Below are positions 1 through 52,994 of a stretch of 52,994 bases of DNA, piece after piece. The first letter of the stretch is position 1. The number at the start of each line of letters is the position of its first letter. The stretch is from a virus. A program made the position numbers and the translations under genes. The stretch covers positions 1 to 52,994 of the IMG/VR virus record IMGVR_UViG_3300025869_000018; one strand, given 5' to 3'. Under the pieces are notes generated by a model. That model had not been told where the DNA came from. It saw only the letters and a program-made list of their open reading frames with translations, and made no database searches.

Positions 1-330
1 GTAATAGGTAGTAGGGCTGTGATGGGTATGGTAGGAATGCCAGACGAACCTAAACAAAAAGTATCAACTGGCAGACCTGCTGGTTGGCATTTTATGAATG
101 AGTTCGTAGATAAAGATGGTAATGTATTTCACAAGGGTAAAGAACAACCTAAGTTGTTTGGAACTCTTAAACCTACTAAGGTTAAACCACCCAAGAAGAA
201 AGCGAAACGTAGGTCTAAACAAGAGATACTTATTGCTAGACAGGCTGAAAAGAAAGCAGCTCTTAAAAAAGCAGTTCAAAAGCAGAAAGATTTTTTAAAC
301 CATAAATTCGGAGATAATACTAATGTTTAA
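1..330 (+). CDS. Hypothetical basic protein, 5' end probably outside window
   Basis: The frame is open from the first base of the window, so the true start may lie upstream; the first start codons inside are GTG at 19 and ATG at 22. The C-terminal half is very lysine-rich with a run of PPKKKAKRR near residue 60, then an alanine/lysine helix, suggesting a nucleic-acid-binding or structural role, but no family is recognised. It ends in NHKFGDNTNV; nearly the same C-terminal motif (NHKFGD) recurs in the tiny frame at 477-542. Its stop overlaps the start of the next gene by 8 nt, so the two are probably translated together. Confidence 0.6.
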   Translation, partial: VIGSRAVMGMVGMPDEPKQKVSTGRPAGWHFMNEFVDKDGNVFHKGKEQPKLFGTLKPTKVKPPKKKAKRRSKQEILIARQAEKKAALKKAVQKQKDFLNHKFGDNTNV

Positions 331-487
331 TAAAGATAAAAAAAAACCTAAACGGTTTAAGGTTAGTCCAAAACTAAAAGGTGACACACGCTTAGAAAAT
401 GAACCTTATGAAGACTATAAAGAAAGACGTAAAGTTGAAAAGATATTAGTAAAGCAATATCTACAAGGTACGTTATATGAAAAGTAA
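323..487 (+). CDS. Small basic hypothetical protein (54 aa)
   Basis: ATG at 323 overlaps the stop of the preceding gene (ATGTTTAA), the usual tight packing in this genome. The product is 54 residues, starts MFNKDKKKPKRFKV and is rich in Lys, Arg and Glu, predicted helical in its second half. No motif or family is recognised. The continuous reading frame, the overlap with the gene before and the overlap with the frame at 477 support it as a real small gene, but function is unknown. Confidence 0.5.
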   Translation: MFNKDKKKPKRFKVSPKLKGDTRLENEPYEDYKERRKVEKILVKQYLQGTLYEK

Positions 488-542
488 TTTAACCAAACGT
501 AAAAATAGTTCTTATGTTTTAAACCATAAATTTGGAGATTAG
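477..542 (+). CDS. Tiny frame ending in the duplicated NHKFGD motif (21 aa)
   Basis: A 21-codon frame overlapping the end of the preceding gene by 11 nt. Its last residues (VLNHKFGD) repeat the C-terminus of the protein at 1-330, and the DNA at 517-539 matches 293-315 with one mismatch in 23 nt. It could be a real micro-gene, or the remnant tail of a duplicated and mostly deleted copy of the first gene. I favour the remnant, because everything between the two matching tails is unlike the first gene. Confidence 0.3.
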   Translation: MKSNLTKRKNSSYVLNHKFGD

Positions 543-849
543 ATGGCTAAGAAAAATCAACCATTAGATAGAGAGTATTTCAAAAGAAGAGCTAATCGCT
601 AATCCTAATGTTAAAAAAGGCCCACAACTAACAAAATGTTGTGGTCAGGATAAAGATTACGATAGTCTAAATGTTAGAAATAGTGAAGATTGGAAACTGA
701 TTGAAAACTATATCGAAGAACATCTCAGGGAGTATACCAAACACATAAGTGTTACTCCTGTTTCTTGCGAGAAGTGTGGTATTCTTTTAGAGTATTCTAC
801 TGATATTGATATAGATAAGACATTGGGTTATTATGAAAAAAGTAATTAA
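543..849 (+). pseudogene. Small zinc-ribbon-like protein, frame broken by a 7-nt tandem duplication
   Basis: ATG at 543 opens a 19-codon frame (MAKKNQPLDREYFKRRANR) that stops at 600-602. A long open frame with protein-like composition then runs to the stop at 847-849 in another phase, with no ATG, GTG or TTG start. At the junction the heptamer gctaatc occurs twice in tandem (591-597, 598-604). Deleting one copy joins the frames into a 99-residue protein reading KRRANPNVKKGP at the join. It carries a Cys-Cys pair (KCCG) and a CEKCG motif, a plausible zinc-binding pair. Function unknown. The last 17 nt overlap the deformylase start. The duplication may be a real mutation or a sequence error. 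Confidence 0.6.
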
Positions 850-1423
850 TTGTTTTAAAGAAGACAATCCACTAATTCAAAAAACTTTAAGGAGAGTAAC
901 AGTTGAAGAAGGAGAAACTATTGCAACAAAACTATTTCAGATACTTAACGAAAGAGGAGACGGGATTGGGTTGGCAGCTAATCAAGTGGGAATTGATGCG
1001 CAAGTGGCCGTGGTTAACGTTCGTGAGCCAATCGTTCTTATCAATCCTAAAATTGTTTCTCGTGAAACTGAGATACCTTTTTACGAGGGTTGTCTCTCTT
1101 ATCCTGGCAAAGGGGTAAATACTAAGAGGTATGAGACTGTAGAAGTTAAATCGGATACTGTTGAAGGTACAATGATATTTAGTGGTGTAGATACAGGTGA
1201 GTCTGGAAAAGGTAGTTGGGAACATAGTGAAGTTAAAGAAGATAGGCACGTAAGAACCTTAGAAGCAGTTTGTGTTCAACACGAAATAGACCACCTTAAT
1301 GGTATAAGGTGTTTGGATAGGGTGGTGGATACTACCATAAGAGTTGAAAAGAAGCCAGGCCGTAATGAACCATGTCCTTGTCAAAGTGGTAAAAAGTTTA
1401 AAAAATGTTGTATTAATAAATAA
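833..1423 (+). CDS. def: Peptide deformylase with C-terminal SEC-C zinc motif
   Basis: Removes the N-formyl group from nascent proteins, acting at the ribosome exit. All three catalytic motifs are present: GIGLAANQ (44-51), EGCLS with metal-binding Cys87, and HEIDH (150-154) with the two metal-binding His and the catalytic Glu. Residues 176-193 add a SEC-C motif (GRNEPCPC...KKFKKCC, with Cys181, 183, 192, 193), a small zinc-binding tail known from the SecA C-terminus. Phage deformylases are known in marine T4-like phages and are usually minimal; the SEC-C extension is the odd feature here. In SecA the equivalent tail contacts SecB and, reportedly, the ribosome, so it may help recruit the enzyme to ribosomes (inference). 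The start overlaps the end of the broken gene upstream. Confidence 0.95.
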
Positions 1424-1441
1424 TAAATAGGAGTAATAGTA

Positions 1442-1618
1442 ATGTATAAAATAAAAGATAAAGTTGAGTTTAAAGCTAACTCATTAGATGTCGGTACAAT
1501 AGTAGGTTTACCTGATGAGGATACCCATATGTATGCTATAGAAACATTGTCTGGTAACGTAATTAGATGCACAGAACATTATTTTAAAGAAGTCACAGTA
1601 AGTAAGGAAGACAAATAG
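1442..1618 (+). CDS. Small hypothetical protein (58 aa)
   Basis: A GGAG ribosome binding site at about 1430 precedes the ATG, and the gene follows def by 18 nt. The 58 residues (MYKIKDKVEFKANSLDVGTI...) have the look of a small beta-barrel of KOW/SH3-like type: alternating hydrophobic strands with turns such as GTIVGLPDED and LSGNVIRC. A one-domain RNA- or protein-binding fold is possible, but no named family is recognised. It lies between def and a membrane coiled-coil protein and is probably co-transcribed with them. Confidence 0.6.
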   Translation: MYKIKDKVEFKANSLDVGTIVGLPDEDTHMYAIETLSGNVIRCTEHYFKEVTVSKEDK

Positions 1619-1628
1619 GAGAAATTTT

Positions 1629-2183
1629 ATGAAGAGCAAAACGTATTGGATAATGGCTGTATGGTCGATACTTTGGTTAGTAGGAATCGGAAGTCAGATA
1701 AAGTTCTCAATGAATCACGATGAACTTCGAAACGAATTAAATGCAAAAAATGATAAGCTTGAAAGTAGAATCAAAATATATGAGAAGTTAGCAGACCCTA
1801 AAAGTGTTCAACTTTATGTTAGTGAGCTAAATGGTATATTAGATAATATGACAAAACTAATCAGAGTTGTAGAGAGTGGAGAAGAAATAGATGCGTTCTT
1901 TGGTAAGATGGAAAATGATATTAAAACAGTCAAAGATATGGTAAATAACATATATCCTATAGTTGAAGAACTTGATAATAGTGTAGAGGCTTATATAGTT
2001 CGAAATAATTTTCGAATGGAAGCGACACAAGAAAATATTGACGAACTTATAGGTGATGCTGAAGACTCTGATTTGAGGCTCATAAAGAAGTTTGATATTA
2101 TTGAAAATGACTTGAGGGATATAAGGAACATATTAAATGAGATTGAAAACTCAAAAATAGGTTCTAAGATATTTAAGAAATAA
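1629..2183 (+). CDS. Membrane-anchored coiled-coil protein
   Basis: An N-terminal hydrophobic segment (about residues 7-24, YWIMAVWSILWLVGIGSQ) is followed by about 150 residues of charged, heptad-like helix rich in Glu, Lys, Asn and Ile. This predicts a single membrane anchor with a long coiled coil. The ribosome binding site is GGAG just before the ATG. Two further small membrane proteins follow directly, so this looks like a little envelope-directed cluster. Superinfection exclusion or a lysis role would fit such a layout, but nothing in the sequence decides it. Confidence 0.7.
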   Translation: MKSKTYWIMAVWSILWLVGIGSQIKFSMNHDELRNELNAKNDKLESRIKIYEKLADPKSVQLYVSELNGILDNMTKLIRVVESGEEIDAFFGKMENDIKTVKDMVNNIYPIVEELDNSVEAYIVRNNFRMEATQENIDELIGDAEDSDLRLIKKFDIIENDLRDIRNILNEIENSKIGSKIFKK

Positions 2184-2184
2184 T

Positions 2185-2358
2185 ATGAGAAAAGATTTTT
2201 TTAATATAAGAGATATAAAAGACTTTTTAAGATTACTAACTTTTTTTATTGTTTCACCTATTATTGGGATAGTTATGTTAGTAGGCATGGTAGGAACTTC
2301 AGTAGCTATGGTTTGTATGTATGTTAAGGATTTTATTATGGAGAGGTTTTATGAATAA
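2185..2358 (+). CDS. Small membrane protein (57 aa)
   Basis: Starts 1 nt after the preceding stop. It has a charged N-terminus (MRKDFFNIRDIKDF) and one long hydrophobic stretch from about residue 17 to 47 (LLTFFIVSPIIGIVMLVGMV...) with Pro and Gly, long enough for one or two membrane passes. It ends in a short charged tail. Size and hydrophobicity suit a holin-like or regulatory membrane peptide, but no motif allows a name. Its stop overlaps the next start by 8 nt. Confidence 0.6.
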   Translation: MRKDFFNIRDIKDFLRLLTFFIVSPIIGIVMLVGMVGTSVAMVCMYVKDFIMERFYE

Positions 2359-2683
2359 AATAAAATTGTATTGGAGTATAATATCACCGACACTAAAGAT
2401 AATGTCAATTGGTATCGTAGTATTTTTTGTTATAGGTGTGGCTCTTAGCATACCTCTATGTTTAGTTTGGAATTGGTTAATGCCAACCATATTTGATTTA
2501 CCAACCATAAATGTTTTAGAAGCATTTGGTTTATCTGTATTAGTTACATTACTATCTCCAAGAAAAGTAGATTTTGCTAAAAATAAAAGTGTAGAGAATA
2601 TACCAGATGTAAAATTAAATGATGAGCTAAACGATAAGTTAGAAAAAGTTTTAAAGGATATTACATCAGAATTTAAAGCTTAA
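2351..2683 (+). CDS. Membrane protein, two hydrophobic segments (110 aa)
   Basis: I chose the ATG at 2351 because GGAGAGG lies just before it, in preference to an upstream in-frame start at 2321 that would sit inside the previous gene. One hydrophobic helix spans about residues 16-40 and a second about 55-70, where the pattern NWLMPTIFDLPTINVLEAFGL appears. A similar PxLFxLPxIxxxxALGLLxL pattern is familiar from small bacterial membrane proteins of unknown role. The C-terminus is a charged helix, probably cytoplasmic. Function unknown. Confidence 0.7.
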   Translation: MNKIKLYWSIISPTLKIMSIGIVVFFVIGVALSIPLCLVWNWLMPTIFDLPTINVLEAFGLSVLVTLLSPRKVDFAKNKSVENIPDVKLNDELNDKLEKVLKDITSEFKA

Positions 2684-2715
2684 CCTATTTATATCAGTAA
2701 TAAGTGGAGATTTAA

Positions 2716-2865
2716 ATGTTAGATTTAGAATGGGTATTAAGCAGTTTAAGAGAAGCTAGAGACGAAGAGAATTGGGATTTAATAAAAGAAATAATAAGTT
2801 ATTTAGAAAGTCGTGATGACTTTAATGATGACGAAGGTTGGTCAGAACATTTAGAAAATATTTAA
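2716..2865 (+). CDS. Small acidic hypothetical protein (49 aa)
   Basis: A 49-codon frame with ribosome binding site GGAG 5-8 nt before the ATG. The product is acidic and helical (MLDLEWVLSSLREARDEENW...), with Trp residues that would pack a small helical hairpin. A short AT-rich motif resembling the late-promoter candidate lies at 2686-2694. It ends 4 nt before the tmRNA 5' end. No family recognised; small acidic phage proteins often bind host proteins, but this is only a possibility. Confidence 0.55.
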   Translation: MLDLEWVLSSLREARDEENWDLIKEIISYLESRDDFNDDEGWSEHLENI

Positions 2866-2869
2866 ATAT

Positions 2870-3285
2870 GGGGCTGTAATGGAACTCGACAGGTGTTATT
2901 TGAAAATAGAGTGCAGCAGAGATTGAGTATGTCTCGTAACAAAAGACTCACAAACCTAATTGACGAATCTAATTCGTTAGCCGGGTTGGACATTGATTGG
3001 CACTTAGCCAATGCTGAAATGGGATTTGACAACTTTGTCGCTCCTATTCAGAATGACCAACCAACTTACGCCTACACGGCTTAAGTTACTGAGTTGTCTA
3101 ACACTCGGTTATAAAATAAGTTAGACACCAACTCTTTTATATCAGAGTATAAAGAAATATCAGTTGGTAACTCTGAGTAAAGTTACAAGTAGTTTGTCAG
3201 TTACTTCTTATTGAAACTGAACTAAGCTGTAAATGACTCTTTGGAGAATACAGACTGGACGCGGGTTCGACTCCCGCCAGCTCCA
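2870..3285 (+). ncRNA. ssrA: Transfer-messenger RNA (tmRNA), one-piece
   Basis: tmRNA rescues stalled ribosomes and tags the unfinished protein. The 5' end GGGGCTG (2870-2876) pairs with CAGCTCC (3278-3284), including a G3-U wobble at the third pair and discriminator A3285, the alanine identity set. The T-arm is GCGGG/TTCGACT/CCCGC (3261-3277), and a D-arm-like GGAACTCGACAGG follows the 5' acceptor strand. The CCA end is not encoded (CAA follows). The tag frame most likely resumes at GCT 3040, preceded by GTC as in the E. coli arrangement, giving APIQNDQPTYAYTA and TAA at 3082-3084. The YAYTA end is like, but not the same as, the YALAA degradation tag. The hairpin-rich 3'-half fits the pseudoknot domain. 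Confidence 0.95.
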
Positions 3286-3303
3286 CAAATTTAAGGAAAT
3301 GGT

Positions 3304-3678
3304 ATGTCAGCAACAATAATGTTAGGAGCGGCTACAGCCGCAGTAACGGCTTGTACAACAGCCACAGCTGCTAATACAGCAGCTGGTTTAACTGCAGTTG
3401 GATACGGTCCTGCTATGTCAGTTACATTATCAACAACCTTTCCTATAATAACCACATCGATGGGTACTATCATTACTATACTAACACCAGCCTTTCCACT
3501 ACAGGTAAGCCCACCTACCGCTAAGGTAAGACCAGAAGATGCTCGTAAGGTACTTTCTGATTTAGCTATTATAGTAACTGATGTGAGTTCTGCTACTGTA
3601 CAATCTGTTGCGTCTGTTGGATTACCAAGTCCAACTTTTTGGTTTACCAAGTCCAACATTTCCAGCCGCAGTTACTAA
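3304..3678 (+). CDS. Ala/Thr-rich hypothetical protein, 3' end frameshifted
   Basis: Ribosome binding site AAGGA precedes the ATG. The first 105 residues are rich in Ala, Thr and Val, with hydrophobic stretches, then a more soluble part (RPEDARKVLSDLAIIV). From about residue 106 the reading turns unlikely (WFTKSNISSRSY, stop). Here GG(A/T)TTACCAAGTCCAAC is present twice, 22 nt apart (3619 and 3641). A +1 shift, or removal of one 22-nt copy, restores ...GLPSPTFPAAVTNVSS... to a stop at 3746-3748, giving about 140-147 residues. Function unknown; the composition could suit a structural or membrane-active protein. A 122-codon frame on the other strand overlaps it but lacks a ribosome binding site. 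Confidence 0.6.
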   Translation: MSATIMLGAATAAVTACTTATAANTAAGLTAVGYGPAMSVTLSTTFPIITTSMGTIITILTPAFPLQVSPPTAKVRPEDARKVLSDLAIIVTDVSSATVQSVASVGLPSPTFWFTKSNISSRSY

Positions 3679-3748
3679 CGTTAGTAGTAAACTATCAAAG
3701 TTAACTCTTTTTATCACACAAAAATTCGTAGTACCATTAACTTTTTAA
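3641..3748 (+). other. Displaced 3' coding segment of the gene at 3304
   Basis: In the phase starting at 3641 the DNA reads GLPSPTFPAAVTNVSSKL and continues to LTLFITQKFVVPLTF and TAA at 3746-3748, matching the composition of the upstream protein far better than the 12 residues of the uninterrupted frame. The run of five T at 3636-3640 and the 22-nt imperfect repeat are the likely cause of the frame change. Programmed +1 frameshifting is an alternative. Confidence 0.6.
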
Positions 3749-3765
3749 AAATAAATTAAAATAAA

Positions 3766-3797
3766 CCTTGACTCGTATATGTTTTTATTTGTATTAT
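3766..3797 (+). promoter_or_regulatory. Sigma70-like promoter, copy 1
   Basis: TTGACT (3768-3773) and TATTAT (3792-3797) with an 18-nt spacer, in front of the gene at 3824. The 12-nt block CCTTGACTCGTA is identical to that of the promoter at 4086, and both are preceded by A-rich DNA. Probably read by the host polymerase early in infection. Confidence 0.7.
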
Positions 3798-3823
3798 TAG
3801 GTGTAACAAATAAGGAATAAATA

Positions 3824-4069
3824 ATGAATATAAAACTAGAAATAAGTAAACTAAAAAGTCTTTCGGAATTGAATGAGTTATCATCATTCGTTAATGAATG
3901 TAAAACTCTGTTAGGTAAAGCAGCTCTGTCTGTTGGAGCTAATGTCTTCGTAGTTCAGAAAACTAAAAAGACTCCTGGTGTCATCACTAAGATGAATATC
4001 AAAAAGGCCATCGTTGAAATGAATGGTATGTCTTATAACGTTCCATTTTCAATGTTGGAATTAGCTTAA
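3824..4069 (+). CDS. Small KOW/SH3-like hypothetical protein (81 aa)
   Basis: The ribosome binding site AAGGA lies 9-13 nt upstream. Residues 1-33 form a charged helix; residues 36-81 read as a small beta-barrel (VGANVFVVQKTKKTPGVITKM..KKAIVEMNGMSYNVPFSMLELA), the pattern of KOW/SH3-like domains that bind RNA or ribosomal proteins. The gene has its own promoter (3766-3797), separated from the next gene by a second near-identical promoter, so it is expressed as a single unit, probably early. Its place beside the tmRNA makes a translation-linked role thinkable, but there is no direct evidence. Confidence 0.75.
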   Translation: MNIKLEISKLKSLSELNELSSFVNECKTLLGKAALSVGANVFVVQKTKKTPGVITKMNIKKAIVEMNGMSYNVPFSMLELA

Positions 4070-4085
4070 AATAAAATAAAAAAAA

Positions 4086-4116
4086 CCTTGACTCGTACCT
4101 TAATATTGTGTATATT
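4086..4116 (+). promoter_or_regulatory. Sigma70-like promoter, copy 2
   Basis: TTGACT (4088-4093) and TATATT (4111-4116) with a 17-nt spacer. It shares CCTTGACTCGTA with the promoter at 3766. Transcription would begin near 4123, so the ATG at 4122 is unlikely to be used and the ATG at 4143 is the better start for the next gene. The transcript could continue through tRNA-Gly. Confidence 0.75.
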
Positions 4117-4142
4117 AGGGTATGAGAAAAAGGGAAAAAATA

Positions 4143-4304
4143 ATGAAGAAAATAAAAAAAGTAAAAAAGAATATGATTGGTTATGGAGCTAAAAAAGCAG
4201 CTCTTGATGATATGAAAAAAGACAATACAATGTTTGATAACTTAGATGGATACTTTGGTAATCCAGATTCTGATTCGAAAATAATTGAGGATTTTCTAAA
4301 ATAA
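4143..4304 (+). CDS. Small lysine-rich hypothetical protein (53 aa)
   Basis: I place the start at ATG 4143, behind an AGGG ribosome binding site, because the promoter just upstream would start the message at about the alternative ATG (4122). The product begins with a dense run of lysines (MKKIKKVKKNMIGYGAKKAAL) and ends with an acidic half (DDMKKDNTMFDNLDGYF...), a charge-split layout common in small phage proteins that bind nucleic acid or host enzymes. No family recognised. It is followed by tRNA-Gly, 36 nt downstream. Confidence 0.6.
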   Translation: MKKIKKVKKNMIGYGAKKAALDDMKKDNTMFDNLDGYFGNPDSDSKIIEDFLK

Positions 4305-4340
4305 AATTGTATAACAGTATATACAGATATACTTATTATT

Positions 4341-4412
4341 GCGGAGGAAGTGTTATAGGAAACACACTTTCTTTCCAAGAAAGAGATATTGGTTCGACTC
4401 CAATCCTCCGCT
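4341..4412 (+). tRNA. tRNA-Gly (anticodon UCC)
   Basis: The cloverleaf is complete: acceptor GCGGAGG/CCTCCGC, D-stem GTGT/ACAC (4350-4353 with 4362-4365), anticodon stem CTTTC/GAAAG with loop TTTCCAA giving anticodon TCC (4374-4376), T-arm ATTGG-TTCGACT-CCAAT, and discriminator T4412 as usual for bacterial tRNA-Gly. CCA is not encoded (CAA follows, as after the tmRNA). It reads GGA, a codon well used in this AT-rich genome. It is the only tRNA I find in the window. Confidence 0.95.
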
Positions 4413-4470
4413 CAAAATTTTGGCCAGCGAGGCTATTTACTAATTGACTATTAAATAAAGAGAGTACCAT

Positions 4471-5664
4471 ATGGGTTTTAATGATTTCTTCGATGAAGAA
4501 AAATTTGACTTCGATGCTGAACGCAAGAAGTTTATAGGTAATTTAGACTACCTCAAGTCTATGTCTGTACAAGAACAAACATTATATAAAAAGTGGATGG
4601 AGTTTAATGCTGATGTCTACTCTATGACGCAGAAAGCATCAAAGTTTTCTAAGATAGAAAAGTCTATCTGGCTACCTAAAGATATTAACAATAAAGAACA
4701 AACTATCAAAGAGATAGAAGCCTTAGAACCTTACGTTGAGATGACCGAACAAGGTAATACAGAACAGAATGAGATGTGGACATTGGTTCGTAGGTTGATT
4801 CACACTATGGAGTTTACTGCTAATCCTGGCAGAAACGTAAAGTTCTATGTAAAGGATAAAGTTAGTGGTAAGATATTGGGTATCATATGTTTAGGTTCTG
4901 ATGTAACATCATTAGGAGCTAGAGATACTTTTATCGGTTGGAGTAAAGACAATAAATTTAAAGATGGTAAACTTAAACACACATCTATCGGTACAACTAT
5001 ATGTTGCGCTCAACCATTAGGTTTTAATTTCTTAGGTGGTAAGTTAGTAGCCGCTATGGTTACATCATCGGTAGTTAGGGATGCTTGGAAGAAGTTGTAT
5101 GGACAAACCTTAGTTGGTTTATCTACCACATCTCTTTATGGTATTCATTCTATGTATAACTCTATACCACTTTGGAAAACATTAGGTTCTTCATCAGGTA
5201 AGATAGCTCTTAAACCAGATGACGAAACTTATGATGTATGGCATCAATGGTTAAAAGAAAATCAATCAGAAGAGTATCTGAAACAGACTACGCAAAAAGA
5301 AGGTGTAGCGGGTCCTCCAACAGGCGTAAAACAAAAGGTTATCAATATGATATTCAGAGCAGTTGGAGTTAAAGCATCAACCTATATGCATGGATTTAAG
5401 AGAGGTATCTTTTATGCTGATATGTATGAGAATGGTAAGGAGTTCCTGAGGGGAGAGATAGAAGAAAAAGATTTAAAGATGAAACAAAAGTATATTGATG
5501 ATAGTGATTACATTATGAATTGGTGGAAACCTAAAGCTATCAAAAGGTATACTAAGTTATTTGATGAAGGTAAACTTAAACCAGAGAAGTTATTCTACGG
5601 CGACATCGTGGGAAAAACTTGGGAAGAAACAAAAAAGTTGTACTTGAGTGAAGTTGGAAGGTAG
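4471..5664 (+). CDS. DUF4338-like protein (DruA-related family)
   Basis: 397 residues. The core (about 125-255) has the family pattern: a beta strand GKILGIICLGSD, ARDTFIGWS, then TTICCAQPLGFNFLGGKLVAAM, RDAWKKLYG, LVGLSTTSLYG, SMYNSIPLWKTLG and SSGK. This matches my recollection of DUF4338, the domain of the Druantia protein DruA, also present as free-standing genes in T4-like phages. The arrangement recalls acyltransferases of the GNAT/Mom kind, so a role in nucleic-acid modification is possible but unproven. N- and C-terminal regions are helical and charged. It is followed with a 1-nt overlap by a small gene and then by an endonuclease and a glycosyltransferase, a context that suits DNA modification or its control. 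Confidence 0.65.
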   Translation: MGFNDFFDEEKFDFDAERKKFIGNLDYLKSMSVQEQTLYKKWMEFNADVYSMTQKASKFSKIEKSIWLPKDINNKEQTIKEIEALEPYVEMTEQGNTEQNEMWTLVRRLIHTMEFTANPGRNVKFYVKDKVSGKILGIICLGSDVTSLGARDTFIGWSKDNKFKDGKLKHTSIGTTICCAQPLGFNFLGGKLVAAMVTSSVVRDAWKKLYGQTLVGLSTTSLYGIHSMYNSIPLWKTLGSSSGKIALKPDDETYDVWHQWLKENQSEEYLKQTTQKEGVAGPPTGVKQKVINMIFRAVGVKASTYMHGFKRGIFYADMYENGKEFLRGEIEEKDLKMKQKYIDDSDYIMNWWKPKAIKRYTKLFDEGKLKPEKLFYGDIVGKTWEETKKLYLSEVGR

Positions 5665-6008
5665 TGAGTAAAAAAATAAATAAAAAATTGTATTTCGTAT
5701 ATTTGGCTGATATCTATTATAGATTGCTTTATGAAGTAATAGAACATAATATTAACCAAGTAAAATCTTTCTTCTTGAAGAAGATTAGAAATGGAGTTTT
5801 TAAAATGAAAAAAAACCTACACCCCTCAGTTGTCAGTACAGCAGATTGGATTGACAATTTAATTAAACAAGAACGTAAAACATCTCAAATTCTCAAATCA
5901 ATTCGTAAAAATGGATTGAAGAGAAATTTCTATACTGAAAATGAAAGAAACTTAGTAAGTAATGTTACTGAGTCAATCAAGTTTAGAATTGAGTTGTCTA
6001 AACAATAA
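5664..6008 (+). CDS. Hypothetical basic protein (114 aa, or 67 aa from an internal start)
   Basis: A GTG at 5664 overlaps the preceding stop (TAGTG), with GGAAGG upstream; this gives 114 residues with an aromatic helical N-terminus (KKLYFVYLADIYYRLLYEV). An internal ATG at 5805 has its own GGAG and would give a 67-residue soluble protein (MKKNLHPSVVSTADWIDNL...). The latter part looks more like a compact helical domain with Arg/Lys pairs, so both starts may be used. No family recognised. Two hairpins follow in the gap before the next gene. Confidence 0.6.
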   Translation: MSKKINKKLYFVYLADIYYRLLYEVIEHNINQVKSFFLKKIRNGVFKMKKNLHPSVVSTADWIDNLIKQERKTSQILKSIRKNGLKRNFYTENERNLVSNVTESIKFRIELSKQ

Positions 6009-6010
6009 TA

Positions 6011-6073
6011 CATGAAGTCAATGGACTTATGTATAAACCGTAACTGCTAGTTTATCTCTTTGGAGTAAATTAG
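6011..6073 (+). other. Two consecutive hairpins in the intergenic gap
   Basis: Hairpin 1: CAT(g)AAGTC/GACTTATG at 6011-6031 with loop AATG. Hairpin 2: CTAGTTTA(T)CTC/GAGTAAATTAG at 6047-6073 with loop TTTG and one bulged T. The core CTCTTTGGAG of hairpin 2 also occurs in the tmRNA 3' half (about 3237-3246). There is no T-run, so these are not typical terminators; RNA processing or stability is more likely. Confidence 0.45.
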
Positions 6074-6093
6074 TTTAACAATAGGAGTTGTAA

Positions 6094-7665
6094 ATGGAAA
6101 ACAACAAAGTAGACGTACTTAAAACGGATGAAGTTGTAGAAGCTTATATAGATAGTGTATTTGATAAGAATGATACTTTACCATCAAGTGATGATAATGC
6201 TAAGTTTAGTGTTAGCTTTTGTAAAAACGCTATGATAGACTTATCACCTAAAGAGTATCAAAGAGAAAAAGTGGCTACTTACGCTTGGAAAGTAGAACTC
6301 ATAAAAACTTTACTAGTTCATAGTCATTACAGAATACCATCAATACATTTCAGAATCTTTCGTAATGAAAAAGAAGCTAGGGATGTTATTTGTTATGAGG
6401 TAGTTGATGGACAACAGAGATTGAGTGCAATACTTGAGTTTATCAATGATGCTGATTTTAAACTACCAGATGATTTCCCTAAAGTTTCAGGTAAGTTTGA
6501 TATAAGTGGTATGAACTTTAAAGAAGTATCTGCAAAATATCCTACTCTTCGTAGTAAGATATTGAACTATGGTTTATCAGTAACTTTGTATGATAACTTT
6601 ACTGATGATATGGTTTCACAACTTTTCGTTGATGTTCTAAATAATACTAATGATTTAAAACCTCAAGAAAAAAGAAACGCTATTCGTAGTGCACTTGCTA
6701 AGTATGTAAGAGAAACTTCTCGAACAGGTTCTCTACATAAATTGTTTACTAGAATAACTGAGAATCCGAAGACACCTGAAGAAAGACATTACTGGAAATA
6801 CTTCTCAAAGAAATTTGGATTAGGTCGTATGGAAGGAGATGAGTGGTTAGCTGAACTTATTTATCTTTTCCTAAAAGGAATGTCCTCTGGCGTTACTCAA
6901 TCTAAATTAAATGACTTTTACAAAAAAACAGCTGTTGTAAAAGACCATCCAGAAGAATGGAATTTCAAAGATGAATTGAAAACTTTAGACTTTTCTAAGT
7001 TGGATAAGGAAATAGATTCACTCCTTTCATCTATGCTTGAAATAATCAAAGCTGCTGGAGATGATAATAGACACAGATTTAATAGAGTTTTTTCTCTATT
7101 CGCAGTTTTGTTTCTATATGAAATGAAGGTTAAGTACAATTGTACTCAAGTTGATTACAAAAAGTACACTACCAATCTTATGAAGACGTATGATAAGTGG
7201 TTAGAACCTAAAACTTATCGTAATAGGGTTCAACACGATGGTTCTACTGTTATGGATAAGTTTTCTAAACTGTTTGGTGGTAAAAACCCTAATGTTTTCA
7301 AAACTGCTGAGATGATTTGTCTTGAAGAGATAAACGGTAATCCTGCGGATTGGGGCTTGGTTGAGCTCGATTCTCGTACATCTTTTTCTAAAGATGATAT
7401 AGAACGTAGGTTGGCTGAAAATGGTGGTGTGTGTGATTATACAGGCGAACCATTAAAGTTTGCAGATGCAGTTGGAGACCACGATATTCCTCGTAGTTGG
7501 GGTATAGGTCTTGGTGGTGATACGGAATACCACAACCTAAAAGTAACGACTAAATATCATAACCAACAAAAACTAAATATGTGTGGTGATGATTACTTAG
7601 AAAAGTTGGGTAAGTTTGCGCAGGCAAAGGCGCAAGCTCGTAAAGCTAAGGAAATGACTGCTTAG
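6094..7665 (+). CDS. DUF262-HNH endonuclease (GmrSD-like layout)
   Basis: The N-terminal half is a DUF262 ParB-like domain: EYQREKV..W (about 54-65), IPSIHF (81-86) and the signature VVDGQQRLSAI (DGQQR 105-109), the nucleotide-binding/NTPase motif of this family. The C-terminus (about 447-495) is an HNH nuclease: CDYTG (Cys447), VGDHDIPRS (Asp462-His463), EYHNL (His480-Asn481) and KYHNQQ (His489). DUF262 plus HNH/DUF1524 is the layout of GmrSD-type restriction enzymes, which cut DNA carrying modified bases. Here it sits next to a glycosyltransferase in a phage, so it may attack competing phage or host DNA, or work with the phage's own modification; a homing-type endonuclease is less likely, because the DUF262 part is full length. 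Its stop overlaps the next start. Confidence 0.85.
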   Translation: MENNKVDVLKTDEVVEAYIDSVFDKNDTLPSSDDNAKFSVSFCKNAMIDLSPKEYQREKVATYAWKVELIKTLLVHSHYRIPSIHFRIFRNEKEARDVICYEVVDGQQRLSAILEFINDADFKLPDDFPKVSGKFDISGMNFKEVSAKYPTLRSKILNYGLSVTLYDNFTDDMVSQLFVDVLNNTNDLKPQEKRNAIRSALAKYVRETSRTGSLHKLFTRITENPKTPEERHYWKYFSKKFGLGRMEGDEWLAELIYLFLKGMSSGVTQSKLNDFYKKTAVVKDHPEEWNFKDELKTLDFSKLDKEIDSLLSSMLEIIKAAGDDNRHRFNRVFSLFAVLFLYEMKVKYNCTQVDYKKYTTNLMKTYDKWLEPKTYRNRVQHDGSTVMDKFSKLFGGKNPNVFKTAEMICLEEINGNPADWGLVELDSRTSFSKDDIERRLAENGGVCDYTGEPLKFADAVGDHDIPRSWGIGLGGDTEYHNLKVTTKYHNQQKLNMCGDDYLEKLGKFAQAKAQARKAKEMTA

Positions 7666-9005
7666 TGAACATATTCCAATTCACAGATGTCGAGGATAAC
7701 GACAAAGAATACAAATACAAAATACTTGTATATCCAAATATAACTTTCTTAAAAGATTTGGAAAAAGATTCTTATGTCGTTGTTCTCGGTAACATCATTA
7801 GAGAACTAAATAAGATAAGGGATGATTTATTTTTTACAATCGTATCTCCATCTCATATCAATAGTTTAGACTTTGATAATACTGAACAGATTATAGCTCC
7901 TCAGATTAGTTATCCTAATTCTATGAGAATGGCTTTTCCGTTTAAAGAAGTATTTAGTAATATTAAATGGAAAGAATCTGATTACGATATTGTTTACTCT
8001 CATTTGCCAGAACACACAGGTAATCTAAAAAATCTATTATGTAACTCTACAAATATATCACCAGTATTTATTGGTTACACGCATTGGACAGAGTTCAAAG
8101 AGATTACTAACTATGAGTATCAGGTTGGTTTAGCTTACAACATAGTTGGTCTTTTACAGATGAGTGAGTGTGGTATCAATACACAAGCTCAAAAGAATTT
8201 GGTATTGAAAAACGCTAAAGAATATTTTAATGATGATGTAGTTTCTAAATTAGATAAAATATTGCAACCACAATATCTTGGTTGGGAAATACCTAAGTAT
8301 GAAAAACAAACTACAGATAAAAATATTATTGTTTACAATCACAGGCCTCATACTTATAAAAACTATCCTTGGTTCTTAGAACAGATGGATAGGTTATGGG
8401 AAAAAAGAAAAGACTTTGAGGTGTGGGTGCCACTAGCAGAAAGTAGAGAAAGAGAATATATTACAAACGAAAAGTTTGATAGAGTAGGTTACTTCTCTAA
8501 GTTATCCTCTTGTCTTGTAGGTGTATGTTGTAGACAAAAGTATGAAGGTTGGGCTATATCAGCTACAGATGGTATGAGTGTTGGTGTACCTTATCTATTT
8601 TCAGATGATATGAGTTATCACGAACTAGCAGATGGTGCTGGTATTTATTACAAAGATGGTGATGACTTGATAGATAAGATAGAAGAATTAATAGATACAC
8701 CAGATTTAAGAAATGAATGGTCAGATAAAGCTTTGTGGAGATTTAAATTTAGTGTGTGGAATGAGGCTATACATCAGTTTAATAGTATGATTGATTACGC
8801 AATAGATGAATTACCAATGTTAAAAGCAGACACAGATTCATATAATAAAGTTGTAGACTTTATTCACAAAAAGAAATCGGTAACTAAAAAAGAAATATTA
8901 GAACATCTTGGTTGGGGTGTTAGGATATCTTTTAGCGGTTATAGAAATCGTTTAAGAAATGAACCAACAATAAGATTTACAAAAAACAGATATGAGGTTA
9001 GATAA
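7665..9005 (+). CDS. GT-B glycosyltransferase with C-terminal winged-helix-like extension
   Basis: Starts at GTG 7665 overlapping the stop before (TAGTG). Residues 1-215 form the less conserved N-domain; from about 220 a second Rossmann domain begins (NIIVYNHRPHTYKNYPWFLE) and reaches the family 1/4 donor-binding motif KYEGWAISATDGMSVGVP (from Lys292, Glu294) followed by DDMSYHELADGAGIYYKDGD. This predicts transfer of a sugar from a nucleotide-sugar. Residues 390-446 (YNKVVDFIHKKKSVTKKEIL...) look like a winged-helix DNA-binding domain. A sugar transferase with a DNA-binding tail, beside a GmrSD-like nuclease, suggests glycosylation of phage DNA, as the T4 glucosyltransferases do. A cell-surface target is the alternative. 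Confidence 0.8.
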   Translation: MNIFQFTDVEDNDKEYKYKILVYPNITFLKDLEKDSYVVVLGNIIRELNKIRDDLFFTIVSPSHINSLDFDNTEQIIAPQISYPNSMRMAFPFKEVFSNIKWKESDYDIVYSHLPEHTGNLKNLLCNSTNISPVFIGYTHWTEFKEITNYEYQVGLAYNIVGLLQMSECGINTQAQKNLVLKNAKEYFNDDVVSKLDKILQPQYLGWEIPKYEKQTTDKNIIVYNHRPHTYKNYPWFLEQMDRLWEKRKDFEVWVPLAESREREYITNEKFDRVGYFSKLSSCLVGVCCRQKYEGWAISATDGMSVGVPYLFSDDMSYHELADGAGIYYKDGDDLIDKIEELIDTPDLRNEWSDKALWRFKFSVWNEAIHQFNSMIDYAIDELPMLKADTDSYNKVVDFIHKKKSVTKKEILEHLGWGVRISFSGYRNRLRNEPTIRFTKNRYEVR

Positions 9006-9217
9006 TGTTGATATACATAATATTCAATGAAGATTACGAATCAAATGCAAAATCATTAAGAGATGCTGTAAAGGCTAAATGGTCGGATGCAAGCATAAAT
9101 ATGATGGGAACACCAAGAACACTATATCAGGTTCAAATTGACAATGAGGTAGTGTATGGTAAAGATTCGGTAACAGATAATAATTCAATAATAGACTTAA
9201 TAGAAGAGAGGGTATAA
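9005..9217 (+). CDS. Small hypothetical protein (70 aa)
   Basis: Start and stop overlap both neighbours by 1 nt (TAATG), so it belongs to the same operon as the glycosyltransferase and HD protein. The fold looks alpha/beta: a strand (LIYIIF), a helix (ESNAKSLRDAVKAKW), then strands around TLYQVQIDNEVVYGKDS and a final helix. The order resembles the thioredoxin-like Rdx/SelW family, but the catalytic Cys pair is absent, so any such relation would be non-catalytic. I give no function. Confidence 0.65.
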   Translation: MLIYIIFNEDYESNAKSLRDAVKAKWSDASINMMGTPRTLYQVQIDNEVVYGKDSVTDNNSIIDLIEERV

Positions 9218-9978
9218 TGAAACAACTTACAGAACAACAGATATTAGATAATTGGAATAAGTTAATAAAACTTATTGAGGATACATTCGAAGGAGAACGT
9301 AAAGACAAACTCTTAGAAATGTATAAGTACTTTGAGAATAGAATGGTAACAGCGCCAGCTAGTGGTAAAGCAGCTTATCACAATGCTATGGTTGGTGGTT
9401 ATGTAGAACATGTATTACATGTAACTGATTGTGCTCTTAAAATCAAAAACCTTTGGGAGTCTGAAAGAGCTATGATTAACTTTACAGATGAAGAACTTAT
9501 CTTTGCTGCTATGCATCACGACTTAGGTAAAGTTGGTGATTTAGATAACGACTACTACATACCACAAGACTCAGAATGGCATCGTAAGAACAGAGGTGAG
9601 ATATTCAAACACAATCCAGCTCTTCAGTATATGACTGTAACGGATAGAGCTATATTTATCCTTAACCACTTTGGTATTAAGATGTCACAATGGGAATACA
9701 TCGGATTAAGACTAACTGATGGTATGTATGAAGAAGCTAATAAATCTTACTATATGTCTTACAATCCTGATTGGTCATTAAAGTCTAATATAGCTTATAT
9801 CTTACATCAGGCTGATATGATGGCTACACACATAGAGTTTGATGAGTGGCAAAGAGCAGATGAAGAGGTAAGTAATAAGTTTAAGAAAGCAGTTACTACC
9901 GAAGAGAAACCTCAACCATCTGAGAAGTTAAGTGAGAAATCAGCTGACTTATTTGATGAACTATTTGGAGATAAGTAA
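9217..9978 (+). CDS. HD-domain phosphohydrolase
   Basis: The metal-binding HD signature is complete: His55 (YHNAM) and His65 in GGYVEHVLHV, His100-His101-Asp102 in AAMHHDLGKVGD, and Asp200 in YILHQADMMA. HD proteins of this type cleave phosphate from nucleotides or cyclic nucleotides, or act as phosphodiesterases; similar genes are common in T4-like marine phages. Residues 215-253 form a charged, probably disordered tail ending in DLFDELFGDK. It is embedded in the operon that ends with the late sigma factor. Possible substrates are nucleotides during phage DNA synthesis, or a second messenger made by host defence; the sequence does not decide. Confidence 0.85.
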   Translation: MKQLTEQQILDNWNKLIKLIEDTFEGERKDKLLEMYKYFENRMVTAPASGKAAYHNAMVGGYVEHVLHVTDCALKIKNLWESERAMINFTDEELIFAAMHHDLGKVGDLDNDYYIPQDSEWHRKNRGEIFKHNPALQYMTVTDRAIFILNHFGIKMSQWEYIGLRLTDGMYEEANKSYYMSYNPDWSLKSNIAYILHQADMMATHIEFDEWQRADEEVSNKFKKAVTTEEKPQPSEKLSEKSADLFDELFGDK

Positions 9979-10238
9979 TGATATTAGAAATAAGTCTTGC
10001 ATGTATGGTTATTTTATTCGTAACTTCATGTTATGTAATATGGAACTTAAATGCAAAGTTAGAATCGTTAGAAACTTGGATAGAGGATTTTATCAACACA
10101 ATCGCAAAAGTTCAAGCAGATATGAAGAAGATAGATTACAAAGGTTATTTTGAAGCAGACGATGAAGTAGGACAAATATTTAATCAAATTAAAACAACAG
10201 TAAGTCAATTAGATAGATTCAAAGGAGAAGAACAATAA
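9978..10238 (+). CDS. Small membrane-anchored coiled-coil protein (86 aa)
   Basis: One N-terminal transmembrane helix (about residues 3-24, LEISLACMVILFVTSCYVIW) followed by a helical part with heptad spacing (LNAKLESLETWIEDFINTIAKV) and the segment KKIDYKGYFEADDEVGQIF, which I recall as a recurring motif of a small conserved protein upstream of gene 55 in T4-like marine phages. Overlaps by 1 nt with both neighbours. The role is unknown. Confidence 0.7.
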   Translation: MILEISLACMVILFVTSCYVIWNLNAKLESLETWIEDFINTIAKVQADMKKIDYKGYFEADDEVGQIFNQIKTTVSQLDRFKGEEQ

Positions 10239-11032
10239 TGGCAACAGCAGTTACATCAAGTATCGAAACTAAACCAGTCAAAGCTAAACCAAAAGTTAGA
10301 ATTAGAAAAACTCGTAAAACAAAAAAGAAAGGTAAAAACTATTATTTCAATCAAGGAACTGAAAAAGCTATTATCCGTTATAATAAAACGGATGACGCTC
10401 GCTTAAAGAATATAATCTACAATGAACATATCAGAGCTGCTTTCGATAAATTAGCTGAGAATATCATTCATACATTTAAGTTTTATTACTTTGATGTCGG
10501 TTCTGTAGAGGTAAAGCACGAGGTTGTATCTTTCTTAGTTATGAACATACATAAGTTTAAAGAAGGTAAAGGTAAGGCTTTCTCATACTTTAGTATCGTA
10601 GCTAAAAACTATCTTATCCTTAACAACAATAAAAACTATAAGATGGGTAAGATACACTCTGAAATGAAGGTATTAGATTACAAAAGAAATCTTATGGGTG
10701 AGAACACCACCAGCGAAACTGCCGAAAAGTCTGTTTTGTTTGTAGGTGAACTACATAGGTTTTGGGATGCTAACTTAACTAGCATCTTTCGTAGGGATAA
10801 AGATATAAGGGTTGCTGATTCAGTACTACATATCTTTCGTATAAAAGAAAATATAGAGAACTTTAATAAGAAGGCTCTTTATATCCTTATTCGTGAGATG
10901 ACAGGTTCTAATACGCAACATATTACTCGTATTATTAATGTTATGAAGAAGTATAATAAGAGGTTACTGTTAGAATTTGATAAGGAAGGTATGGTTGATG
11001 TGAGTTATACTGGCTCACTTGTAAGAGAATAA
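10238..11032 (+). CDS. 55: Late-transcription sigma factor, T4 gp55-like
   Basis: gp55 directs host RNA polymerase to late promoters. After a basic N-terminal tail (1-35), residues 36-135 follow sigma region 2: NQGTEKAIIRYNKT, a conserved helix around HIRAAFDKLAENI, VKHEVVSFLVMNIHKF and the typical EGKGKAFSYFSIVAKNYLILNNNK. The length (264) exceeds T4 gp55 (185) because of the N-terminal tail and a C-terminal helical domain (about 200-255) that may stand in for a region 4 or bind the sliding clamp. The last gene of its operon, it is followed at once by a terminator and then by a late-promoter candidate for the structural genes, which it presumably controls. Confidence 0.85.
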   Translation: MATAVTSSIETKPVKAKPKVRIRKTRKTKKKGKNYYFNQGTEKAIIRYNKTDDARLKNIIYNEHIRAAFDKLAENIIHTFKFYYFDVGSVEVKHEVVSFLVMNIHKFKEGKGKAFSYFSIVAKNYLILNNNKNYKMGKIHSEMKVLDYKRNLMGENTTSETAEKSVLFVGELHRFWDANLTSIFRRDKDIRVADSVLHIFRIKENIENFNKKALYILIREMTGSNTQHITRIINVMKKYNKRLLLEFDKEGMVDVSYTGSLVRE

Positions 11033-11035
11033 AAC

Positions 11036-11063
11036 AAAAAGGGAGTTTTTACTCCCTTTTTTT
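11036..11063 (+). terminator. Rho-independent terminator after gene 55
   Basis: An 11-bp perfect stem AAAAAGGGAGT/ACTCCCTTTTT (11036-11046 with 11051-11061), loop TTTT, then a T-run. It separates the regulatory operon from the baseplate operon. The A-rich 5' arm could make it work in both directions. Confidence 0.9.
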
Positions 11064-11101
11064 GTGCCTTGTAATATTTTTACCAAAAGTTTTGAAATTG
11101 A

Positions 11102-11122
11102 ATATTTATATATAACAACAAT
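11102..11122 (+). promoter_or_regulatory. Candidate late promoter, ATATTTATATATA type
   Basis: ATATTTATATATA at 11102-11114, 35 nt before the first baseplate gene and just after the gene 55 terminator. The block 11103-11122 (tatttatatataacaacaat) recurs exactly at 52898-52917 inside terL. The T4 late consensus is TATAAATA; this motif is a related AT-rich variant, so the assignment is by position and recurrence. Confidence 0.6.
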
Positions 11123-11148
11123 TCCAATAAATATCAATGAGGTACAAT

Positions 11149-11538
11149 ATGGCAAATGATTATGAAATATTTGAGGGTAAGTCATTATCTGGTTTATTCC
11201 AAGATATATACGAAAATACCAAAACAAATAAGACTCAATTAGAAGTTCTTATGAAAGAGGTTGTTGGTTTTATAAAAGACGGTGATACTGCTGTACAGAT
11301 TATCCCTATGTTAAAAGAATATTTAGAAATAAACGTTAAAAACGATGACCAATTAGTAAAGGTAGCTGCTATAGTACAACGTATAATAGCCGCAGAGAGT
11401 AAAGGTACAGGTGAAGATGAGTATGGTTTATCTGATGCTGAGAAGGAACAGTTATTGGGTGCGATAGAAGATGCGGCTACTGATTTACAGAGCCATTCGG
11501 ATGAGATAGAAGATGACATTAAAAGGATTGAGAATTAA
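11149..11538 (+). CDS. Conserved-type baseplate-region protein (129 aa)
   Basis: I chose ATG 11149 over 11137 because GAGG (11139-11142) is correctly spaced to it. The protein opens MANDYEIFEGKSLSGLFQDIY, then long acidic helices with a likely coiled coil at the C-terminus (LQSHSDEIEDDIKRIEN). It stands at the head of the baseplate operon, overlaps the spike-like gene by 1 nt, and so is likely a virion or assembly protein acting with it. I recall proteins with a similar EIFEGKxLSGLFxDIY opening in other marine T4-like phages but know no function. Confidence 0.7.
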   Translation: MANDYEIFEGKSLSGLFQDIYENTKTNKTQLEVLMKEVVGFIKDGDTAVQIIPMLKEYLEINVKNDDQLVKVAAIVQRIIAAESKGTGEDEYGLSDAEKEQLLGAIEDAATDLQSHSDEIEDDIKRIEN

Positions 11539-12671
11539 TGGCATATAGAAAAAGTTCTCATATTTATAATAGGGAAGTAGACAAAACAGGCCTTACAACT
11601 TACGATGATGTTTACGGTATCTTACAAGATAACATAGATCAAATCTCTGAGTTTTACGAAATAGAACCAGCAGTAGTAACTGAAGTATTTCTTGAACCAA
11701 AAGACTTACCGTTGATAAACGCTGAAGCTAATAAGAAAATACCTAACTATTTTTACTACGGAACAATCAAAGCTAGATTTATTTACAGTCAAGATAAAGA
11801 AGATGAGATTACCGATTACATAAAACCTTTATCCTCGCATATGGTGGTTTATCCTGTAGTTGGAGAAGTGGTGAATGTAGCAACACACGGTGGACAATTG
11901 TATTACTACAAACCTCTGAACTTACGAAATAATGTAAATATGAATAGAGCTGCTGGTGCTAAAATTGATGGTGTAGTTAAGCCCGGTATTACAAAATATA
12001 ATAGAACCTTAGTTTCAAAAAAAGGTGATATAAATATAAATGGTAGGTTTGGTCAAGGAATAAAATTTAGTAGTAACGAAGACTATAGGTTTCCAACAAT
12101 AAAAATTACTAATGGACAAAACAATGATAGAAGAAAATGGAATGATGATTATTTTCCACATTTACAGAACGTTAATTTAGATGGTTCTACAATACTAATT
12201 TCTTCTGGTGAGTTAAGCAATAAAAACGATATTTTAATACCAGCAGCTAATTCTTCTTGGTGGCCTGCGAAATGGAAAACATCCATTACGGGTAATGTAA
12301 TTATGTTGAACTCTGATAGCTTAGTATTTAACGCAAAAGGAAAAAAAGGAGATATTCACATTTCTGCTACGAGAAATATCAGCTTGTCTTCTAACTATTC
12401 AGTTACTTTAGAAGGTGGTGAAAATGGGGTAATAAATTTAGGAGACGCTGACGCTACCAATCCTGTTCTAAAGGGAAAGGAAACAGAAGAATTATTTAAA
12501 AAGTTATTTTCAATTTTAACTGATTTTACAAATACTCTTGGTAGTGTAAGTGGATTTGAAGAAGTAAACGATGCTGCTACAGTAATGTTTGATAAAGTCA
12601 AAACGTTACAAGAAAATAATTTGCCTGACATTTTTAGTAAAACAGTATACATAATAGACGAAAAGGATTAG
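11538..12671 (+). CDS. Baseplate central spike-like protein (gp5-like, no lysozyme)
   Basis: 377 residues. Residues about 40-150 look like the OB-fold of the T4 gp5/VgrG type: AVVTEVFLEPKDLP, FYYGTIKARFIYSQDKEDE, and MVVYPVVGEVVNVATHGGQLYYYKP. Later repeats of short strands (GDININGRFGQGIKFS, GDIHISATRNISLSS, NYSVTLEGGENGVINLG) match the ridged beta-structure leading into a trimeric spike. There is no lysozyme domain between these parts, unlike T4 gp5. The C-terminal 70 residues are helical. It would sit at the tail tip and pierce the cell envelope. A general baseplate hub protein is the alternative name. Confidence 0.65.
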   Translation: MAYRKSSHIYNREVDKTGLTTYDDVYGILQDNIDQISEFYEIEPAVVTEVFLEPKDLPLINAEANKKIPNYFYYGTIKARFIYSQDKEDEITDYIKPLSSHMVVYPVVGEVVNVATHGGQLYYYKPLNLRNNVNMNRAAGAKIDGVVKPGITKYNRTLVSKKGDININGRFGQGIKFSSNEDYRFPTIKITNGQNNDRRKWNDDYFPHLQNVNLDGSTILISSGELSNKNDILIPAANSSWWPAKWKTSITGNVIMLNSDSLVFNAKGKKGDIHISATRNISLSSNYSVTLEGGENGVINLGDADATNPVLKGKETEELFKKLFSILTDFTNTLGSVSGFEEVNDAATVMFDKVKTLQENNLPDIFSKTVYIIDEKD

Positions 12672-12681
12672 GAGAATTTAA

Positions 12682-13185
12682 ATGGCTATAGCTGGTAAGC
12701 TTCTAAAGGAATTTATAGAAAACGAAGTAAATAAAAATATAAAAAAATTAGACCACGATGTCGATTGTATTGTAAAGGATTTGAGAGCGGGTAAAGGTGG
12801 TGGATTAAATATAAAAAAAACTACAGAATTTATAGAAAAATCTAAAAAAGCAATAGATACTATTGACAAAAATATGGACACTATAAATAAAATACGAAAA
12901 GCTTTACAGGCTTCTCAAAAAACAGCAGAGGCTGGTAGAAAAGCTAATGTGATAGCTTCTGCTTTGAATCCATTAACAGCTGCACTTGGGTATGCGGCTG
13001 AGTTTGTGGTTAAACAATTAGAAAATGAAGAGAAAGGATTGAGAAATGTTACTAAAGTAGTTCCAAGTATCACTACAAATTATAAGAATTTTTTATCTCG
13101 AGCTACAGCAACAATAGCAGCTGCGCTGGCGGCTAAAGCATTGAAAGAAAAAGTTAAGAAAGATAGAACAAATATGGTTGGTTAA
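12682..13185 (+). CDS. Hypothetical helical protein in baseplate operon (167 aa)
   Basis: Ribosome binding site GGAG precedes the ATG. The protein is almost wholly helical: a charged N-terminal half with long amphipathic helices (KKTTEFIEKSKKAIDTIDKN..), a hydrophobic Ala-rich part (about 105-125, NVIASALNPLTAALGYAAEFVV), and a second Ala-rich segment near 145-155. It may pack in the tail tube or baseplate hub as a small tape-like or membrane-active protein, in view of its neighbours, but no family is recognised. Confidence 0.65.
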   Translation: MAIAGKLLKEFIENEVNKNIKKLDHDVDCIVKDLRAGKGGGLNIKKTTEFIEKSKKAIDTIDKNMDTINKIRKALQASQKTAEAGRKANVIASALNPLTAALGYAAEFVVKQLENEEKGLRNVTKVVPSITTNYKNFLSRATATIAAALAAKALKEKVKKDRTNMVG

Positions 13186-13186
13186 T

Positions 13187-13197
13187 ATATTTATATA
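13187..13197 (+). promoter_or_regulatory. Candidate late promoter ATATTTATATA
   Basis: An exact 11-nt copy of the recurring motif, directly after the preceding stop and 20 nt before the gene at 13217 with its own AAGGAG. Same motif as at 11102, 24467 and 46404. Confidence 0.5.
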
Positions 13198-13216
13198 AAA
13201 CAGTAAGGAGTTAGTT

Positions 13217-13696
13217 ATGGCTAAAACATCAAAATTAGTTAGTTTAATTAAAGAAATAGTTAGACAAGAAGTACAAAAAGAAGTTAAACAGATATTTATT
13301 AAGGAAGGAATGAAGTCTATGGCTCAACAAGCTACTTTAGTAGAAGATAATGTTGTAGAGGTTCTTCCTAAAAGAAAACCCAAACCTAAAGAAAAAGTTT
13401 CATATACAAAAAATCCTGTACTAAATGATATTTTAAATGAAACAGCTAATGCTGAAGAAATGGATGAATATCCAACTATGGGTGGTGGAACATTTGACAG
13501 TACAAAGATGGCACAGGCTATTGGTTATGGAAATACGATGGGTAGTGCTGAAGACAAAAGGAAAATGGGAGCAATACAAACTGCTCAAGCAGCCGGTGTT
13601 GATACTTCGAACAAAGCAGTACAAGATGTGATGGGTGATTTAACAAGAGATTATAGAGATGTAATGAAAGCGATAGATAAGAAAAAAGGTAAATGA
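13217..13696 (+). CDS. Hypothetical baseplate-region protein (159 aa)
   Basis: The N-terminal 35 residues form a charged amphipathic helix (LVSLIKEIVRQEVQKEVKQIFIKEG), a pattern I recall from small proteins in front of gene 25 in marine T4-like phages. A Lys/Pro-rich linker (PKRKPKPKEK) follows, then a Gly/Met-rich middle (TMGGGTFDSTKMAQAIGYGNTMG) and a helical end. The mostly disordered middle suggests a linker or assembly protein in the baseplate. Its stop overlaps the start of gene 25 by 4 nt (ATGA), consistent with coupled translation. Confidence 0.65.
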   Translation: MAKTSKLVSLIKEIVRQEVQKEVKQIFIKEGMKSMAQQATLVEDNVVEVLPKRKPKPKEKVSYTKNPVLNDILNETANAEEMDEYPTMGGGTFDSTKMAQAIGYGNTMGSAEDKRKMGAIQTAQAAGVDTSNKAVQDVMGDLTRDYRDVMKAIDKKKGK

Positions 13697-14106
13697 TGAG
13701 CGTAATAGCAAACGATTTAAATGAAGATGTGTATATTGGTGTAGGGTTACCGTTAAATCACAACAAAGATGGTTTCTTTAATAGAACAAAAACATCTTTA
13801 GAACAGACAAAATCTAATATTGAAAATCTTCTACTTACAAGAAAAGGGGAAAGATTAGGTAATCCAAATTTTGGATCTAACCTGTTTGCTGTTTTATTTG
13901 AACAAGAAGGAGATGATATAGAAAGTAAAGTAGAAGAAGCTATTCGTTCTGCTATGAGTGAATTTTTACCTTTTGTAATAATAGATAATATAGAAACTAA
14001 ATTTTCTGTTAGAAATAATAACGCTATAAATGTTTCTATGCAATTTTCTTTGAACGTGGATACAACCTCTTCAGAAAATGTATCTATTGATGTGACAAAT
14101 TATTAA
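13693..14106 (+). CDS. 25: Baseplate wedge protein, gp25-like (GPW/gp25 family)
   Basis: 137 residues, as expected for gp25 (132 in T4). The family signature is clear: NIENLLLTRKGERLGNPNFGSNL at about 41-64, where the GER and FGS residues are the hallmark, followed by the helix DIESKVEEAIRSAMSEFLP and two C-terminal strands. gp25 ties the sheath-like wedge together at the inner baseplate in all contractile tails. Two ATGs are adjacent (13693, 13696); the first overlaps the upstream stop. It lies directly before gene 6, the usual pairing. Confidence 0.9.
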   Translation: MMSVIANDLNEDVYIGVGLPLNHNKDGFFNRTKTSLEQTKSNIENLLLTRKGERLGNPNFGSNLFAVLFEQEGDDIESKVEEAIRSAMSEFLPFVIIDNIETKFSVRNNNAINVSMQFSLNVDTTSSENVSIDVTNY

Positions 14107-14117
14107 GGAGATAGGCA

Positions 14118-16091
14118 ATGCCATATTCTACACCTAAAAAATCAGTAAAGGAAGTTAGATATCTAAATAAAGATTTTACATCTTTTAAAAGTAATTTAAT
14201 AGAATTTGCTAAAATATATTTTCCAAATCAGTATAATGATTTTAATGAATCTTCTCCAGGTATGATGTTTATAGAAATGGCTTCGTATGTGGGTGATGTT
14301 CTTTCCTACTATGTAGACAATCAGTTTAAAGAAAGTTTACTGGCTTTTGCTGAAGAAAAGAAAACTATTTATAATATGGCACAATCTTTGGGTTACAAAC
14401 CAAAATTAGCAACAGCAGCTTCGGTTGGTTTAGACATATTTCAAACAGTACCAGCAACATCTACAGGAGAAGGAGATGGGTTTCAAACAAATCCTGATTT
14501 AAGCTATGCTGTAAGTATTAAAGCTGGGATGGAAGTTTTATCAGAAACAGGTGTTTCTTTCATTACAACAGAAGATTGTAATTTTAAATTTTCAAGTTCT
14601 TACGACCCAATGAATATTTCTATTTATGAAAGCTCTGGAGATACACCAGTAACTTACTTATTACAAAAATCAATTAAGGCTTCAAGCGGAAATGTTACTA
14701 CAGAATATTTTCAATTCAATGACGCTGAAAAATATAAAAGAATAGCTTTAGCTAACACAGATGTAACTGAAATTATTTCTTGTACAGATAGTGATGGAAA
14801 CAGTTGGTATGAAGTTCCTTTTTTAGCTCAAGATACTGTATTTTCGGATATGGAAAATTTATCAACCAATGATGACGAATTGTATACATATGCTGACCAA
14901 GCTCCGTATCTACTGAAACTTTTAAAAACCGCAAGAAGATTTACAACTTTTATTAGAGAAGATGGTAAAACTGAAATAAGGTTTGGTGCTGGAACATCGG
15001 ATAGTCCTGATGAAGAAATTATTCCAAATCCTGATGAAGTAGGTTCGTCTTTGCCAGGTTCACCATCCTACCTAAATACGGCTTTCGATCCTTCTAACTT
15101 TTTAGCAACTAAAGCATATGGACAAGCTCCATCTAATACCCAACTAACTATTCGATATAGATATGGTGGTGGTGTTAGTAATAATGTTAGAGCTAATAGT
15201 CTTAGAAATGTACAATTCTCAAACGTAACATTAGATGAGACTGGATTATCGACTGCTTTAGTTACTCAAACACAAAATTCTGTTGCTGTAAACAATCCTT
15301 TACCCGCGTCTGGTGGTAGAGGTGTTGAAAGCGTAGTAGAGGTTAAGAATAACGCTCTAGCTTACTTTCAAGCACAAGCAAGAGCTGTAACTAAAGAAGA
15401 TTATATTACGAGAATTTATGCTTTACCCGCAAAGTATGGTAATGTTGCTAAAGCTTACATTGTACAAGATACACAATTAGATAGTCAATCAGGAGCTAAC
15501 TCAGATAGTAGAGTTATAAATCCATTAGCACTTAACTTATATGTATTAGGATTTGATGCTGGTAAAAGATTGGCTAATGTAAATCAAGCAGTTAAAGAAA
15601 ATATACAAACTTACCTAACACAATTCAGAATGGTTACAGACGCTGTAAATATAAAAGATGCTTTTATAATTAATATAGGTGTTAGTTTTAGTTTACTGAC
15701 TAAAAGTGGATACAATAAAGAAGAAGTTGTATTACGAGCAATACAAAAAGTAAAAGACTTTTTTAACATAGACAAATGGCAAATTGGACAACCTATTGTA
15801 CTAGCCGATTTAGCATACCAAATATCTTTAACAGATGGAGTTTCTGCTGTAGTTCCACCTGAAGATAATAATCCAAATGGTTTACCTGTACTGATAAGCA
15901 ATAAGTTTAAAGAATCAGATGGATATTCTGGAAATGTTTACGACACAGCCACAGCAACTAAAGGTGGTGTGGTTTATCCGTCACTAGACCCAAGTTGCTT
16001 TGAGTTAAAATTTGCTAACGCTGACATAGAAGGTCGTGTAGTCGGTGATTCGGCTGGAAGTCCTGGTAATTCTAATGGAGGGTCTTACTAA
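14118..16091 (+). CDS. 6: Baseplate wedge protein, gp6-like
   Basis: 657 residues (T4 gp6: 660). The N-terminal signature of gp6 is plain: VRYLNKDFTSFKSNLIEFAK, NESSPGMMFIEMASYVGDVLSYY and the helix leading to MAQSLGYKP (about 15-95). The C-terminal half contains the baseplate-J like core (ARAVTKEDYITRIYALP at about 425-440 and the AFIINIGVSF strand). gp6 forms the ring of wedge dimers that changes shape when the tail contracts. A GGAG site precedes the ATG; its stop overlaps the next start (TAATG). Confidence 0.93.
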   Translation: MPYSTPKKSVKEVRYLNKDFTSFKSNLIEFAKIYFPNQYNDFNESSPGMMFIEMASYVGDVLSYYVDNQFKESLLAFAEEKKTIYNMAQSLGYKPKLATAASVGLDIFQTVPATSTGEGDGFQTNPDLSYAVSIKAGMEVLSETGVSFITTEDCNFKFSSSYDPMNISIYESSGDTPVTYLLQKSIKASSGNVTTEYFQFNDAEKYKRIALANTDVTEIISCTDSDGNSWYEVPFLAQDTVFSDMENLSTNDDELYTYADQAPYLLKLLKTARRFTTFIREDGKTEIRFGAGTSDSPDEEIIPNPDEVGSSLPGSPSYLNTAFDPSNFLATKAYGQAPSNTQLTIRYRYGGGVSNNVRANSLRNVQFSNVTLDETGLSTALVTQTQNSVAVNNPLPASGGRGVESVVEVKNNALAYFQAQARAVTKEDYITRIYALPAKYGNVAKAYIVQDTQLDSQSGANSDSRVINPLALNLYVLGFDAGKRLANVNQAVKENIQTYLTQFRMVTDAVNIKDAFIINIGVSFSLLTKSGYNKEEVVLRAIQKVKDFFNIDKWQIGQPIVLADLAYQISLTDGVSAVVPPEDNNPNGLPVLISNKFKESDGYSGNVYDTATATKGGVVYPSLDPSCFELKFANADIEGRVVGDSAGSPGNSNGGSY

Positions 16092-17218
16092 TGAATTATT
16101 TTATTTTTCCTGAATCAGATACAACCATATATCAGGCAACTGGTAGTTCTAATACTGGTCTTGATGAGATATTAGAAGTAACAAAAACTATGAGCACTGC
16201 TGGCGGTAATGTAAAAGTATCTCGTGTTTTAATTAAATTTGACATAACTGATATTTCAGGTTCTATCGTAGACGGAACTATTACAAATCCAAAATTTTAT
16301 TTAAATATGTATGACGCTAATTCTCAAAATTTAACCACATCTCAAGAATTGTACGCTTATCCTGTAAGCTCTAGTTGGGTTGAAGGTGAAGGAACGCGTG
16401 GTGACAGCCCAATAACATTAGAGGGAGCTAGTTGGAAATATAGAGATGGCTCTACAAATAAAAGTTTTTGGAGTGGTTCAGCAACTGAAGCTGAAGGTGG
16501 TGCTTGGTATGATAATTACTACGGATCACAATCATTTCAATTTGAGACATCAGATATGCGAATGGATGTTACTCCTGTTGTTAATAAGTGGTTAGATAGT
16601 ACATATGTAAACGATGGTTTTATAATTAAAAGAAGTGGAAGTTTTAATAATGAAGACACTAATACTGATGAGGGAAGTTCAGAAAGATTAGGAGAGTTCA
16701 AATTTTTCTCTAGAAATACACATACAATATATCCACCAAAATTAGAAGTAGAGTGGTTTGATGCTAAATGGAACGCAGGTTCATTATCAGCATTATCGTC
16801 AACTGAATTAGAAGATTTGTCTTTCTATATGAAAAGTTTAAGACCTGAGTATAAAGAAAAATCAAAAGTAAAATTTAGAATAGTCGGTAGGGCTAAATAT
16901 CCTACTAAATCTTATTCAAACACTAGCTCAGAATACCTAACTGTAAAAACATTACCTAGTGGTAGTGTAGAAAACATAGGCGGAGATGGTACTTACTATT
17001 CGGTAAGAGATACTCAAACTGAAGATGTTATCATACCTTACGGTACAGGCTCATTAGTAAGCTGTGACTCAACAGGAAACTACTTTAACCTTTGGATGAA
17101 TGGTTTACAGTCAGAAAGATATTACAAGTTTGAGTTTAAAGTTATTAGTGGAAGCAATACAGTCGATGAAACCGTACAATACTATGATGACGATTTCGTG
17201 TTTAAAGTTGTGAGATAG
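16091..17218 (+). CDS. Structural protein with DNRLRE-like jelly-roll domain
   Basis: Residues about 1-235 have the DNRLRE/TGF-propeptide-like jelly-roll pattern: IYQATGSSNTGLDEILEV, SRVLIKFDITDI, PKFYLNMYDA, SSSWVEGEGTRGD, TSDMRMDVTPVVNKWLDS, GFIIKRSG, and RLGEFKFFSRNTHTIYPPKLEVEW. This domain normally occurs in secreted or surface proteins. A second beta-rich part follows (about 236-375). Placed between gp6 and the giant wedge-like protein, it is most likely a peripheral baseplate component that links wedges to fibres, in the place T4 uses gp7/gp8. No T4 homologue is clear. Confidence 0.7.
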   Translation: MNYFIFPESDTTIYQATGSSNTGLDEILEVTKTMSTAGGNVKVSRVLIKFDITDISGSIVDGTITNPKFYLNMYDANSQNLTTSQELYAYPVSSSWVEGEGTRGDSPITLEGASWKYRDGSTNKSFWSGSATEAEGGAWYDNYYGSQSFQFETSDMRMDVTPVVNKWLDSTYVNDGFIIKRSGSFNNEDTNTDEGSSERLGEFKFFSRNTHTIYPPKLEVEWFDAKWNAGSLSALSSTELEDLSFYMKSLRPEYKEKSKVKFRIVGRAKYPTKSYSNTSSEYLTVKTLPSGSVENIGGDGTYYSVRDTQTEDVIIPYGTGSLVSCDSTGNYFNLWMNGLQSERYYKFEFKVISGSNTVDETVQYYDDDFVFKVVR

Positions 17219-17221
17219 AAA

Positions 17222-17536
17222 ATGCCATACACACAAGAGGAATTAAAAAACCTATCGTTTTATCAAAATTTAATTGATGAAGATGAGCAAAAATATTTAA
17301 ATAGAAAGGCTCTATTGACTTTAAAATCTAGCCTATCAGGTTCAGCAGACAATGGTGAGCTTGTGTATAGAGATAAAAGTGGAGCAATATTAGTTTTTGA
17401 AAATCCTTACACAAATACATTAAATGAAGATTCGAACACAAAAGTTGTGTATGATACCAAGTTAAAATTATTGAAAACAACAGCAGCTGATACTATCATA
17501 GACGAGGTATTAGATAGAGATTTTGAGGAGTTATAG
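17222..17536 (+). CDS. Small hypothetical protein in baseplate operon (104 aa)
   Basis: Starts 3 nt after the preceding stop; its stop overlaps the next start (TAGTG). The N-terminus is helical (YTQEELKNLSFYQNLIDEDEQKY), the rest is mixed with a short beta-hairpin (NGELVYRDKSGAILVFENPY) and an acidic C-terminus. No family recognised. Its tight coupling on both sides suggests a small connector or chaperone for the 2302-residue protein that follows. Confidence 0.65.
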   Translation: MPYTQEELKNLSFYQNLIDEDEQKYLNRKALLTLKSSLSGSADNGELVYRDKSGAILVFENPYTNTLNEDSNTKVVYDTKLKLLKTTAADTIIDEVLDRDFEEL

Positions 17537-20500
17537 TGGCTAGTCAACTAACAGAGAAAGATAAACAATTACTGGATGCAAATCTTCCAACGAAGGTGGG
17601 GTTAAAGCCTTATGAGGATGGCTTATGGGGTTCTCAAGGTAGTAAAGATTTTGTTCATTTACAATTATTTGACGAGAACAACAACCTTATTCAATTTGAA
17701 ACTGTGTCCACTTCTCAATTTGAAATAAATCCTAATAATAATAATATTGAATTTTATCCTGGAAATCACATCAGGAGTTTAGGTTACGAAAGTGGTATAT
17801 TTGTTGTAAGATATAACTTTTTGAGAAAATTAGCTGGTAGTGAAAATCCTGTATTGTTACACACGATAAGTAAAACCGACACTAAGGTTGGCGATGTATA
17901 TACTGATACGAGTAGGATTTACATAACTGATGATTCTATAGTATATTCAGGTACAGAGCAGGAGTATAAGGATAATCCATCTGGTGCAGAAGTATTAGCC
18001 ATAGAAGATTTAAAGTATAGAATAGATGTTATATCTCCAAATAGAACTGAGGTTAGATTAAAAGCTAAGAATATAAATGGTACTTACAAAGATGAGTTTA
18101 TTGATATACAGACTGCTATAATCGTAAAGCAAGTTACTAATAATATTAGTTTTTTAGGTGGTACACTATATGATTCTGTAAACATATCGTTGACTCCTGA
18201 AAATGGTGGCTTTGTATTTACACCCAAAATGATAGACGGAACAATAACAATACCAGATATATTTCAGATAAGTCAAATAGAAGTTCCTGTAAAGACTAAT
18301 ATAAATGCTGTTAAAAATGGAGAGGGCGAAAATATTTTTCTTCAAAACAATGGTGAGCCAGTAGATATAGCAAATTCAAGAGAGTGGGATACTACATTGC
18401 ACGATGACGCAATTAGAGTAGAAAATTGGAGTGATGGGTACAATAGTTTTAGTGGCGGTACTTTTGGGGGAACGGCTCATATAGGTTATCATGCAAAATG
18501 GGTTAAAGAAGAAGGTGTAGTCGGTGGTAATTGCATTAAATTTACAGACCAAAATGCTAGTTTTATAGATTTGCCTGAATGGCCAAACGATCAAAGATAT
18601 CGTTGGTTGGGAATTTCTCAAAAAATTTCTTCATTAAATGGAAAAGGTGTTAAAGATGGCGATATCGCCAGTATAAGCTTTGATATAAGAAGTACGGTGG
18701 CGAATAAAGGAGTTGAGATATCTTTACGATATGCTAATTCTCTTGTTCAAGAAAATATACCTCTAACTGCTCCTGCGGGATTTTATGACCCAAACCAACC
18801 TGGTCCGACTGAAGCTCAACCTACATCTCCACCAGAAGGATATTCTCAAAATAGTATGGCAAGTGCTCAAGCAATACAAACAAAGCCGGATGAAACGGAA
18901 TTACAAATGTTAACCACTCATTCGGATATGGTTTCATTTCAGTCTTATATAAAGCCAATGGCTCCAAATTTTGGATTAAGAGATCCTCAAATCGGCGATA
19001 ACAATGCAAGTACAACTTTACCAAATCAAACCGCTGCTTGGAAAATAGGAAATATATTTGATGATGGTGATGTGGTTTATCAATGGATTCCTGATTTAGA
19101 AGAGGATTTAAAAATAGGAACTAAAAGTTTAGGAGAAGAGTGGGAATGGGATGGTTACTCGTGGTTAGTGTCTCCGACATTAGCTAACTTTCCACCACCA
19201 CCTCCAAATACAGTAAATAATCTCAATGCTGTTAATCACCACCCTTATGTACCCAAAACACAAGGTGTATATAGTAGTAATGACGCTTATTATCCAAGAG
19301 AAAATTTTCCTGGTGAAAATAATGGTTGGCAAACCGCGACAGTAGTTGGAAATAACGCCACTGCTTTACTTTTTAAAGATGATTTAATATGGAAACAAAA
19401 ACACGATAACACAAATAATAATTTATCTAAATTTGATTTTTATACTTTTGATGAATATTTTCCTGCACACATTTATACGCCTCCTGAAGAAGTACTAGAA
19501 ACGTTTAATCCGTTTGAAGCTGCTATATTGGCAAATTCGATTGGTAGAGGAATTAGGGATGTAATTGTTGATGTAGACACCAATAAAAAACTATATGATG
19601 ATATTTTTGAAAAAGGATTTATTCAGAGTGTTACTCGTGGCCCAAATAACGATGGTACTGTTAAAAGTGGCTTATATTTAGTATTTTATAATAACGGAGA
19701 TATCGGTGGGGATGGTATACCAACAGAAGATTCTAACAAATACTTCTACGTTCACAGAAATTATGGAGTTTTAGATACCTACAATGATGGTGTGCTTGTA
19801 CAGTTTTTGAAAGATATTAATGGTGGTTTGAATCAAAAAGTTATAGACAATGAGTTAAAACTAGAGTGGTTTTTTAAAAAAGACGGTAGTAAGTTTAAAT
19901 ATTATATTCATGTTGGTGAAGAATATTATTCAATAAAAGATGCCGACCGTAAAATAAAAGAACAAGATATTACTGGTCCTGATGATGTTAGTGATGGGTT
20001 TCCAGGATCAGAAAATGCTGATGCTATACTAGGAAAAGTTGGTGGGTTTGGAAGATATCGTTACATTATAGGTGACAGGCAACTTAGGTCAAAAAGTAAT
20101 ACTGGCGATGGAACAGACAGAGACAAAGATATAAATGATAAATTTTATAGATGCGGTGAATATATCTCTAAAGATACACCAGTAACATATGGAGTCAGAA
20201 ATATAAGCGCTACAAACTATGGTGTTCAAAACGAAGATGGTGAGGTTATTAATTCTGAAGAGGAGCCTGTATACGACAATGATAATGGTATTTATAATTT
20301 TGAAAACAACCCAACACAAGAAGGAACATTAAGTCCTCTTGGAGTTTGGAAATGGAGTGGTAATTTAGATACAGGATGGGTTACAAATGCTTTAACTCCT
20401 CCAAGGTACAACTATACATCACCAGGAATTACAAAAGCTTGGGTTTCTCCTGAGATAGCCGGCGAATGGGTAAATGTAAGTGCTGAGATACCAATACCAT

Positions 20501-23500
20501 CTGATTGGGAATTAGGTCAAGATTGGTTTTTATATATCTATGGGGATGGTTCTCACACAAATGCTGAAAATGCTTCTGCTTATAGACAACAAGGAGTGGT
20601 TTGGGTAGATAACGTTTCTATAGATTTTATTCTTAAAGACCAATCTGAAACTATACCTGTCTATAAACCTTATAGTGCTCAGATAAAAACCATAAATAAT
20701 GATGGAACTTTAATTACTGTAGACAAAACATTAAGAGAGGCTGCTTTAGAAATAGGAGCCAACGATGATTTTGAAAATGGCGGAGAAGGAGATGGTAATC
20801 CTGATATTTACAACTTAACAGAAAACTTTAATTTTGAAAATTTTAAAGTCACTTATACAAATTTAAATCCAAAGGATTTAAGAACCTATCTTAAATTCGA
20901 AAACAATTTATTTCTAACAACCAATTTTAAATCAGACAGAGTTAGTGTAAGCCAATTTCCTTACTCTATAGTATATAAATTATATGAACCATTACCTGAT
21001 AGTTATGAAAAATTCGATGAATGTATTGTCGTTAAAGAAATGGCAAATCCATTAGAAGAAAAAGTTAGAATAATAGATTTTGTTAATGAAGAAGAGCCAT
21101 CATTAGTTCTTAGGTCTCCTGATTTGAATAATGTAGAAAGTCCAGTACAGAGAAGAGAAACTCAATTCAAAACAGAAGCTGATATATTGACTTCTTCTAC
21201 TACAGTATCGACAGCTCTTAGAAATAAATTTTTAAGTCAAAGTTTAGATAGTGTAGAGATAAATACAGACTATTCTAAATATGAAAATTTTGTAAATTTT
21301 GGTTCAGCTGAAGTTAGGATTAGAAACTTTAAAACAAAGTTAGAAAATATAGAACAATATAAAATAGATAGTGCTTCTTATTCTGGTGTAAGCGGTTCTT
21401 TAGGGGATATGAGTGTTTATCATCATAAAATAATAGATACAGAAAACAAACTTGATAGGTTTGAAAATTATATGTATTTTAAAAGTTCTTCTTACGTTAG
21501 TAGTTCTATTGGAATATTTCATGATAACGCGTGGCCCAAAGCTAGTGGAGAAGGAACTGTAAATAGTCCTTATGTTTTAGCACACACCACATCGTCTCAA
21601 GCTAATACTTGGTTTACAAACGCTGTAAACTCTGCATCACTTTATGATTTAGAAAATAATTCAAAACTAAGTGACATACTTCCTGAACATATAAAAATTG
21701 ATACAAAAAATGATACATATCTAAGATTTACGGATATGATAGGACAACACTTTGATGGTATATGGGAATACATAAATGCAGTTACAGATGTTACTGATAG
21801 AAGGGATAGGTTAGACGAAGGAATTTCAAAAGATTTATTGTACTCAGTTGCTAAGTCTTTAGGTTGGAACTTAAATGATGGAAAAGACTTATTGAGTTTA
21901 TCTAGATATGCTTTGGGTAAAGAGGTAACTGGTTCGGCTTATTCTGATTATTCAGCTACATCTGAACGTGATATATCAAGAGAGATATGGAGTCGTATAA
22001 TAAACAACATGCCTTTTTTCTTAAAGAATAAGGGTACTGTTAGGGCCTTGAAGGGCTTAATAAATGTTTATGGTATCCCATCAACCATTTTAAGGGTTAA
22101 GGAATATGGAGGACCTGCTTTATCAGATGATGCATCTCCACAATTTGAAATAACAAGAAAATTTACGAAAGCTTTAGATTTCAAAGGCGCTCAATCTGTG
22201 AAAGTAGCTTGGGCTGATGATTCAACATCAGGAAGAAAACCTGATACTGTAGAGTTTAGGTTTAGAGCCGCTACTGGTTCAAATCAAATACTTGTAGAAA
22301 AGCAAGATAATAACAATCAAGATTGGTTTATAAGATTAAAGGACAATGGTTCTGTAGACAACTATGGTCAAGTTTCATTTATGTTATCAGGCTCTGCTGT
22401 TGGTAAAGATTTAGGCGAACTTAAAGAAATTACTTCAACATCTTTGCCTGTATATGACGGTGATTTCTATTCGGTTATGGTTAATAGAACTTTAGGAACT
22501 AGCAATACTGCTGTATCCCAATCTTATCAGCTTAGTGTTGGTAAGTATGATGCAAGTAGAAGTAAGATACATTTATATAGTACATCTACTATGGATGTTA
22601 CACAAGCTGCTTCGTCTTCGTTTAGTAATGCTTGGACAGGCAGTGGTGACATTTATATTGGTGGTAGTGGTAGTCTAGCAGATGTGGGGGCTCAGTTTAG
22701 TGGTTCTATTATGGAATACAGACATTGGACAGAGATATTAAATACAGGTTCGTTTAAAAATCATATAGCTAATCCAAAAGCTTACGATGGTAATACTGTA
22801 TCGTCATCTTATAGTAACTTAGTTTTAAGGTATTCATTTGATGACAATAAAGATTTAAGTTCCGATATAGAGGGTATTAGGGATGTTAGTTCAAACCAAA
22901 CCCAAACATTGTCAGGTTCACATAGTGGTTTTACAGGAAACTTTTTTAGAAGTGTTGTTGATGAATTGAAAACTCATATACCAAGCATAGGTGCTTTAAG
23001 AAGAACTACAGACAAAATTAGGATTGAATCTAATAATTTAAAGCCAGGCTTTGCTCTAAGTTCAGAACACAGAGCTACTGATAGTGCTTACGATACCGCT
23101 CCAAGCGATTCGAATAAAGTTGGAATATGGCTCGCTCCTACTGATGTTATAAATAACGATATTATTAACTCCGTAGGTAATTTAAACTTTGAAGATTATT
23201 TGGGTGACCCTAGAGATAAAGAAGAATTGAGCTACAGAGGCTTAAATTATGTAGCTGATAATTACTGGAAAAAATACACAGCGCCAAACAATTTTTGGGA
23301 TTATATGAGAATGATTAAATATTATGACCAATCATTATATCCACAACTGAGAAAATTAATACCAGCTAGAGCAAAGCCAGATATTGGATTGTTAATAGAA
23401 CCTAATATCTTTGAAAGACCAAAAGTTGTCGTTGGTAAAACTCCTGATTTAGAAAATACGTATTTTAGCTCTTCTATAGACATAGGAAAAGAATTTGTGC

Positions 23501-24444
23501 GTGTAACAAGTTCATTTAACGCTGGGTTACCAATAACTAATTATGATGCATATACAGCTAACATTGATGTCTATAGTTATACAACCGGCTCATCTGTTAT
23601 CTCATCTAGTGCCGAAAATTTACTTTATGAGGCTAGTAGTTCAGAAGCTAGAGATATTTTTATAGAAAGAAGCATTTGGCAAAGACTGAATGATAATGAC
23701 GAATTTTATTCAAACGTAACAATGTCTTTTGGAGACACATTAAATGGAGTAAAGGGTGGTAAACAAGTATTCGTAAGCGGTTCTAGAGTGTATGGAATAA
23801 ATGAAAGAACTTCAAATTTTTATACTTCATCAGCCGATGCTTTAATATTCAATGAAAACTCTTCATCCTTTCACAATACGGATTTAGATAACTTTAGTCA
23901 CCTAACTCAAGGACTTAGAAATTCATTTTACATTGGAGTTAAGAATACTAAAAAAACTACATCAGATAACAATTCTCCTGTAGAGGTAATAATATCAGCA
24001 CCAACTAAACTTGTAACAACTGACCAAGGAGGATCTTCGTTGGATACAGGAGATGGTATAGTTCCAGATTTTAAAGAGGGTGATGATAAAGACGAAAAGG
24101 TACTAAGTAAAACATACGAAGAATTACAAATAAAAAATAAAGGTAAGAAGTTTGGACTCAAATCATTAAGCAAAACTTCAGAAAGCGATATGGATAGGAT
24201 AAAGAAAAAGAAAAAGAAAAAGATTAAGAAACTATCGGATGAAGGTAAATTAATTTTAGAGAAAACTCCCGATGATAAACAAATTAAGTTTGAAAATGTA
24301 TCAAAATCTATAGAAGAATTGATGGAAGTCGAAAGTAATGAAATACTAAAAAAACAGGTAGATAAACTGAAAGAAGATGGTATACTGAACGAAAAGCAGG
24401 TTGAAAAATTAATCGATGATGGTGTATTGAAAAATGAGAAATAA
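17536..24444 (+). CDS. Giant baseplate wedge-like protein with sugar-binding-type domains (2302 aa)
   Basis: Starts at GTG 17536 overlapping the previous stop. Layout: a beta-rich N-terminus (1-250); jelly-roll segments, one split, whose second half near 955-1040 shows GEWVNVSAEIPIPSDW..LYIYGDG..VVWVDNVSIDF, typical of CBM4/9-like modules; a coiled segment at about 1190-1260; a conserved helical core at about 1368-1530 (RFTDMIGQHFDGIWEYINAV, REIWSRIINNMPFFLKNKGT, LKGLINVYGIP), the pattern of wedge/tail proteins that hold fibres; a LamG-like domain at about 1535-1735 (LDFKGAQSVKVAW...DTVEFRF); and a Lys-rich coiled C-terminus with KKKKKKIKK near 2222. It probably fills the gp7/gp10 role, enlarged with sugar-binding modules; T4 gp7 is 1032 residues. 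Confidence 0.75.
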   Translation: MASQLTEKDKQLLDANLPTKVGLKPYEDGLWGSQGSKDFVHLQLFDENNNLIQFETVSTSQFEINPNNNNIEFYPGNHIRSLGYESGIFVVRYNFLRKLAGSENPVLLHTISKTDTKVGDVYTDTSRIYITDDSIVYSGTEQEYKDNPSGAEVLAIEDLKYRIDVISPNRTEVRLKAKNINGTYKDEFIDIQTAIIVKQVTNNISFLGGTLYDSVNISLTPENGGFVFTPKMIDGTITIPDIFQISQIEVPVKTNINAVKNGEGENIFLQNNGEPVDIANSREWDTTLHDDAIRVENWSDGYNSFSGGTFGGTAHIGYHAKWVKEEGVVGGNCIKFTDQNASFIDLPEWPNDQRYRWLGISQKISSLNGKGVKDGDIASISFDIRSTVANKGVEISLRYANSLVQENIPLTAPAGFYDPNQPGPTEAQPTSPPEGYSQNSMASAQAIQTKPDETELQMLTTHSDMVSFQSYIKPMAPNFGLRDPQIGDNNASTTLPNQTAAWKIGNIFDDGDVVYQWIPDLEEDLKIGTKSLGEEWEWDGYSWLVSPTLANFPPPPPNTVNNLNAVNHHPYVPKTQGVYSSNDAYYPRENFPGENNGWQTATVVGNNATALLFKDDLIWKQKHDNTNNNLSKFDFYTFDEYFPAHIYTPPEEVLETFNPFEAAILANSIGRGIRDVIVDVDTNKKLYDDIFEKGFIQSVTRGPNNDGTVKSGLYLVFYNNGDIGGDGIPTEDSNKYFYVHRNYGVLDTYNDGVLVQFLKDINGGLNQKVIDNELKLEWFFKKDGSKFKYYIHVGEEYYSIKDADRKIKEQDITGPDDVSDGFPGSENADAILGKVGGFGRYRYIIGDRQLRSKSNTGDGTDRDKDINDKFYRCGEYISKDTPVTYGVRNISATNYGVQNEDGEVINSEEEPVYDNDNGIYNFENNPTQEGTLSPLGVWKWSGNLDTGWVTNALTPPRYNYTSPGITKAWVSPEIAGEWVNVSAEIPIPSDWELGQDWFLYIYGDGSHTNAENASAYRQQGVVWVDNVSIDFILKDQSETIPVYKPYSAQIKTINNDGTLITVDKTLREAALEIGANDDFENGGEGDGNPDIYNLTENFNFENFKVTYTNLNPKDLRTYLKFENNLFLTTNFKSDRVSVSQFPYSIVYKLYEPLPDSYEKFDECIVVKEMANPLEEKVRIIDFVNEEEPSLVLRSPDLNNVESPVQRRETQFKTEADILTSSTTVSTALRNKFLSQSLDSVEINTDYSKYENFVNFGSAEVRIRNFKTKLENIEQYKIDSASYSGVSGSLGDMSVYHHKIIDTENKLDRFENYMYFKSSSYVSSSIGIFHDNAWPKASGEGTVNSPYVLAHTTSSQANTWFTNAVNSASLYDLENNSKLSDILPEHIKIDTKNDTYLRFTDMIGQHFDGIWEYINAVTDVTDRRDRLDEGISKDLLYSVAKSLGWNLNDGKDLLSLSRYALGKEVTGSAYSDYSATSERDISREIWSRIINNMPFFLKNKGTVRALKGLINVYGIPSTILRVKEYGGPALSDDASPQFEITRKFTKALDFKGAQSVKVAWADDSTSGRKPDTVEFRFRAATGSNQILVEKQDNNNQDWFIRLKDNGSVDNYGQVSFMLSGSAVGKDLGELKEITSTSLPVYDGDFYSVMVNRTLGTSNTAVSQSYQLSVGKYDASRSKIHLYSTSTMDVTQAASSSFSNAWTGSGDIYIGGSGSLADVGAQFSGSIMEYRHWTEILNTGSFKNHIANPKAYDGNTVSSSYSNLVLRYSFDDNKDLSSDIEGIRDVSSNQTQTLSGSHSGFTGNFFRSVVDELKTHIPSIGALRRTTDKIRIESNNLKPGFALSSEHRATDSAYDTAPSDSNKVGIWLAPTDVINNDIINSVGNLNFEDYLGDPRDKEELSYRGLNYVADNYWKKYTAPNNFWDYMRMIKYYDQSLYPQLRKLIPARAKPDIGLLIEPNIFERPKVVVGKTPDLENTYFSSSIDIGKEFVRVTSSFNAGLPITNYDAYTANIDVYSYTTGSSVISSSAENLLYEASSSEARDIFIERSIWQRLNDNDEFYSNVTMSFGDTLNGVKGGKQVFVSGSRVYGINERTSNFYTSSADALIFNENSSSFHNTDLDNFSHLTQGLRNSFYIGVKNTKKTTSDNNSPVEVIISAPTKLVTTDQGGSSLDTGDGIVPDFKEGDDKDEKVLSKTYEELQIKNKGKKFGLKSLSKTSESDMDRIKKKKKKKIKKLSDEGKLILEKTPDDKQIKFENVSKSIEELMEVESNEILKKQVDKLKEDGILNEKQVEKLIDDGVLKNEK

Positions 24445-24466
24445 ATAACAAAAATTTAATATTGTG

Positions 24467-24477
24467 ATATTTATATA
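24467..24477 (+). promoter_or_regulatory. Candidate late promoter ATATTTATATA
   Basis: An exact copy of the recurring motif in the 82-nt gap before the gene at 24527. It is framed by TGTGAT (24463-24468) and ATCACA (24481-24486), a 6-bp inverted repeat that could mark an operator or a weak hairpin. Confidence 0.5.
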
Positions 24478-24526
24478 TGAATCACATTAAACAAAAATTT
24501 CAAAAAAAATATATTAGGAGTAAATT

Positions 24527-25171
24527 ATGGGATTTCTAAACAACACTACTGTAACTGTAGACGCTATATTAACTAAAAAAGGTCGTGAGTTATTAGCACA
24601 AGGTACAGAAGCATTTAATATTACAAAATTTGCATTAGCAGATGATGAAATAGATTACAACTTATTTGATGTATCGCATCCAAATGGTAGTGACTTCTAT
24701 GGTAAGGTAATTGAGAATATGCCACTTTTAGAGGCAATACCCGATGAAAATCACGTTATGAGATATAAGCTCGTCACACTTCCTAAAAATAGTATTAAAA
24801 TGCCAATTGTTTCAGAATTAGCAGCAATAACTTTTAAAATTGATGATGGATTGCAAGGTCAATCTCCTGTAGTTGAACCAAATACCAGAAATGTCAATGA
24901 TTCTTCATATACTTTTATATTACACGATCAATCAGTCTGTACTATGACGGTAGAATCAGCGGCTGGTGGTAATGTTGGTGCTACTACACCATTCTTTTTA
25001 GGAGATGATGATGCTCCAAACAGTAAGACATTAACTGCTAAGTCTGTTAGAATCGGTGTATCTCCTGTAGATAAGAAAAAGGTTACTCAACTTACTATAA
25101 TCGGTAATGATACAGGCGCTACGACATCTATAACAATAACTAACCCTGTAACAATATCATCATTGAGTTAA
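24527..25171 (+). CDS. Virion structural protein of a marine T4-like type (214 aa)
   Basis: AGGAG precedes the ATG. The N-terminal region (NTTVTVDAILTKKGRELLAQG..FNITKFALADDEIDYNLFD) is a pattern I recall from tail/fibre-associated proteins of marine T4-like phages, where LTKKGRELLA and KFALADDEIDY recur. The C-terminal part is a small beta-sandwich (VTQLTIIGNDTGATTSITITN). It is the first of three consecutive genes of virion type and has its own late-promoter candidate. The exact place in the particle is unknown. Confidence 0.65.
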   Translation: MGFLNNTTVTVDAILTKKGRELLAQGTEAFNITKFALADDEIDYNLFDVSHPNGSDFYGKVIENMPLLEAIPDENHVMRYKLVTLPKNSIKMPIVSELAAITFKIDDGLQGQSPVVEPNTRNVNDSSYTFILHDQSVCTMTVESAAGGNVGATTPFFLGDDDAPNSKTLTAKSVRIGVSPVDKKKVTQLTIIGNDTGATTSITITNPVTISSLS

Positions 25172-25181
25172 GGAGTAAAAA

Positions 25182-26243
25182 ATGGCAATTTATAAAACAT
25201 TAAATATAGAAGAGGAAAATTCCTTAGTATCAAGCGATGTTGTAACTAACGTAAAAGATGTAGTTTCATCTGGAATGTGGGCAGATGGAGCAGGAACACT
25301 AACTTCTTTCTTCACATCTTCAACGCAGAGTTCCAGTAACCATCAGTATTTTTTAGATGTACATGCAGCAGATCCACAATCGGATTCAACTGCTAAACCA
25401 CAATTTTCAGTAGCTTATGGACATTTCAATGGAAGTGGTTCTGCTGGTGCCATAGGAGTTGATGGTAATAGAGCATCAGCTGCTATATACAGACAGTTAG
25501 CTAATACTCTTTTAGGACCAAATGAAGAAAAATTTAGTTTTGCTGCTTCGGATGGCGCTCACACAAAACCTGAATTTGTTTATGCAATATCAATTGCTAG
25601 ACAACAACTTCGTGAGAAGATGGATCCAGGCAATTGGGAGCTACATTTAAGTGGTAGTGGTGGACCAGATAATGTGATGAAATTAATTGACGATAGCAAT
25701 GCTACTACAAATCCTGAAATAAATCAAGGTGGTAGAGTATTTAACATAGTTTCAGGCTCTATTAGCGGTGGTACTGCTACTACAAAGATTCCAGCTACTT
25801 CTCAACCAGGTGGTGGTCTTGGATTATTTTATCCTGATATGGGTATTTTAATACTCAATGGACCTGTAATTTCATCTCCAATGTCAGCCTCATTATCTGC
25901 TTCTGTTGCTTCTAACACAGAAGGTGGAAATGTAGGTAAATTTTATGAAAAAATTGAATTGGGCAGTTACTTTCAGGCAAGAAGAGAAGAAGTAATAAGC
26001 TCACAACATTATTTTTGTAGAGTTCCTAATAAAGAGTTTAACTTTAGTTCAAATCCAACATTTACTTCTGGATCTCAAGGTAATTTTACAGTTCCAACTT
26101 TTTATAGAAATCCAAAATCTTTTATAACACAAGTCGGATTGTACAATGACAATAATGAACTTTTGGCTATTGCCAAATTGAGTAAACCATTACTAAAATC
26201 TTATTCAAGAGAAGCTATAATCAAAGTTAAATTAGACTTTTAA
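25182..26243 (+). CDS. Virion structural protein, paralogue of the next gene (353 aa)
   Basis: AAGGAG precedes the ATG. Features: an N-terminal region with Ser/Thr-rich repeats, a core containing FSVAYGHFNGSGSAG and AIYRQLANTLLGPNEEKFSF, a KMDPGNWELHLSGSG segment, and a C-terminal module at about 310-353 (FITQVGLYNDNNELLAIAKLSKP). That C-terminal module is shared with the next protein (YITKVGLYNDFNELIAIGQLAKP), so the two are relatives that probably occupy equivalent sites in the virion. A baseplate/tail location is inferred from the neighbours. Confidence 0.65.
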   Translation: MAIYKTLNIEEENSLVSSDVVTNVKDVVSSGMWADGAGTLTSFFTSSTQSSSNHQYFLDVHAADPQSDSTAKPQFSVAYGHFNGSGSAGAIGVDGNRASAAIYRQLANTLLGPNEEKFSFAASDGAHTKPEFVYAISIARQQLREKMDPGNWELHLSGSGGPDNVMKLIDDSNATTNPEINQGGRVFNIVSGSISGGTATTKIPATSQPGGGLGLFYPDMGILILNGPVISSPMSASLSASVASNTEGGNVGKFYEKIELGSYFQARREEVISSQHYFCRVPNKEFNFSSNPTFTSGSQGNFTVPTFYRNPKSFITQVGLYNDNNELLAIAKLSKPLLKSYSREAIIKVKLDF

Positions 26244-26260
26244 CTTGGGAGATATAGGTC

Positions 26261-27259
26261 ATGTTTAAGAGACTCGACCCAAGAGACATTAATGTAACAC
26301 CATTTAAAGCTCATAAAGAGTTTACTGTCACTAATGTAGATAGTGGTAGTGGTGTATATGGTTTTAGAGCTATTAGTTCAAGTGCACATAATTTTGATAC
26401 TGATACAGCACATAATTTTGATACTGATACAGCACCAAAGACAACTTTTGATTCTGCTAGTTTTTACCAAATGCCAAGTTGGTTTATGATTAACCAATTG
26501 TATTATCGTGATACTGAAAATTACTACAATCATTTAGGTTATAGTAACAATACTCAGTATAAATTACTTCAGCCATCCGCTTCTATTATCTCAGTATCCA
26601 AAGACTTATTTGGCGAAAGAATAAAACCAAAATCTATTACATTAACAGATGACAGTACTTCTGCTACAGTTACGATCGTGGATGATGGTAAAGGTAATCT
26701 TTACGACAATGATTTTTCATCAAGCTTTGCTGAATTTGCTGCTGGACAGTTTGAAGATTCTGATATAATAAAATCTACTGGTAGTTTTGCCGGCAATGTC
26801 TTTTATGAACAAGGGTTATTAGTGTTCACAAATACAGGATCTAGATTTGTAGATATCGGAACTGGTTTAGGAACTGATGGTTATAGTTTGAGATATAAGT
26901 CTCAAACAACTATCAGAGAACATTCATATACTTGTGTAATAGGCGAAGGTGAAATGAATACTACAAATAATATTTCAGTTACCTTTGAAAGAAGTGGTAG
27001 TATAAATGTTTCTGGCTCTGATAGTTGGAGATTGTTTCCTCCTGGTCACGCAGCTGCTAAATCAGGCTCTTACAAACACTACTATGGAGCAGCCGGTAAG
27101 TATGAAAACTTCGTAACACATTCTAATTTTGAACCATACATTACTAAGGTTGGTTTATATAATGATTTTAATGAGCTTATAGCTATTGGACAATTAGCTA
27201 AGCCTGTAAAAAATGATAAAGAGTTAGCTTTAGATATAAATGTAAGGTTTGATGTATAA
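26261..27259 (+). CDS. Virion structural protein, paralogue of the previous gene (332 aa)
   Basis: Opens MFKRLDPRDINVTPFKAHKEF; the middle carries SWFMINQLYYRDTENYYNHLGY and beta-rich stretches; the C-terminus (YITKVGLYNDFNELIAIGQLAKP) matches that of the preceding protein. Residues 42-57 are a perfect tandem repeat of AHNFDTDT from a 24-nt DNA duplication, in frame. The pairing of two related structural genes suggests gene duplication followed by divergence. Stop overlaps the metalloprotease start (TAATG). Confidence 0.65.
   Translation: MFKRLDPRDINVTPFKAHKEFTVTNVDSGSGVYGFRAISSSAHNFDTDTAHNFDTDTAPKTTFDSASFYQMPSWFMINQLYYRDTENYYNHLGYSNNTQYKLLQPSASIISVSKDLFGERIKPKSITLTDDSTSATVTIVDDGKGNLYDNDFSSSFAEFAAGQFEDSDIIKSTGSFAGNVFYEQGLLVFTNTGSRFVDIGTGLGTDGYSLRYKSQTTIREHSYTCVIGEGEMNTTNNISVTFERSGSINVSGSDSWRLFPPGHAAAKSGSYKHYYGAAGKYENFVTHSNFEPYITKVGLYNDFNELIAIGQLAKPVKNDKELALDINVRFDV
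26384..26431 (+). repeat. Perfect 24-nt tandem duplication, in frame
   Basis: Copy 1 26384-26407 and copy 2 26408-26431 are identical and encode AHNFDTDT twice. One of several recent-looking tandem duplications in the window. Confidence 0.95.
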
Positions 27260-27645
27260 TGGGTAAGTTTAAAAGGATGATGGAAGTTTCTTTTCTAATG
27301 GAAAGAATGGATTATCAAGACACTGCATCCCAATTAGTAAAGCAGTATGGATTGAAGTCTAAAATTAAATTTGGTAGTGGAAAGAATTTTGGTGAATACA
27401 TTCCTGAAACCGATACAATAACTCTTAGAAAATCATATCCATCTGTAAAAGAATTTCTGATGACTATATTACACGAAATAGGACATGCACTTGATGCTAA
27501 ACGAATAGGTGTAAATAAGTATATAAAGAAATACACACAAGCAGGAACAATGGCTGCTTATGATGGATTAGATCCTCACGATGATAATAAGTGGGAAGAG
27601 AAAGCAGAAAAGTTTGCTGAAAAAGAATTATCAAAATGGTTATAA
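27259..27645 (+). CDS. Small zinc metallopeptidase (HExxH)
   Basis: 128 residues with the zinc-binding helix ILHEIGHALDAKR (His72, Glu73, His76), and a downstream acidic helix KWEEKAEKFAEKEL in which a Glu near 113-114 can be the third ligand, the layout of ImmA/IrrE-type and related minimal metallopeptidases. The N-terminal part has a strand-turn ITLRKSYPSVKEF leading into the helix, as in those families. No helix-turn-helix is attached. As the last gene of the structural operon, it could process a virion protein, or cleave a host regulator; context slightly favours maturation. Confidence 0.85.
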   Translation: MGKFKRMMEVSFLMERMDYQDTASQLVKQYGLKSKIKFGSGKNFGEYIPETDTITLRKSYPSVKEFLMTILHEIGHALDAKRIGVNKYIKKYTQAGTMAAYDGLDPHDDNKWEEKAEKFAEKELSKWL

Positions 27646-27777
27646 ATAAAATCGTATAATAGTTTTTTTCTGTATATATATTACTGTGTTAACATACAAT
27701 TTGGTTTTAAAAAATTCTATTAGGTTTTTTAATAAGAAATCTTTGCCCTGAATTAACCAAATCTTAGTTAAGTATTA

Positions 27778-27818
27778 ACAAGTAACAAGTACAAGTATAA
27801 GTACAAGTAAAACAAGTA
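27778..27818 (+). repeat. Five ACAAGTA repeats in front of the replication/recombination genes
   Basis: ACAAGTA occurs at 27778, 27785, 27791, 27803 and 27812, all on the + strand, ending 6 nt before the ATG at 27825. The rest of the 179-nt gap (27646-27824) holds no gene; it has TATAAATA (27641-27648, overlapping the previous stop), TATAAT (27655-27660) and AT-rich DNA. The repeats could be iteron-like protein-binding sites or a translation enhancer, as there is no clear ribosome binding site. Confidence 0.7.
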
Positions 27819-27824
27819 TAACTT

Positions 27825-28181
27825 ATGAAATCAAGAAGTGCCAAGAACAAAGGCAAAAGACTTCAGAACAATGTAAGAGATCTTTTGTTAGAAACATTTA
27901 ATCAATTAGAGCCCGATGATATTAAATCAGCTATTATGGGTGAATCAGGAGAAGACATCAAATTATCTCCAGCGGCTCGAAGACTAATCCCTTATTCATT
28001 CGAATGTAAGAATCAAGAAGCATTAAACATATGGTCATCATTAGAACAAGCAGAAACAAATAGTGGTGATTACGATCCTGTTTTGATATTTAAAAGAAAC
28101 AGAACTAAAACATACGCAGTTATTAACATAGAAAAATTTATAGAGCTAATCAATGAGTCAAATAGTAAGTCTACTAAATAG
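27825..28181 (+). CDS. Putative PDDEXK-type nuclease (118 aa)
   Basis: Residues 8-27 form a basic helix (NKGKRLQNNVRDLLLETFNQ) as at the start of Holliday-junction-resolvase-like nucleases; then GESGEDIKLSP with Asp44, RRLIPYSFECKNQE with Glu60-x-Lys62, and a helix with WSSLEQAE. D..ExK is the catalytic pattern of the PD-(D/E)XK nuclease fold. Its place directly before the primase and the gp46/47 nuclease suits DNA recombination or repair. It has no clear ribosome binding site, and the ACAAGTA repeats precede it. The 3' end overlaps the primase start by 29 nt. Confidence 0.75.
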   Translation: MKSRSAKNKGKRLQNNVRDLLLETFNQLEPDDIKSAIMGESGEDIKLSPAARRLIPYSFECKNQEALNIWSSLEQAETNSGDYDPVLIFKRNRTKTYAVINIEKFIELINESNSKSTK

Positions 28182-29094
28182 GGTTGTAGGAAATAGAGGA
28201 AGACAATTAAAGAAAGCCAATGAGTATATGTATTGGTCTCCGTTTACCTCTCATCATAAACCGAAACTACAGATAAACACACAAACACAGAAATGGCATT
28301 GTTGGGTTTCCAATCAAGGTGGTCATAAACTATATCAGCTATTTAAGAAGTTAAAAGCTAGTAAAGAACAATTCGATGAACTTACAGACTTGGTTGGCGG
28401 ATTCCAATCACTATCATCAAATCGTGAGAAAGTCAAGGAAAATATTGTAAGATTACCAAAAGAGTTCAAACCTCTTTTGTCAAATGGTAATAGCATAATC
28501 GCTAAACATTCGAGAGTTTATCTTAACAACAGAAACGTTTCTAATGGGGATATTCTTCGATATGGGATAGGTTATTGTGAAGAGGGTATGTATAGTAACC
28601 GTGTCATTGTGCCTTCCTATAACAGCGATGGAGAACTTAATTATTTTGTCGGTAGGGATATCTATGAGGGTGGCTTTAAATACAAGAATCCTCCTGTATC
28701 TAAAGATGTTATTGGGTTTGATTTGTTTATAAATTGGAATGAGCCTATCATATTATGTGAGGGTGTTTTTGATGCTATAGCGATAAAGCGAAATGCTATA
28801 CCTCTTTTCGGTAAAACCATACCAAAATCTCTTAAAAAGAAAATATACGAAAAAAAGGTTAAGGAGATATATATATTATTAGACAAAGATGCTATTTCTG
28901 ATGCTATAAAGATAACGGATGATTTAATGAAAAATGGTATTAATGTTTATTTTGTAAGTTTATCAGAGGAAGACCCTTCTGATATGGGATTTAAAAAGGT
29001 AATCAATCTCATAAAGGAAACAAAACAGACTTCTTTTTCTGACTTGATGAGGATGAAATTAAATGGTAAGACAAGAAAATATTTGGAAATTTAA
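28153..29094 (+). CDS. 61: DNA primase, T4 gp61-like
   Basis: Makes RNA primers for lagging-strand synthesis. The N-terminal zinc-finger region is recognisable (YMYWSPFTSHHKPKLQIN.. KWHCWVSNQGG, residues 26-57), but three of the four usual Cys are replaced (Ser29, Thr32, Ser53; only Cys50 remains), so it probably binds no zinc. The catalytic core has SNRVIVPSYNSDGELNYFVGRD, the TOPRIM strand IILCEGVFDAIAIKRN with the catalytic Glu, and IYILLDKDA with the Asp-x-Asp. Length 313 compares with 342 in T4. It starts inside the preceding gene and overlaps the next gene by 32 nt. Confidence 0.88.
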   Translation: MSQIVSLLNRVVGNRGRQLKKANEYMYWSPFTSHHKPKLQINTQTQKWHCWVSNQGGHKLYQLFKKLKASKEQFDELTDLVGGFQSLSSNREKVKENIVRLPKEFKPLLSNGNSIIAKHSRVYLNNRNVSNGDILRYGIGYCEEGMYSNRVIVPSYNSDGELNYFVGRDIYEGGFKYKNPPVSKDVIGFDLFINWNEPIILCEGVFDAIAIKRNAIPLFGKTIPKSLKKKIYEKKVKEIYILLDKDAISDAIKITDDLMKNGINVYFVSLSEEDPSDMGFKKVINLIKETKQTSFSDLMRMKLNGKTRKYLEI

Positions 29095-29284
29095 TGACGA
29101 AGAATGGAAAGTTCATATCACAGATATTGAGCTTCTTGAACAGGCAAAGAAAAAATTTGATTTGGGAAATTCAATCACTATTTATTATGAAAGTGGAAGT
29201 CTCTCTAAAGAAACATCTTGGGATATTATAGTACCAAATAATAAAATCAATAAAGTCAAAAAATTCATAAAGGATAATACTTGA
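29063..29284 (+). CDS. Small hypothetical protein (73 aa)
   Basis: ATG at 29063 lies within the end of the primase gene; the stop overlaps the TTG start of the gp47/46 gene by 4 nt. The product (MVRQENIWKFNDEEWKVHIT...) is alpha/beta with a helix ELLEQAKKKFDL, a strand SITIYYES and the end IIVPNNKINKVKKFIKD. It looks like a compact regulatory or partner protein, wedged between primase and recombination nuclease. No family recognised. Confidence 0.65.
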   Translation: MVRQENIWKFNDEEWKVHITDIELLEQAKKKFDLGNSITIYYESGSLSKETSWDIIVPNNKINKVKKFIKDNT

Positions 29285-32200
29285 TTAAAGAAAATGTTGT
29301 AAAAGTACCTTTTCGTAAATTAAAGCACATTCATCATATATCTGATATTCAAATCAGAAACCTAAAGCGACATAAAGAATATGAAGAAGTCTTTGAACGC
29401 ACATACGAAGAAGTAAAAAAACATAAAGATAATGCCGTAGTCTATATCGGTGGTGATATAGCACACTCAAAAACCGAAATGTCGCCTGAACTAGTCGACC
29501 AACTCTCTCGTTTATTTAAGAATCTAGCTGATATATGTCCAACAATCTTAATTGCTGGCAATCACGATTGTAACTTAAATAATCGTTCGAGGATGGATGT
29601 TCTTTCTCCAATCGTAAATAACCTAAAGCACCCAGACCTACATTACCTAAAAGATAGTGGTGTGTATAAATGTGCTGATACAAAGTTTGTAGTTTGGGAT
29701 GTTTGGGAAAAAGAGGATGACTATATTGAGGCTAAGGATTTTGAAGGTGATACAAAGATAGTTCTCTTTCACGGAACTGTAGATAAGTCAGAAACGGATT
29801 TAGGATTCTTTCTTCCATCGGATGTGAAGATTGCTAAGTTCAAAGGTTACGATATGGGATTGCTGGGTGACATCCACAAAAGACAGCATCTCAATAAAGA
29901 GGAAACCATTTCTTATTGTGGTTCATTGGTACAACAGAATCACGGAGAAGGATTAAGTCATGGTTATTTATTGTGGGATGTTCCAAAGAGAACTTCTGAG
30001 TACATAGAAGTACCGAATGACTACGGCTATTATACAATAAACATAGATGATGGTAAGGTGCCTGAATGTCCAGATATACCACAGAAAGCTCGACTAAGAG
30101 TTAGGGTATCTAACACAACACCATCACAACTAAAGAAGGCTATGAGCCTTATCCACAGTAAGTATGGAATCAAAGAAGTGTCTGTTACCAAAACAGACTC
30201 TATATACTCTACAGATAAAGTAAGAGGACAACACATAGCAGTTGGTAATGTTAGAGACTCTGATTATCAATATAACCTAATAGAAGAATACTTAAAAGCA
30301 AATCACTTTGTAGATGATGAAACTCTGATAGATATTAAAAAGATAAATGAAGAATTAAATCGTATATTACCAGAGGATGATGTAAATAGAGGTGTTAACT
30401 GGCAGGTTAAAAAGTTTGAGTTTGATAATATGTTTTCCTATGGGGAAGATAATGTGGTAGACTTTACAAAGCTAAGTGGTATTGTAGGTTTGTTTGCACC
30501 AAACGCACAAGGTAAATCTTCTTTATTGGATGCTCTTTCATTCTGTTTATTTGATAGGTCTTCAAGAGCTTACAAAGCAGTAAACGTTCTTAACAATAAA
30601 AAAGATTGGTTTAAGTGTAAAGCTACTTTGGAAGTTGAGGGTGTAGAATACTTTATAGAAAGAAATGCTAAAAAGCAATCAAATGGTCACGTTAAGGTAA
30701 ACGTAGAGTTTTACACATTTGCTGATGACGGTGAAAAGGTTTCTATGAACGGAGACCAAAGAAGAACTACAGATGTAAACATTCGTAGATTAATCGGAAC
30801 TTATGATGACTTTGTAATGACATCTCTTTCTCTACAGACTAATTCAACTGTTTTTATCGATAAGACACAAAAAGAAAGAAAAGACTTACTTGCACAATTT
30901 ATGGGCATTGGTGTGTTTGACGATCTTTGGAAATTAGCCGCTGATGAAATACATGATGTATCTTCTCTTCTAAAATCTTTTAAGAACAATAACTACGATA
31001 CAGATTTAGCTGAAATAAAAGAAAGTCTAACTGATTTTAGAAAAGAATCAAGAGAGTTGACTACAACTAAAAAAGAAATGGTTGCTGACAAAAAGAAATC
31101 AGATAGAAAGATTATAACTCTCACTAAAAAACTTAAAAAGGTTGATGATACTGTTGGTAGTTTAGATGAAATAGAAGAAAGAAAAGCTTCTTTAAATAAC
31201 ACTCTAGCTACAACAGATGAAAAGTTCGGTAAGCTCAAAACTCTTTCTGAACAATATAAAGTTGAAGAAACTGAACTAACAGAAAAGATAAACATCTACA
31301 AAGAAAATGAAGTAGACAAGAAGTTTGCTCAGTTTGAACAATATAGTTTAGAAAAATCAAATCATCAGATAGAGATAGACAAATTAAAGATTGAAGTTCA
31401 ACATAAGTTGGATAAGATTGATAAGCTCGGTAACTTAGAACACGATCCTGATTGTACCTATTGTATGAGCAATCCTTTTACATTGGATGCTATAGAAACA
31501 AAAGAAAAACTAAATGAAGATAAAACTTTAGCAGATACTTTTCTAAAGAAATCATCTGAGTTGGATAGTATTATAAATGGCTTATCTCATATTACTGCTC
31601 ACAAAAAACAAATGGATTCTTGTATAAGTGACTTTAATTTACTAACTTCAAACATCAGTAAAACAGATAGTGAACAAAAACTAACTACAGAAAAGAAAAA
31701 GAATCTTATAAGTCAGTTAGCTATTATTGAAGATAAAATCAATCTTTATCACGAACAAGAAAAAGATATTATCTTTAATAAAGATTTGTATAACTCTATA
31801 GATGCTGAACAGAACAATTCTGATAACTTAGAAGTAGAGATAGAAGATTTAGATAAGAAACTACAAACTGTAAATGGTGAGATTAAAGTATTAGAAACCA
31901 ATCGTAGAAACATAATGTCTAATATCAAAAAGGTAGAAGAATTAGAAGGTAAGTATGCAGCTTATCAATATTATATGGATGCTATCAAACGTGATGGTAT
32001 ACCTTACGAACTAATATCTAAAGCTCTTCCAACTATCGAAGGTGCTGTAAATGATATACTAGCACAAATCGTAGACTTTTCTATGATATTAGAGATGGAT
32101 GGTAAGAACATTAATTGTTATATCGTATATGATGATGATAATGTTTGGCCTCTTGAACTAAGTAGTGGAATGGAGAGATTTATATCCTCTTTAGCCATGC

Positions 32201-32436
32201 GTGTGGGATTGATTAATGTTTCTAACTTACCAGCGGCTAACTTCTTAGCAATCGATGAGGGTTGGGGAACTATGGATTCAGACAATCTAAACTCAGTTTA
32301 TAATCTATTTCAGTATTTAAAAACTCAGTTTCAATTTACAATGATTGTTTCTCATATAGATTCTATGAGAGATGCTGTAGATACTCTATTAGAAATTAAG
32401 AAAGAAGACAACTTCTCTAACGTATCTTTTGACTAG
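29281..32436 (+). CDS. 47/46: Fused Mre11-Rad50-type recombination nuclease (gp47 + gp46 in one chain)
   Basis: Start TTG 29281. Residues 1-370 are the phosphoesterase (gp47/SbcD): HHISDIQIR (Asp22; the usual His two positions on is Gln24), GGDIAHSK (57-64), AGNHD (His95), FHGTVD (His164) and LLGDIHKRQ (196-202). Residues 372-1051 are the SMC-like ATPase (gp46/SbcC): Walker A APNAQGKS (406-413), long coiled coils around the zinc hook C725-T-Y-C728, signature LSSGME (960-965), Walker B FLAIDEGW (Asp992-Glu993) and the H-loop IVSHID. In T4 and most bacteria these are two genes; here one 1051-residue polypeptide. The complex resects DNA ends for recombination-dependent replication. No stop or frame break is seen at the join (about 365-375). 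Confidence 0.93.
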   Translation: MIKENVVKVPFRKLKHIHHISDIQIRNLKRHKEYEEVFERTYEEVKKHKDNAVVYIGGDIAHSKTEMSPELVDQLSRLFKNLADICPTILIAGNHDCNLNNRSRMDVLSPIVNNLKHPDLHYLKDSGVYKCADTKFVVWDVWEKEDDYIEAKDFEGDTKIVLFHGTVDKSETDLGFFLPSDVKIAKFKGYDMGLLGDIHKRQHLNKEETISYCGSLVQQNHGEGLSHGYLLWDVPKRTSEYIEVPNDYGYYTINIDDGKVPECPDIPQKARLRVRVSNTTPSQLKKAMSLIHSKYGIKEVSVTKTDSIYSTDKVRGQHIAVGNVRDSDYQYNLIEEYLKANHFVDDETLIDIKKINEELNRILPEDDVNRGVNWQVKKFEFDNMFSYGEDNVVDFTKLSGIVGLFAPNAQGKSSLLDALSFCLFDRSSRAYKAVNVLNNKKDWFKCKATLEVEGVEYFIERNAKKQSNGHVKVNVEFYTFADDGEKVSMNGDQRRTTDVNIRRLIGTYDDFVMTSLSLQTNSTVFIDKTQKERKDLLAQFMGIGVFDDLWKLAADEIHDVSSLLKSFKNNNYDTDLAEIKESLTDFRKESRELTTTKKEMVADKKKSDRKIITLTKKLKKVDDTVGSLDEIEERKASLNNTLATTDEKFGKLKTLSEQYKVEETELTEKINIYKENEVDKKFAQFEQYSLEKSNHQIEIDKLKIEVQHKLDKIDKLGNLEHDPDCTYCMSNPFTLDAIETKEKLNEDKTLADTFLKKSSELDSIINGLSHITAHKKQMDSCISDFNLLTSNISKTDSEQKLTTEKKKNLISQLAIIEDKINLYHEQEKDIIFNKDLYNSIDAEQNNSDNLEVEIEDLDKKLQTVNGEIKVLETNRRNIMSNIKKVEELEGKYAAYQYYMDAIKRDGIPYELISKALPTIEGAVNDILAQIVDFSMILEMDGKNINCYIVYDDDNVWPLELSSGMERFISSLAMRVGLINVSNLPAANFLAIDEGWGTMDSDNLNSVYNLFQYLKTQFQFTMIVSHIDSMRDAVDTLLEIKKEDNFSNVSFD

Positions 32437-32587
32437 AAAGTAAATTCTTAGGTTTACTATCCCCTCTTTTAAGACTTAGTACATACTGATTAATTACTGC
32501 GCTCATAGTAGTGCTTTCTTCCTTAACATATAATCTAAACCAGTCTACTAGCCCTTCATCTATAGTAAATGAATATTTTTTTTTCAT
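32417..32587 (-). CDS. Ribbon-helix-helix regulator, only leftward gene (56 aa)
   Basis: MKKKYSFTIDEGLVDWFRLY then VKEESTTMSAVINQYVLSLKRG is the Arc/MetJ/CopG pattern: a short strand (KKYSFTI) for the DNA major groove, helix A, and helix B with the S-xx-V turn. I chose the ATG at 32585-32587 (GGAG is well spaced); an upstream ATG at 32600-32602 would add 5 residues. It overlaps the end of gp47/46 tail to tail by 20 nt. The 77-nt gap to the giant fibre gene is AT-rich and holds both its own promoter and that of the fibre gene, so it may repress its own gene or the fibre operon. Confidence 0.75.
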   Translation of the reverse strand: MKKKYSFTIDEGLVDWFRLYVKEESTTMSAVINQYVLSLKRGDSKPKNLLSSQKIR

Positions 32588-32641
32588 ACCGATAATCTCC
32601 ATATCTTATACATATAATAAATATAAAAATTTTAAATTATG

Positions 32642-32652
32642 ATATTTATTAG
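32642..32652 (+). promoter_or_regulatory. Weak late-promoter candidate before the fibre gene
   Basis: ATATTTATTAG, a diverged copy of the recurring motif, 28 nt before the ATG of the giant fibre gene. It lies in the AT-rich divergent region shared with the leftward regulator gene. Confidence 0.35.
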
Positions 32653-32679
32653 TGATATCAAATAATAGGAAATATATTA

Positions 32680-35600
32680 ATGGCCATCGTAAAAAGATTC
32701 AACAGATTACTTGGACTTGAAAAAATAGATGTATTGGTAGATGAGAAGGATAAATCCAGACACATCGTAATTACCAATATACCTGAAAGCCTGCCTCAAG
32801 GTAAAAGCTCTTTTCTTATAGAGGCTTCTCCTTATATGAGAAAGGGAATAGAACTTCAAATAGACTTTATCGACTCAAAAGGTAATAGTATATATGTTGA
32901 ACCAGTTCAAAATTATTTAGAAGGTTCTTCCAGAACTGTATCGGTTGAGGTATATGATACAGTAGCACCAGGTGTTGCTACAATGATAATAGTAGGTGAA
33001 TTAGATAGATTACCATTAGATTCTGGAAATTATAGTGAAGTAGAAGAAATACCAAAAGAGTTTCAAGGAGTTTATAATGTAAGACTTACCAAAGAATTTA
33101 TTATAAATACTGCTGAAATAAATGTTCAACCTATAAAATTTTATACATCACCAAAACTCACAGCTGTTGAAAAACGTTTTGGTACAATGATTAGAGAAGT
33201 AGTATCAGGCGAAACCGTATCTTCTGCATTCAAAGTTAGAGGACAATCAAATATACAACAACAGTATGAGATATTTAATAATCCATCTCAAAATGATGAT
33301 ACAGGAGAAGGGGCTGGTGTAACAGAAACACAAGAAAATCAAACACCACCACCACCTAACGGAGATATTCCAGGTGATGAAGCTGAAAAAGAAAAATTAA
33401 AACAACATGCAAAGAAAAAAAGTATCAGAGGAAATAGTAGATTTAAAAGGTCTAGAAGAATAAGAAGGAGAAATTCACCAGAAGATTTTCCGTATTTTTT
33501 TACTATAGGAGATGACGAACATAGATTTACTACAAAAGAAGTAGGCGCAGAAATAAGATTTTCTGCCATAGATACTTCCCTATACAGTCAAGAAGACTTA
33601 GATAACAATGGTTTAAAAGTTCCTGTCTCTTTCAATGTGGTTACGGATCCGGATGATGAAAACTTTCCAAACCATTACACAGCGTCAATTGCTGAGTTAG
33701 ATGTTACGGGTACAACTGCTTATGTAAATACACCATTTACAAAACAAGATGTTGAAGGTAACTATAGAATTTTAAATATGGCAGCTACTGCTAAAACTCA
33801 TTTTACTCGTGAACCATCTGCTTCTTTTAGTCTAACAAACATAGTCTCTTACGCGGATATTACATTAAGTCACCTTAGAACTTTCTCAGGCGAAGTTTTT
33901 AAAGCAAAGGTTTACGTAAGAAGTGAAGGTTCTTTTGACGATTACAAACTATTAGCTGAAGTACCTGTAGAATCTCCTGATAAAATGGTAAATAACAATT
34001 CGGTTGGTGTAGGAGAAAGAACAGGTTATTTCGTATCGGAAGAAGATAAAAATACATATTGGGATTTATTTGGAAGTACGAATGGATTGACAGCAGCTAC
34101 CGCTACATCAACTGCTTCATATCAAGAATCAACTACAATGTTAGATTCTGTAATGATATCAGGAAGTACATCAGTATTTACAGACCAAATAAGATTTCAA
34201 TTAAAAGATGAATACAAATTTGAGTTGAGAAAAAGTATAGATTATACTTTATCTTTTAATGCTATAGGACAAAAAGATATTGATGGTAGGGCTTTAATGC
34301 TGGTGTATGTTTCTGGCTCTTCTATGAAACAATCAACTGATTTACATAATGATAGCGTGACTCAAACTGATATAGAAGAATCCTCTGCTTATGGTAAAAG
34401 GATGGGAGTCTTAGAAGTAGAGTCTTCCGATGATATTAAAAAAGATTTTAAACTAGTTACTCATAATTTTAATTCAATTTTAACTGGCGATGCTGTAGTT
34501 CAGTTTAGGGTTATATCTGGACAATGGAACCTATCAGACATATCAGTAGTTCCATCAACAGACACAGGCTTCTCACCTTCATTTATAAATTTTCAACAAG
34601 AATTATCTCCTGAACTAACACATAAAAGACCTGAAACATTAGAGTTTCTGACGGAGTTTTATGATATAAATAATAATTTGGCAGATGAAATTGCTGTAAC
34701 TACAGGTTCTGTATTTACTGGCGCTAATATGGTTATTACAGGAGACGACAATAACATTCCTGGTAGTGTGTTTATAGGTGGAGAAACAACTGCTAGTGGT
34801 ATGCAGTTTGGTGGTGTTGACTCAACAATACCTGAAACAGGAGACGATGGAGCTACTGGTTCTGGTTTTATGAGGTCAGTTGGTTATTTGGGATTCACAT
34901 CTGCTTCAAACTCATCGTTAGGTGGTAAGCCTGGCTTTATGATTTATAGTGGTTCTGTATTACCTGGCAGTGGTGAAAATTATGCTGGTGTTGGTTTAGA
35001 ATTAGTTGGAGCTAGTGGTTCATTAAAATTTAGAACTAATCCAAGTTTATTTGATGTACAAGCAGATTCATTTTTTGTAGGAAAAGCTACAACACAATTT
35101 ATAAGTGGTTCGAGTGGAAATGTAGAAGTAAGTTCATCAAACTTTCATTTAACACCTGAAGGTAATGTTACAATGAGTGGTACAATTACTGCGGAGTCTG
35201 GTTTCATAGGTGGTTTTGCAATTGGTTCTAATACATTATCTACTACTGGTGCTTTATTAGGAGATTCAACTCAAACTCACTTTATAAGTTCAAGTGCATT
35301 TAAAGTAGATCATAGTGGAAATGTTACTGCTAGTAATATAGATTTGGGTGGTAAGATAACTGCTACGAGCGGTGAGATAGGTGGGTGGACTATACACGAA
35401 GATATGTTAGCTGCTGGTACAGGAAACAGTTCAGTTTCAATGAGTGGTGATGATCAACTTTTTAGATTTGGTAGTGGTTCTGTTTTCAACATTGGTGATA
35501 TTGATGGTATACTTTTTGGTCAAGATACTGATGGTAAGTATAAATTTGGTGTAGGTCGTGGTGAATCTTATATATTCTTTGATGGAGATTCAGTAAACAT

Positions 35601-38600
35601 TAAGTCGGAAGATATAAATGTAACCGCTTCTGTTTTTTCTGTAGATGTTGATGTATTCAAACTTTCTGCTAACAATTTATTTATAAGTTCAAGTCAAGGC
35701 GGATTTATATCTGCTGGTAATCCAAGACCTACTGGTATTACAGGAACAAACAAAGGGGTATTTATAAGTGGTAGAGATCCAGGTGATACCAAACCAAAAT
35801 TTTTAGCCGGTAATGCAGCAGGTGGGCGTTTGTCTTTTGATGGTGATAATATTTTTATGTCGTCTTCTGCTTTCTTTTTGGGTTCACCTACTCAATTTAT
35901 TAGCGGCTCTTTAGGAAATATAGAAATAAGTTCCTCCAACTTTCATTTAGATAGCGCAGGTAATGTTGTTATGTCGGGTAATGTTTCTGCTACAACTGGA
36001 ACAATAGGTGGACTTACAATTGGTGCTACAAAATTAAGTTCTGGAACAGCATATGAAATATCATCATCTACAAATGTTAATGATCCTGTATCTTTTATAT
36101 CTTCAAGTAATTTTAAAGTTTCTGCTGGTGGACAAGTAACAGCATCAGGATTTTCATTAGAAGGTGGTGATGTTGGTGGATTAGTTGTTGCTGAGGGAAC
36201 GGTTTCTGTAGGTGAGATACTTAAACTAAAAGATAGTGGACAGATTACAGGTTCAAAAGTTTTATTTACAGGTGGAACTATTGGTGGGTTTACAATAGAT
36301 GCTGACGAAATAAAGTCTACAAATGTTCTTATAGATTCAGCTAACGAAAAGATTACTTTAGGTTCTGCTAATGCTATAAAGTTACAAGGTGGAGCAACTG
36401 ATAATTTTCTTACAATGGGAAGCAAAACAAGCTTTTCACACGAGGGAACAGGAACTGCTGGTATTCTTATTGGTATGGATGGTACAAATCCACAAGCAGA
36501 ATTTGTTAAAAATGCCACTAACTACTTTATATTTGATGATGGTATTGATATACAAACAGATACATTGGTTGCTAGTGGTAGTTCAATTACATTGGAAACT
36601 CCTAAATTCTTTTTAGGAAAAGCTAGTACAACATTTGTGAGTGGTTCGAATGGAAATATTGAAATAAGTTCATCTGCATTCCATTTAACTCCTGAAGGTA
36701 ATATTACCGGTAGTAATATTTTACTTGGAGATAAAGGTGAAAGTCAGTTTTTACAGTTTGCTAATGGCGCTTTAACTGTTAGAGGAGATTTAGCAGTTGA
36801 TTCATTATTCTTACCTGCAACAATAGCTGGTGCTACATCCACAGTTGCTAATGCTTCTTCATCTTTGGATTCAAGAGGATTTGCTAAATTCGTATCAGCT
36901 TCAATCGGTGGGTTCAATGTAACATCTACAGAAATAAAAGATTCAGGTAACAATTTAATATTAAAATCAAACGGACAGATTACAGCATCAGCAGTATCTA
37001 TGTCAGGTAATATAAATGCTAACGCAGGTGATATTGGTGGATTTGTTATAGATTCAACACAGATAAATTCTACCAACGATAGCTTAATACTAAAAGCTAG
37101 TGGTCAAATTACTGCTTCTGCAGTCTCTATGTCAGGAACAATTGTAGCTGATAGTGGTAATATCGGTGGTTTCATAATTGATTCTGATGAAATAAAATCT
37201 GGTACAACATTAATATTAGATTCTAATAGTAATAATGGTGAGATAAAATTAGGTTCAGCAGCTCTTAATTCAGGTGATGGTATTTATATGAATGGTAATG
37301 GTGTATTTAGAGTTGGTGATTTTGACGGCAATAGATTACACTTTGATAGTAATAATTTACATCTAACTGCTTCCAAAGTAAATATTAGTGGTTCTTCTGT
37401 AAAGCTTGAAACACCTAGATTTTATTTAGGAGAATCTGCTCAATATATAAGCGGTAGTAATGGTAATGTAGAAATAAGTTCATCAAATTTTCATTTGGAT
37501 AATAGTGGTAATGTCACAATGCAAGGAAATGTTACTGCTACTACAGGTCAGATTGGTGGATTTGCAATAACATCAAATTCTATATCGAGCTCAAACGATA
37601 ATTTAATACTAAAATCAAGTGGTCAGATAACAGGCTCAAATGTTTTGTTTAATGGTGGTACAATAGGTGGGTTTACGATTGACGCTGATGAAATTAAGAG
37701 TGGAACTAATATAGCCTTAGACTCTACTAACAAAAAATTAACAATCAATAATGCTACATTTGGAAATGCTGGAATACAATTAGAGTACAATAGTGGAACA
37801 CCAAGATTTTATGTGGGTGATGGTTCGAATGAGTTTGTAAAGTACGATGGTAGTAGTGTAGATATTAGAACTAAAAAATTAAATGCTAGTGGTAGTAATA
37901 TCACATTAGAAACTCCAAAGTTTTTCTTAGGAAAGAAAGGTTCACAATTTGTAAGTGGTTCAAACGGTAGCATAGAAATTAGTTCTTCGTTCTTTCATTT
38001 GACTCCACTGGGTAATGTAACTGCTTCTAATGCTTTATTCGATGGAACTATAGATGTGACTGGAACAGGAACTATAGCTGGCTGGGCAATAGGTTCTAAT
38101 AGGTTTAACGATAACGCTGACAGTATTAGATTAGATAGCAATGTTGGTTCTGTATCAATAAAAAATCATTCATTTGGTCAATCAGGTATTCAGTTAGAAC
38201 ACAACAGCGGAACTACGAGATTTTACGCTGGTAATGGCTCTGATAAGCATATAAAATTTGACGGTAGTGATGTTGATATTAAATCTGCTAAATTTGAGTT
38301 AGACGCTAACAATTTAGAACTATCTTCTACACATGCTTCTATGAGTTTAGGTGAAGGTAAGATTAAATTAGTTGGAGCTTCTACTTCCACTATAACAGTA
38401 GGTGCTGCAAACTCGATTAAGTTATCAGATGATGGTACGGATAGATTTTTAGTTGTAGGTAGTAAAACTTCATTTACACATTTTGACCAATCTACCGCTG
38501 GTTTGATATTGGGAACTGATAACGGAACTACTAAGTTCGAACTAGCAGCAGATGCGAATAATTACATATCATTCGATGGTTCTGAATTTGATATAAAAAC

Positions 38601-41600
38601 TGCAGAATTTACTTTAGATACTACAAATTTAGATATAAACTCTTCTACAAAAAGAATAGAGGTTTCTGATGGTAGTAATGTAAGAGTTAGAATAGGTGAG
38701 GTTGATTCTACTTCAGCTAATCATTTTGGTATAACAGTTTACGATGGAAGTGGAACAGGCGCTTCTGATGAAATAGTTCATCTAAGTGATGCTAAAAATC
38801 AGATAGCTAGTTGGTCTTTAAGTCCTAATCAAATATCAAGTCAAAATTTAGTCATTCATTCTTCCGGTAGATTAGAGACTGCCAATTTTGTAAGTGGTCT
38901 TAGGGGATGGAGAATATCATCAGCTGATAATGGTTCAGCTGAATTTGAAAATGTAAGTATTCGTGGTACATTAAAGACTACTGTATTTGAAAAAGAAACT
39001 GTAAATGCTGTAGGTGGTCAGTTGTATATAGCTAACTCTACTGTTACAACAGGTTCTACTGCTTTAGTTGCTACTGCTACAACAATGAGTGTTGTAAATG
39101 TTAGTGGATTTGCAGCAAATGAAATATTATCTGCTAAAAAGATAAGTGCTACTGGATTTGGAACAGAGTATATGTTAGTACAAAGTTCATCTAGAGACAT
39201 ACCATCAAGCGATACAAATTTTGCTGGAAAACTTTATTTAGTTAGAGGATACAGAAGCGGTAGTTTGGGTGCTTCGGGTTCTCTTGGAGATAGATCAAAT
39301 ATATCACAATCATACGAACCAGGTCAAGTTATCATATCAACTGGTAAAATAGGAACTGGTTATATTAGATTAAATGCTAACCCAAATGACAAAACCACAC
39401 CTTACATGGATATTGTTGAAAGAACTGGTAGTGGGGTATATGATGTAGAATTAAAAGCTCGTTTAGGAGATTTGAGTGGATTGAGTAGTGGGTTACTTTA
39501 TGGTAATGCTACACCAGGTTTTGGATTATTTACAGAAAATGTATTTTTAAGTGGTGCTATAACTGCACAGACAGGTTCAATAGAAGGAATACTACATATT
39601 AGAACTGATGCATCAAATCAAATTAAATTAGGAACTAATGTAAATGGCTCACAAGACGGTATTCACATTAATGATAATAATTTTTGGTACACCAATGGGC
39701 ATTTTAAAACAGGATTCGATAGTGATAATTTAATACACCAATCAGGTTCGTCTTTAACTATAAAATCAGAAACATTTGCACTAAAAGGTGGAACTACTTT
39801 AGTATTAGATAGCTCTACACCTAAATTGGTAATGGGTAGTAGTGCTGCTTCGATAACAGATACGGATAACACTGGTATCTATATGGATGGTACTGGCAAA
39901 TTTAGGGTTGGTGAAGATCAGGGAAGTGGTGATAATTTTATTTACTTCAACGGAACTACTATACAGATGAAATCAACAGTATTTGATTTGGTTGCTGGTT
40001 CTACTCTTGTTATCAATAGTTCAACACCTAAAATTGTATTGGGTGCTAGTGCTACTGGACAAAGTTTGACTAGTGGAACTGGTATCTTTATGAATGGTAG
40101 TGGACATTTTAGAGCTGGTAAAGCAGGTCATGGTAGAATTGAATGGGATGGAACTAATGTATATGTAAGTTCATCTGCATTCTTCTTAGGAAGTGATTCA
40201 CAATTTTTAAGCGGTTCTTTAGGCAATATAGAAATAAGTTCATCTGCCTTTCATCTAAGTGGTGGTAATGCTATTTTATCAGGCAAGGTAACATCTGCTG
40301 AGGGTAATATCGGTGGATTTGATATTGGAGCATCATCGATAGCTAGTCAAGCTGGTGGGTTAACATTAAATGCTGATGGTGGTATAACTGGTTCTAAGTT
40401 TTTATTAACAGGTGGTGTAATAACTGATGATGTAACAATTCAAGGTGACTTATCTGCTAATAGTATTTCTACACCATCCGATGGTTCGGGCATAAAAGCT
40501 ACGATAACTTCGGAAGGATTTGCAAAATTCATATCAGCTTCTATTGGTGGATTTGATGTTGATGGTAATCAGATAAATTCAACAAATGATGCATTAATTT
40601 TAAAATCAAACGGCCAGATTACAGCATCAGCTGCTCAGATATCAGGAAATATAACCATCACTGGCGGTGATTTAGCTGGAGTAAGCGCAGATACAATTAG
40701 TGGTTCAGCCGCAGAAGTGTCAGCTTCTTTAGCTAGTAGACAAACTCCTTATGAAACTCAAGTTTTACTTACTTCAGCTGGAATGTCTCTAAACAAAGCA
40801 GATGGAACGAGTGTAGCAGATTACGGAGATACAATTAGAATTGGTATAGATGCTAATAATGAGTCTAGAGTTGAGATTGATAACGATTCAATGGATTTTA
40901 TAACTGATAGTTCAGGAACAGATACAACACGTGCTACCTTTGGAGCAACATCGGTAATTGGTACTTCAACCGACAAAGTGACTATCAGCGATAGTGGAAT
41001 CACAATTAGAGAAAATAATGTTGATAGTATTTTATTGGCTAGTGGTGCTGTAACATTGAATGGGGCTAGTACGGATGACCAAGTAGTTATAAACGCAAGT
41101 GGTGTAACCATAAAAGAAGGTGGTACTGTAAGAACAACATTGGCTGGTAACAAACTTACGCTTGGTAAAGCTGATGATAATAGAATAGAGATTACAGATA
41201 GTGCTTTTAGTCTATACGAAGGTTCTGTTGAAAAGGTATCTATTGGCTCATCCGATGTAAAAGTTTTATATGACTCCAACAACTACTCTCAGATGGATGC
41301 TGATAGTTTTGATGTTGTCTTAGGTGGACAAACCTCTGCTTCTTTTGGAGCAACCACAACAATCGGTCCGACAGGTGGAAGTCACGTATCCATAGATTCC
41401 CAACAGATATCGGTAAAGAGAGGAACAACAACTTTCTTATCAGCATCAGCTGCTGGTTTAGATATGAGTGGTTCTATAAAAGCTAGTGGTGGTACAATCG
41501 GTGGATTTGATATCAGCACAACTAAAATTCAAAGTGCTACAGGCGGTGATACTGTAAATTATACTGTAACTGCAAATGGTTCTAGTAATTACCTTATAGA

Positions 41601-44600
41601 TGGAGTTGCTCAACCAGCACTTACTCTTATAGTTGGCAATACATACGTGTTCGATGTTTCAGATGGAACTATGGGTAGTCACCCATTTAGATTTTCACAA
41701 AATTCAAACGGACCTGAGTATAGTACGGGAGTTACAGCTACGAGTAGTACAGTAACAATCGTAGTTACTGCTAGTACACCATCAACTTTATATTACTATT
41801 GTACGAATCATAGTGGTATGGGTAACTCTATATCGATTACAACCGCCACACCATCTCTTATATTGAATGGTTCTAACGGACAGATAACTGCTTCTGCAGT
41901 ATCTATGTCTGGAATGGTAAATGCTAGTTCAGGACAAATTGGTAACTTTGCTATAAGTAGTAACAACTTGCAAGGTGGAACTACATTTCAATTAAATCCA
42001 ACTAACAATAGTGGTGAGATTAGATTGGGTGCTAGTTTAGGACCGAACTCAGCTGATAGTACAACGAGAGGTATATACTTAGCCGGTAGTGGAGAGTTTG
42101 GTTTAATTGAAAGTGAAACTAATAGAATATTTTCAGATGGTAGTGGTCTTGATATACGTTCAGATACATTTACTTTAGACGCTACTACGGTTTATCTTGA
42201 TAGCGCAACACCATCGTTACGATTCGCTGCTGATGCGAGTGCTCATTCTTATAATGCTGCTGAAGGTATATTTATCGGAAAGCATAGCAGTCAATATAAG
42301 ATGTCAATAAAGGGTGGGGCTAGTGATAATTCTTTAGTTTGGGATGGTGATAGCTTAACTATAGCTGGTAGTATAACAATTACAGGTGGTGATTTGGCCG
42401 GCGTAACCGCCGCAACTATTAGTGGTTCTTTACCTGATGGAACACTTAGTGGTTCTGCTCAGATAGCTGACCAGATAAGTGGTTCAGCAAATGCTTTAAG
42501 TGCTTCTGCTGCTAGTTCGATAGCTCAAACATTAGTTGACTCTGGTTCAATTGCTGCTGCTGTTGAATTAACAAATGAGGGAATGAATATACTTAACAGT
42601 AGTAATCAGGCTATAGCTCAATATAGTGATGATGCTATCATCGGTAGAACTGCTACAGGATTTAGTAATGTATTCGTAGACTCCTCTGAAGGAGAAGTTC
42701 AGATAAGAAAAGGTTCGGTAGTTTCCGCATCATTTGGTGCAACAACCACAATCGGTCCTACTGGCGGAAGTCATATTCTAATAAATTCTGAACAAATCGC
42801 AGTAAAAAGAGGAACAACAACTTTCTTATCAGCATCAGCTGCTGGTCTAGATATGAGTGGTAAGGTTACTGCTACGAGTGGTGAAATAGGTGGGTTTACT
42901 ATAGACGCTGATGAGATAAAAGCTGGTACAACATTGATATTAGATTCTGATACTAATAATGGAGAAATAAAATTAGGTTCAGCTGCTCTTGATTCTGGTG
43001 ATGGAATCTATATGAATGGAAGCGGCGTATTCAGAGTTGGTGATTTTGACGGCAATAGATTGCATTTTGATGGAACTAATTTACATCTAACTGCTTCCAA
43101 AGTAAATATTAGTGGTTCTTCTGTAAAGCTTGAAACACCTAGATTTTATTTAGGAGAAACATCACAGTTTATAAGTGGTTCAAATGGAAACATTGAAATA
43201 AGTTCATCTAAGTTTCACCTAAAGAACAATGGTGATGTAGTTGCAAATAACATTACAGCGTCAAACATCTCAATGTCTGGTGTTGTAAATTCTAGTGCAG
43301 GAGCTATTGGTGGTTTTGTAATTGATTCAGCGCAGATTAATTCTACCAATAACAATCTAATACTAAAGGCTAGTGGACAGATAACCGCTTCAGCAGTATC
43401 TATGTCAGGTAACATTAACGCTAGTGGTGGAGACATAGGTGGGTTCGTTATCGGCTCAACACAGATAAACTCAACCAATGATAATTTAATACTAAAAGCT
43501 AGTGGTCAGATTACTGCTTCTGCCATATCAATGTCAGGTGCTGTAGTTGCTACAACTGGTGAAATTGGTGGATTCAGAATCGGTACTGATTTAAATTCTA
43601 CATCAGGCACATTGAAACTTAAAGGTGCTAGTGGTCAAATCACAGCCTCTGATGCTTTGATAAATGGTAACATAACTGCTACAACTATTAATGCTACAGG
43701 TTCAGGAGTTATAGGTGGTTTTACAATAGATTCTACAGAGATAAGTGCTAGTGGATTATTGTTAAAATCAAGTGGACAGATTACTGCTTCAGCTGCTGAC
43801 CTTAGTGGAAAGATTACTGCTACGAGTGGTGAAATCGGTGGCAACACAATAGCTAGTGGTTCTATATTTAGTGGAACTGGTACTTTTGGAAATGTTAACA
43901 CTCCTTTCTTCTTAGATAGTGGTGGTAGGTTTAGTTTAAAGAATAAACTTTCTTTTAATGGTTCTAGTTTAGCTGTTCAAGGTGACATAACTGCGATTAC
44001 AGGTCAAATAGGTGGATGGGGTATATCTGGTGATGTTTTAAGCAGCACACAATCTGATAGTGTTGAGCTAGATGGTGAAAACGAAAGAATAACAATAAAT
44101 AGTAACACATTTGGAAATACAGGAATACAACTTGATAATAATGGTGGTAATCCACGAGCATTCATTGGTAAAACCAATGGTAGTTTCTTAAAGTTTGACT
44201 CATCTACAAATATACTACAGATAAGTTCATCTAATTTCTTATTAGGTGGCGGTGGACAATTCGTAAGTGGTTCAAATGGTAATATAGAAATAAGTTCATC
44301 TAACTTTCATTTAGATAATAGTGGTAATACTACTATGGCTGGTAAAATCACATCTACCGAAGGTACAATCGGTGGTTGGAGTATGACTACCTCTTCTTTC
44401 TTTAGTGGTGATACCGGTGATAGAATGGAGTTTCAGTCAAATAATAATAGAATAGTATTGTATGATGCTGCTAAAAGTTCATTGGCTGGACAAGAAATTA
44501 TACAGATAGGACAATTATCTAGTGCTGGTGAAATTGTATTTGGTAGTAGTGTATACGGAATAAAGATATCAGGTTCTAATTCTTCTATGGGTAGTAATGA

Positions 44601-46185
44601 AGCTAAGTTAGTTGCTCAGATGGGAGATCATGGTGCTACAGCAACAAACTTTCATTACTCTTCTTCTGTAATTCAAGGTTACTCTAAGAGTAGAAATCCA
44701 AATAATATGTATGGTGGTAGAGCTGGTATTTATGGTAGAAGCTCTTTTGCTTTATCAAGTATTCCTGCAGGATATATAGGAAGTCTAAGTTCTCAAAAAG
44801 GTATAATGGCAGGTATTGTAGGTTCTCATCTCAATCATGGAAGTGGGTTCTATAGAAAGACTGCTGGTATCTTAGGTGTAAATAACCAAAACCTCCTTGA
44901 TGATGTAGGATTTCCTAAAAAGATTGCTACAGGAAGCTTTGGTGTTGTAAGTGTAGGTCCTATGTATGTTACTGCTAGTACGGCAGACCATAGAGAAGCT
45001 GGTATTGGATATAGTATATTAGCTGGTGGTGGATATGTTCATGTATCTGCTTCAAGTGCTGGTAATTTTGGTGGTATCGGCTCGGGTATAATAATCGACT
45101 CTTCTAATACTTCAGGAACTAGTGCAGGATTAAGATTAGTTAGTGATTCGAGTAATACAACTGAGATTACATCGAATGGAACAGGAGTGCAGATAAATAA
45201 AGGTGCTATAAATACCACCGGTGATACCACTTTCTCAGGCTCATATTTTGCTAGTACCGGCACAGCAAACAAATTTGATGGTGGGGTGGTACTTACATCA
45301 TTTGCTAGAAATGGTGCGACAGCAGGAGTAACAATTAATCACTCTTCTGGTAATATAACAACCACTGGTACTATAACTGCTACAGGCAACATAAATGCAA
45401 ACGGAAATATTGTTGGTGATGGTAGCACTGCTATATCAAGTATGGCTTCATTGGGTATTGGTTCAGTAACTGCAACTGGTACAATTCAAGCAGAACAATT
45501 AACATCAACAGACGATGCGAGTATAGCAGGAACTCTTGAAGCAGCTACAGTAGCAACTCACCATTGGCAAATGAAACCTTGGGCAGCTGGCTCGACTAGA
45601 TATCTAGCATTAACTACAGATGACCACAATACTAATGATTATATGATGCTTTATGATACGACAAATTTTCACACATTCTTAAGTGCTAAAAATACAGGTC
45701 ACGTTATCATAAACGGTGGAGGAGGCAATGGTAATAATCAGATTTTAGTTTATGATCCAGATACTACCGCTAGAATTGATGTAACTACAGACAACCTTAC
45801 AGTTACTGGTGATGTAACCGCTTTCTATTCAGATGTTAGATTAAAAGATAAAATTAAAATTGGTATAGATAATCCAATAAATAAAGTTAAAGACATCGAA
45901 GTATTTACTTACAAAAACAATGATTTAGCAAAAAGTTTTGGATTCAAAGGGGATAATACTCAAATAGGTGTTAGTGCTCAATCCGTACAAAAAGTATTAC
46001 CAGAGGTTGTTGATATCGCTCCTTTTGATTTAGATGGTGATGGTAATTCAAAATCTGGTGAAGATTATTTAACAGTTAAGTACGAAAAGATAGTTCCATT
46101 ACTAATAGAGTCTATAAAAGAACAACAAGAACAAATCGACAAACTTAAAAAAGAAGTAAAGGAGTTAAAGAATGGCTCTAACTAG
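32680..46185 (+). CDS. Giant modular tail fibre with cupredoxin-like and S74 domains (4501 aa)
   Basis: N-terminus (1-250) is a beta-rich attachment region, with a Pro/basic linker near 220-270. From about 830 to 4000 the chain is built of two alternating modules: about 23 copies of (G)xIGGF/WxIxxxxIxS, and eight copies of SGSxGNxEISSSxFHLxxxGN. Between them lie short repeats such as LETPRFYLG. Residues about 2955-3055 form a cupredoxin-like domain with SHPFRFS, YYYC and NHSGMGNS, the His/Cys/His/Met set of a type 1 copper site. Near 4384 begins the S74 intramolecular chaperone: AFYSDVRLKDKI (predicted self-cleavage before Ser4384), then VSAQSVQKVLPEVV and a coiled C-terminus. Likely receptor-binding fibre, trimeric and matured by release of the last 118 residues. 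It takes a quarter of the window. Confidence 0.9.
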   Translation: MAIVKRFNRLLGLEKIDVLVDEKDKSRHIVITNIPESLPQGKSSFLIEASPYMRKGIELQIDFIDSKGNSIYVEPVQNYLEGSSRTVSVEVYDTVAPGVATMIIVGELDRLPLDSGNYSEVEEIPKEFQGVYNVRLTKEFIINTAEINVQPIKFYTSPKLTAVEKRFGTMIREVVSGETVSSAFKVRGQSNIQQQYEIFNNPSQNDDTGEGAGVTETQENQTPPPPNGDIPGDEAEKEKLKQHAKKKSIRGNSRFKRSRRIRRRNSPEDFPYFFTIGDDEHRFTTKEVGAEIRFSAIDTSLYSQEDLDNNGLKVPVSFNVVTDPDDENFPNHYTASIAELDVTGTTAYVNTPFTKQDVEGNYRILNMAATAKTHFTREPSASFSLTNIVSYADITLSHLRTFSGEVFKAKVYVRSEGSFDDYKLLAEVPVESPDKMVNNNSVGVGERTGYFVSEEDKNTYWDLFGSTNGLTAATATSTASYQESTTMLDSVMISGSTSVFTDQIRFQLKDEYKFELRKSIDYTLSFNAIGQKDIDGRALMLVYVSGSSMKQSTDLHNDSVTQTDIEESSAYGKRMGVLEVESSDDIKKDFKLVTHNFNSILTGDAVVQFRVISGQWNLSDISVVPSTDTGFSPSFINFQQELSPELTHKRPETLEFLTEFYDINNNLADEIAVTTGSVFTGANMVITGDDNNIPGSVFIGGETTASGMQFGGVDSTIPETGDDGATGSGFMRSVGYLGFTSASNSSLGGKPGFMIYSGSVLPGSGENYAGVGLELVGASGSLKFRTNPSLFDVQADSFFVGKATTQFISGSSGNVEVSSSNFHLTPEGNVTMSGTITAESGFIGGFAIGSNTLSTTGALLGDSTQTHFISSSAFKVDHSGNVTASNIDLGGKITATSGEIGGWTIHEDMLAAGTGNSSVSMSGDDQLFRFGSGSVFNIGDIDGILFGQDTDGKYKFGVGRGESYIFFDGDSVNIKSEDINVTASVFSVDVDVFKLSANNLFISSSQGGFISAGNPRPTGITGTNKGVFISGRDPGDTKPKFLAGNAAGGRLSFDGDNIFMSSSAFFLGSPTQFISGSLGNIEISSSNFHLDSAGNVVMSGNVSATTGTIGGLTIGATKLSSGTAYEISSSTNVNDPVSFISSSNFKVSAGGQVTASGFSLEGGDVGGLVVAEGTVSVGEILKLKDSGQITGSKVLFTGGTIGGFTIDADEIKSTNVLIDSANEKITLGSANAIKLQGGATDNFLTMGSKTSFSHEGTGTAGILIGMDGTNPQAEFVKNATNYFIFDDGIDIQTDTLVASGSSITLETPKFFLGKASTTFVSGSNGNIEISSSAFHLTPEGNITGSNILLGDKGESQFLQFANGALTVRGDLAVDSLFLPATIAGATSTVANASSSLDSRGFAKFVSASIGGFNVTSTEIKDSGNNLILKSNGQITASAVSMSGNINANAGDIGGFVIDSTQINSTNDSLILKASGQITASAVSMSGTIVADSGNIGGFIIDSDEIKSGTTLILDSNSNNGEIKLGSAALNSGDGIYMNGNGVFRVGDFDGNRLHFDSNNLHLTASKVNISGSSVKLETPRFYLGESAQYISGSNGNVEISSSNFHLDNSGNVTMQGNVTATTGQIGGFAITSNSISSSNDNLILKSSGQITGSNVLFNGGTIGGFTIDADEIKSGTNIALDSTNKKLTINNATFGNAGIQLEYNSGTPRFYVGDGSNEFVKYDGSSVDIRTKKLNASGSNITLETPKFFLGKKGSQFVSGSNGSIEISSSFFHLTPLGNVTASNALFDGTIDVTGTGTIAGWAIGSNRFNDNADSIRLDSNVGSVSIKNHSFGQSGIQLEHNSGTTRFYAGNGSDKHIKFDGSDVDIKSAKFELDANNLELSSTHASMSLGEGKIKLVGASTSTITVGAANSIKLSDDGTDRFLVVGSKTSFTHFDQSTAGLILGTDNGTTKFELAADANNYISFDGSEFDIKTAEFTLDTTNLDINSSTKRIEVSDGSNVRVRIGEVDSTSANHFGITVYDGSGTGASDEIVHLSDAKNQIASWSLSPNQISSQNLVIHSSGRLETANFVSGLRGWRISSADNGSAEFENVSIRGTLKTTVFEKETVNAVGGQLYIANSTVTTGSTALVATATTMSVVNVSGFAANEILSAKKISATGFGTEYMLVQSSSRDIPSSDTNFAGKLYLVRGYRSGSLGASGSLGDRSNISQSYEPGQVIISTGKIGTGYIRLNANPNDKTTPYMDIVERTGSGVYDVELKARLGDLSGLSSGLLYGNATPGFGLFTENVFLSGAITAQTGSIEGILHIRTDASNQIKLGTNVNGSQDGIHINDNNFWYTNGHFKTGFDSDNLIHQSGSSLTIKSETFALKGGTTLVLDSSTPKLVMGSSAASITDTDNTGIYMDGTGKFRVGEDQGSGDNFIYFNGTTIQMKSTVFDLVAGSTLVINSSTPKIVLGASATGQSLTSGTGIFMNGSGHFRAGKAGHGRIEWDGTNVYVSSSAFFLGSDSQFLSGSLGNIEISSSAFHLSGGNAILSGKVTSAEGNIGGFDIGASSIASQAGGLTLNADGGITGSKFLLTGGVITDDVTIQGDLSANSISTPSDGSGIKATITSEGFAKFISASIGGFDVDGNQINSTNDALILKSNGQITASAAQISGNITITGGDLAGVSADTISGSAAEVSASLASRQTPYETQVLLTSAGMSLNKADGTSVADYGDTIRIGIDANNESRVEIDNDSMDFITDSSGTDTTRATFGATSVIGTSTDKVTISDSGITIRENNVDSILLASGAVTLNGASTDDQVVINASGVTIKEGGTVRTTLAGNKLTLGKADDNRIEITDSAFSLYEGSVEKVSIGSSDVKVLYDSNNYSQMDADSFDVVLGGQTSASFGATTTIGPTGGSHVSIDSQQISVKRGTTTFLSASAAGLDMSGSIKASGGTIGGFDISTTKIQSATGGDTVNYTVTANGSSNYLIDGVAQPALTLIVGNTYVFDVSDGTMGSHPFRFSQNSNGPEYSTGVTATSSTVTIVVTASTPSTLYYYCTNHSGMGNSISITTATPSLILNGSNGQITASAVSMSGMVNASSGQIGNFAISSNNLQGGTTFQLNPTNNSGEIRLGASLGPNSADSTTRGIYLAGSGEFGLIESETNRIFSDGSGLDIRSDTFTLDATTVYLDSATPSLRFAADASAHSYNAAEGIFIGKHSSQYKMSIKGGASDNSLVWDGDSLTIAGSITITGGDLAGVTAATISGSLPDGTLSGSAQIADQISGSANALSASAASSIAQTLVDSGSIAAAVELTNEGMNILNSSNQAIAQYSDDAIIGRTATGFSNVFVDSSEGEVQIRKGSVVSASFGATTTIGPTGGSHILINSEQIAVKRGTTTFLSASAAGLDMSGKVTATSGEIGGFTIDADEIKAGTTLILDSDTNNGEIKLGSAALDSGDGIYMNGSGVFRVGDFDGNRLHFDGTNLHLTASKVNISGSSVKLETPRFYLGETSQFISGSNGNIEISSSKFHLKNNGDVVANNITASNISMSGVVNSSAGAIGGFVIDSAQINSTNNNLILKASGQITASAVSMSGNINASGGDIGGFVIGSTQINSTNDNLILKASGQITASAISMSGAVVATTGEIGGFRIGTDLNSTSGTLKLKGASGQITASDALINGNITATTINATGSGVIGGFTIDSTEISASGLLLKSSGQITASAADLSGKITATSGEIGGNTIASGSIFSGTGTFGNVNTPFFLDSGGRFSLKNKLSFNGSSLAVQGDITAITGQIGGWGISGDVLSSTQSDSVELDGENERITINSNTFGNTGIQLDNNGGNPRAFIGKTNGSFLKFDSSTNILQISSSNFLLGGGGQFVSGSNGNIEISSSNFHLDNSGNTTMAGKITSTEGTIGGWSMTTSSFFSGDTGDRMEFQSNNNRIVLYDAAKSSLAGQEIIQIGQLSSAGEIVFGSSVYGIKISGSNSSMGSNEAKLVAQMGDHGATATNFHYSSSVIQGYSKSRNPNNMYGGRAGIYGRSSFALSSIPAGYIGSLSSQKGIMAGIVGSHLNHGSGFYRKTAGILGVNNQNLLDDVGFPKKIATGSFGVVSVGPMYVTASTADHREAGIGYSILAGGGYVHVSASSAGNFGGIGSGIIIDSSNTSGTSAGLRLVSDSSNTTEITSNGTGVQINKGAINTTGDTTFSGSYFASTGTANKFDGGVVLTSFARNGATAGVTINHSSGNITTTGTITATGNINANGNIVGDGSTAISSMASLGIGSVTATGTIQAEQLTSTDDASIAGTLEAATVATHHWQMKPWAAGSTRYLALTTDDHNTNDYMMLYDTTNFHTFLSAKNTGHVIINGGGGNGNNQILVYDPDTTARIDVTTDNLTVTGDVTAFYSDVRLKDKIKIGIDNPINKVKDIEVFTYKNNDLAKSFGFKGDNTQIGVSAQSVQKVLPEVVDIAPFDLDGDGNSKSGEDYLTVKYEKIVPLLIESIKEQQEQIDKLKKEVKELKNGSN
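37357..37434 (+). repeat. 78-nt exact repeat inside the fibre gene, copy 1
   Basis: Identical to 43081-43158, 5.7 kb away, and flanked by further near-identical DNA. It codes for the LHLTASKVNISGSSVKLETP module and the strand after it. Identity at the DNA level, not only protein level, points to recent duplication or ongoing gene conversion between modules. Confidence 0.9.
43081..43158 (+). repeat. 78-nt exact repeat inside the fibre gene, copy 2
   Basis: Second copy of the 37357-37434 block; upstream sequence (from about 42900) also follows the 37180-37350 region closely. Homologous recombination between the copies would delete about 5.7 kb in frame (5724 nt = 1908 codons), shortening the fibre without breaking it. 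Confidence 0.9.
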
Positions 46186-46378
46186 TAGTGGTACAATTTC
46201 CATGAGTGATATTAGAACTGAATTAGGTGCTTCAGGTACAATCTCTTTAAAAGAAGCTTCTGATGGTACGGTAGCAACTATCAATACAAGTAATCCTCAT
46301 GTGCACAGACCAAATGGATCCGCTCCACATACTATGTCTGAATTTTATAGTTACGACCATGATTATGATGGTGAATAA
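46172..46378 (+). CDS. Small fibre-associated protein (68 aa)
   Basis: Overlaps the end of the fibre gene by 14 nt. The sequence MALTSSGTISMSDIRTELGASGTISLKEA and the end PHTMSEFYSYDHDYDGE are a pattern I recall from short proteins or C-terminal domains found at tail-fibre loci of many marine phages (SGxISMSDIxxELG ... MSEfYgY). Probably a virion protein at the fibre tip or a fibre-assembly factor; no function is established. Confidence 0.75.
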   Translation: MALTSSGTISMSDIRTELGASGTISLKEASDGTVATINTSNPHVHRPNGSAPHTMSEFYSYDHDYDGE

Positions 46379-46403
46379 TTAATATTGATAATTAACAAAC
46401 TTT

Positions 46404-46414
46404 ATATTTATATA
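46404..46414 (+). promoter_or_regulatory. Candidate late promoter ATATTTATATA
   Basis: An exact copy of the recurring motif in the 57-nt gap, 22 nt before the ATG of the next gene. The neighbouring bases (TATATGAAT) match those of the copy at 24467. Confidence 0.5.
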
Positions 46415-46435
46415 TGAATAAGAACATAGGAAATT

Positions 46436-49400
46436 ATGGATAAACTTACAGAATTTTTAACAAAACCATTTCTAAACGAAGGAGCTAGGGATCCTGGCAT
46501 TTTCAAAGCTATCTTTTTAGCTGGAGGACCTGGCAGCGGTAAATCATTCGTAGCACAAAAACTATTCGGTATACCTGAAAAGGTAAACGTATCTAAGACA
46601 GGTTTAAAGATGGTAAATCAAGATAGTGAACTTGAACTTTTGTTAAAAAAGTATTTCGGAACAACAGATATAGACAATATGCCTGATGAGTTATTTGCTG
46701 ATTTAACTGGTGTGGATAAAAAAGGTAAAGCTGTAGATTATGATACAAGTGGTTTACGAAAGTTTGCTAAATCTTTAAGTAAGGAAAGATTAAGACTATA
46801 CACCAATGGAAAGTTGGGTGTTATTATAGATGGTACAGGACACAACTTTAGTAAAATTAAAAAAAGAAGAAAAGATTTGATGGATATGGGTTACGATACC
46901 TATATGGTTTTCGTAAATACCTCATTAAAGATTGCTAGGGAACGAAACGAAAAAAGAGATAGGGTTGTACCGGATGCTATCGTTCAAAAAAGTTGGGAAG
47001 ATGTTCAAGGTAATTTGGGTGCTTTTCAAGGTTTATTTGGTGGTTCTAACTTTATGATTGTTCAGAATAATAAGATGTTATCGGATTCTCAAATAACTAA
47101 ACATTTTAAGATGTTGGTTAGTAAGGGTATAGATACTTTTTTAAAGAAACCAATTAAGAGTAAGGTTGGCAAAGCTTGGTTACGAAGGGAAAAGAAACAT
47201 CAAAAGGTGTTTAAGGATCCAGGCCAATCTAAGTTTTTTGAAAGGGAAAAGAAACATCAAAAGGTGTTTAAGGATCCAGGCCAATCTAAGTTTTTTGAAT
47301 CCATAGAAGTTCCTGTTGAGTTGGGTGATACAGTTCTTATGGGTAGATTTAAGAATAAAAGGGTAGTTGTTAAGTCTATCGATTATAATGAAAAGGGAGA
47401 CTTACTTATTAATGGTAGAACTGCTTTAAAATTTAGAGTAATGAAGAAAGACACAAACGAAGAGTTCGGTGCACCTGCTGGTATATTACCGTCACCAAGC
47501 CGTAAGATGGTAAAGAAGATGAAGAAGAAAGGTAATACTTCAGTTCCCTATGGCAGTGGTTATAATAAAGTAAGTGAAGCACAAGCCGTAAAGGGCAGTA
47601 AAGTAGCAAAGTTTATTACAGGTCACAATCTTACTATGAAGGGTAAGAAATATAAAGAAATAGAATTTGAAACATTAGGCGTTGATAATAGTTCAAAGAT
47701 GATTAAGTTAAAAATTATAGCACCTAAGAACTTATTTGGTATGGAGACACCTGTGAGGTTTTCAACAATAAGAAGAGGCCCATTTACAAAAACAGATACT
47801 GGTAAAAAATTAAAAGAACAAAAAGAAATCAAAAAAGTCATTGGCGTATTTGGTGGAAGATTTCAACCATTTCATTCAGGACATCTAGCAACATATAATT
47901 GGCTAAAGACACAAGTAGATGAGGTTTATATAACCACAACAAACATTAAACAACCACCAAGACATCCTATGAACTTTAAAGAAAAAGTTTCACATATGGT
48001 TAAGATGGGTATTCCAAAGAATCGTATCGTTATGGAGAAGTCTCCTTATATAGCAAAGAATCTATTAAAGAAATTTAATAAAGATACGACCGCGGTGGTA
48101 TATGCCGTTGGTAAGAAAGATGCTGGTAGATTGAAGGGTGGTAAATACTTTCAAGATTACAAAAAAAGTAAAGGTAGTATTAAAGGATACGAAGAAAATG
48201 GATACATTATGAGTGCTCCAAAATTCGGTTCGGTTAGTGGAACGCAGATGAGAAAACTTTTAGGTGACCCGAAACTTGATGATAGTGATAGGGTAAAAGC
48301 ATTTAAAAAAGTATTTGGATATTATGATAAAGGTGTGTATACTATGATGACTAATAGTTTTAAAAAGTTATTTGAGTCTTACGATTTATCAGACGAACTG
48401 ATTGAAGAGTTTTTGATGGAATCAAGCGATACTTCTGCAGGAAACTTAGACGATGGTCCTTCCACATTTTATACAGATTATCCTACATACAAAAAGACTT
48501 CTAAGGAGTGGTTAGATTCTATCTATTCAGATGCAGGGTGGAAAGTCGTTAATTATATTTTGGATGATAATGCTAAAAATACTATAGAAAAAAATTATCA
48601 TTCAGTTCCACTTACCTTTTTAGACCACGGGCAAGCTAATGGTTCAACATCAGCCGTAACTAAGTATAAAAAATGGATGAGTGAAGTTATAAAACCCTTG
48701 GGTTGGAAAGTGGTTAACTGGATGGGTACTGAATCCGCTATAAATAATATAATAGGTTCTTTATTCGCAGCTGGTGCTGATGGGGATTCATACGATATTG
48801 AATCACTTTTTGAAAAGATAAATTTAGACAAAGAGGTTAGTTTATTATTAGAAGGTGGTGCTTATGGACATTTAAATCATCCGTTTGATGATAAAAATTT
48901 AACGTTTTCAGACTTTAAGACACTAATTATTAATACACTTCAAGGTAATCTTGATAGTGAAGGAGCAGTTACAGAAAAAACGGATGGTCAAAACATAATG
49001 GTTAGTTGGAAAGGTGGAAAACTTTTAGCTGCTCGTAACAAAGGACACATTAAGAATCACGGAGCTGGTGCTTTAGATATCAATGGTATTAAGAGTATGT
49101 TTAGTGGTAGAGGTGATATTGAAAAAGCATTTGTATATGCTATGAGAGATTTAGAAAGAGCCGTAGGTAAACTTAGTGATGGACAAAAAACAAAGATATT
49201 TGATGAAGGAAAGAAATTTATGTCGTTGGAAGTTATATATCCAAAGACAGCAAATGTAATACCATACGACAAATCACTCCTACAATTTCACGGAACAATA
49301 GAATATGATACAGCTGGTTCTCCAATCGGAGAAGACAGGAGAAGTGCAAGAGTTTTGGCTGGTATGATAAAACAGATAAATCAGGATGTACAAAAGGCTT

Positions 49401-49627
49401 TTAAGATTGAAAAGCCATTTATAACTAATTTGCCAAAGGTAAAAGATTTTAGTAAAAGACAAAGTTACTTTTTAGGCAAGTTAAACAAATTACAGAATCA
49501 ATTTAGATTGAAAGGGAATAACACATTAGCAGATTATCATCAAGCTTATTGGATGGAGTATATTTATAATGGAGCTATAATGGCGCAAAACAAACCGATT
49601 ATAAAAATCCATCAAATAAGATATTAA
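46436..49627 (+). CDS. Kinase + HxGH nucleotidyltransferase + ligase-like multi-domain enzyme
   Basis: 1063 residues. Domain 1 (about 20-245): P-loop kinase with Walker A GGPGSGKS (30-37), Walker B-like LGVIIDGTGHN and a lid ARERNEKRDR, of the polynucleotide kinase/zeta-toxin group. Domain 2 (about 470-640): a cytidylyl/NMN-adenylyltransferase fold with FGGRFQPFHSGH (His480, His483) and SGTQMRKLL (601-609), the pattern of NadM/NadR. Domain 3 (from about 815): ligase-like nucleotidyltransferase with TEKTDGQN (candidate nucleophile Lys848) and FMSLEVIYP (Glu932) as motif III. Motifs IV-V lie in the next gene; an 11-nt tandem duplication (49565-49586) appears to split one gene. Residues 251-288 are a perfect 19-residue tandem repeat. 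Possible roles: RNA end repair, or NAD-related chemistry. T4 keeps Pnkp and ligase as separate genes. Confidence 0.8.
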   Translation: MDKLTEFLTKPFLNEGARDPGIFKAIFLAGGPGSGKSFVAQKLFGIPEKVNVSKTGLKMVNQDSELELLLKKYFGTTDIDNMPDELFADLTGVDKKGKAVDYDTSGLRKFAKSLSKERLRLYTNGKLGVIIDGTGHNFSKIKKRRKDLMDMGYDTYMVFVNTSLKIARERNEKRDRVVPDAIVQKSWEDVQGNLGAFQGLFGGSNFMIVQNNKMLSDSQITKHFKMLVSKGIDTFLKKPIKSKVGKAWLRREKKHQKVFKDPGQSKFFEREKKHQKVFKDPGQSKFFESIEVPVELGDTVLMGRFKNKRVVVKSIDYNEKGDLLINGRTALKFRVMKKDTNEEFGAPAGILPSPSRKMVKKMKKKGNTSVPYGSGYNKVSEAQAVKGSKVAKFITGHNLTMKGKKYKEIEFETLGVDNSSKMIKLKIIAPKNLFGMETPVRFSTIRRGPFTKTDTGKKLKEQKEIKKVIGVFGGRFQPFHSGHLATYNWLKTQVDEVYITTTNIKQPPRHPMNFKEKVSHMVKMGIPKNRIVMEKSPYIAKNLLKKFNKDTTAVVYAVGKKDAGRLKGGKYFQDYKKSKGSIKGYEENGYIMSAPKFGSVSGTQMRKLLGDPKLDDSDRVKAFKKVFGYYDKGVYTMMTNSFKKLFESYDLSDELIEEFLMESSDTSAGNLDDGPSTFYTDYPTYKKTSKEWLDSIYSDAGWKVVNYILDDNAKNTIEKNYHSVPLTFLDHGQANGSTSAVTKYKKWMSEVIKPLGWKVVNWMGTESAINNIIGSLFAAGADGDSYDIESLFEKINLDKEVSLLLEGGAYGHLNHPFDDKNLTFSDFKTLIINTLQGNLDSEGAVTEKTDGQNIMVSWKGGKLLAARNKGHIKNHGAGALDINGIKSMFSGRGDIEKAFVYAMRDLERAVGKLSDGQKTKIFDEGKKFMSLEVIYPKTANVIPYDKSLLQFHGTIEYDTAGSPIGEDRRSARVLAGMIKQINQDVQKAFKIEKPFITNLPKVKDFSKRQSYFLGKLNKLQNQFRLKGNNTLADYHQAYWMEYIYNGAIMAQNKPIIKIHQIRY
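47186..47299 (+). repeat. Perfect 57-nt tandem duplication, in frame
   Basis: Copies 47186-47242 and 47243-47299 are identical and each encode 19 residues (REKKHQKVFKDPGQSKFFE), in the linker between the kinase and the adenylyltransferase-like domain. The frame is kept. Confidence 0.97.
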
Positions 49628-50094
49628 TGAGCTTGACTAAAAGATGGGCTTTCTTTGACAAGTCGTACAAAATACCAATGATTAAAAAAGATTTAAAAGA
49701 GTATCCAAAGTTTTTAAGTTGGGTACTAACAACAGATAAAATGGATCACGCTAGATTGCAAAAACAACACATTAGAGATTGGGAAGTTCTTTTCTTTGAG
49801 TTAGGTGCTGAGATACTATCTAACCTTAGTGACTTTATAGCAGCTAATCCATCTAAAGCAGCTCAACAAATCCGTAAAGATTTAAAGTCTGCTATTAGTA
49901 AGGTAAGGACATCTAAAGACACTAAAGTTTTAACCACCTTAAAGACTCAGTTAGATAGATTAAACGCTATCGGTGGTTTAAAATCAGTAGTTCCATCAGA
50001 GGGTATTACTTTTGTTTACAAAGGAAAACTTTATAAATACACAGGTGCTTTTGCACCAGCAAATCAAATATTAGGAATGTTAAAGTTCGTATAG
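49627..50094 (+). CDS. C-terminal part of the ligase-like domain, now a separate frame (155 aa)
   Basis: ATG 49627 overlaps the preceding stop (TAATG). The end (VVPSEGITFVYKGKLYKYTGAF..NQILGMLKF, 121-153) has the look of nucleotidyltransferase motifs IV and V: EG at 125-126 and Lys132/134/137. These are exactly what the 1063-residue protein lacks. The frame extends upstream of the ATG as NGAKQTDYKNPSNKIL to the duplicated TATAATGG(A/C)GC at 49565-49586. Removing one 11-nt copy joins the two into 1215 residues reading MEYIYNGAKQTDYKNPSNK. Either the gene was split recently and works as two coupled chains, or the duplication is an error. Confidence 0.75.
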   Translation: MSLTKRWAFFDKSYKIPMIKKDLKEYPKFLSWVLTTDKMDHARLQKQHIRDWEVLFFELGAEILSNLSDFIAANPSKAAQQIRKDLKSAISKVRTSKDTKVLTTLKTQLDRLNAIGGLKSVVPSEGITFVYKGKLYKYTGAFAPANQILGMLKFV

Positions 50095-50102
50095 GAGTTA
50101 CA

Positions 50103-50633
50103 ATGGGATATAGTAAAGAAGCAGAAAGACAAAATAAAGCATTAGGAGACCTATTAGCTGGTAGAACTCCTGAAAAAAGAGTAATGGTAGGTTACAAAGG
50201 TAAAGAACAAGAGGGTGGTGACCAAATCAGTAGAATGACTGATATTATGAGGGGAGCCAGAATGCCAATGTTTTGTCCAGAATGTGATGTCATTATGAAG
50301 AAAAAATTAGATGATAAAATGTGGTCATTATTTGGACATTGTTTTGATTGTCAGATTAAGATGGAAAACAAACTTCGTATAGAAGGTAGGTATGAAGAAT
50401 GGGCTGAAGAAAAGATTAAAAGTAATAAGATTGCATTTATTAAAGACCAAATACAAGCTATCTCAGAGTGGAGAGATTCAAAAGCTCCTGAGTGGTTTAA
50501 CAATGTTGGAGTTAATACTCCTGAATTGGAAAAAGAAAAATGGGATATTGATATGAAAAAGGTTAAAAAAGAAGCTGAAGAAGCTTTAAAAAAGTATACT
50601 GAAGCTTTAGAACAACTGGAGAGTAACGTATGA
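50103..50633 (+). CDS. Zinc-ribbon protein of T4-like marine phages (176 aa)
   Basis: GGAG precedes the ATG. A four-Cys zinc ribbon is formed by CPEC (58-61) and CFDC (80-83), around MKKKLDDKMWSLFGH. The rest is helical: GRYEEWAEEKIKSNKIAFIKDQIQ and a coiled C-terminus. I recall proteins with this CPEC..W..FG.C..C layout next to terminase genes in marine T4-like phages, but not their function. A packaging or DNA-binding role is possible because terL follows three genes later. Overlaps the next gene by 4 nt (ATGA). Confidence 0.75.
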   Translation: MGYSKEAERQNKALGDLLAGRTPEKRVMVGYKGKEQEGGDQISRMTDIMRGARMPMFCPECDVIMKKKLDDKMWSLFGHCFDCQIKMENKLRIEGRYEEWAEEKIKSNKIAFIKDQIQAISEWRDSKAPEWFNNVGVNTPELEKEKWDIDMKKVKKEAEEALKKYTEALEQLESNV

Positions 50634-50935
50634 AGATTTGGAAAATAATAGTTGGTATCTTAGGTACGATTGGAGCACTTTTTGCTGTTTCTTCTAAAAG
50701 TAAAGAGGTTAAAAAGTTAAAGGGTGTGATTAAAGAAAACAAAAAAGAAGAGAAAAAAGTTGAAAAAGAAATAAAGGTATTAGAGGAGAACAAACAATCT
50801 TCTAAGAAAGAGATAGGAAATCTCAAACGTAAATTAACTAATACAAAGAAGAATACTCAAAAGATGGAGAAAGCTTTTACAGAGGATAACTCAAATGAAG
50901 CTGTAGATTTTTTGAAGAAATTCGCTAAAAAATAG
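50630..50935 (+). CDS. Membrane-anchored coiled-coil protein, inner-spanin-like (101 aa)
   Basis: An N-terminal membrane helix (WKIIVGILGTIGALFAVSS, about 3-22) followed by an uninterrupted Lys/Glu-rich coiled coil to the end (KKLKGVIKENKKEEKKVEKE...). This is the shape of an inner-membrane spanin subunit or of a membrane-tethered structural protein. The gene at 51242, with a signal-peptide-like start and a C-terminal hydrophobic helix, could be a partner. No lysis enzyme is seen here, so the assignment is open. Confidence 0.6.
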   Translation: MKIWKIIVGILGTIGALFAVSSKSKEVKKLKGVIKENKKEEKKVEKEIKVLEENKQSSKKEIGNLKRKLTNTKKNTQKMEKAFTEDNSNEAVDFLKKFAKK

Positions 50936-50946
50936 GGAGAAATAAA

Positions 50947-51240
50947 ATGTCAGACATGCATGACTCACCATCAGATTATTCTGATTTTCAAAAAAAAGGA
51001 CATCCAGGAACATATATTTCTGCATCAGCAGTAGCAGACGGAATGACTGCTTATACAGGATCAAATTATGGCGCAAGTGCTGTTATAGTAAAAACACATG
51101 GAAGCGCTGTATTTCATTTATCAGATGGTGGAACAATTCCAGCTGCAAATCTAACTGCAGGTGTAATATATGATTTTTCAATAAGTAAAATAACTGCTGC
51201 AAGTAGTGCTGTAATTTATGTTCTTAAAAAGCATGGTTAA
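50947..51240 (+). CDS. Small beta-rich virion-type protein (97 aa)
   Basis: GGAG lies just before the ATG. After a 20-residue polar start (SDMHDSPSDYSDFQKKGHPG) the chain is a beta-sandwich of Ala, Gly, Ser and Thr: TYISASAVADGMTAYTG, ASAVIVKTHGSAVFHLSDGG, LTAGVIYDFSISKITAASS, and AVIYVLKK. I recall the HLSDGGxIxAxxLxxGxIYDxS pattern from small proteins of marine phages, probably decoration or head/tail accessory proteins. No named function. Confidence 0.65.
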   Translation: MSDMHDSPSDYSDFQKKGHPGTYISASAVADGMTAYTGSNYGASAVIVKTHGSAVFHLSDGGTIPAANLTAGVIYDFSISKITAASSAVIYVLKKHG

Positions 51241-51241
51241 T

Positions 51242-51577
51242 ATGAAATATTTGTTGCCACTATTATTGTCAGTTCCTTTACTTGGACAAGTAACTCTTTC
51301 ACAAGAAGAGATGTTAGGAATTGCTAACAATATCAAAGAACTACAACATTCTGATAGCTCTAAATCCGTACAGATTTCTATATATGAGGATTTAGTAAAA
51401 GAGATGGATAATCAAATAAAATCAGATTCTTTAATCATTGTAAAGAAAGATGAACAGATTGGATTGTTAAAGGAAAGAGATGTAGCTAATGAGAAGTTGG
51501 TAGACTTAGTTGAACCAAAGTGGTACGAACACAGATACCTTTGGTTAGTAATTGGGTTTATAGTAGGAAAGATATAA
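51242..51577 (+). CDS. Envelope protein with signal-like start and C-terminal membrane helix (111 aa)
   Basis: The best start is ATG 51242 (MKYLLPLLLSVPLLGQ), a typical signal peptide with possible cleavage before or after Gln; ATG 51233, overlapping the previous stop, is an alternative. Then comes a coiled region (ANNIKELQHSDSSKSVQIS..LLKERDVANEKLV) and a C-terminal hydrophobic helix (RYLWLVIGFIVGKI). Such a layout suits a periplasmic coiled coil held to a membrane, as in spanins. Together with the gene at 50630 it could form a lysis pair, but there is no lipobox. Overlaps terL by 1 nt. Confidence 0.6.
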   Translation: MKYLLPLLLSVPLLGQVTLSQEEMLGIANNIKELQHSDSSKSVQISIYEDLVKEMDNQIKSDSLIIVKKDEQIGLLKERDVANEKLVDLVEPKWYEHRYLWLVIGFIVGKI

Positions 51578-52994
51578 TGAAACCAGGACAATTAAAAGAG
51601 GTAATCAAAAGTGAATATAAGAAATGCGCTAAAGACCCTATATACTTTTTAAAAAAGTATTGTGTTGTCCAACATCCAATAAAGGGTAAAGTTCCATTTC
51701 ATCTTTGGTCTTATCAAGAACAGTCACTTAAAACATTTGAAGAGCATAGGTTTAACATTATTCTGAAAGCTAGACAGTTAGGTTTATCTACGTTATCGGC
51801 CGGATACTCCCTTTGGATGATGACATTTCATCAGGATAAAAACATATTAGTGATTGCTACCAAACAAGATACTGCTAAGAACTTAGTTACAAAGGTTAGG
51901 GTGATGCACGCTAACTTGCCAAGTTGGTTAAAACAAAAATGTACGGAAGATAACAAATTATCTCTACGATATAACAATGGTTCACAAATAAAGGCTGTTT
52001 CTAGCGGCGAGGATAGTGGTCGTTCTGAGGCTTTGTCTCTTTTGATATTAGATGAGGCTGCTTTTATTGATAAGATTGAACCGATATGGGCTGCTGCTTC
52101 ACAGACACTATCTACTGGTGGACAATGTATTGCTCTATCTACACCAAATGGTATAGGTAATTGGTTTCATAAGACTTGGGTTGGCGCAGAAGATGGAACA
52201 AATGATTGGAACTTTATTAGATTACATTGGAACTTACATCCCGAAAGAAATGATGAGTGGAGAGCTGAACAAGATAGACTTTTAGGTCCTTCCTTAGCGG
52301 CTCAAGAATGTGATTGTGACTTCTTAACTTCTGGACAAACTGTTATTGATGGTGTAATCTTAGAAGAGTATAAACAAATACACGCTCAAGACCCATTGGA
52401 GAAGAGAGGTGTTGATAGTTGTCTTTGGATATGGCAACCAGCAAACTATACTAGAGATTATGTACTAAGTGCTGATGTTAGTAGAGGAGATGGTTCGGAT
52501 TACTCTGCATTTCACGTGATGGATATAGAAACGATGGAACAGGTAGCAGAATACAAAGGTAAGATGTCAACAAAAGATTTTGGAAACTTATGTGTAAACA
52601 CAGCAACAGAATATAATAATGCTTTGTTGGTAGTAGAGAACAACAATATAGGTTGGGCTACACTACAACAATGTATTGATAGAGGTTATCAAAACTTATT
52701 TTACACAAGTAAAGATTTAAAGTATGTGGATACAGAACACCAAATAAATAATCGATATAGAAATCAAGATCGTAATATGGTGGCTGGATTTAGTATGACA
52801 ATGAAGACTAGACCATTGGTTATAGCTAAATTAGAGGAATATTTCAGAGAAAAGTCAGTAATTGTTCGTTCAAATCGATTAATTGATGAGTTGTTTGTAT
52901 TTATATATAACAACAATAAAGCTGAAGCGATGACAGGATACAACGATGACTTAGTGATGAGTTTCGCTCTTACTCTTTGGGTAAGGGATACTGC
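51577..52994 (+). CDS. terL: Terminase large subunit, gp17-like (3' end outside window)
   Basis: The ATP-driven motor and nuclease that fills heads with DNA. ATG 51577 overlaps the stop before (TAATG); 472 codons are visible and the frame runs off the right edge. ATPase domain: FHLWSYQEQ adenine motif, Walker A KARQLGLST (64-72, an RQLG form as in T4), Walker B LLILDEAAFI, and coupling motif STPNG. Nuclease domain: LSADVSRGDGSDYSAF with the first Asp, VVENNNIG with Glu, and GYNDDLVMS with the last Asp. All needed residues are present. A copy of the late-promoter-like motif is embedded at 52898-52917. Confidence 0.95.
   Translation, partial: MKPGQLKEVIKSEYKKCAKDPIYFLKKYCVVQHPIKGKVPFHLWSYQEQSLKTFEEHRFNIILKARQLGLSTLSAGYSLWMMTFHQDKNILVIATKQDTAKNLVTKVRVMHANLPSWLKQKCTEDNKLSLRYNNGSQIKAVSSGEDSGRSEALSLLILDEAAFIDKIEPIWAAASQTLSTGGQCIALSTPNGIGNWFHKTWVGAEDGTNDWNFIRLHWNLHPERNDEWRAEQDRLLGPSLAAQECDCDFLTSGQTVIDGVILEEYKQIHAQDPLEKRGVDSCLWIWQPANYTRDYVLSADVSRGDGSDYSAFHVMDIETMEQVAEYKGKMSTKDFGNLCVNTATEYNNALLVVENNNIGWATLQQCIDRGYQNLFYTSKDLKYVDTEHQINNRYRNQDRNMVAGFSMTMKTRPLVIAKLEEYFREKSVIVRSNRLIDELFVFIYNNNKAEAMTGYNDDLVMSFALTLWVRDT
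52898..52917 (+). promoter_or_regulatory. Internal late-promoter-like element in terL
   Basis: The 20 nt tatttatatataacaacaat equal 11103-11122 exactly. Here they also encode FIYNNN in the nuclease domain. It could start late transcription into the genes after terL (portal, head genes), which would lie outside this window. Confidence 0.4.

Follow-up and report, generated by a model that had tools for sequence, protein, structure and literature searches.

tmRNA tags are usually regarded as short degrons, and a tmRNA gene carried by a phage raises the question of which tag it encodes and whether that tag is a short degron too. The window, i.e. the whole stretch of 52,994 nucleotides analysed here, is a contig of a marine virus with myovirus-like genes (baseplate wedge, primase and SbcC-like nuclease). 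No gp23 was found in the window, while the gp23 of a 165 kb relative (G014) is T4-like, and the earlier description of the tmRNA as phage-encoded was borne out by these phage genes. The window also encodes a peptide deformylase with a C-terminal SEC-C motif (833-1423) and contains two giant open reading frames, at 17536-24444 (2302 aa, no PHROG match) and 32680-46185 (4501 aa).

A covariance-model search, the check proposed in the initial annotation, matched RF00023 on the plus strand at 2870-3288 from model position 1 to 374, end to end, with pseudoknots PK1 and PK2 aligned (86.3 bits, the gathering score being 47 bits, E 3.6e-32). The element is thus a genuine, complete one-piece tmRNA, and the limits 2870-3285 given initially are exact for the mature gene. 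ARAGORN called no tmRNA in the window, and the covariance model was therefore decisive. The features of the locus are as follows.

2716-2865, plus strand: acidic protein of 49 aa with two helices, whose frame ends 4 nt ahead of the tmRNA (AlphaFold2 pLDDT 81, helices)
2870-3288, plus strand: complete one-piece tmRNA gene (ssrA), RF00023 match; mature 3' end at 3285
2870-2876, plus strand: 5' strand of the acceptor stem, GGGGCUG, in which G3 (2872) pairs with U 3282
2919-2950, plus strand: pseudoknot PK1 from the RF00023 alignment, limits approximate
2953-2961, plus strand: resume signal AACCUAAUU, with the A at -4 at 2958 (A at -4 in 90/90 relatives)
2962-3084, plus strand: tag frame of 40 codons, from GAC 2962-2964 to the stop TAA 3082-3084 (RF00023 alignment, relatives, codon analysis)
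2962-2978, plus strand: small hairpin at the tag start, resume codon included, with 2962-2966 pairing with 2974-2978 (RNAalifold, 64 sequences)
2974-3009, plus strand: tag core SLAGLDIDWHLA, family form [SN]LxGLx[IV]DW[HQ][LMF]A in an alignment of 70 tags (A1)
3058-3081, plus strand: host-like tag end QPTYAYTA (alignment and host-phylum tags)
3088-3127, plus strand: pseudoknot PK2 from the alignment, outer limit approximate, stem 3088-3094/3103-3109 plus UGUCUAAC/GUUAGACA
3261-3277, plus strand: T-arm from the RF00023 alignment, covarying among aligned relatives
3278-3285, plus strand: 3' strand of the acceptor stem, CAGCUCC, and discriminator A (3285), from the sequence, the RF00023 alignment and relatives

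All features of alanine identity that had been pointed out before are present, namely G3-U70, the discriminator A and a canonical T-arm; all 64 aligned relatives retain the G-U pair, whereas further pairs of the acceptor stem and the T-arm vary. The gene ends in ACAA and lacks an encoded CCA. The second stem of PK2, which lies 3' of the TAA at 3082, covaries (e.g. UUCAAC/GUUGAA in relative L199), and PK3 and PK4 were not resolved in the alignment. The tmRNA is predicted to fold more stably than its shuffled versions, with a minimum free energy z of -4.5. Promoter-like sites near the gene occur at a frequency close to chance, and no convincing terminator was found directly after it. The RNA is linear with respect to the model, which excludes the two-piece (permuted) type of Alphaproteobacteria and pelagiphages, whose 3' piece comes ahead of the 5' piece. 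This part of the initial argument against an alphaproteobacterial origin stands, but such descent was never the obvious one, since the isolates closest in gp23 have Bacteroidota and a cyanobacterium as hosts. Furthermore, the gene lies complete inside the contig and is conserved in relatives, and is no mere 3' fragment left at an attachment site. Another contig (L006, 2891-2922) has the 3' end of a tmRNA alone, with T-arm and acceptor, as an attachment-site fragment would.

The tag had initially been read from GCT 3040 as the 14-residue APIQNDQPTYAYTA. The RF00023 alignment sets CCUAAUU/GAC of the window against the consensus AAUAAUU/GCA (slash at the resume point), and read from GAC 2962 to TAA 3082 the tag is DESNSLAGLDIDWHLANAEMGFDNFVAPIQNDQPTYAYTA, 40 aa, with a predicted product beginning Ala-DESNSLAGLDIDWHLA..., of which APIQNDQPTYAYTA is the C-terminal third (the last 14 residues). 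The resume codon stands 50-53 nt from the 5'-domain pattern in 90 of 90 relatives, with long and short tags alike. All 90 also have A at -4, compared with a background of 27% over tag codons; our finder, written in Python, demanded T at -1, so that T at -1 in 90/90 holds by construction, and left A at -4 free. The equivalent base in E. coli, A86, is nearly invariant and the A86U change leaves no measurable activity (PMC2481249). Because the covariance-model alignment, the fixed distance to the 5' domain and the all but obligatory A at -4 point alike to GAC 2962, the 40-aa tag is very probably the translated one. A start at GCT 3040 has in its favour that GUC/GCU resembles GUC/GCA of E. coli and that ARAGORN likewise calls internal starts in relatives; however, this codon has T at -4, as in the inactive E. 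coli mutant, and lies 78 nt off the conserved position. Nor is the site itself conserved: relative L005 has ACT at the matching position and the column of the first A of APIQNDQPTYAYTA is mixed (E 27, A 11, L 10, V 9, gap 7 and others among the relatives). We regard this start as extremely improbable; a different resume codon was the outcome that the initial annotation had itself named as contrary to its reading.

The long tag is not peculiar to the window. A first set of relatives was fetched with the neighbouring gene, the open reading frame at 4471-5664, without reference to the tag, and 14 of the 16 tmRNAs above cut-off in these contigs had the same type of frame, the other 2, from distant phages, having another. 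The phage protein of 4471-5664 itself matches DruA, a component of the Druantia defence system (PF14236, 1.4e-27), and pelagiphages and cyanophages encode homologues. When 2.9 million viral contigs were searched with a DNA pattern for GLxIDWHLA, 116 stretches were hit, nearly all of them long-tag tmRNAs; this pattern fixes the core by design and conservation was therefore judged on a tag-blind set. The tag-blind scan with the 5' domain yielded 84 long tags vs 6 short ones (9-11 aa, e.g. GTQANLTYAYA and GNTANYAYA). Altogether, 77 distinct tag peptides of 34-43 aa were found in ocean viral contigs and share one plan: a front of the form [GS][DE]xSLxGLx[IV]DW[HQ][LMF]A, a middle part that differs among tags in both sequence and length, and the end QPTYAYA(A). 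In alignment A1, L6, L9, D12 and W13 are invariant and S5, G8, I11, H14, L15 and A16 are conserved in >=90% of the 70 tags, with conservative core replacements in relatives (I/V, H/Q, L/M/F). The window tag falls within this group by its length, by SLxGLx[IV]DW[HQ][LMF]A and by its YAYA-type end, of which YAYTA is a rare variant. This ending had been singled out as the oddity of the tag and is not very odd: relatives end in YAYAA, YAYA or YANA and one sampled Bacteroidota genome encodes AENNYAYAA, and the truly unusual feature, overlooked at the time, is the conserved N-terminal segment of 25-30 residues. Two relatives (L150 and L197) have lost the usual stop codon, and their tags read on into PK2 and reach 49 aa. 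A tag of this group occurs in no isolate phage of the collection searched, and searches of Pfam and PHROG with the tag gave no family match. ARAGORN, run on 69 full-length relatives, missed 38 and gave 31 an internal start, with none of the 69 correct, a failure that may account for the group having gone unnoticed.

Selection acts on the tag frame at the protein level. Of 79 distinct tag sequences, all 79 are open in frame 0, 1 in frame +1 and none in frame +2. Codon changes between nearest neighbours were synonymous in 190 cases and not in 156, i.e. 55% vs 23% expected (since the neighbours are related, the p-value can be taken only as indicative). A codon model gave an omega of 0.266, with lnL -3214.6 when free vs -3316.8 at omega = 1 (2ΔlnL 204); 2ΔlnL was ~81 for the core and 119 for the tail, and the first four tag codons alone are not decisive. 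Constraint on the RNA also acts and part of the conservation of the tag frame is not at the protein level, since RNAalifold on 64 sequences predicts the hairpin at the tag start with some GC/AU and GU/AU changes, the GGG and TTG codons in the tag are nearly invariant at the nucleotide level, and the minimum free energy fold pairs GGUUGG with CCAACC. It could accordingly be argued that the segment acts as RNA, either keeping the resume site and the degron apart or forming a structure between them, and that its translation is incidental. Some compensating changes in the consensus hairpin, the near-invariant TCG, GGG and TTG codons and the strong folding of the tag region as a single sequence agree with such a role. 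Yet constraint on RNA alone would favour no particular frame, and the relatives show the low omega and the likelihood gains in both core and tail, synonymous changes at L6, I11, H14, L15 and A16, indels that keep the frame, and invariant W and D; we judge a role of the segment as RNA alone to be unlikely.

As to the host, the gp23 of G014 is nearest to those of an uncultured 484 kb phage (53%) and Microcystis phage Mel-JY01 (51%), followed by Flavobacterium phages immuto (49%) and then Rhodothermus phage RM378. These relatives weakly suggest a host among Bacteroidota or their neighbours. A search of RM378 and of the immuto phage examined with RF00023 gave no match. In 30 Bacteroidota and 30 TMED198-class genomes the tags have 9-10 aa, bar one doubtful ARAGORN call, and end in YALAA, YAMAA, YAYAA or YMAAA. 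Because of this short length and of the tag AENNYAYAA among them, the phage tag resembles those of likely host phyla at its end but not at its front. A motif scan of bacterial genomes gave 7 hits, 6 of them unrelated frames and 1 a 7.5 kb contig in the MAG TMED198, where a phage-type tmRNA stands alongside the short-tag tmRNA of the MAG itself (ADYGYAAAA). We treated this contig as phage DNA and rejected it as proof of the host. A search for SmpB in 24 records, G014 among them, found none, but the contigs are partial and SmpB may lie outside them; gp23 was found in 3 of these records and ClpP in one. Of 85 loci, 55 have an open reading frame similar to the 49-aa protein that adjoins the tmRNA or overlaps it. 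In the window the gene of this protein is a tmRNA neighbour and a possible co-transcript, its membership in the system being not proven. In 17 of those 55 loci the TGA stop of the upstream frame sits at nt 6-8 of the tmRNA; cleavage by RNase P would therefore leave a non-stop mRNA, itself possibly tagged.

Compared with bacterial one-piece tmRNA (ssrA, RF00023), the window tmRNA shares the full-length model match, G3-U70, the T-arm, PK1 and PK2, the A at -4, a single stop codon and a hydrophobic tag end. It differs by its 40-aa tag, against a modal 10 aa in the 2025 tmRNA database paper (PMC11915505), by the conserved internal core, which the sampled host tags lack, and by its score of 86 bits vs about 150-200 for the best host tmRNA matches. 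The tmRNAs of Streptomyces phages, the mycobacteriophage Bxz1 group, Melnitz and Mosig are likewise phage-encoded. Those of the Streptomyces phages are one-piece like that of the window, but their tags have only 11-13 aa (DNSNVAFALAA, ANSNVASAYALAA), whereas the Melnitz tmRNA is two-piece and SAR11-like (PMC9004378). We found a second long-tag group among large phages (L368-L391), with RF00023 matches, tags of ~24 aa and the core STMTFEDAMAFVGA. It resembles the first group in having a conserved core ahead of a degron-like end, but the core is unrelated, the ends are mostly AVAA or ALAA and the phage lineage is different. A GOLLD RNA lies ~1 kb from the tmRNA in one member of this second group (L386, 314-728). 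Moreover, the 484 kb phage LR756508.1 carries a full-length tmRNA (L297) with a 36-aa frame of its own, for which a pattern search gave no relatives, and a 112-nt tmRNA with the tRNA-like domain only (414804-414915, i.e. L300 1501-1612; 58 bits), reminiscent of the DS6A inhibitor.

The architecture of the RNA, the reading frame and length of the tag and the protein-level selection over 77 distinct tags are established here, and the working model that we hold to be reasonably probable is a functional phage tmRNA that adds a bipartite tag, composed of a phage module and a host-like degron. The phage tmRNA would work with host SmpB, alanyl-tRNA synthetase, EF-Tu and ribosomes, take over nascent chains from ribosomes that have stalled where a broken mRNA ends, and resume at GAC 2962; the initial suggestion that it could rescue ribosomes during infection appears right. 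The first part of the tag would be the conserved phage-specific segment with the core SLxGLxIDWHLA and the second the host-like terminal degron (..QPTYAYTA in the window, usually YAYA or YAYAA), which would hand the products to host ClpXP-type AAA+ proteases. The extra segment would then not be inert but serve as a second recognition element, its partner being a protease, an adaptor or some other molecule. AlphaFold2 predicted the tag structure with low confidence (pLDDT 62) and thus suggests no binding mode. A bacterial precedent is Mesoplasma florum, whose tag is longer than that of E. coli, ends in NYAFA and is read by Lon, a case in which a change of tag can accompany a switch of protease; it differs in being bacterial, in its sequence and in its tie to the loss of ClpXP (PMC9382460).

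Six related tmRNAs do without the extra segment, which counts against the bipartite model. The absence of a confident predicted fold, the host-like ending and the variable middle of the tag would also suit a degron with a longer unstructured lead that aids AAA+ engagement of folded proteins, its core having no specific partner, but the near-invariant S5, L6, G8, L9, I11, D12, W13, H14 and A16 would then be needless, and we find this rather unlikely. Quite improbable, in our view, is a decoy that titrates SmpB or tags unproductively and so blunts host trans-translation: the tRNA-like-domain-only tmRNA of phage DS6A inhibits tmRNA (PMC4131195 and PMC11915505) and phage SmpB was not found in the 24 records, yet the mRNA-like domain, the stop codon and the tag are kept under selection, none of which a decoy of the DS6A type needs. 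The same database paper gives ssrA as a common integration site (PMC11915505), as a host ssrA acquired at an attachment site and carried along unselected would require. The gene is however complete, retained in many related phages and under purifying selection, and its tag is absent from the host genomes scanned except for the one phage-like contig in a MAG, which leaves an unselected passenger hardly credible.

The 2025 database holds 97,179 tmRNA sequences, 79 of them from phages, and the available part of its description remarks on 2-aa tags and does not mention a long phage tag class (PMC11915505). In a 2005 survey mRNA-like regions reach 126 nt, this extreme coming from a plastid (PMC1168896); length alone is therefore no record and the conserved core is the new part. 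We found no earlier description of the long-tag phage class in the open-access literature, an absence that is no proof. Catalogues of phage tags are likely wrong for this group, in view of the ARAGORN results. With at least 77 distinct phage tags of ~4x the modal length and with a conserved core, the tag itself appears to be selected for something more, the reason why phages carry tmRNA becomes a testable question, and the core can serve as bait in a search for partners. We tentatively propose, while leaning slightly against it, that large marine phages made the tag a targeting module and that separate lineages evolved different cores (SLxGLxIDWHLA and STMTFEDAMAFVGA). On this proposal, the conserved segment would, during infection, direct the products of stalled ribosomes to a specific partner, be it an adaptor, a particular protease or a regulator of phage or host.
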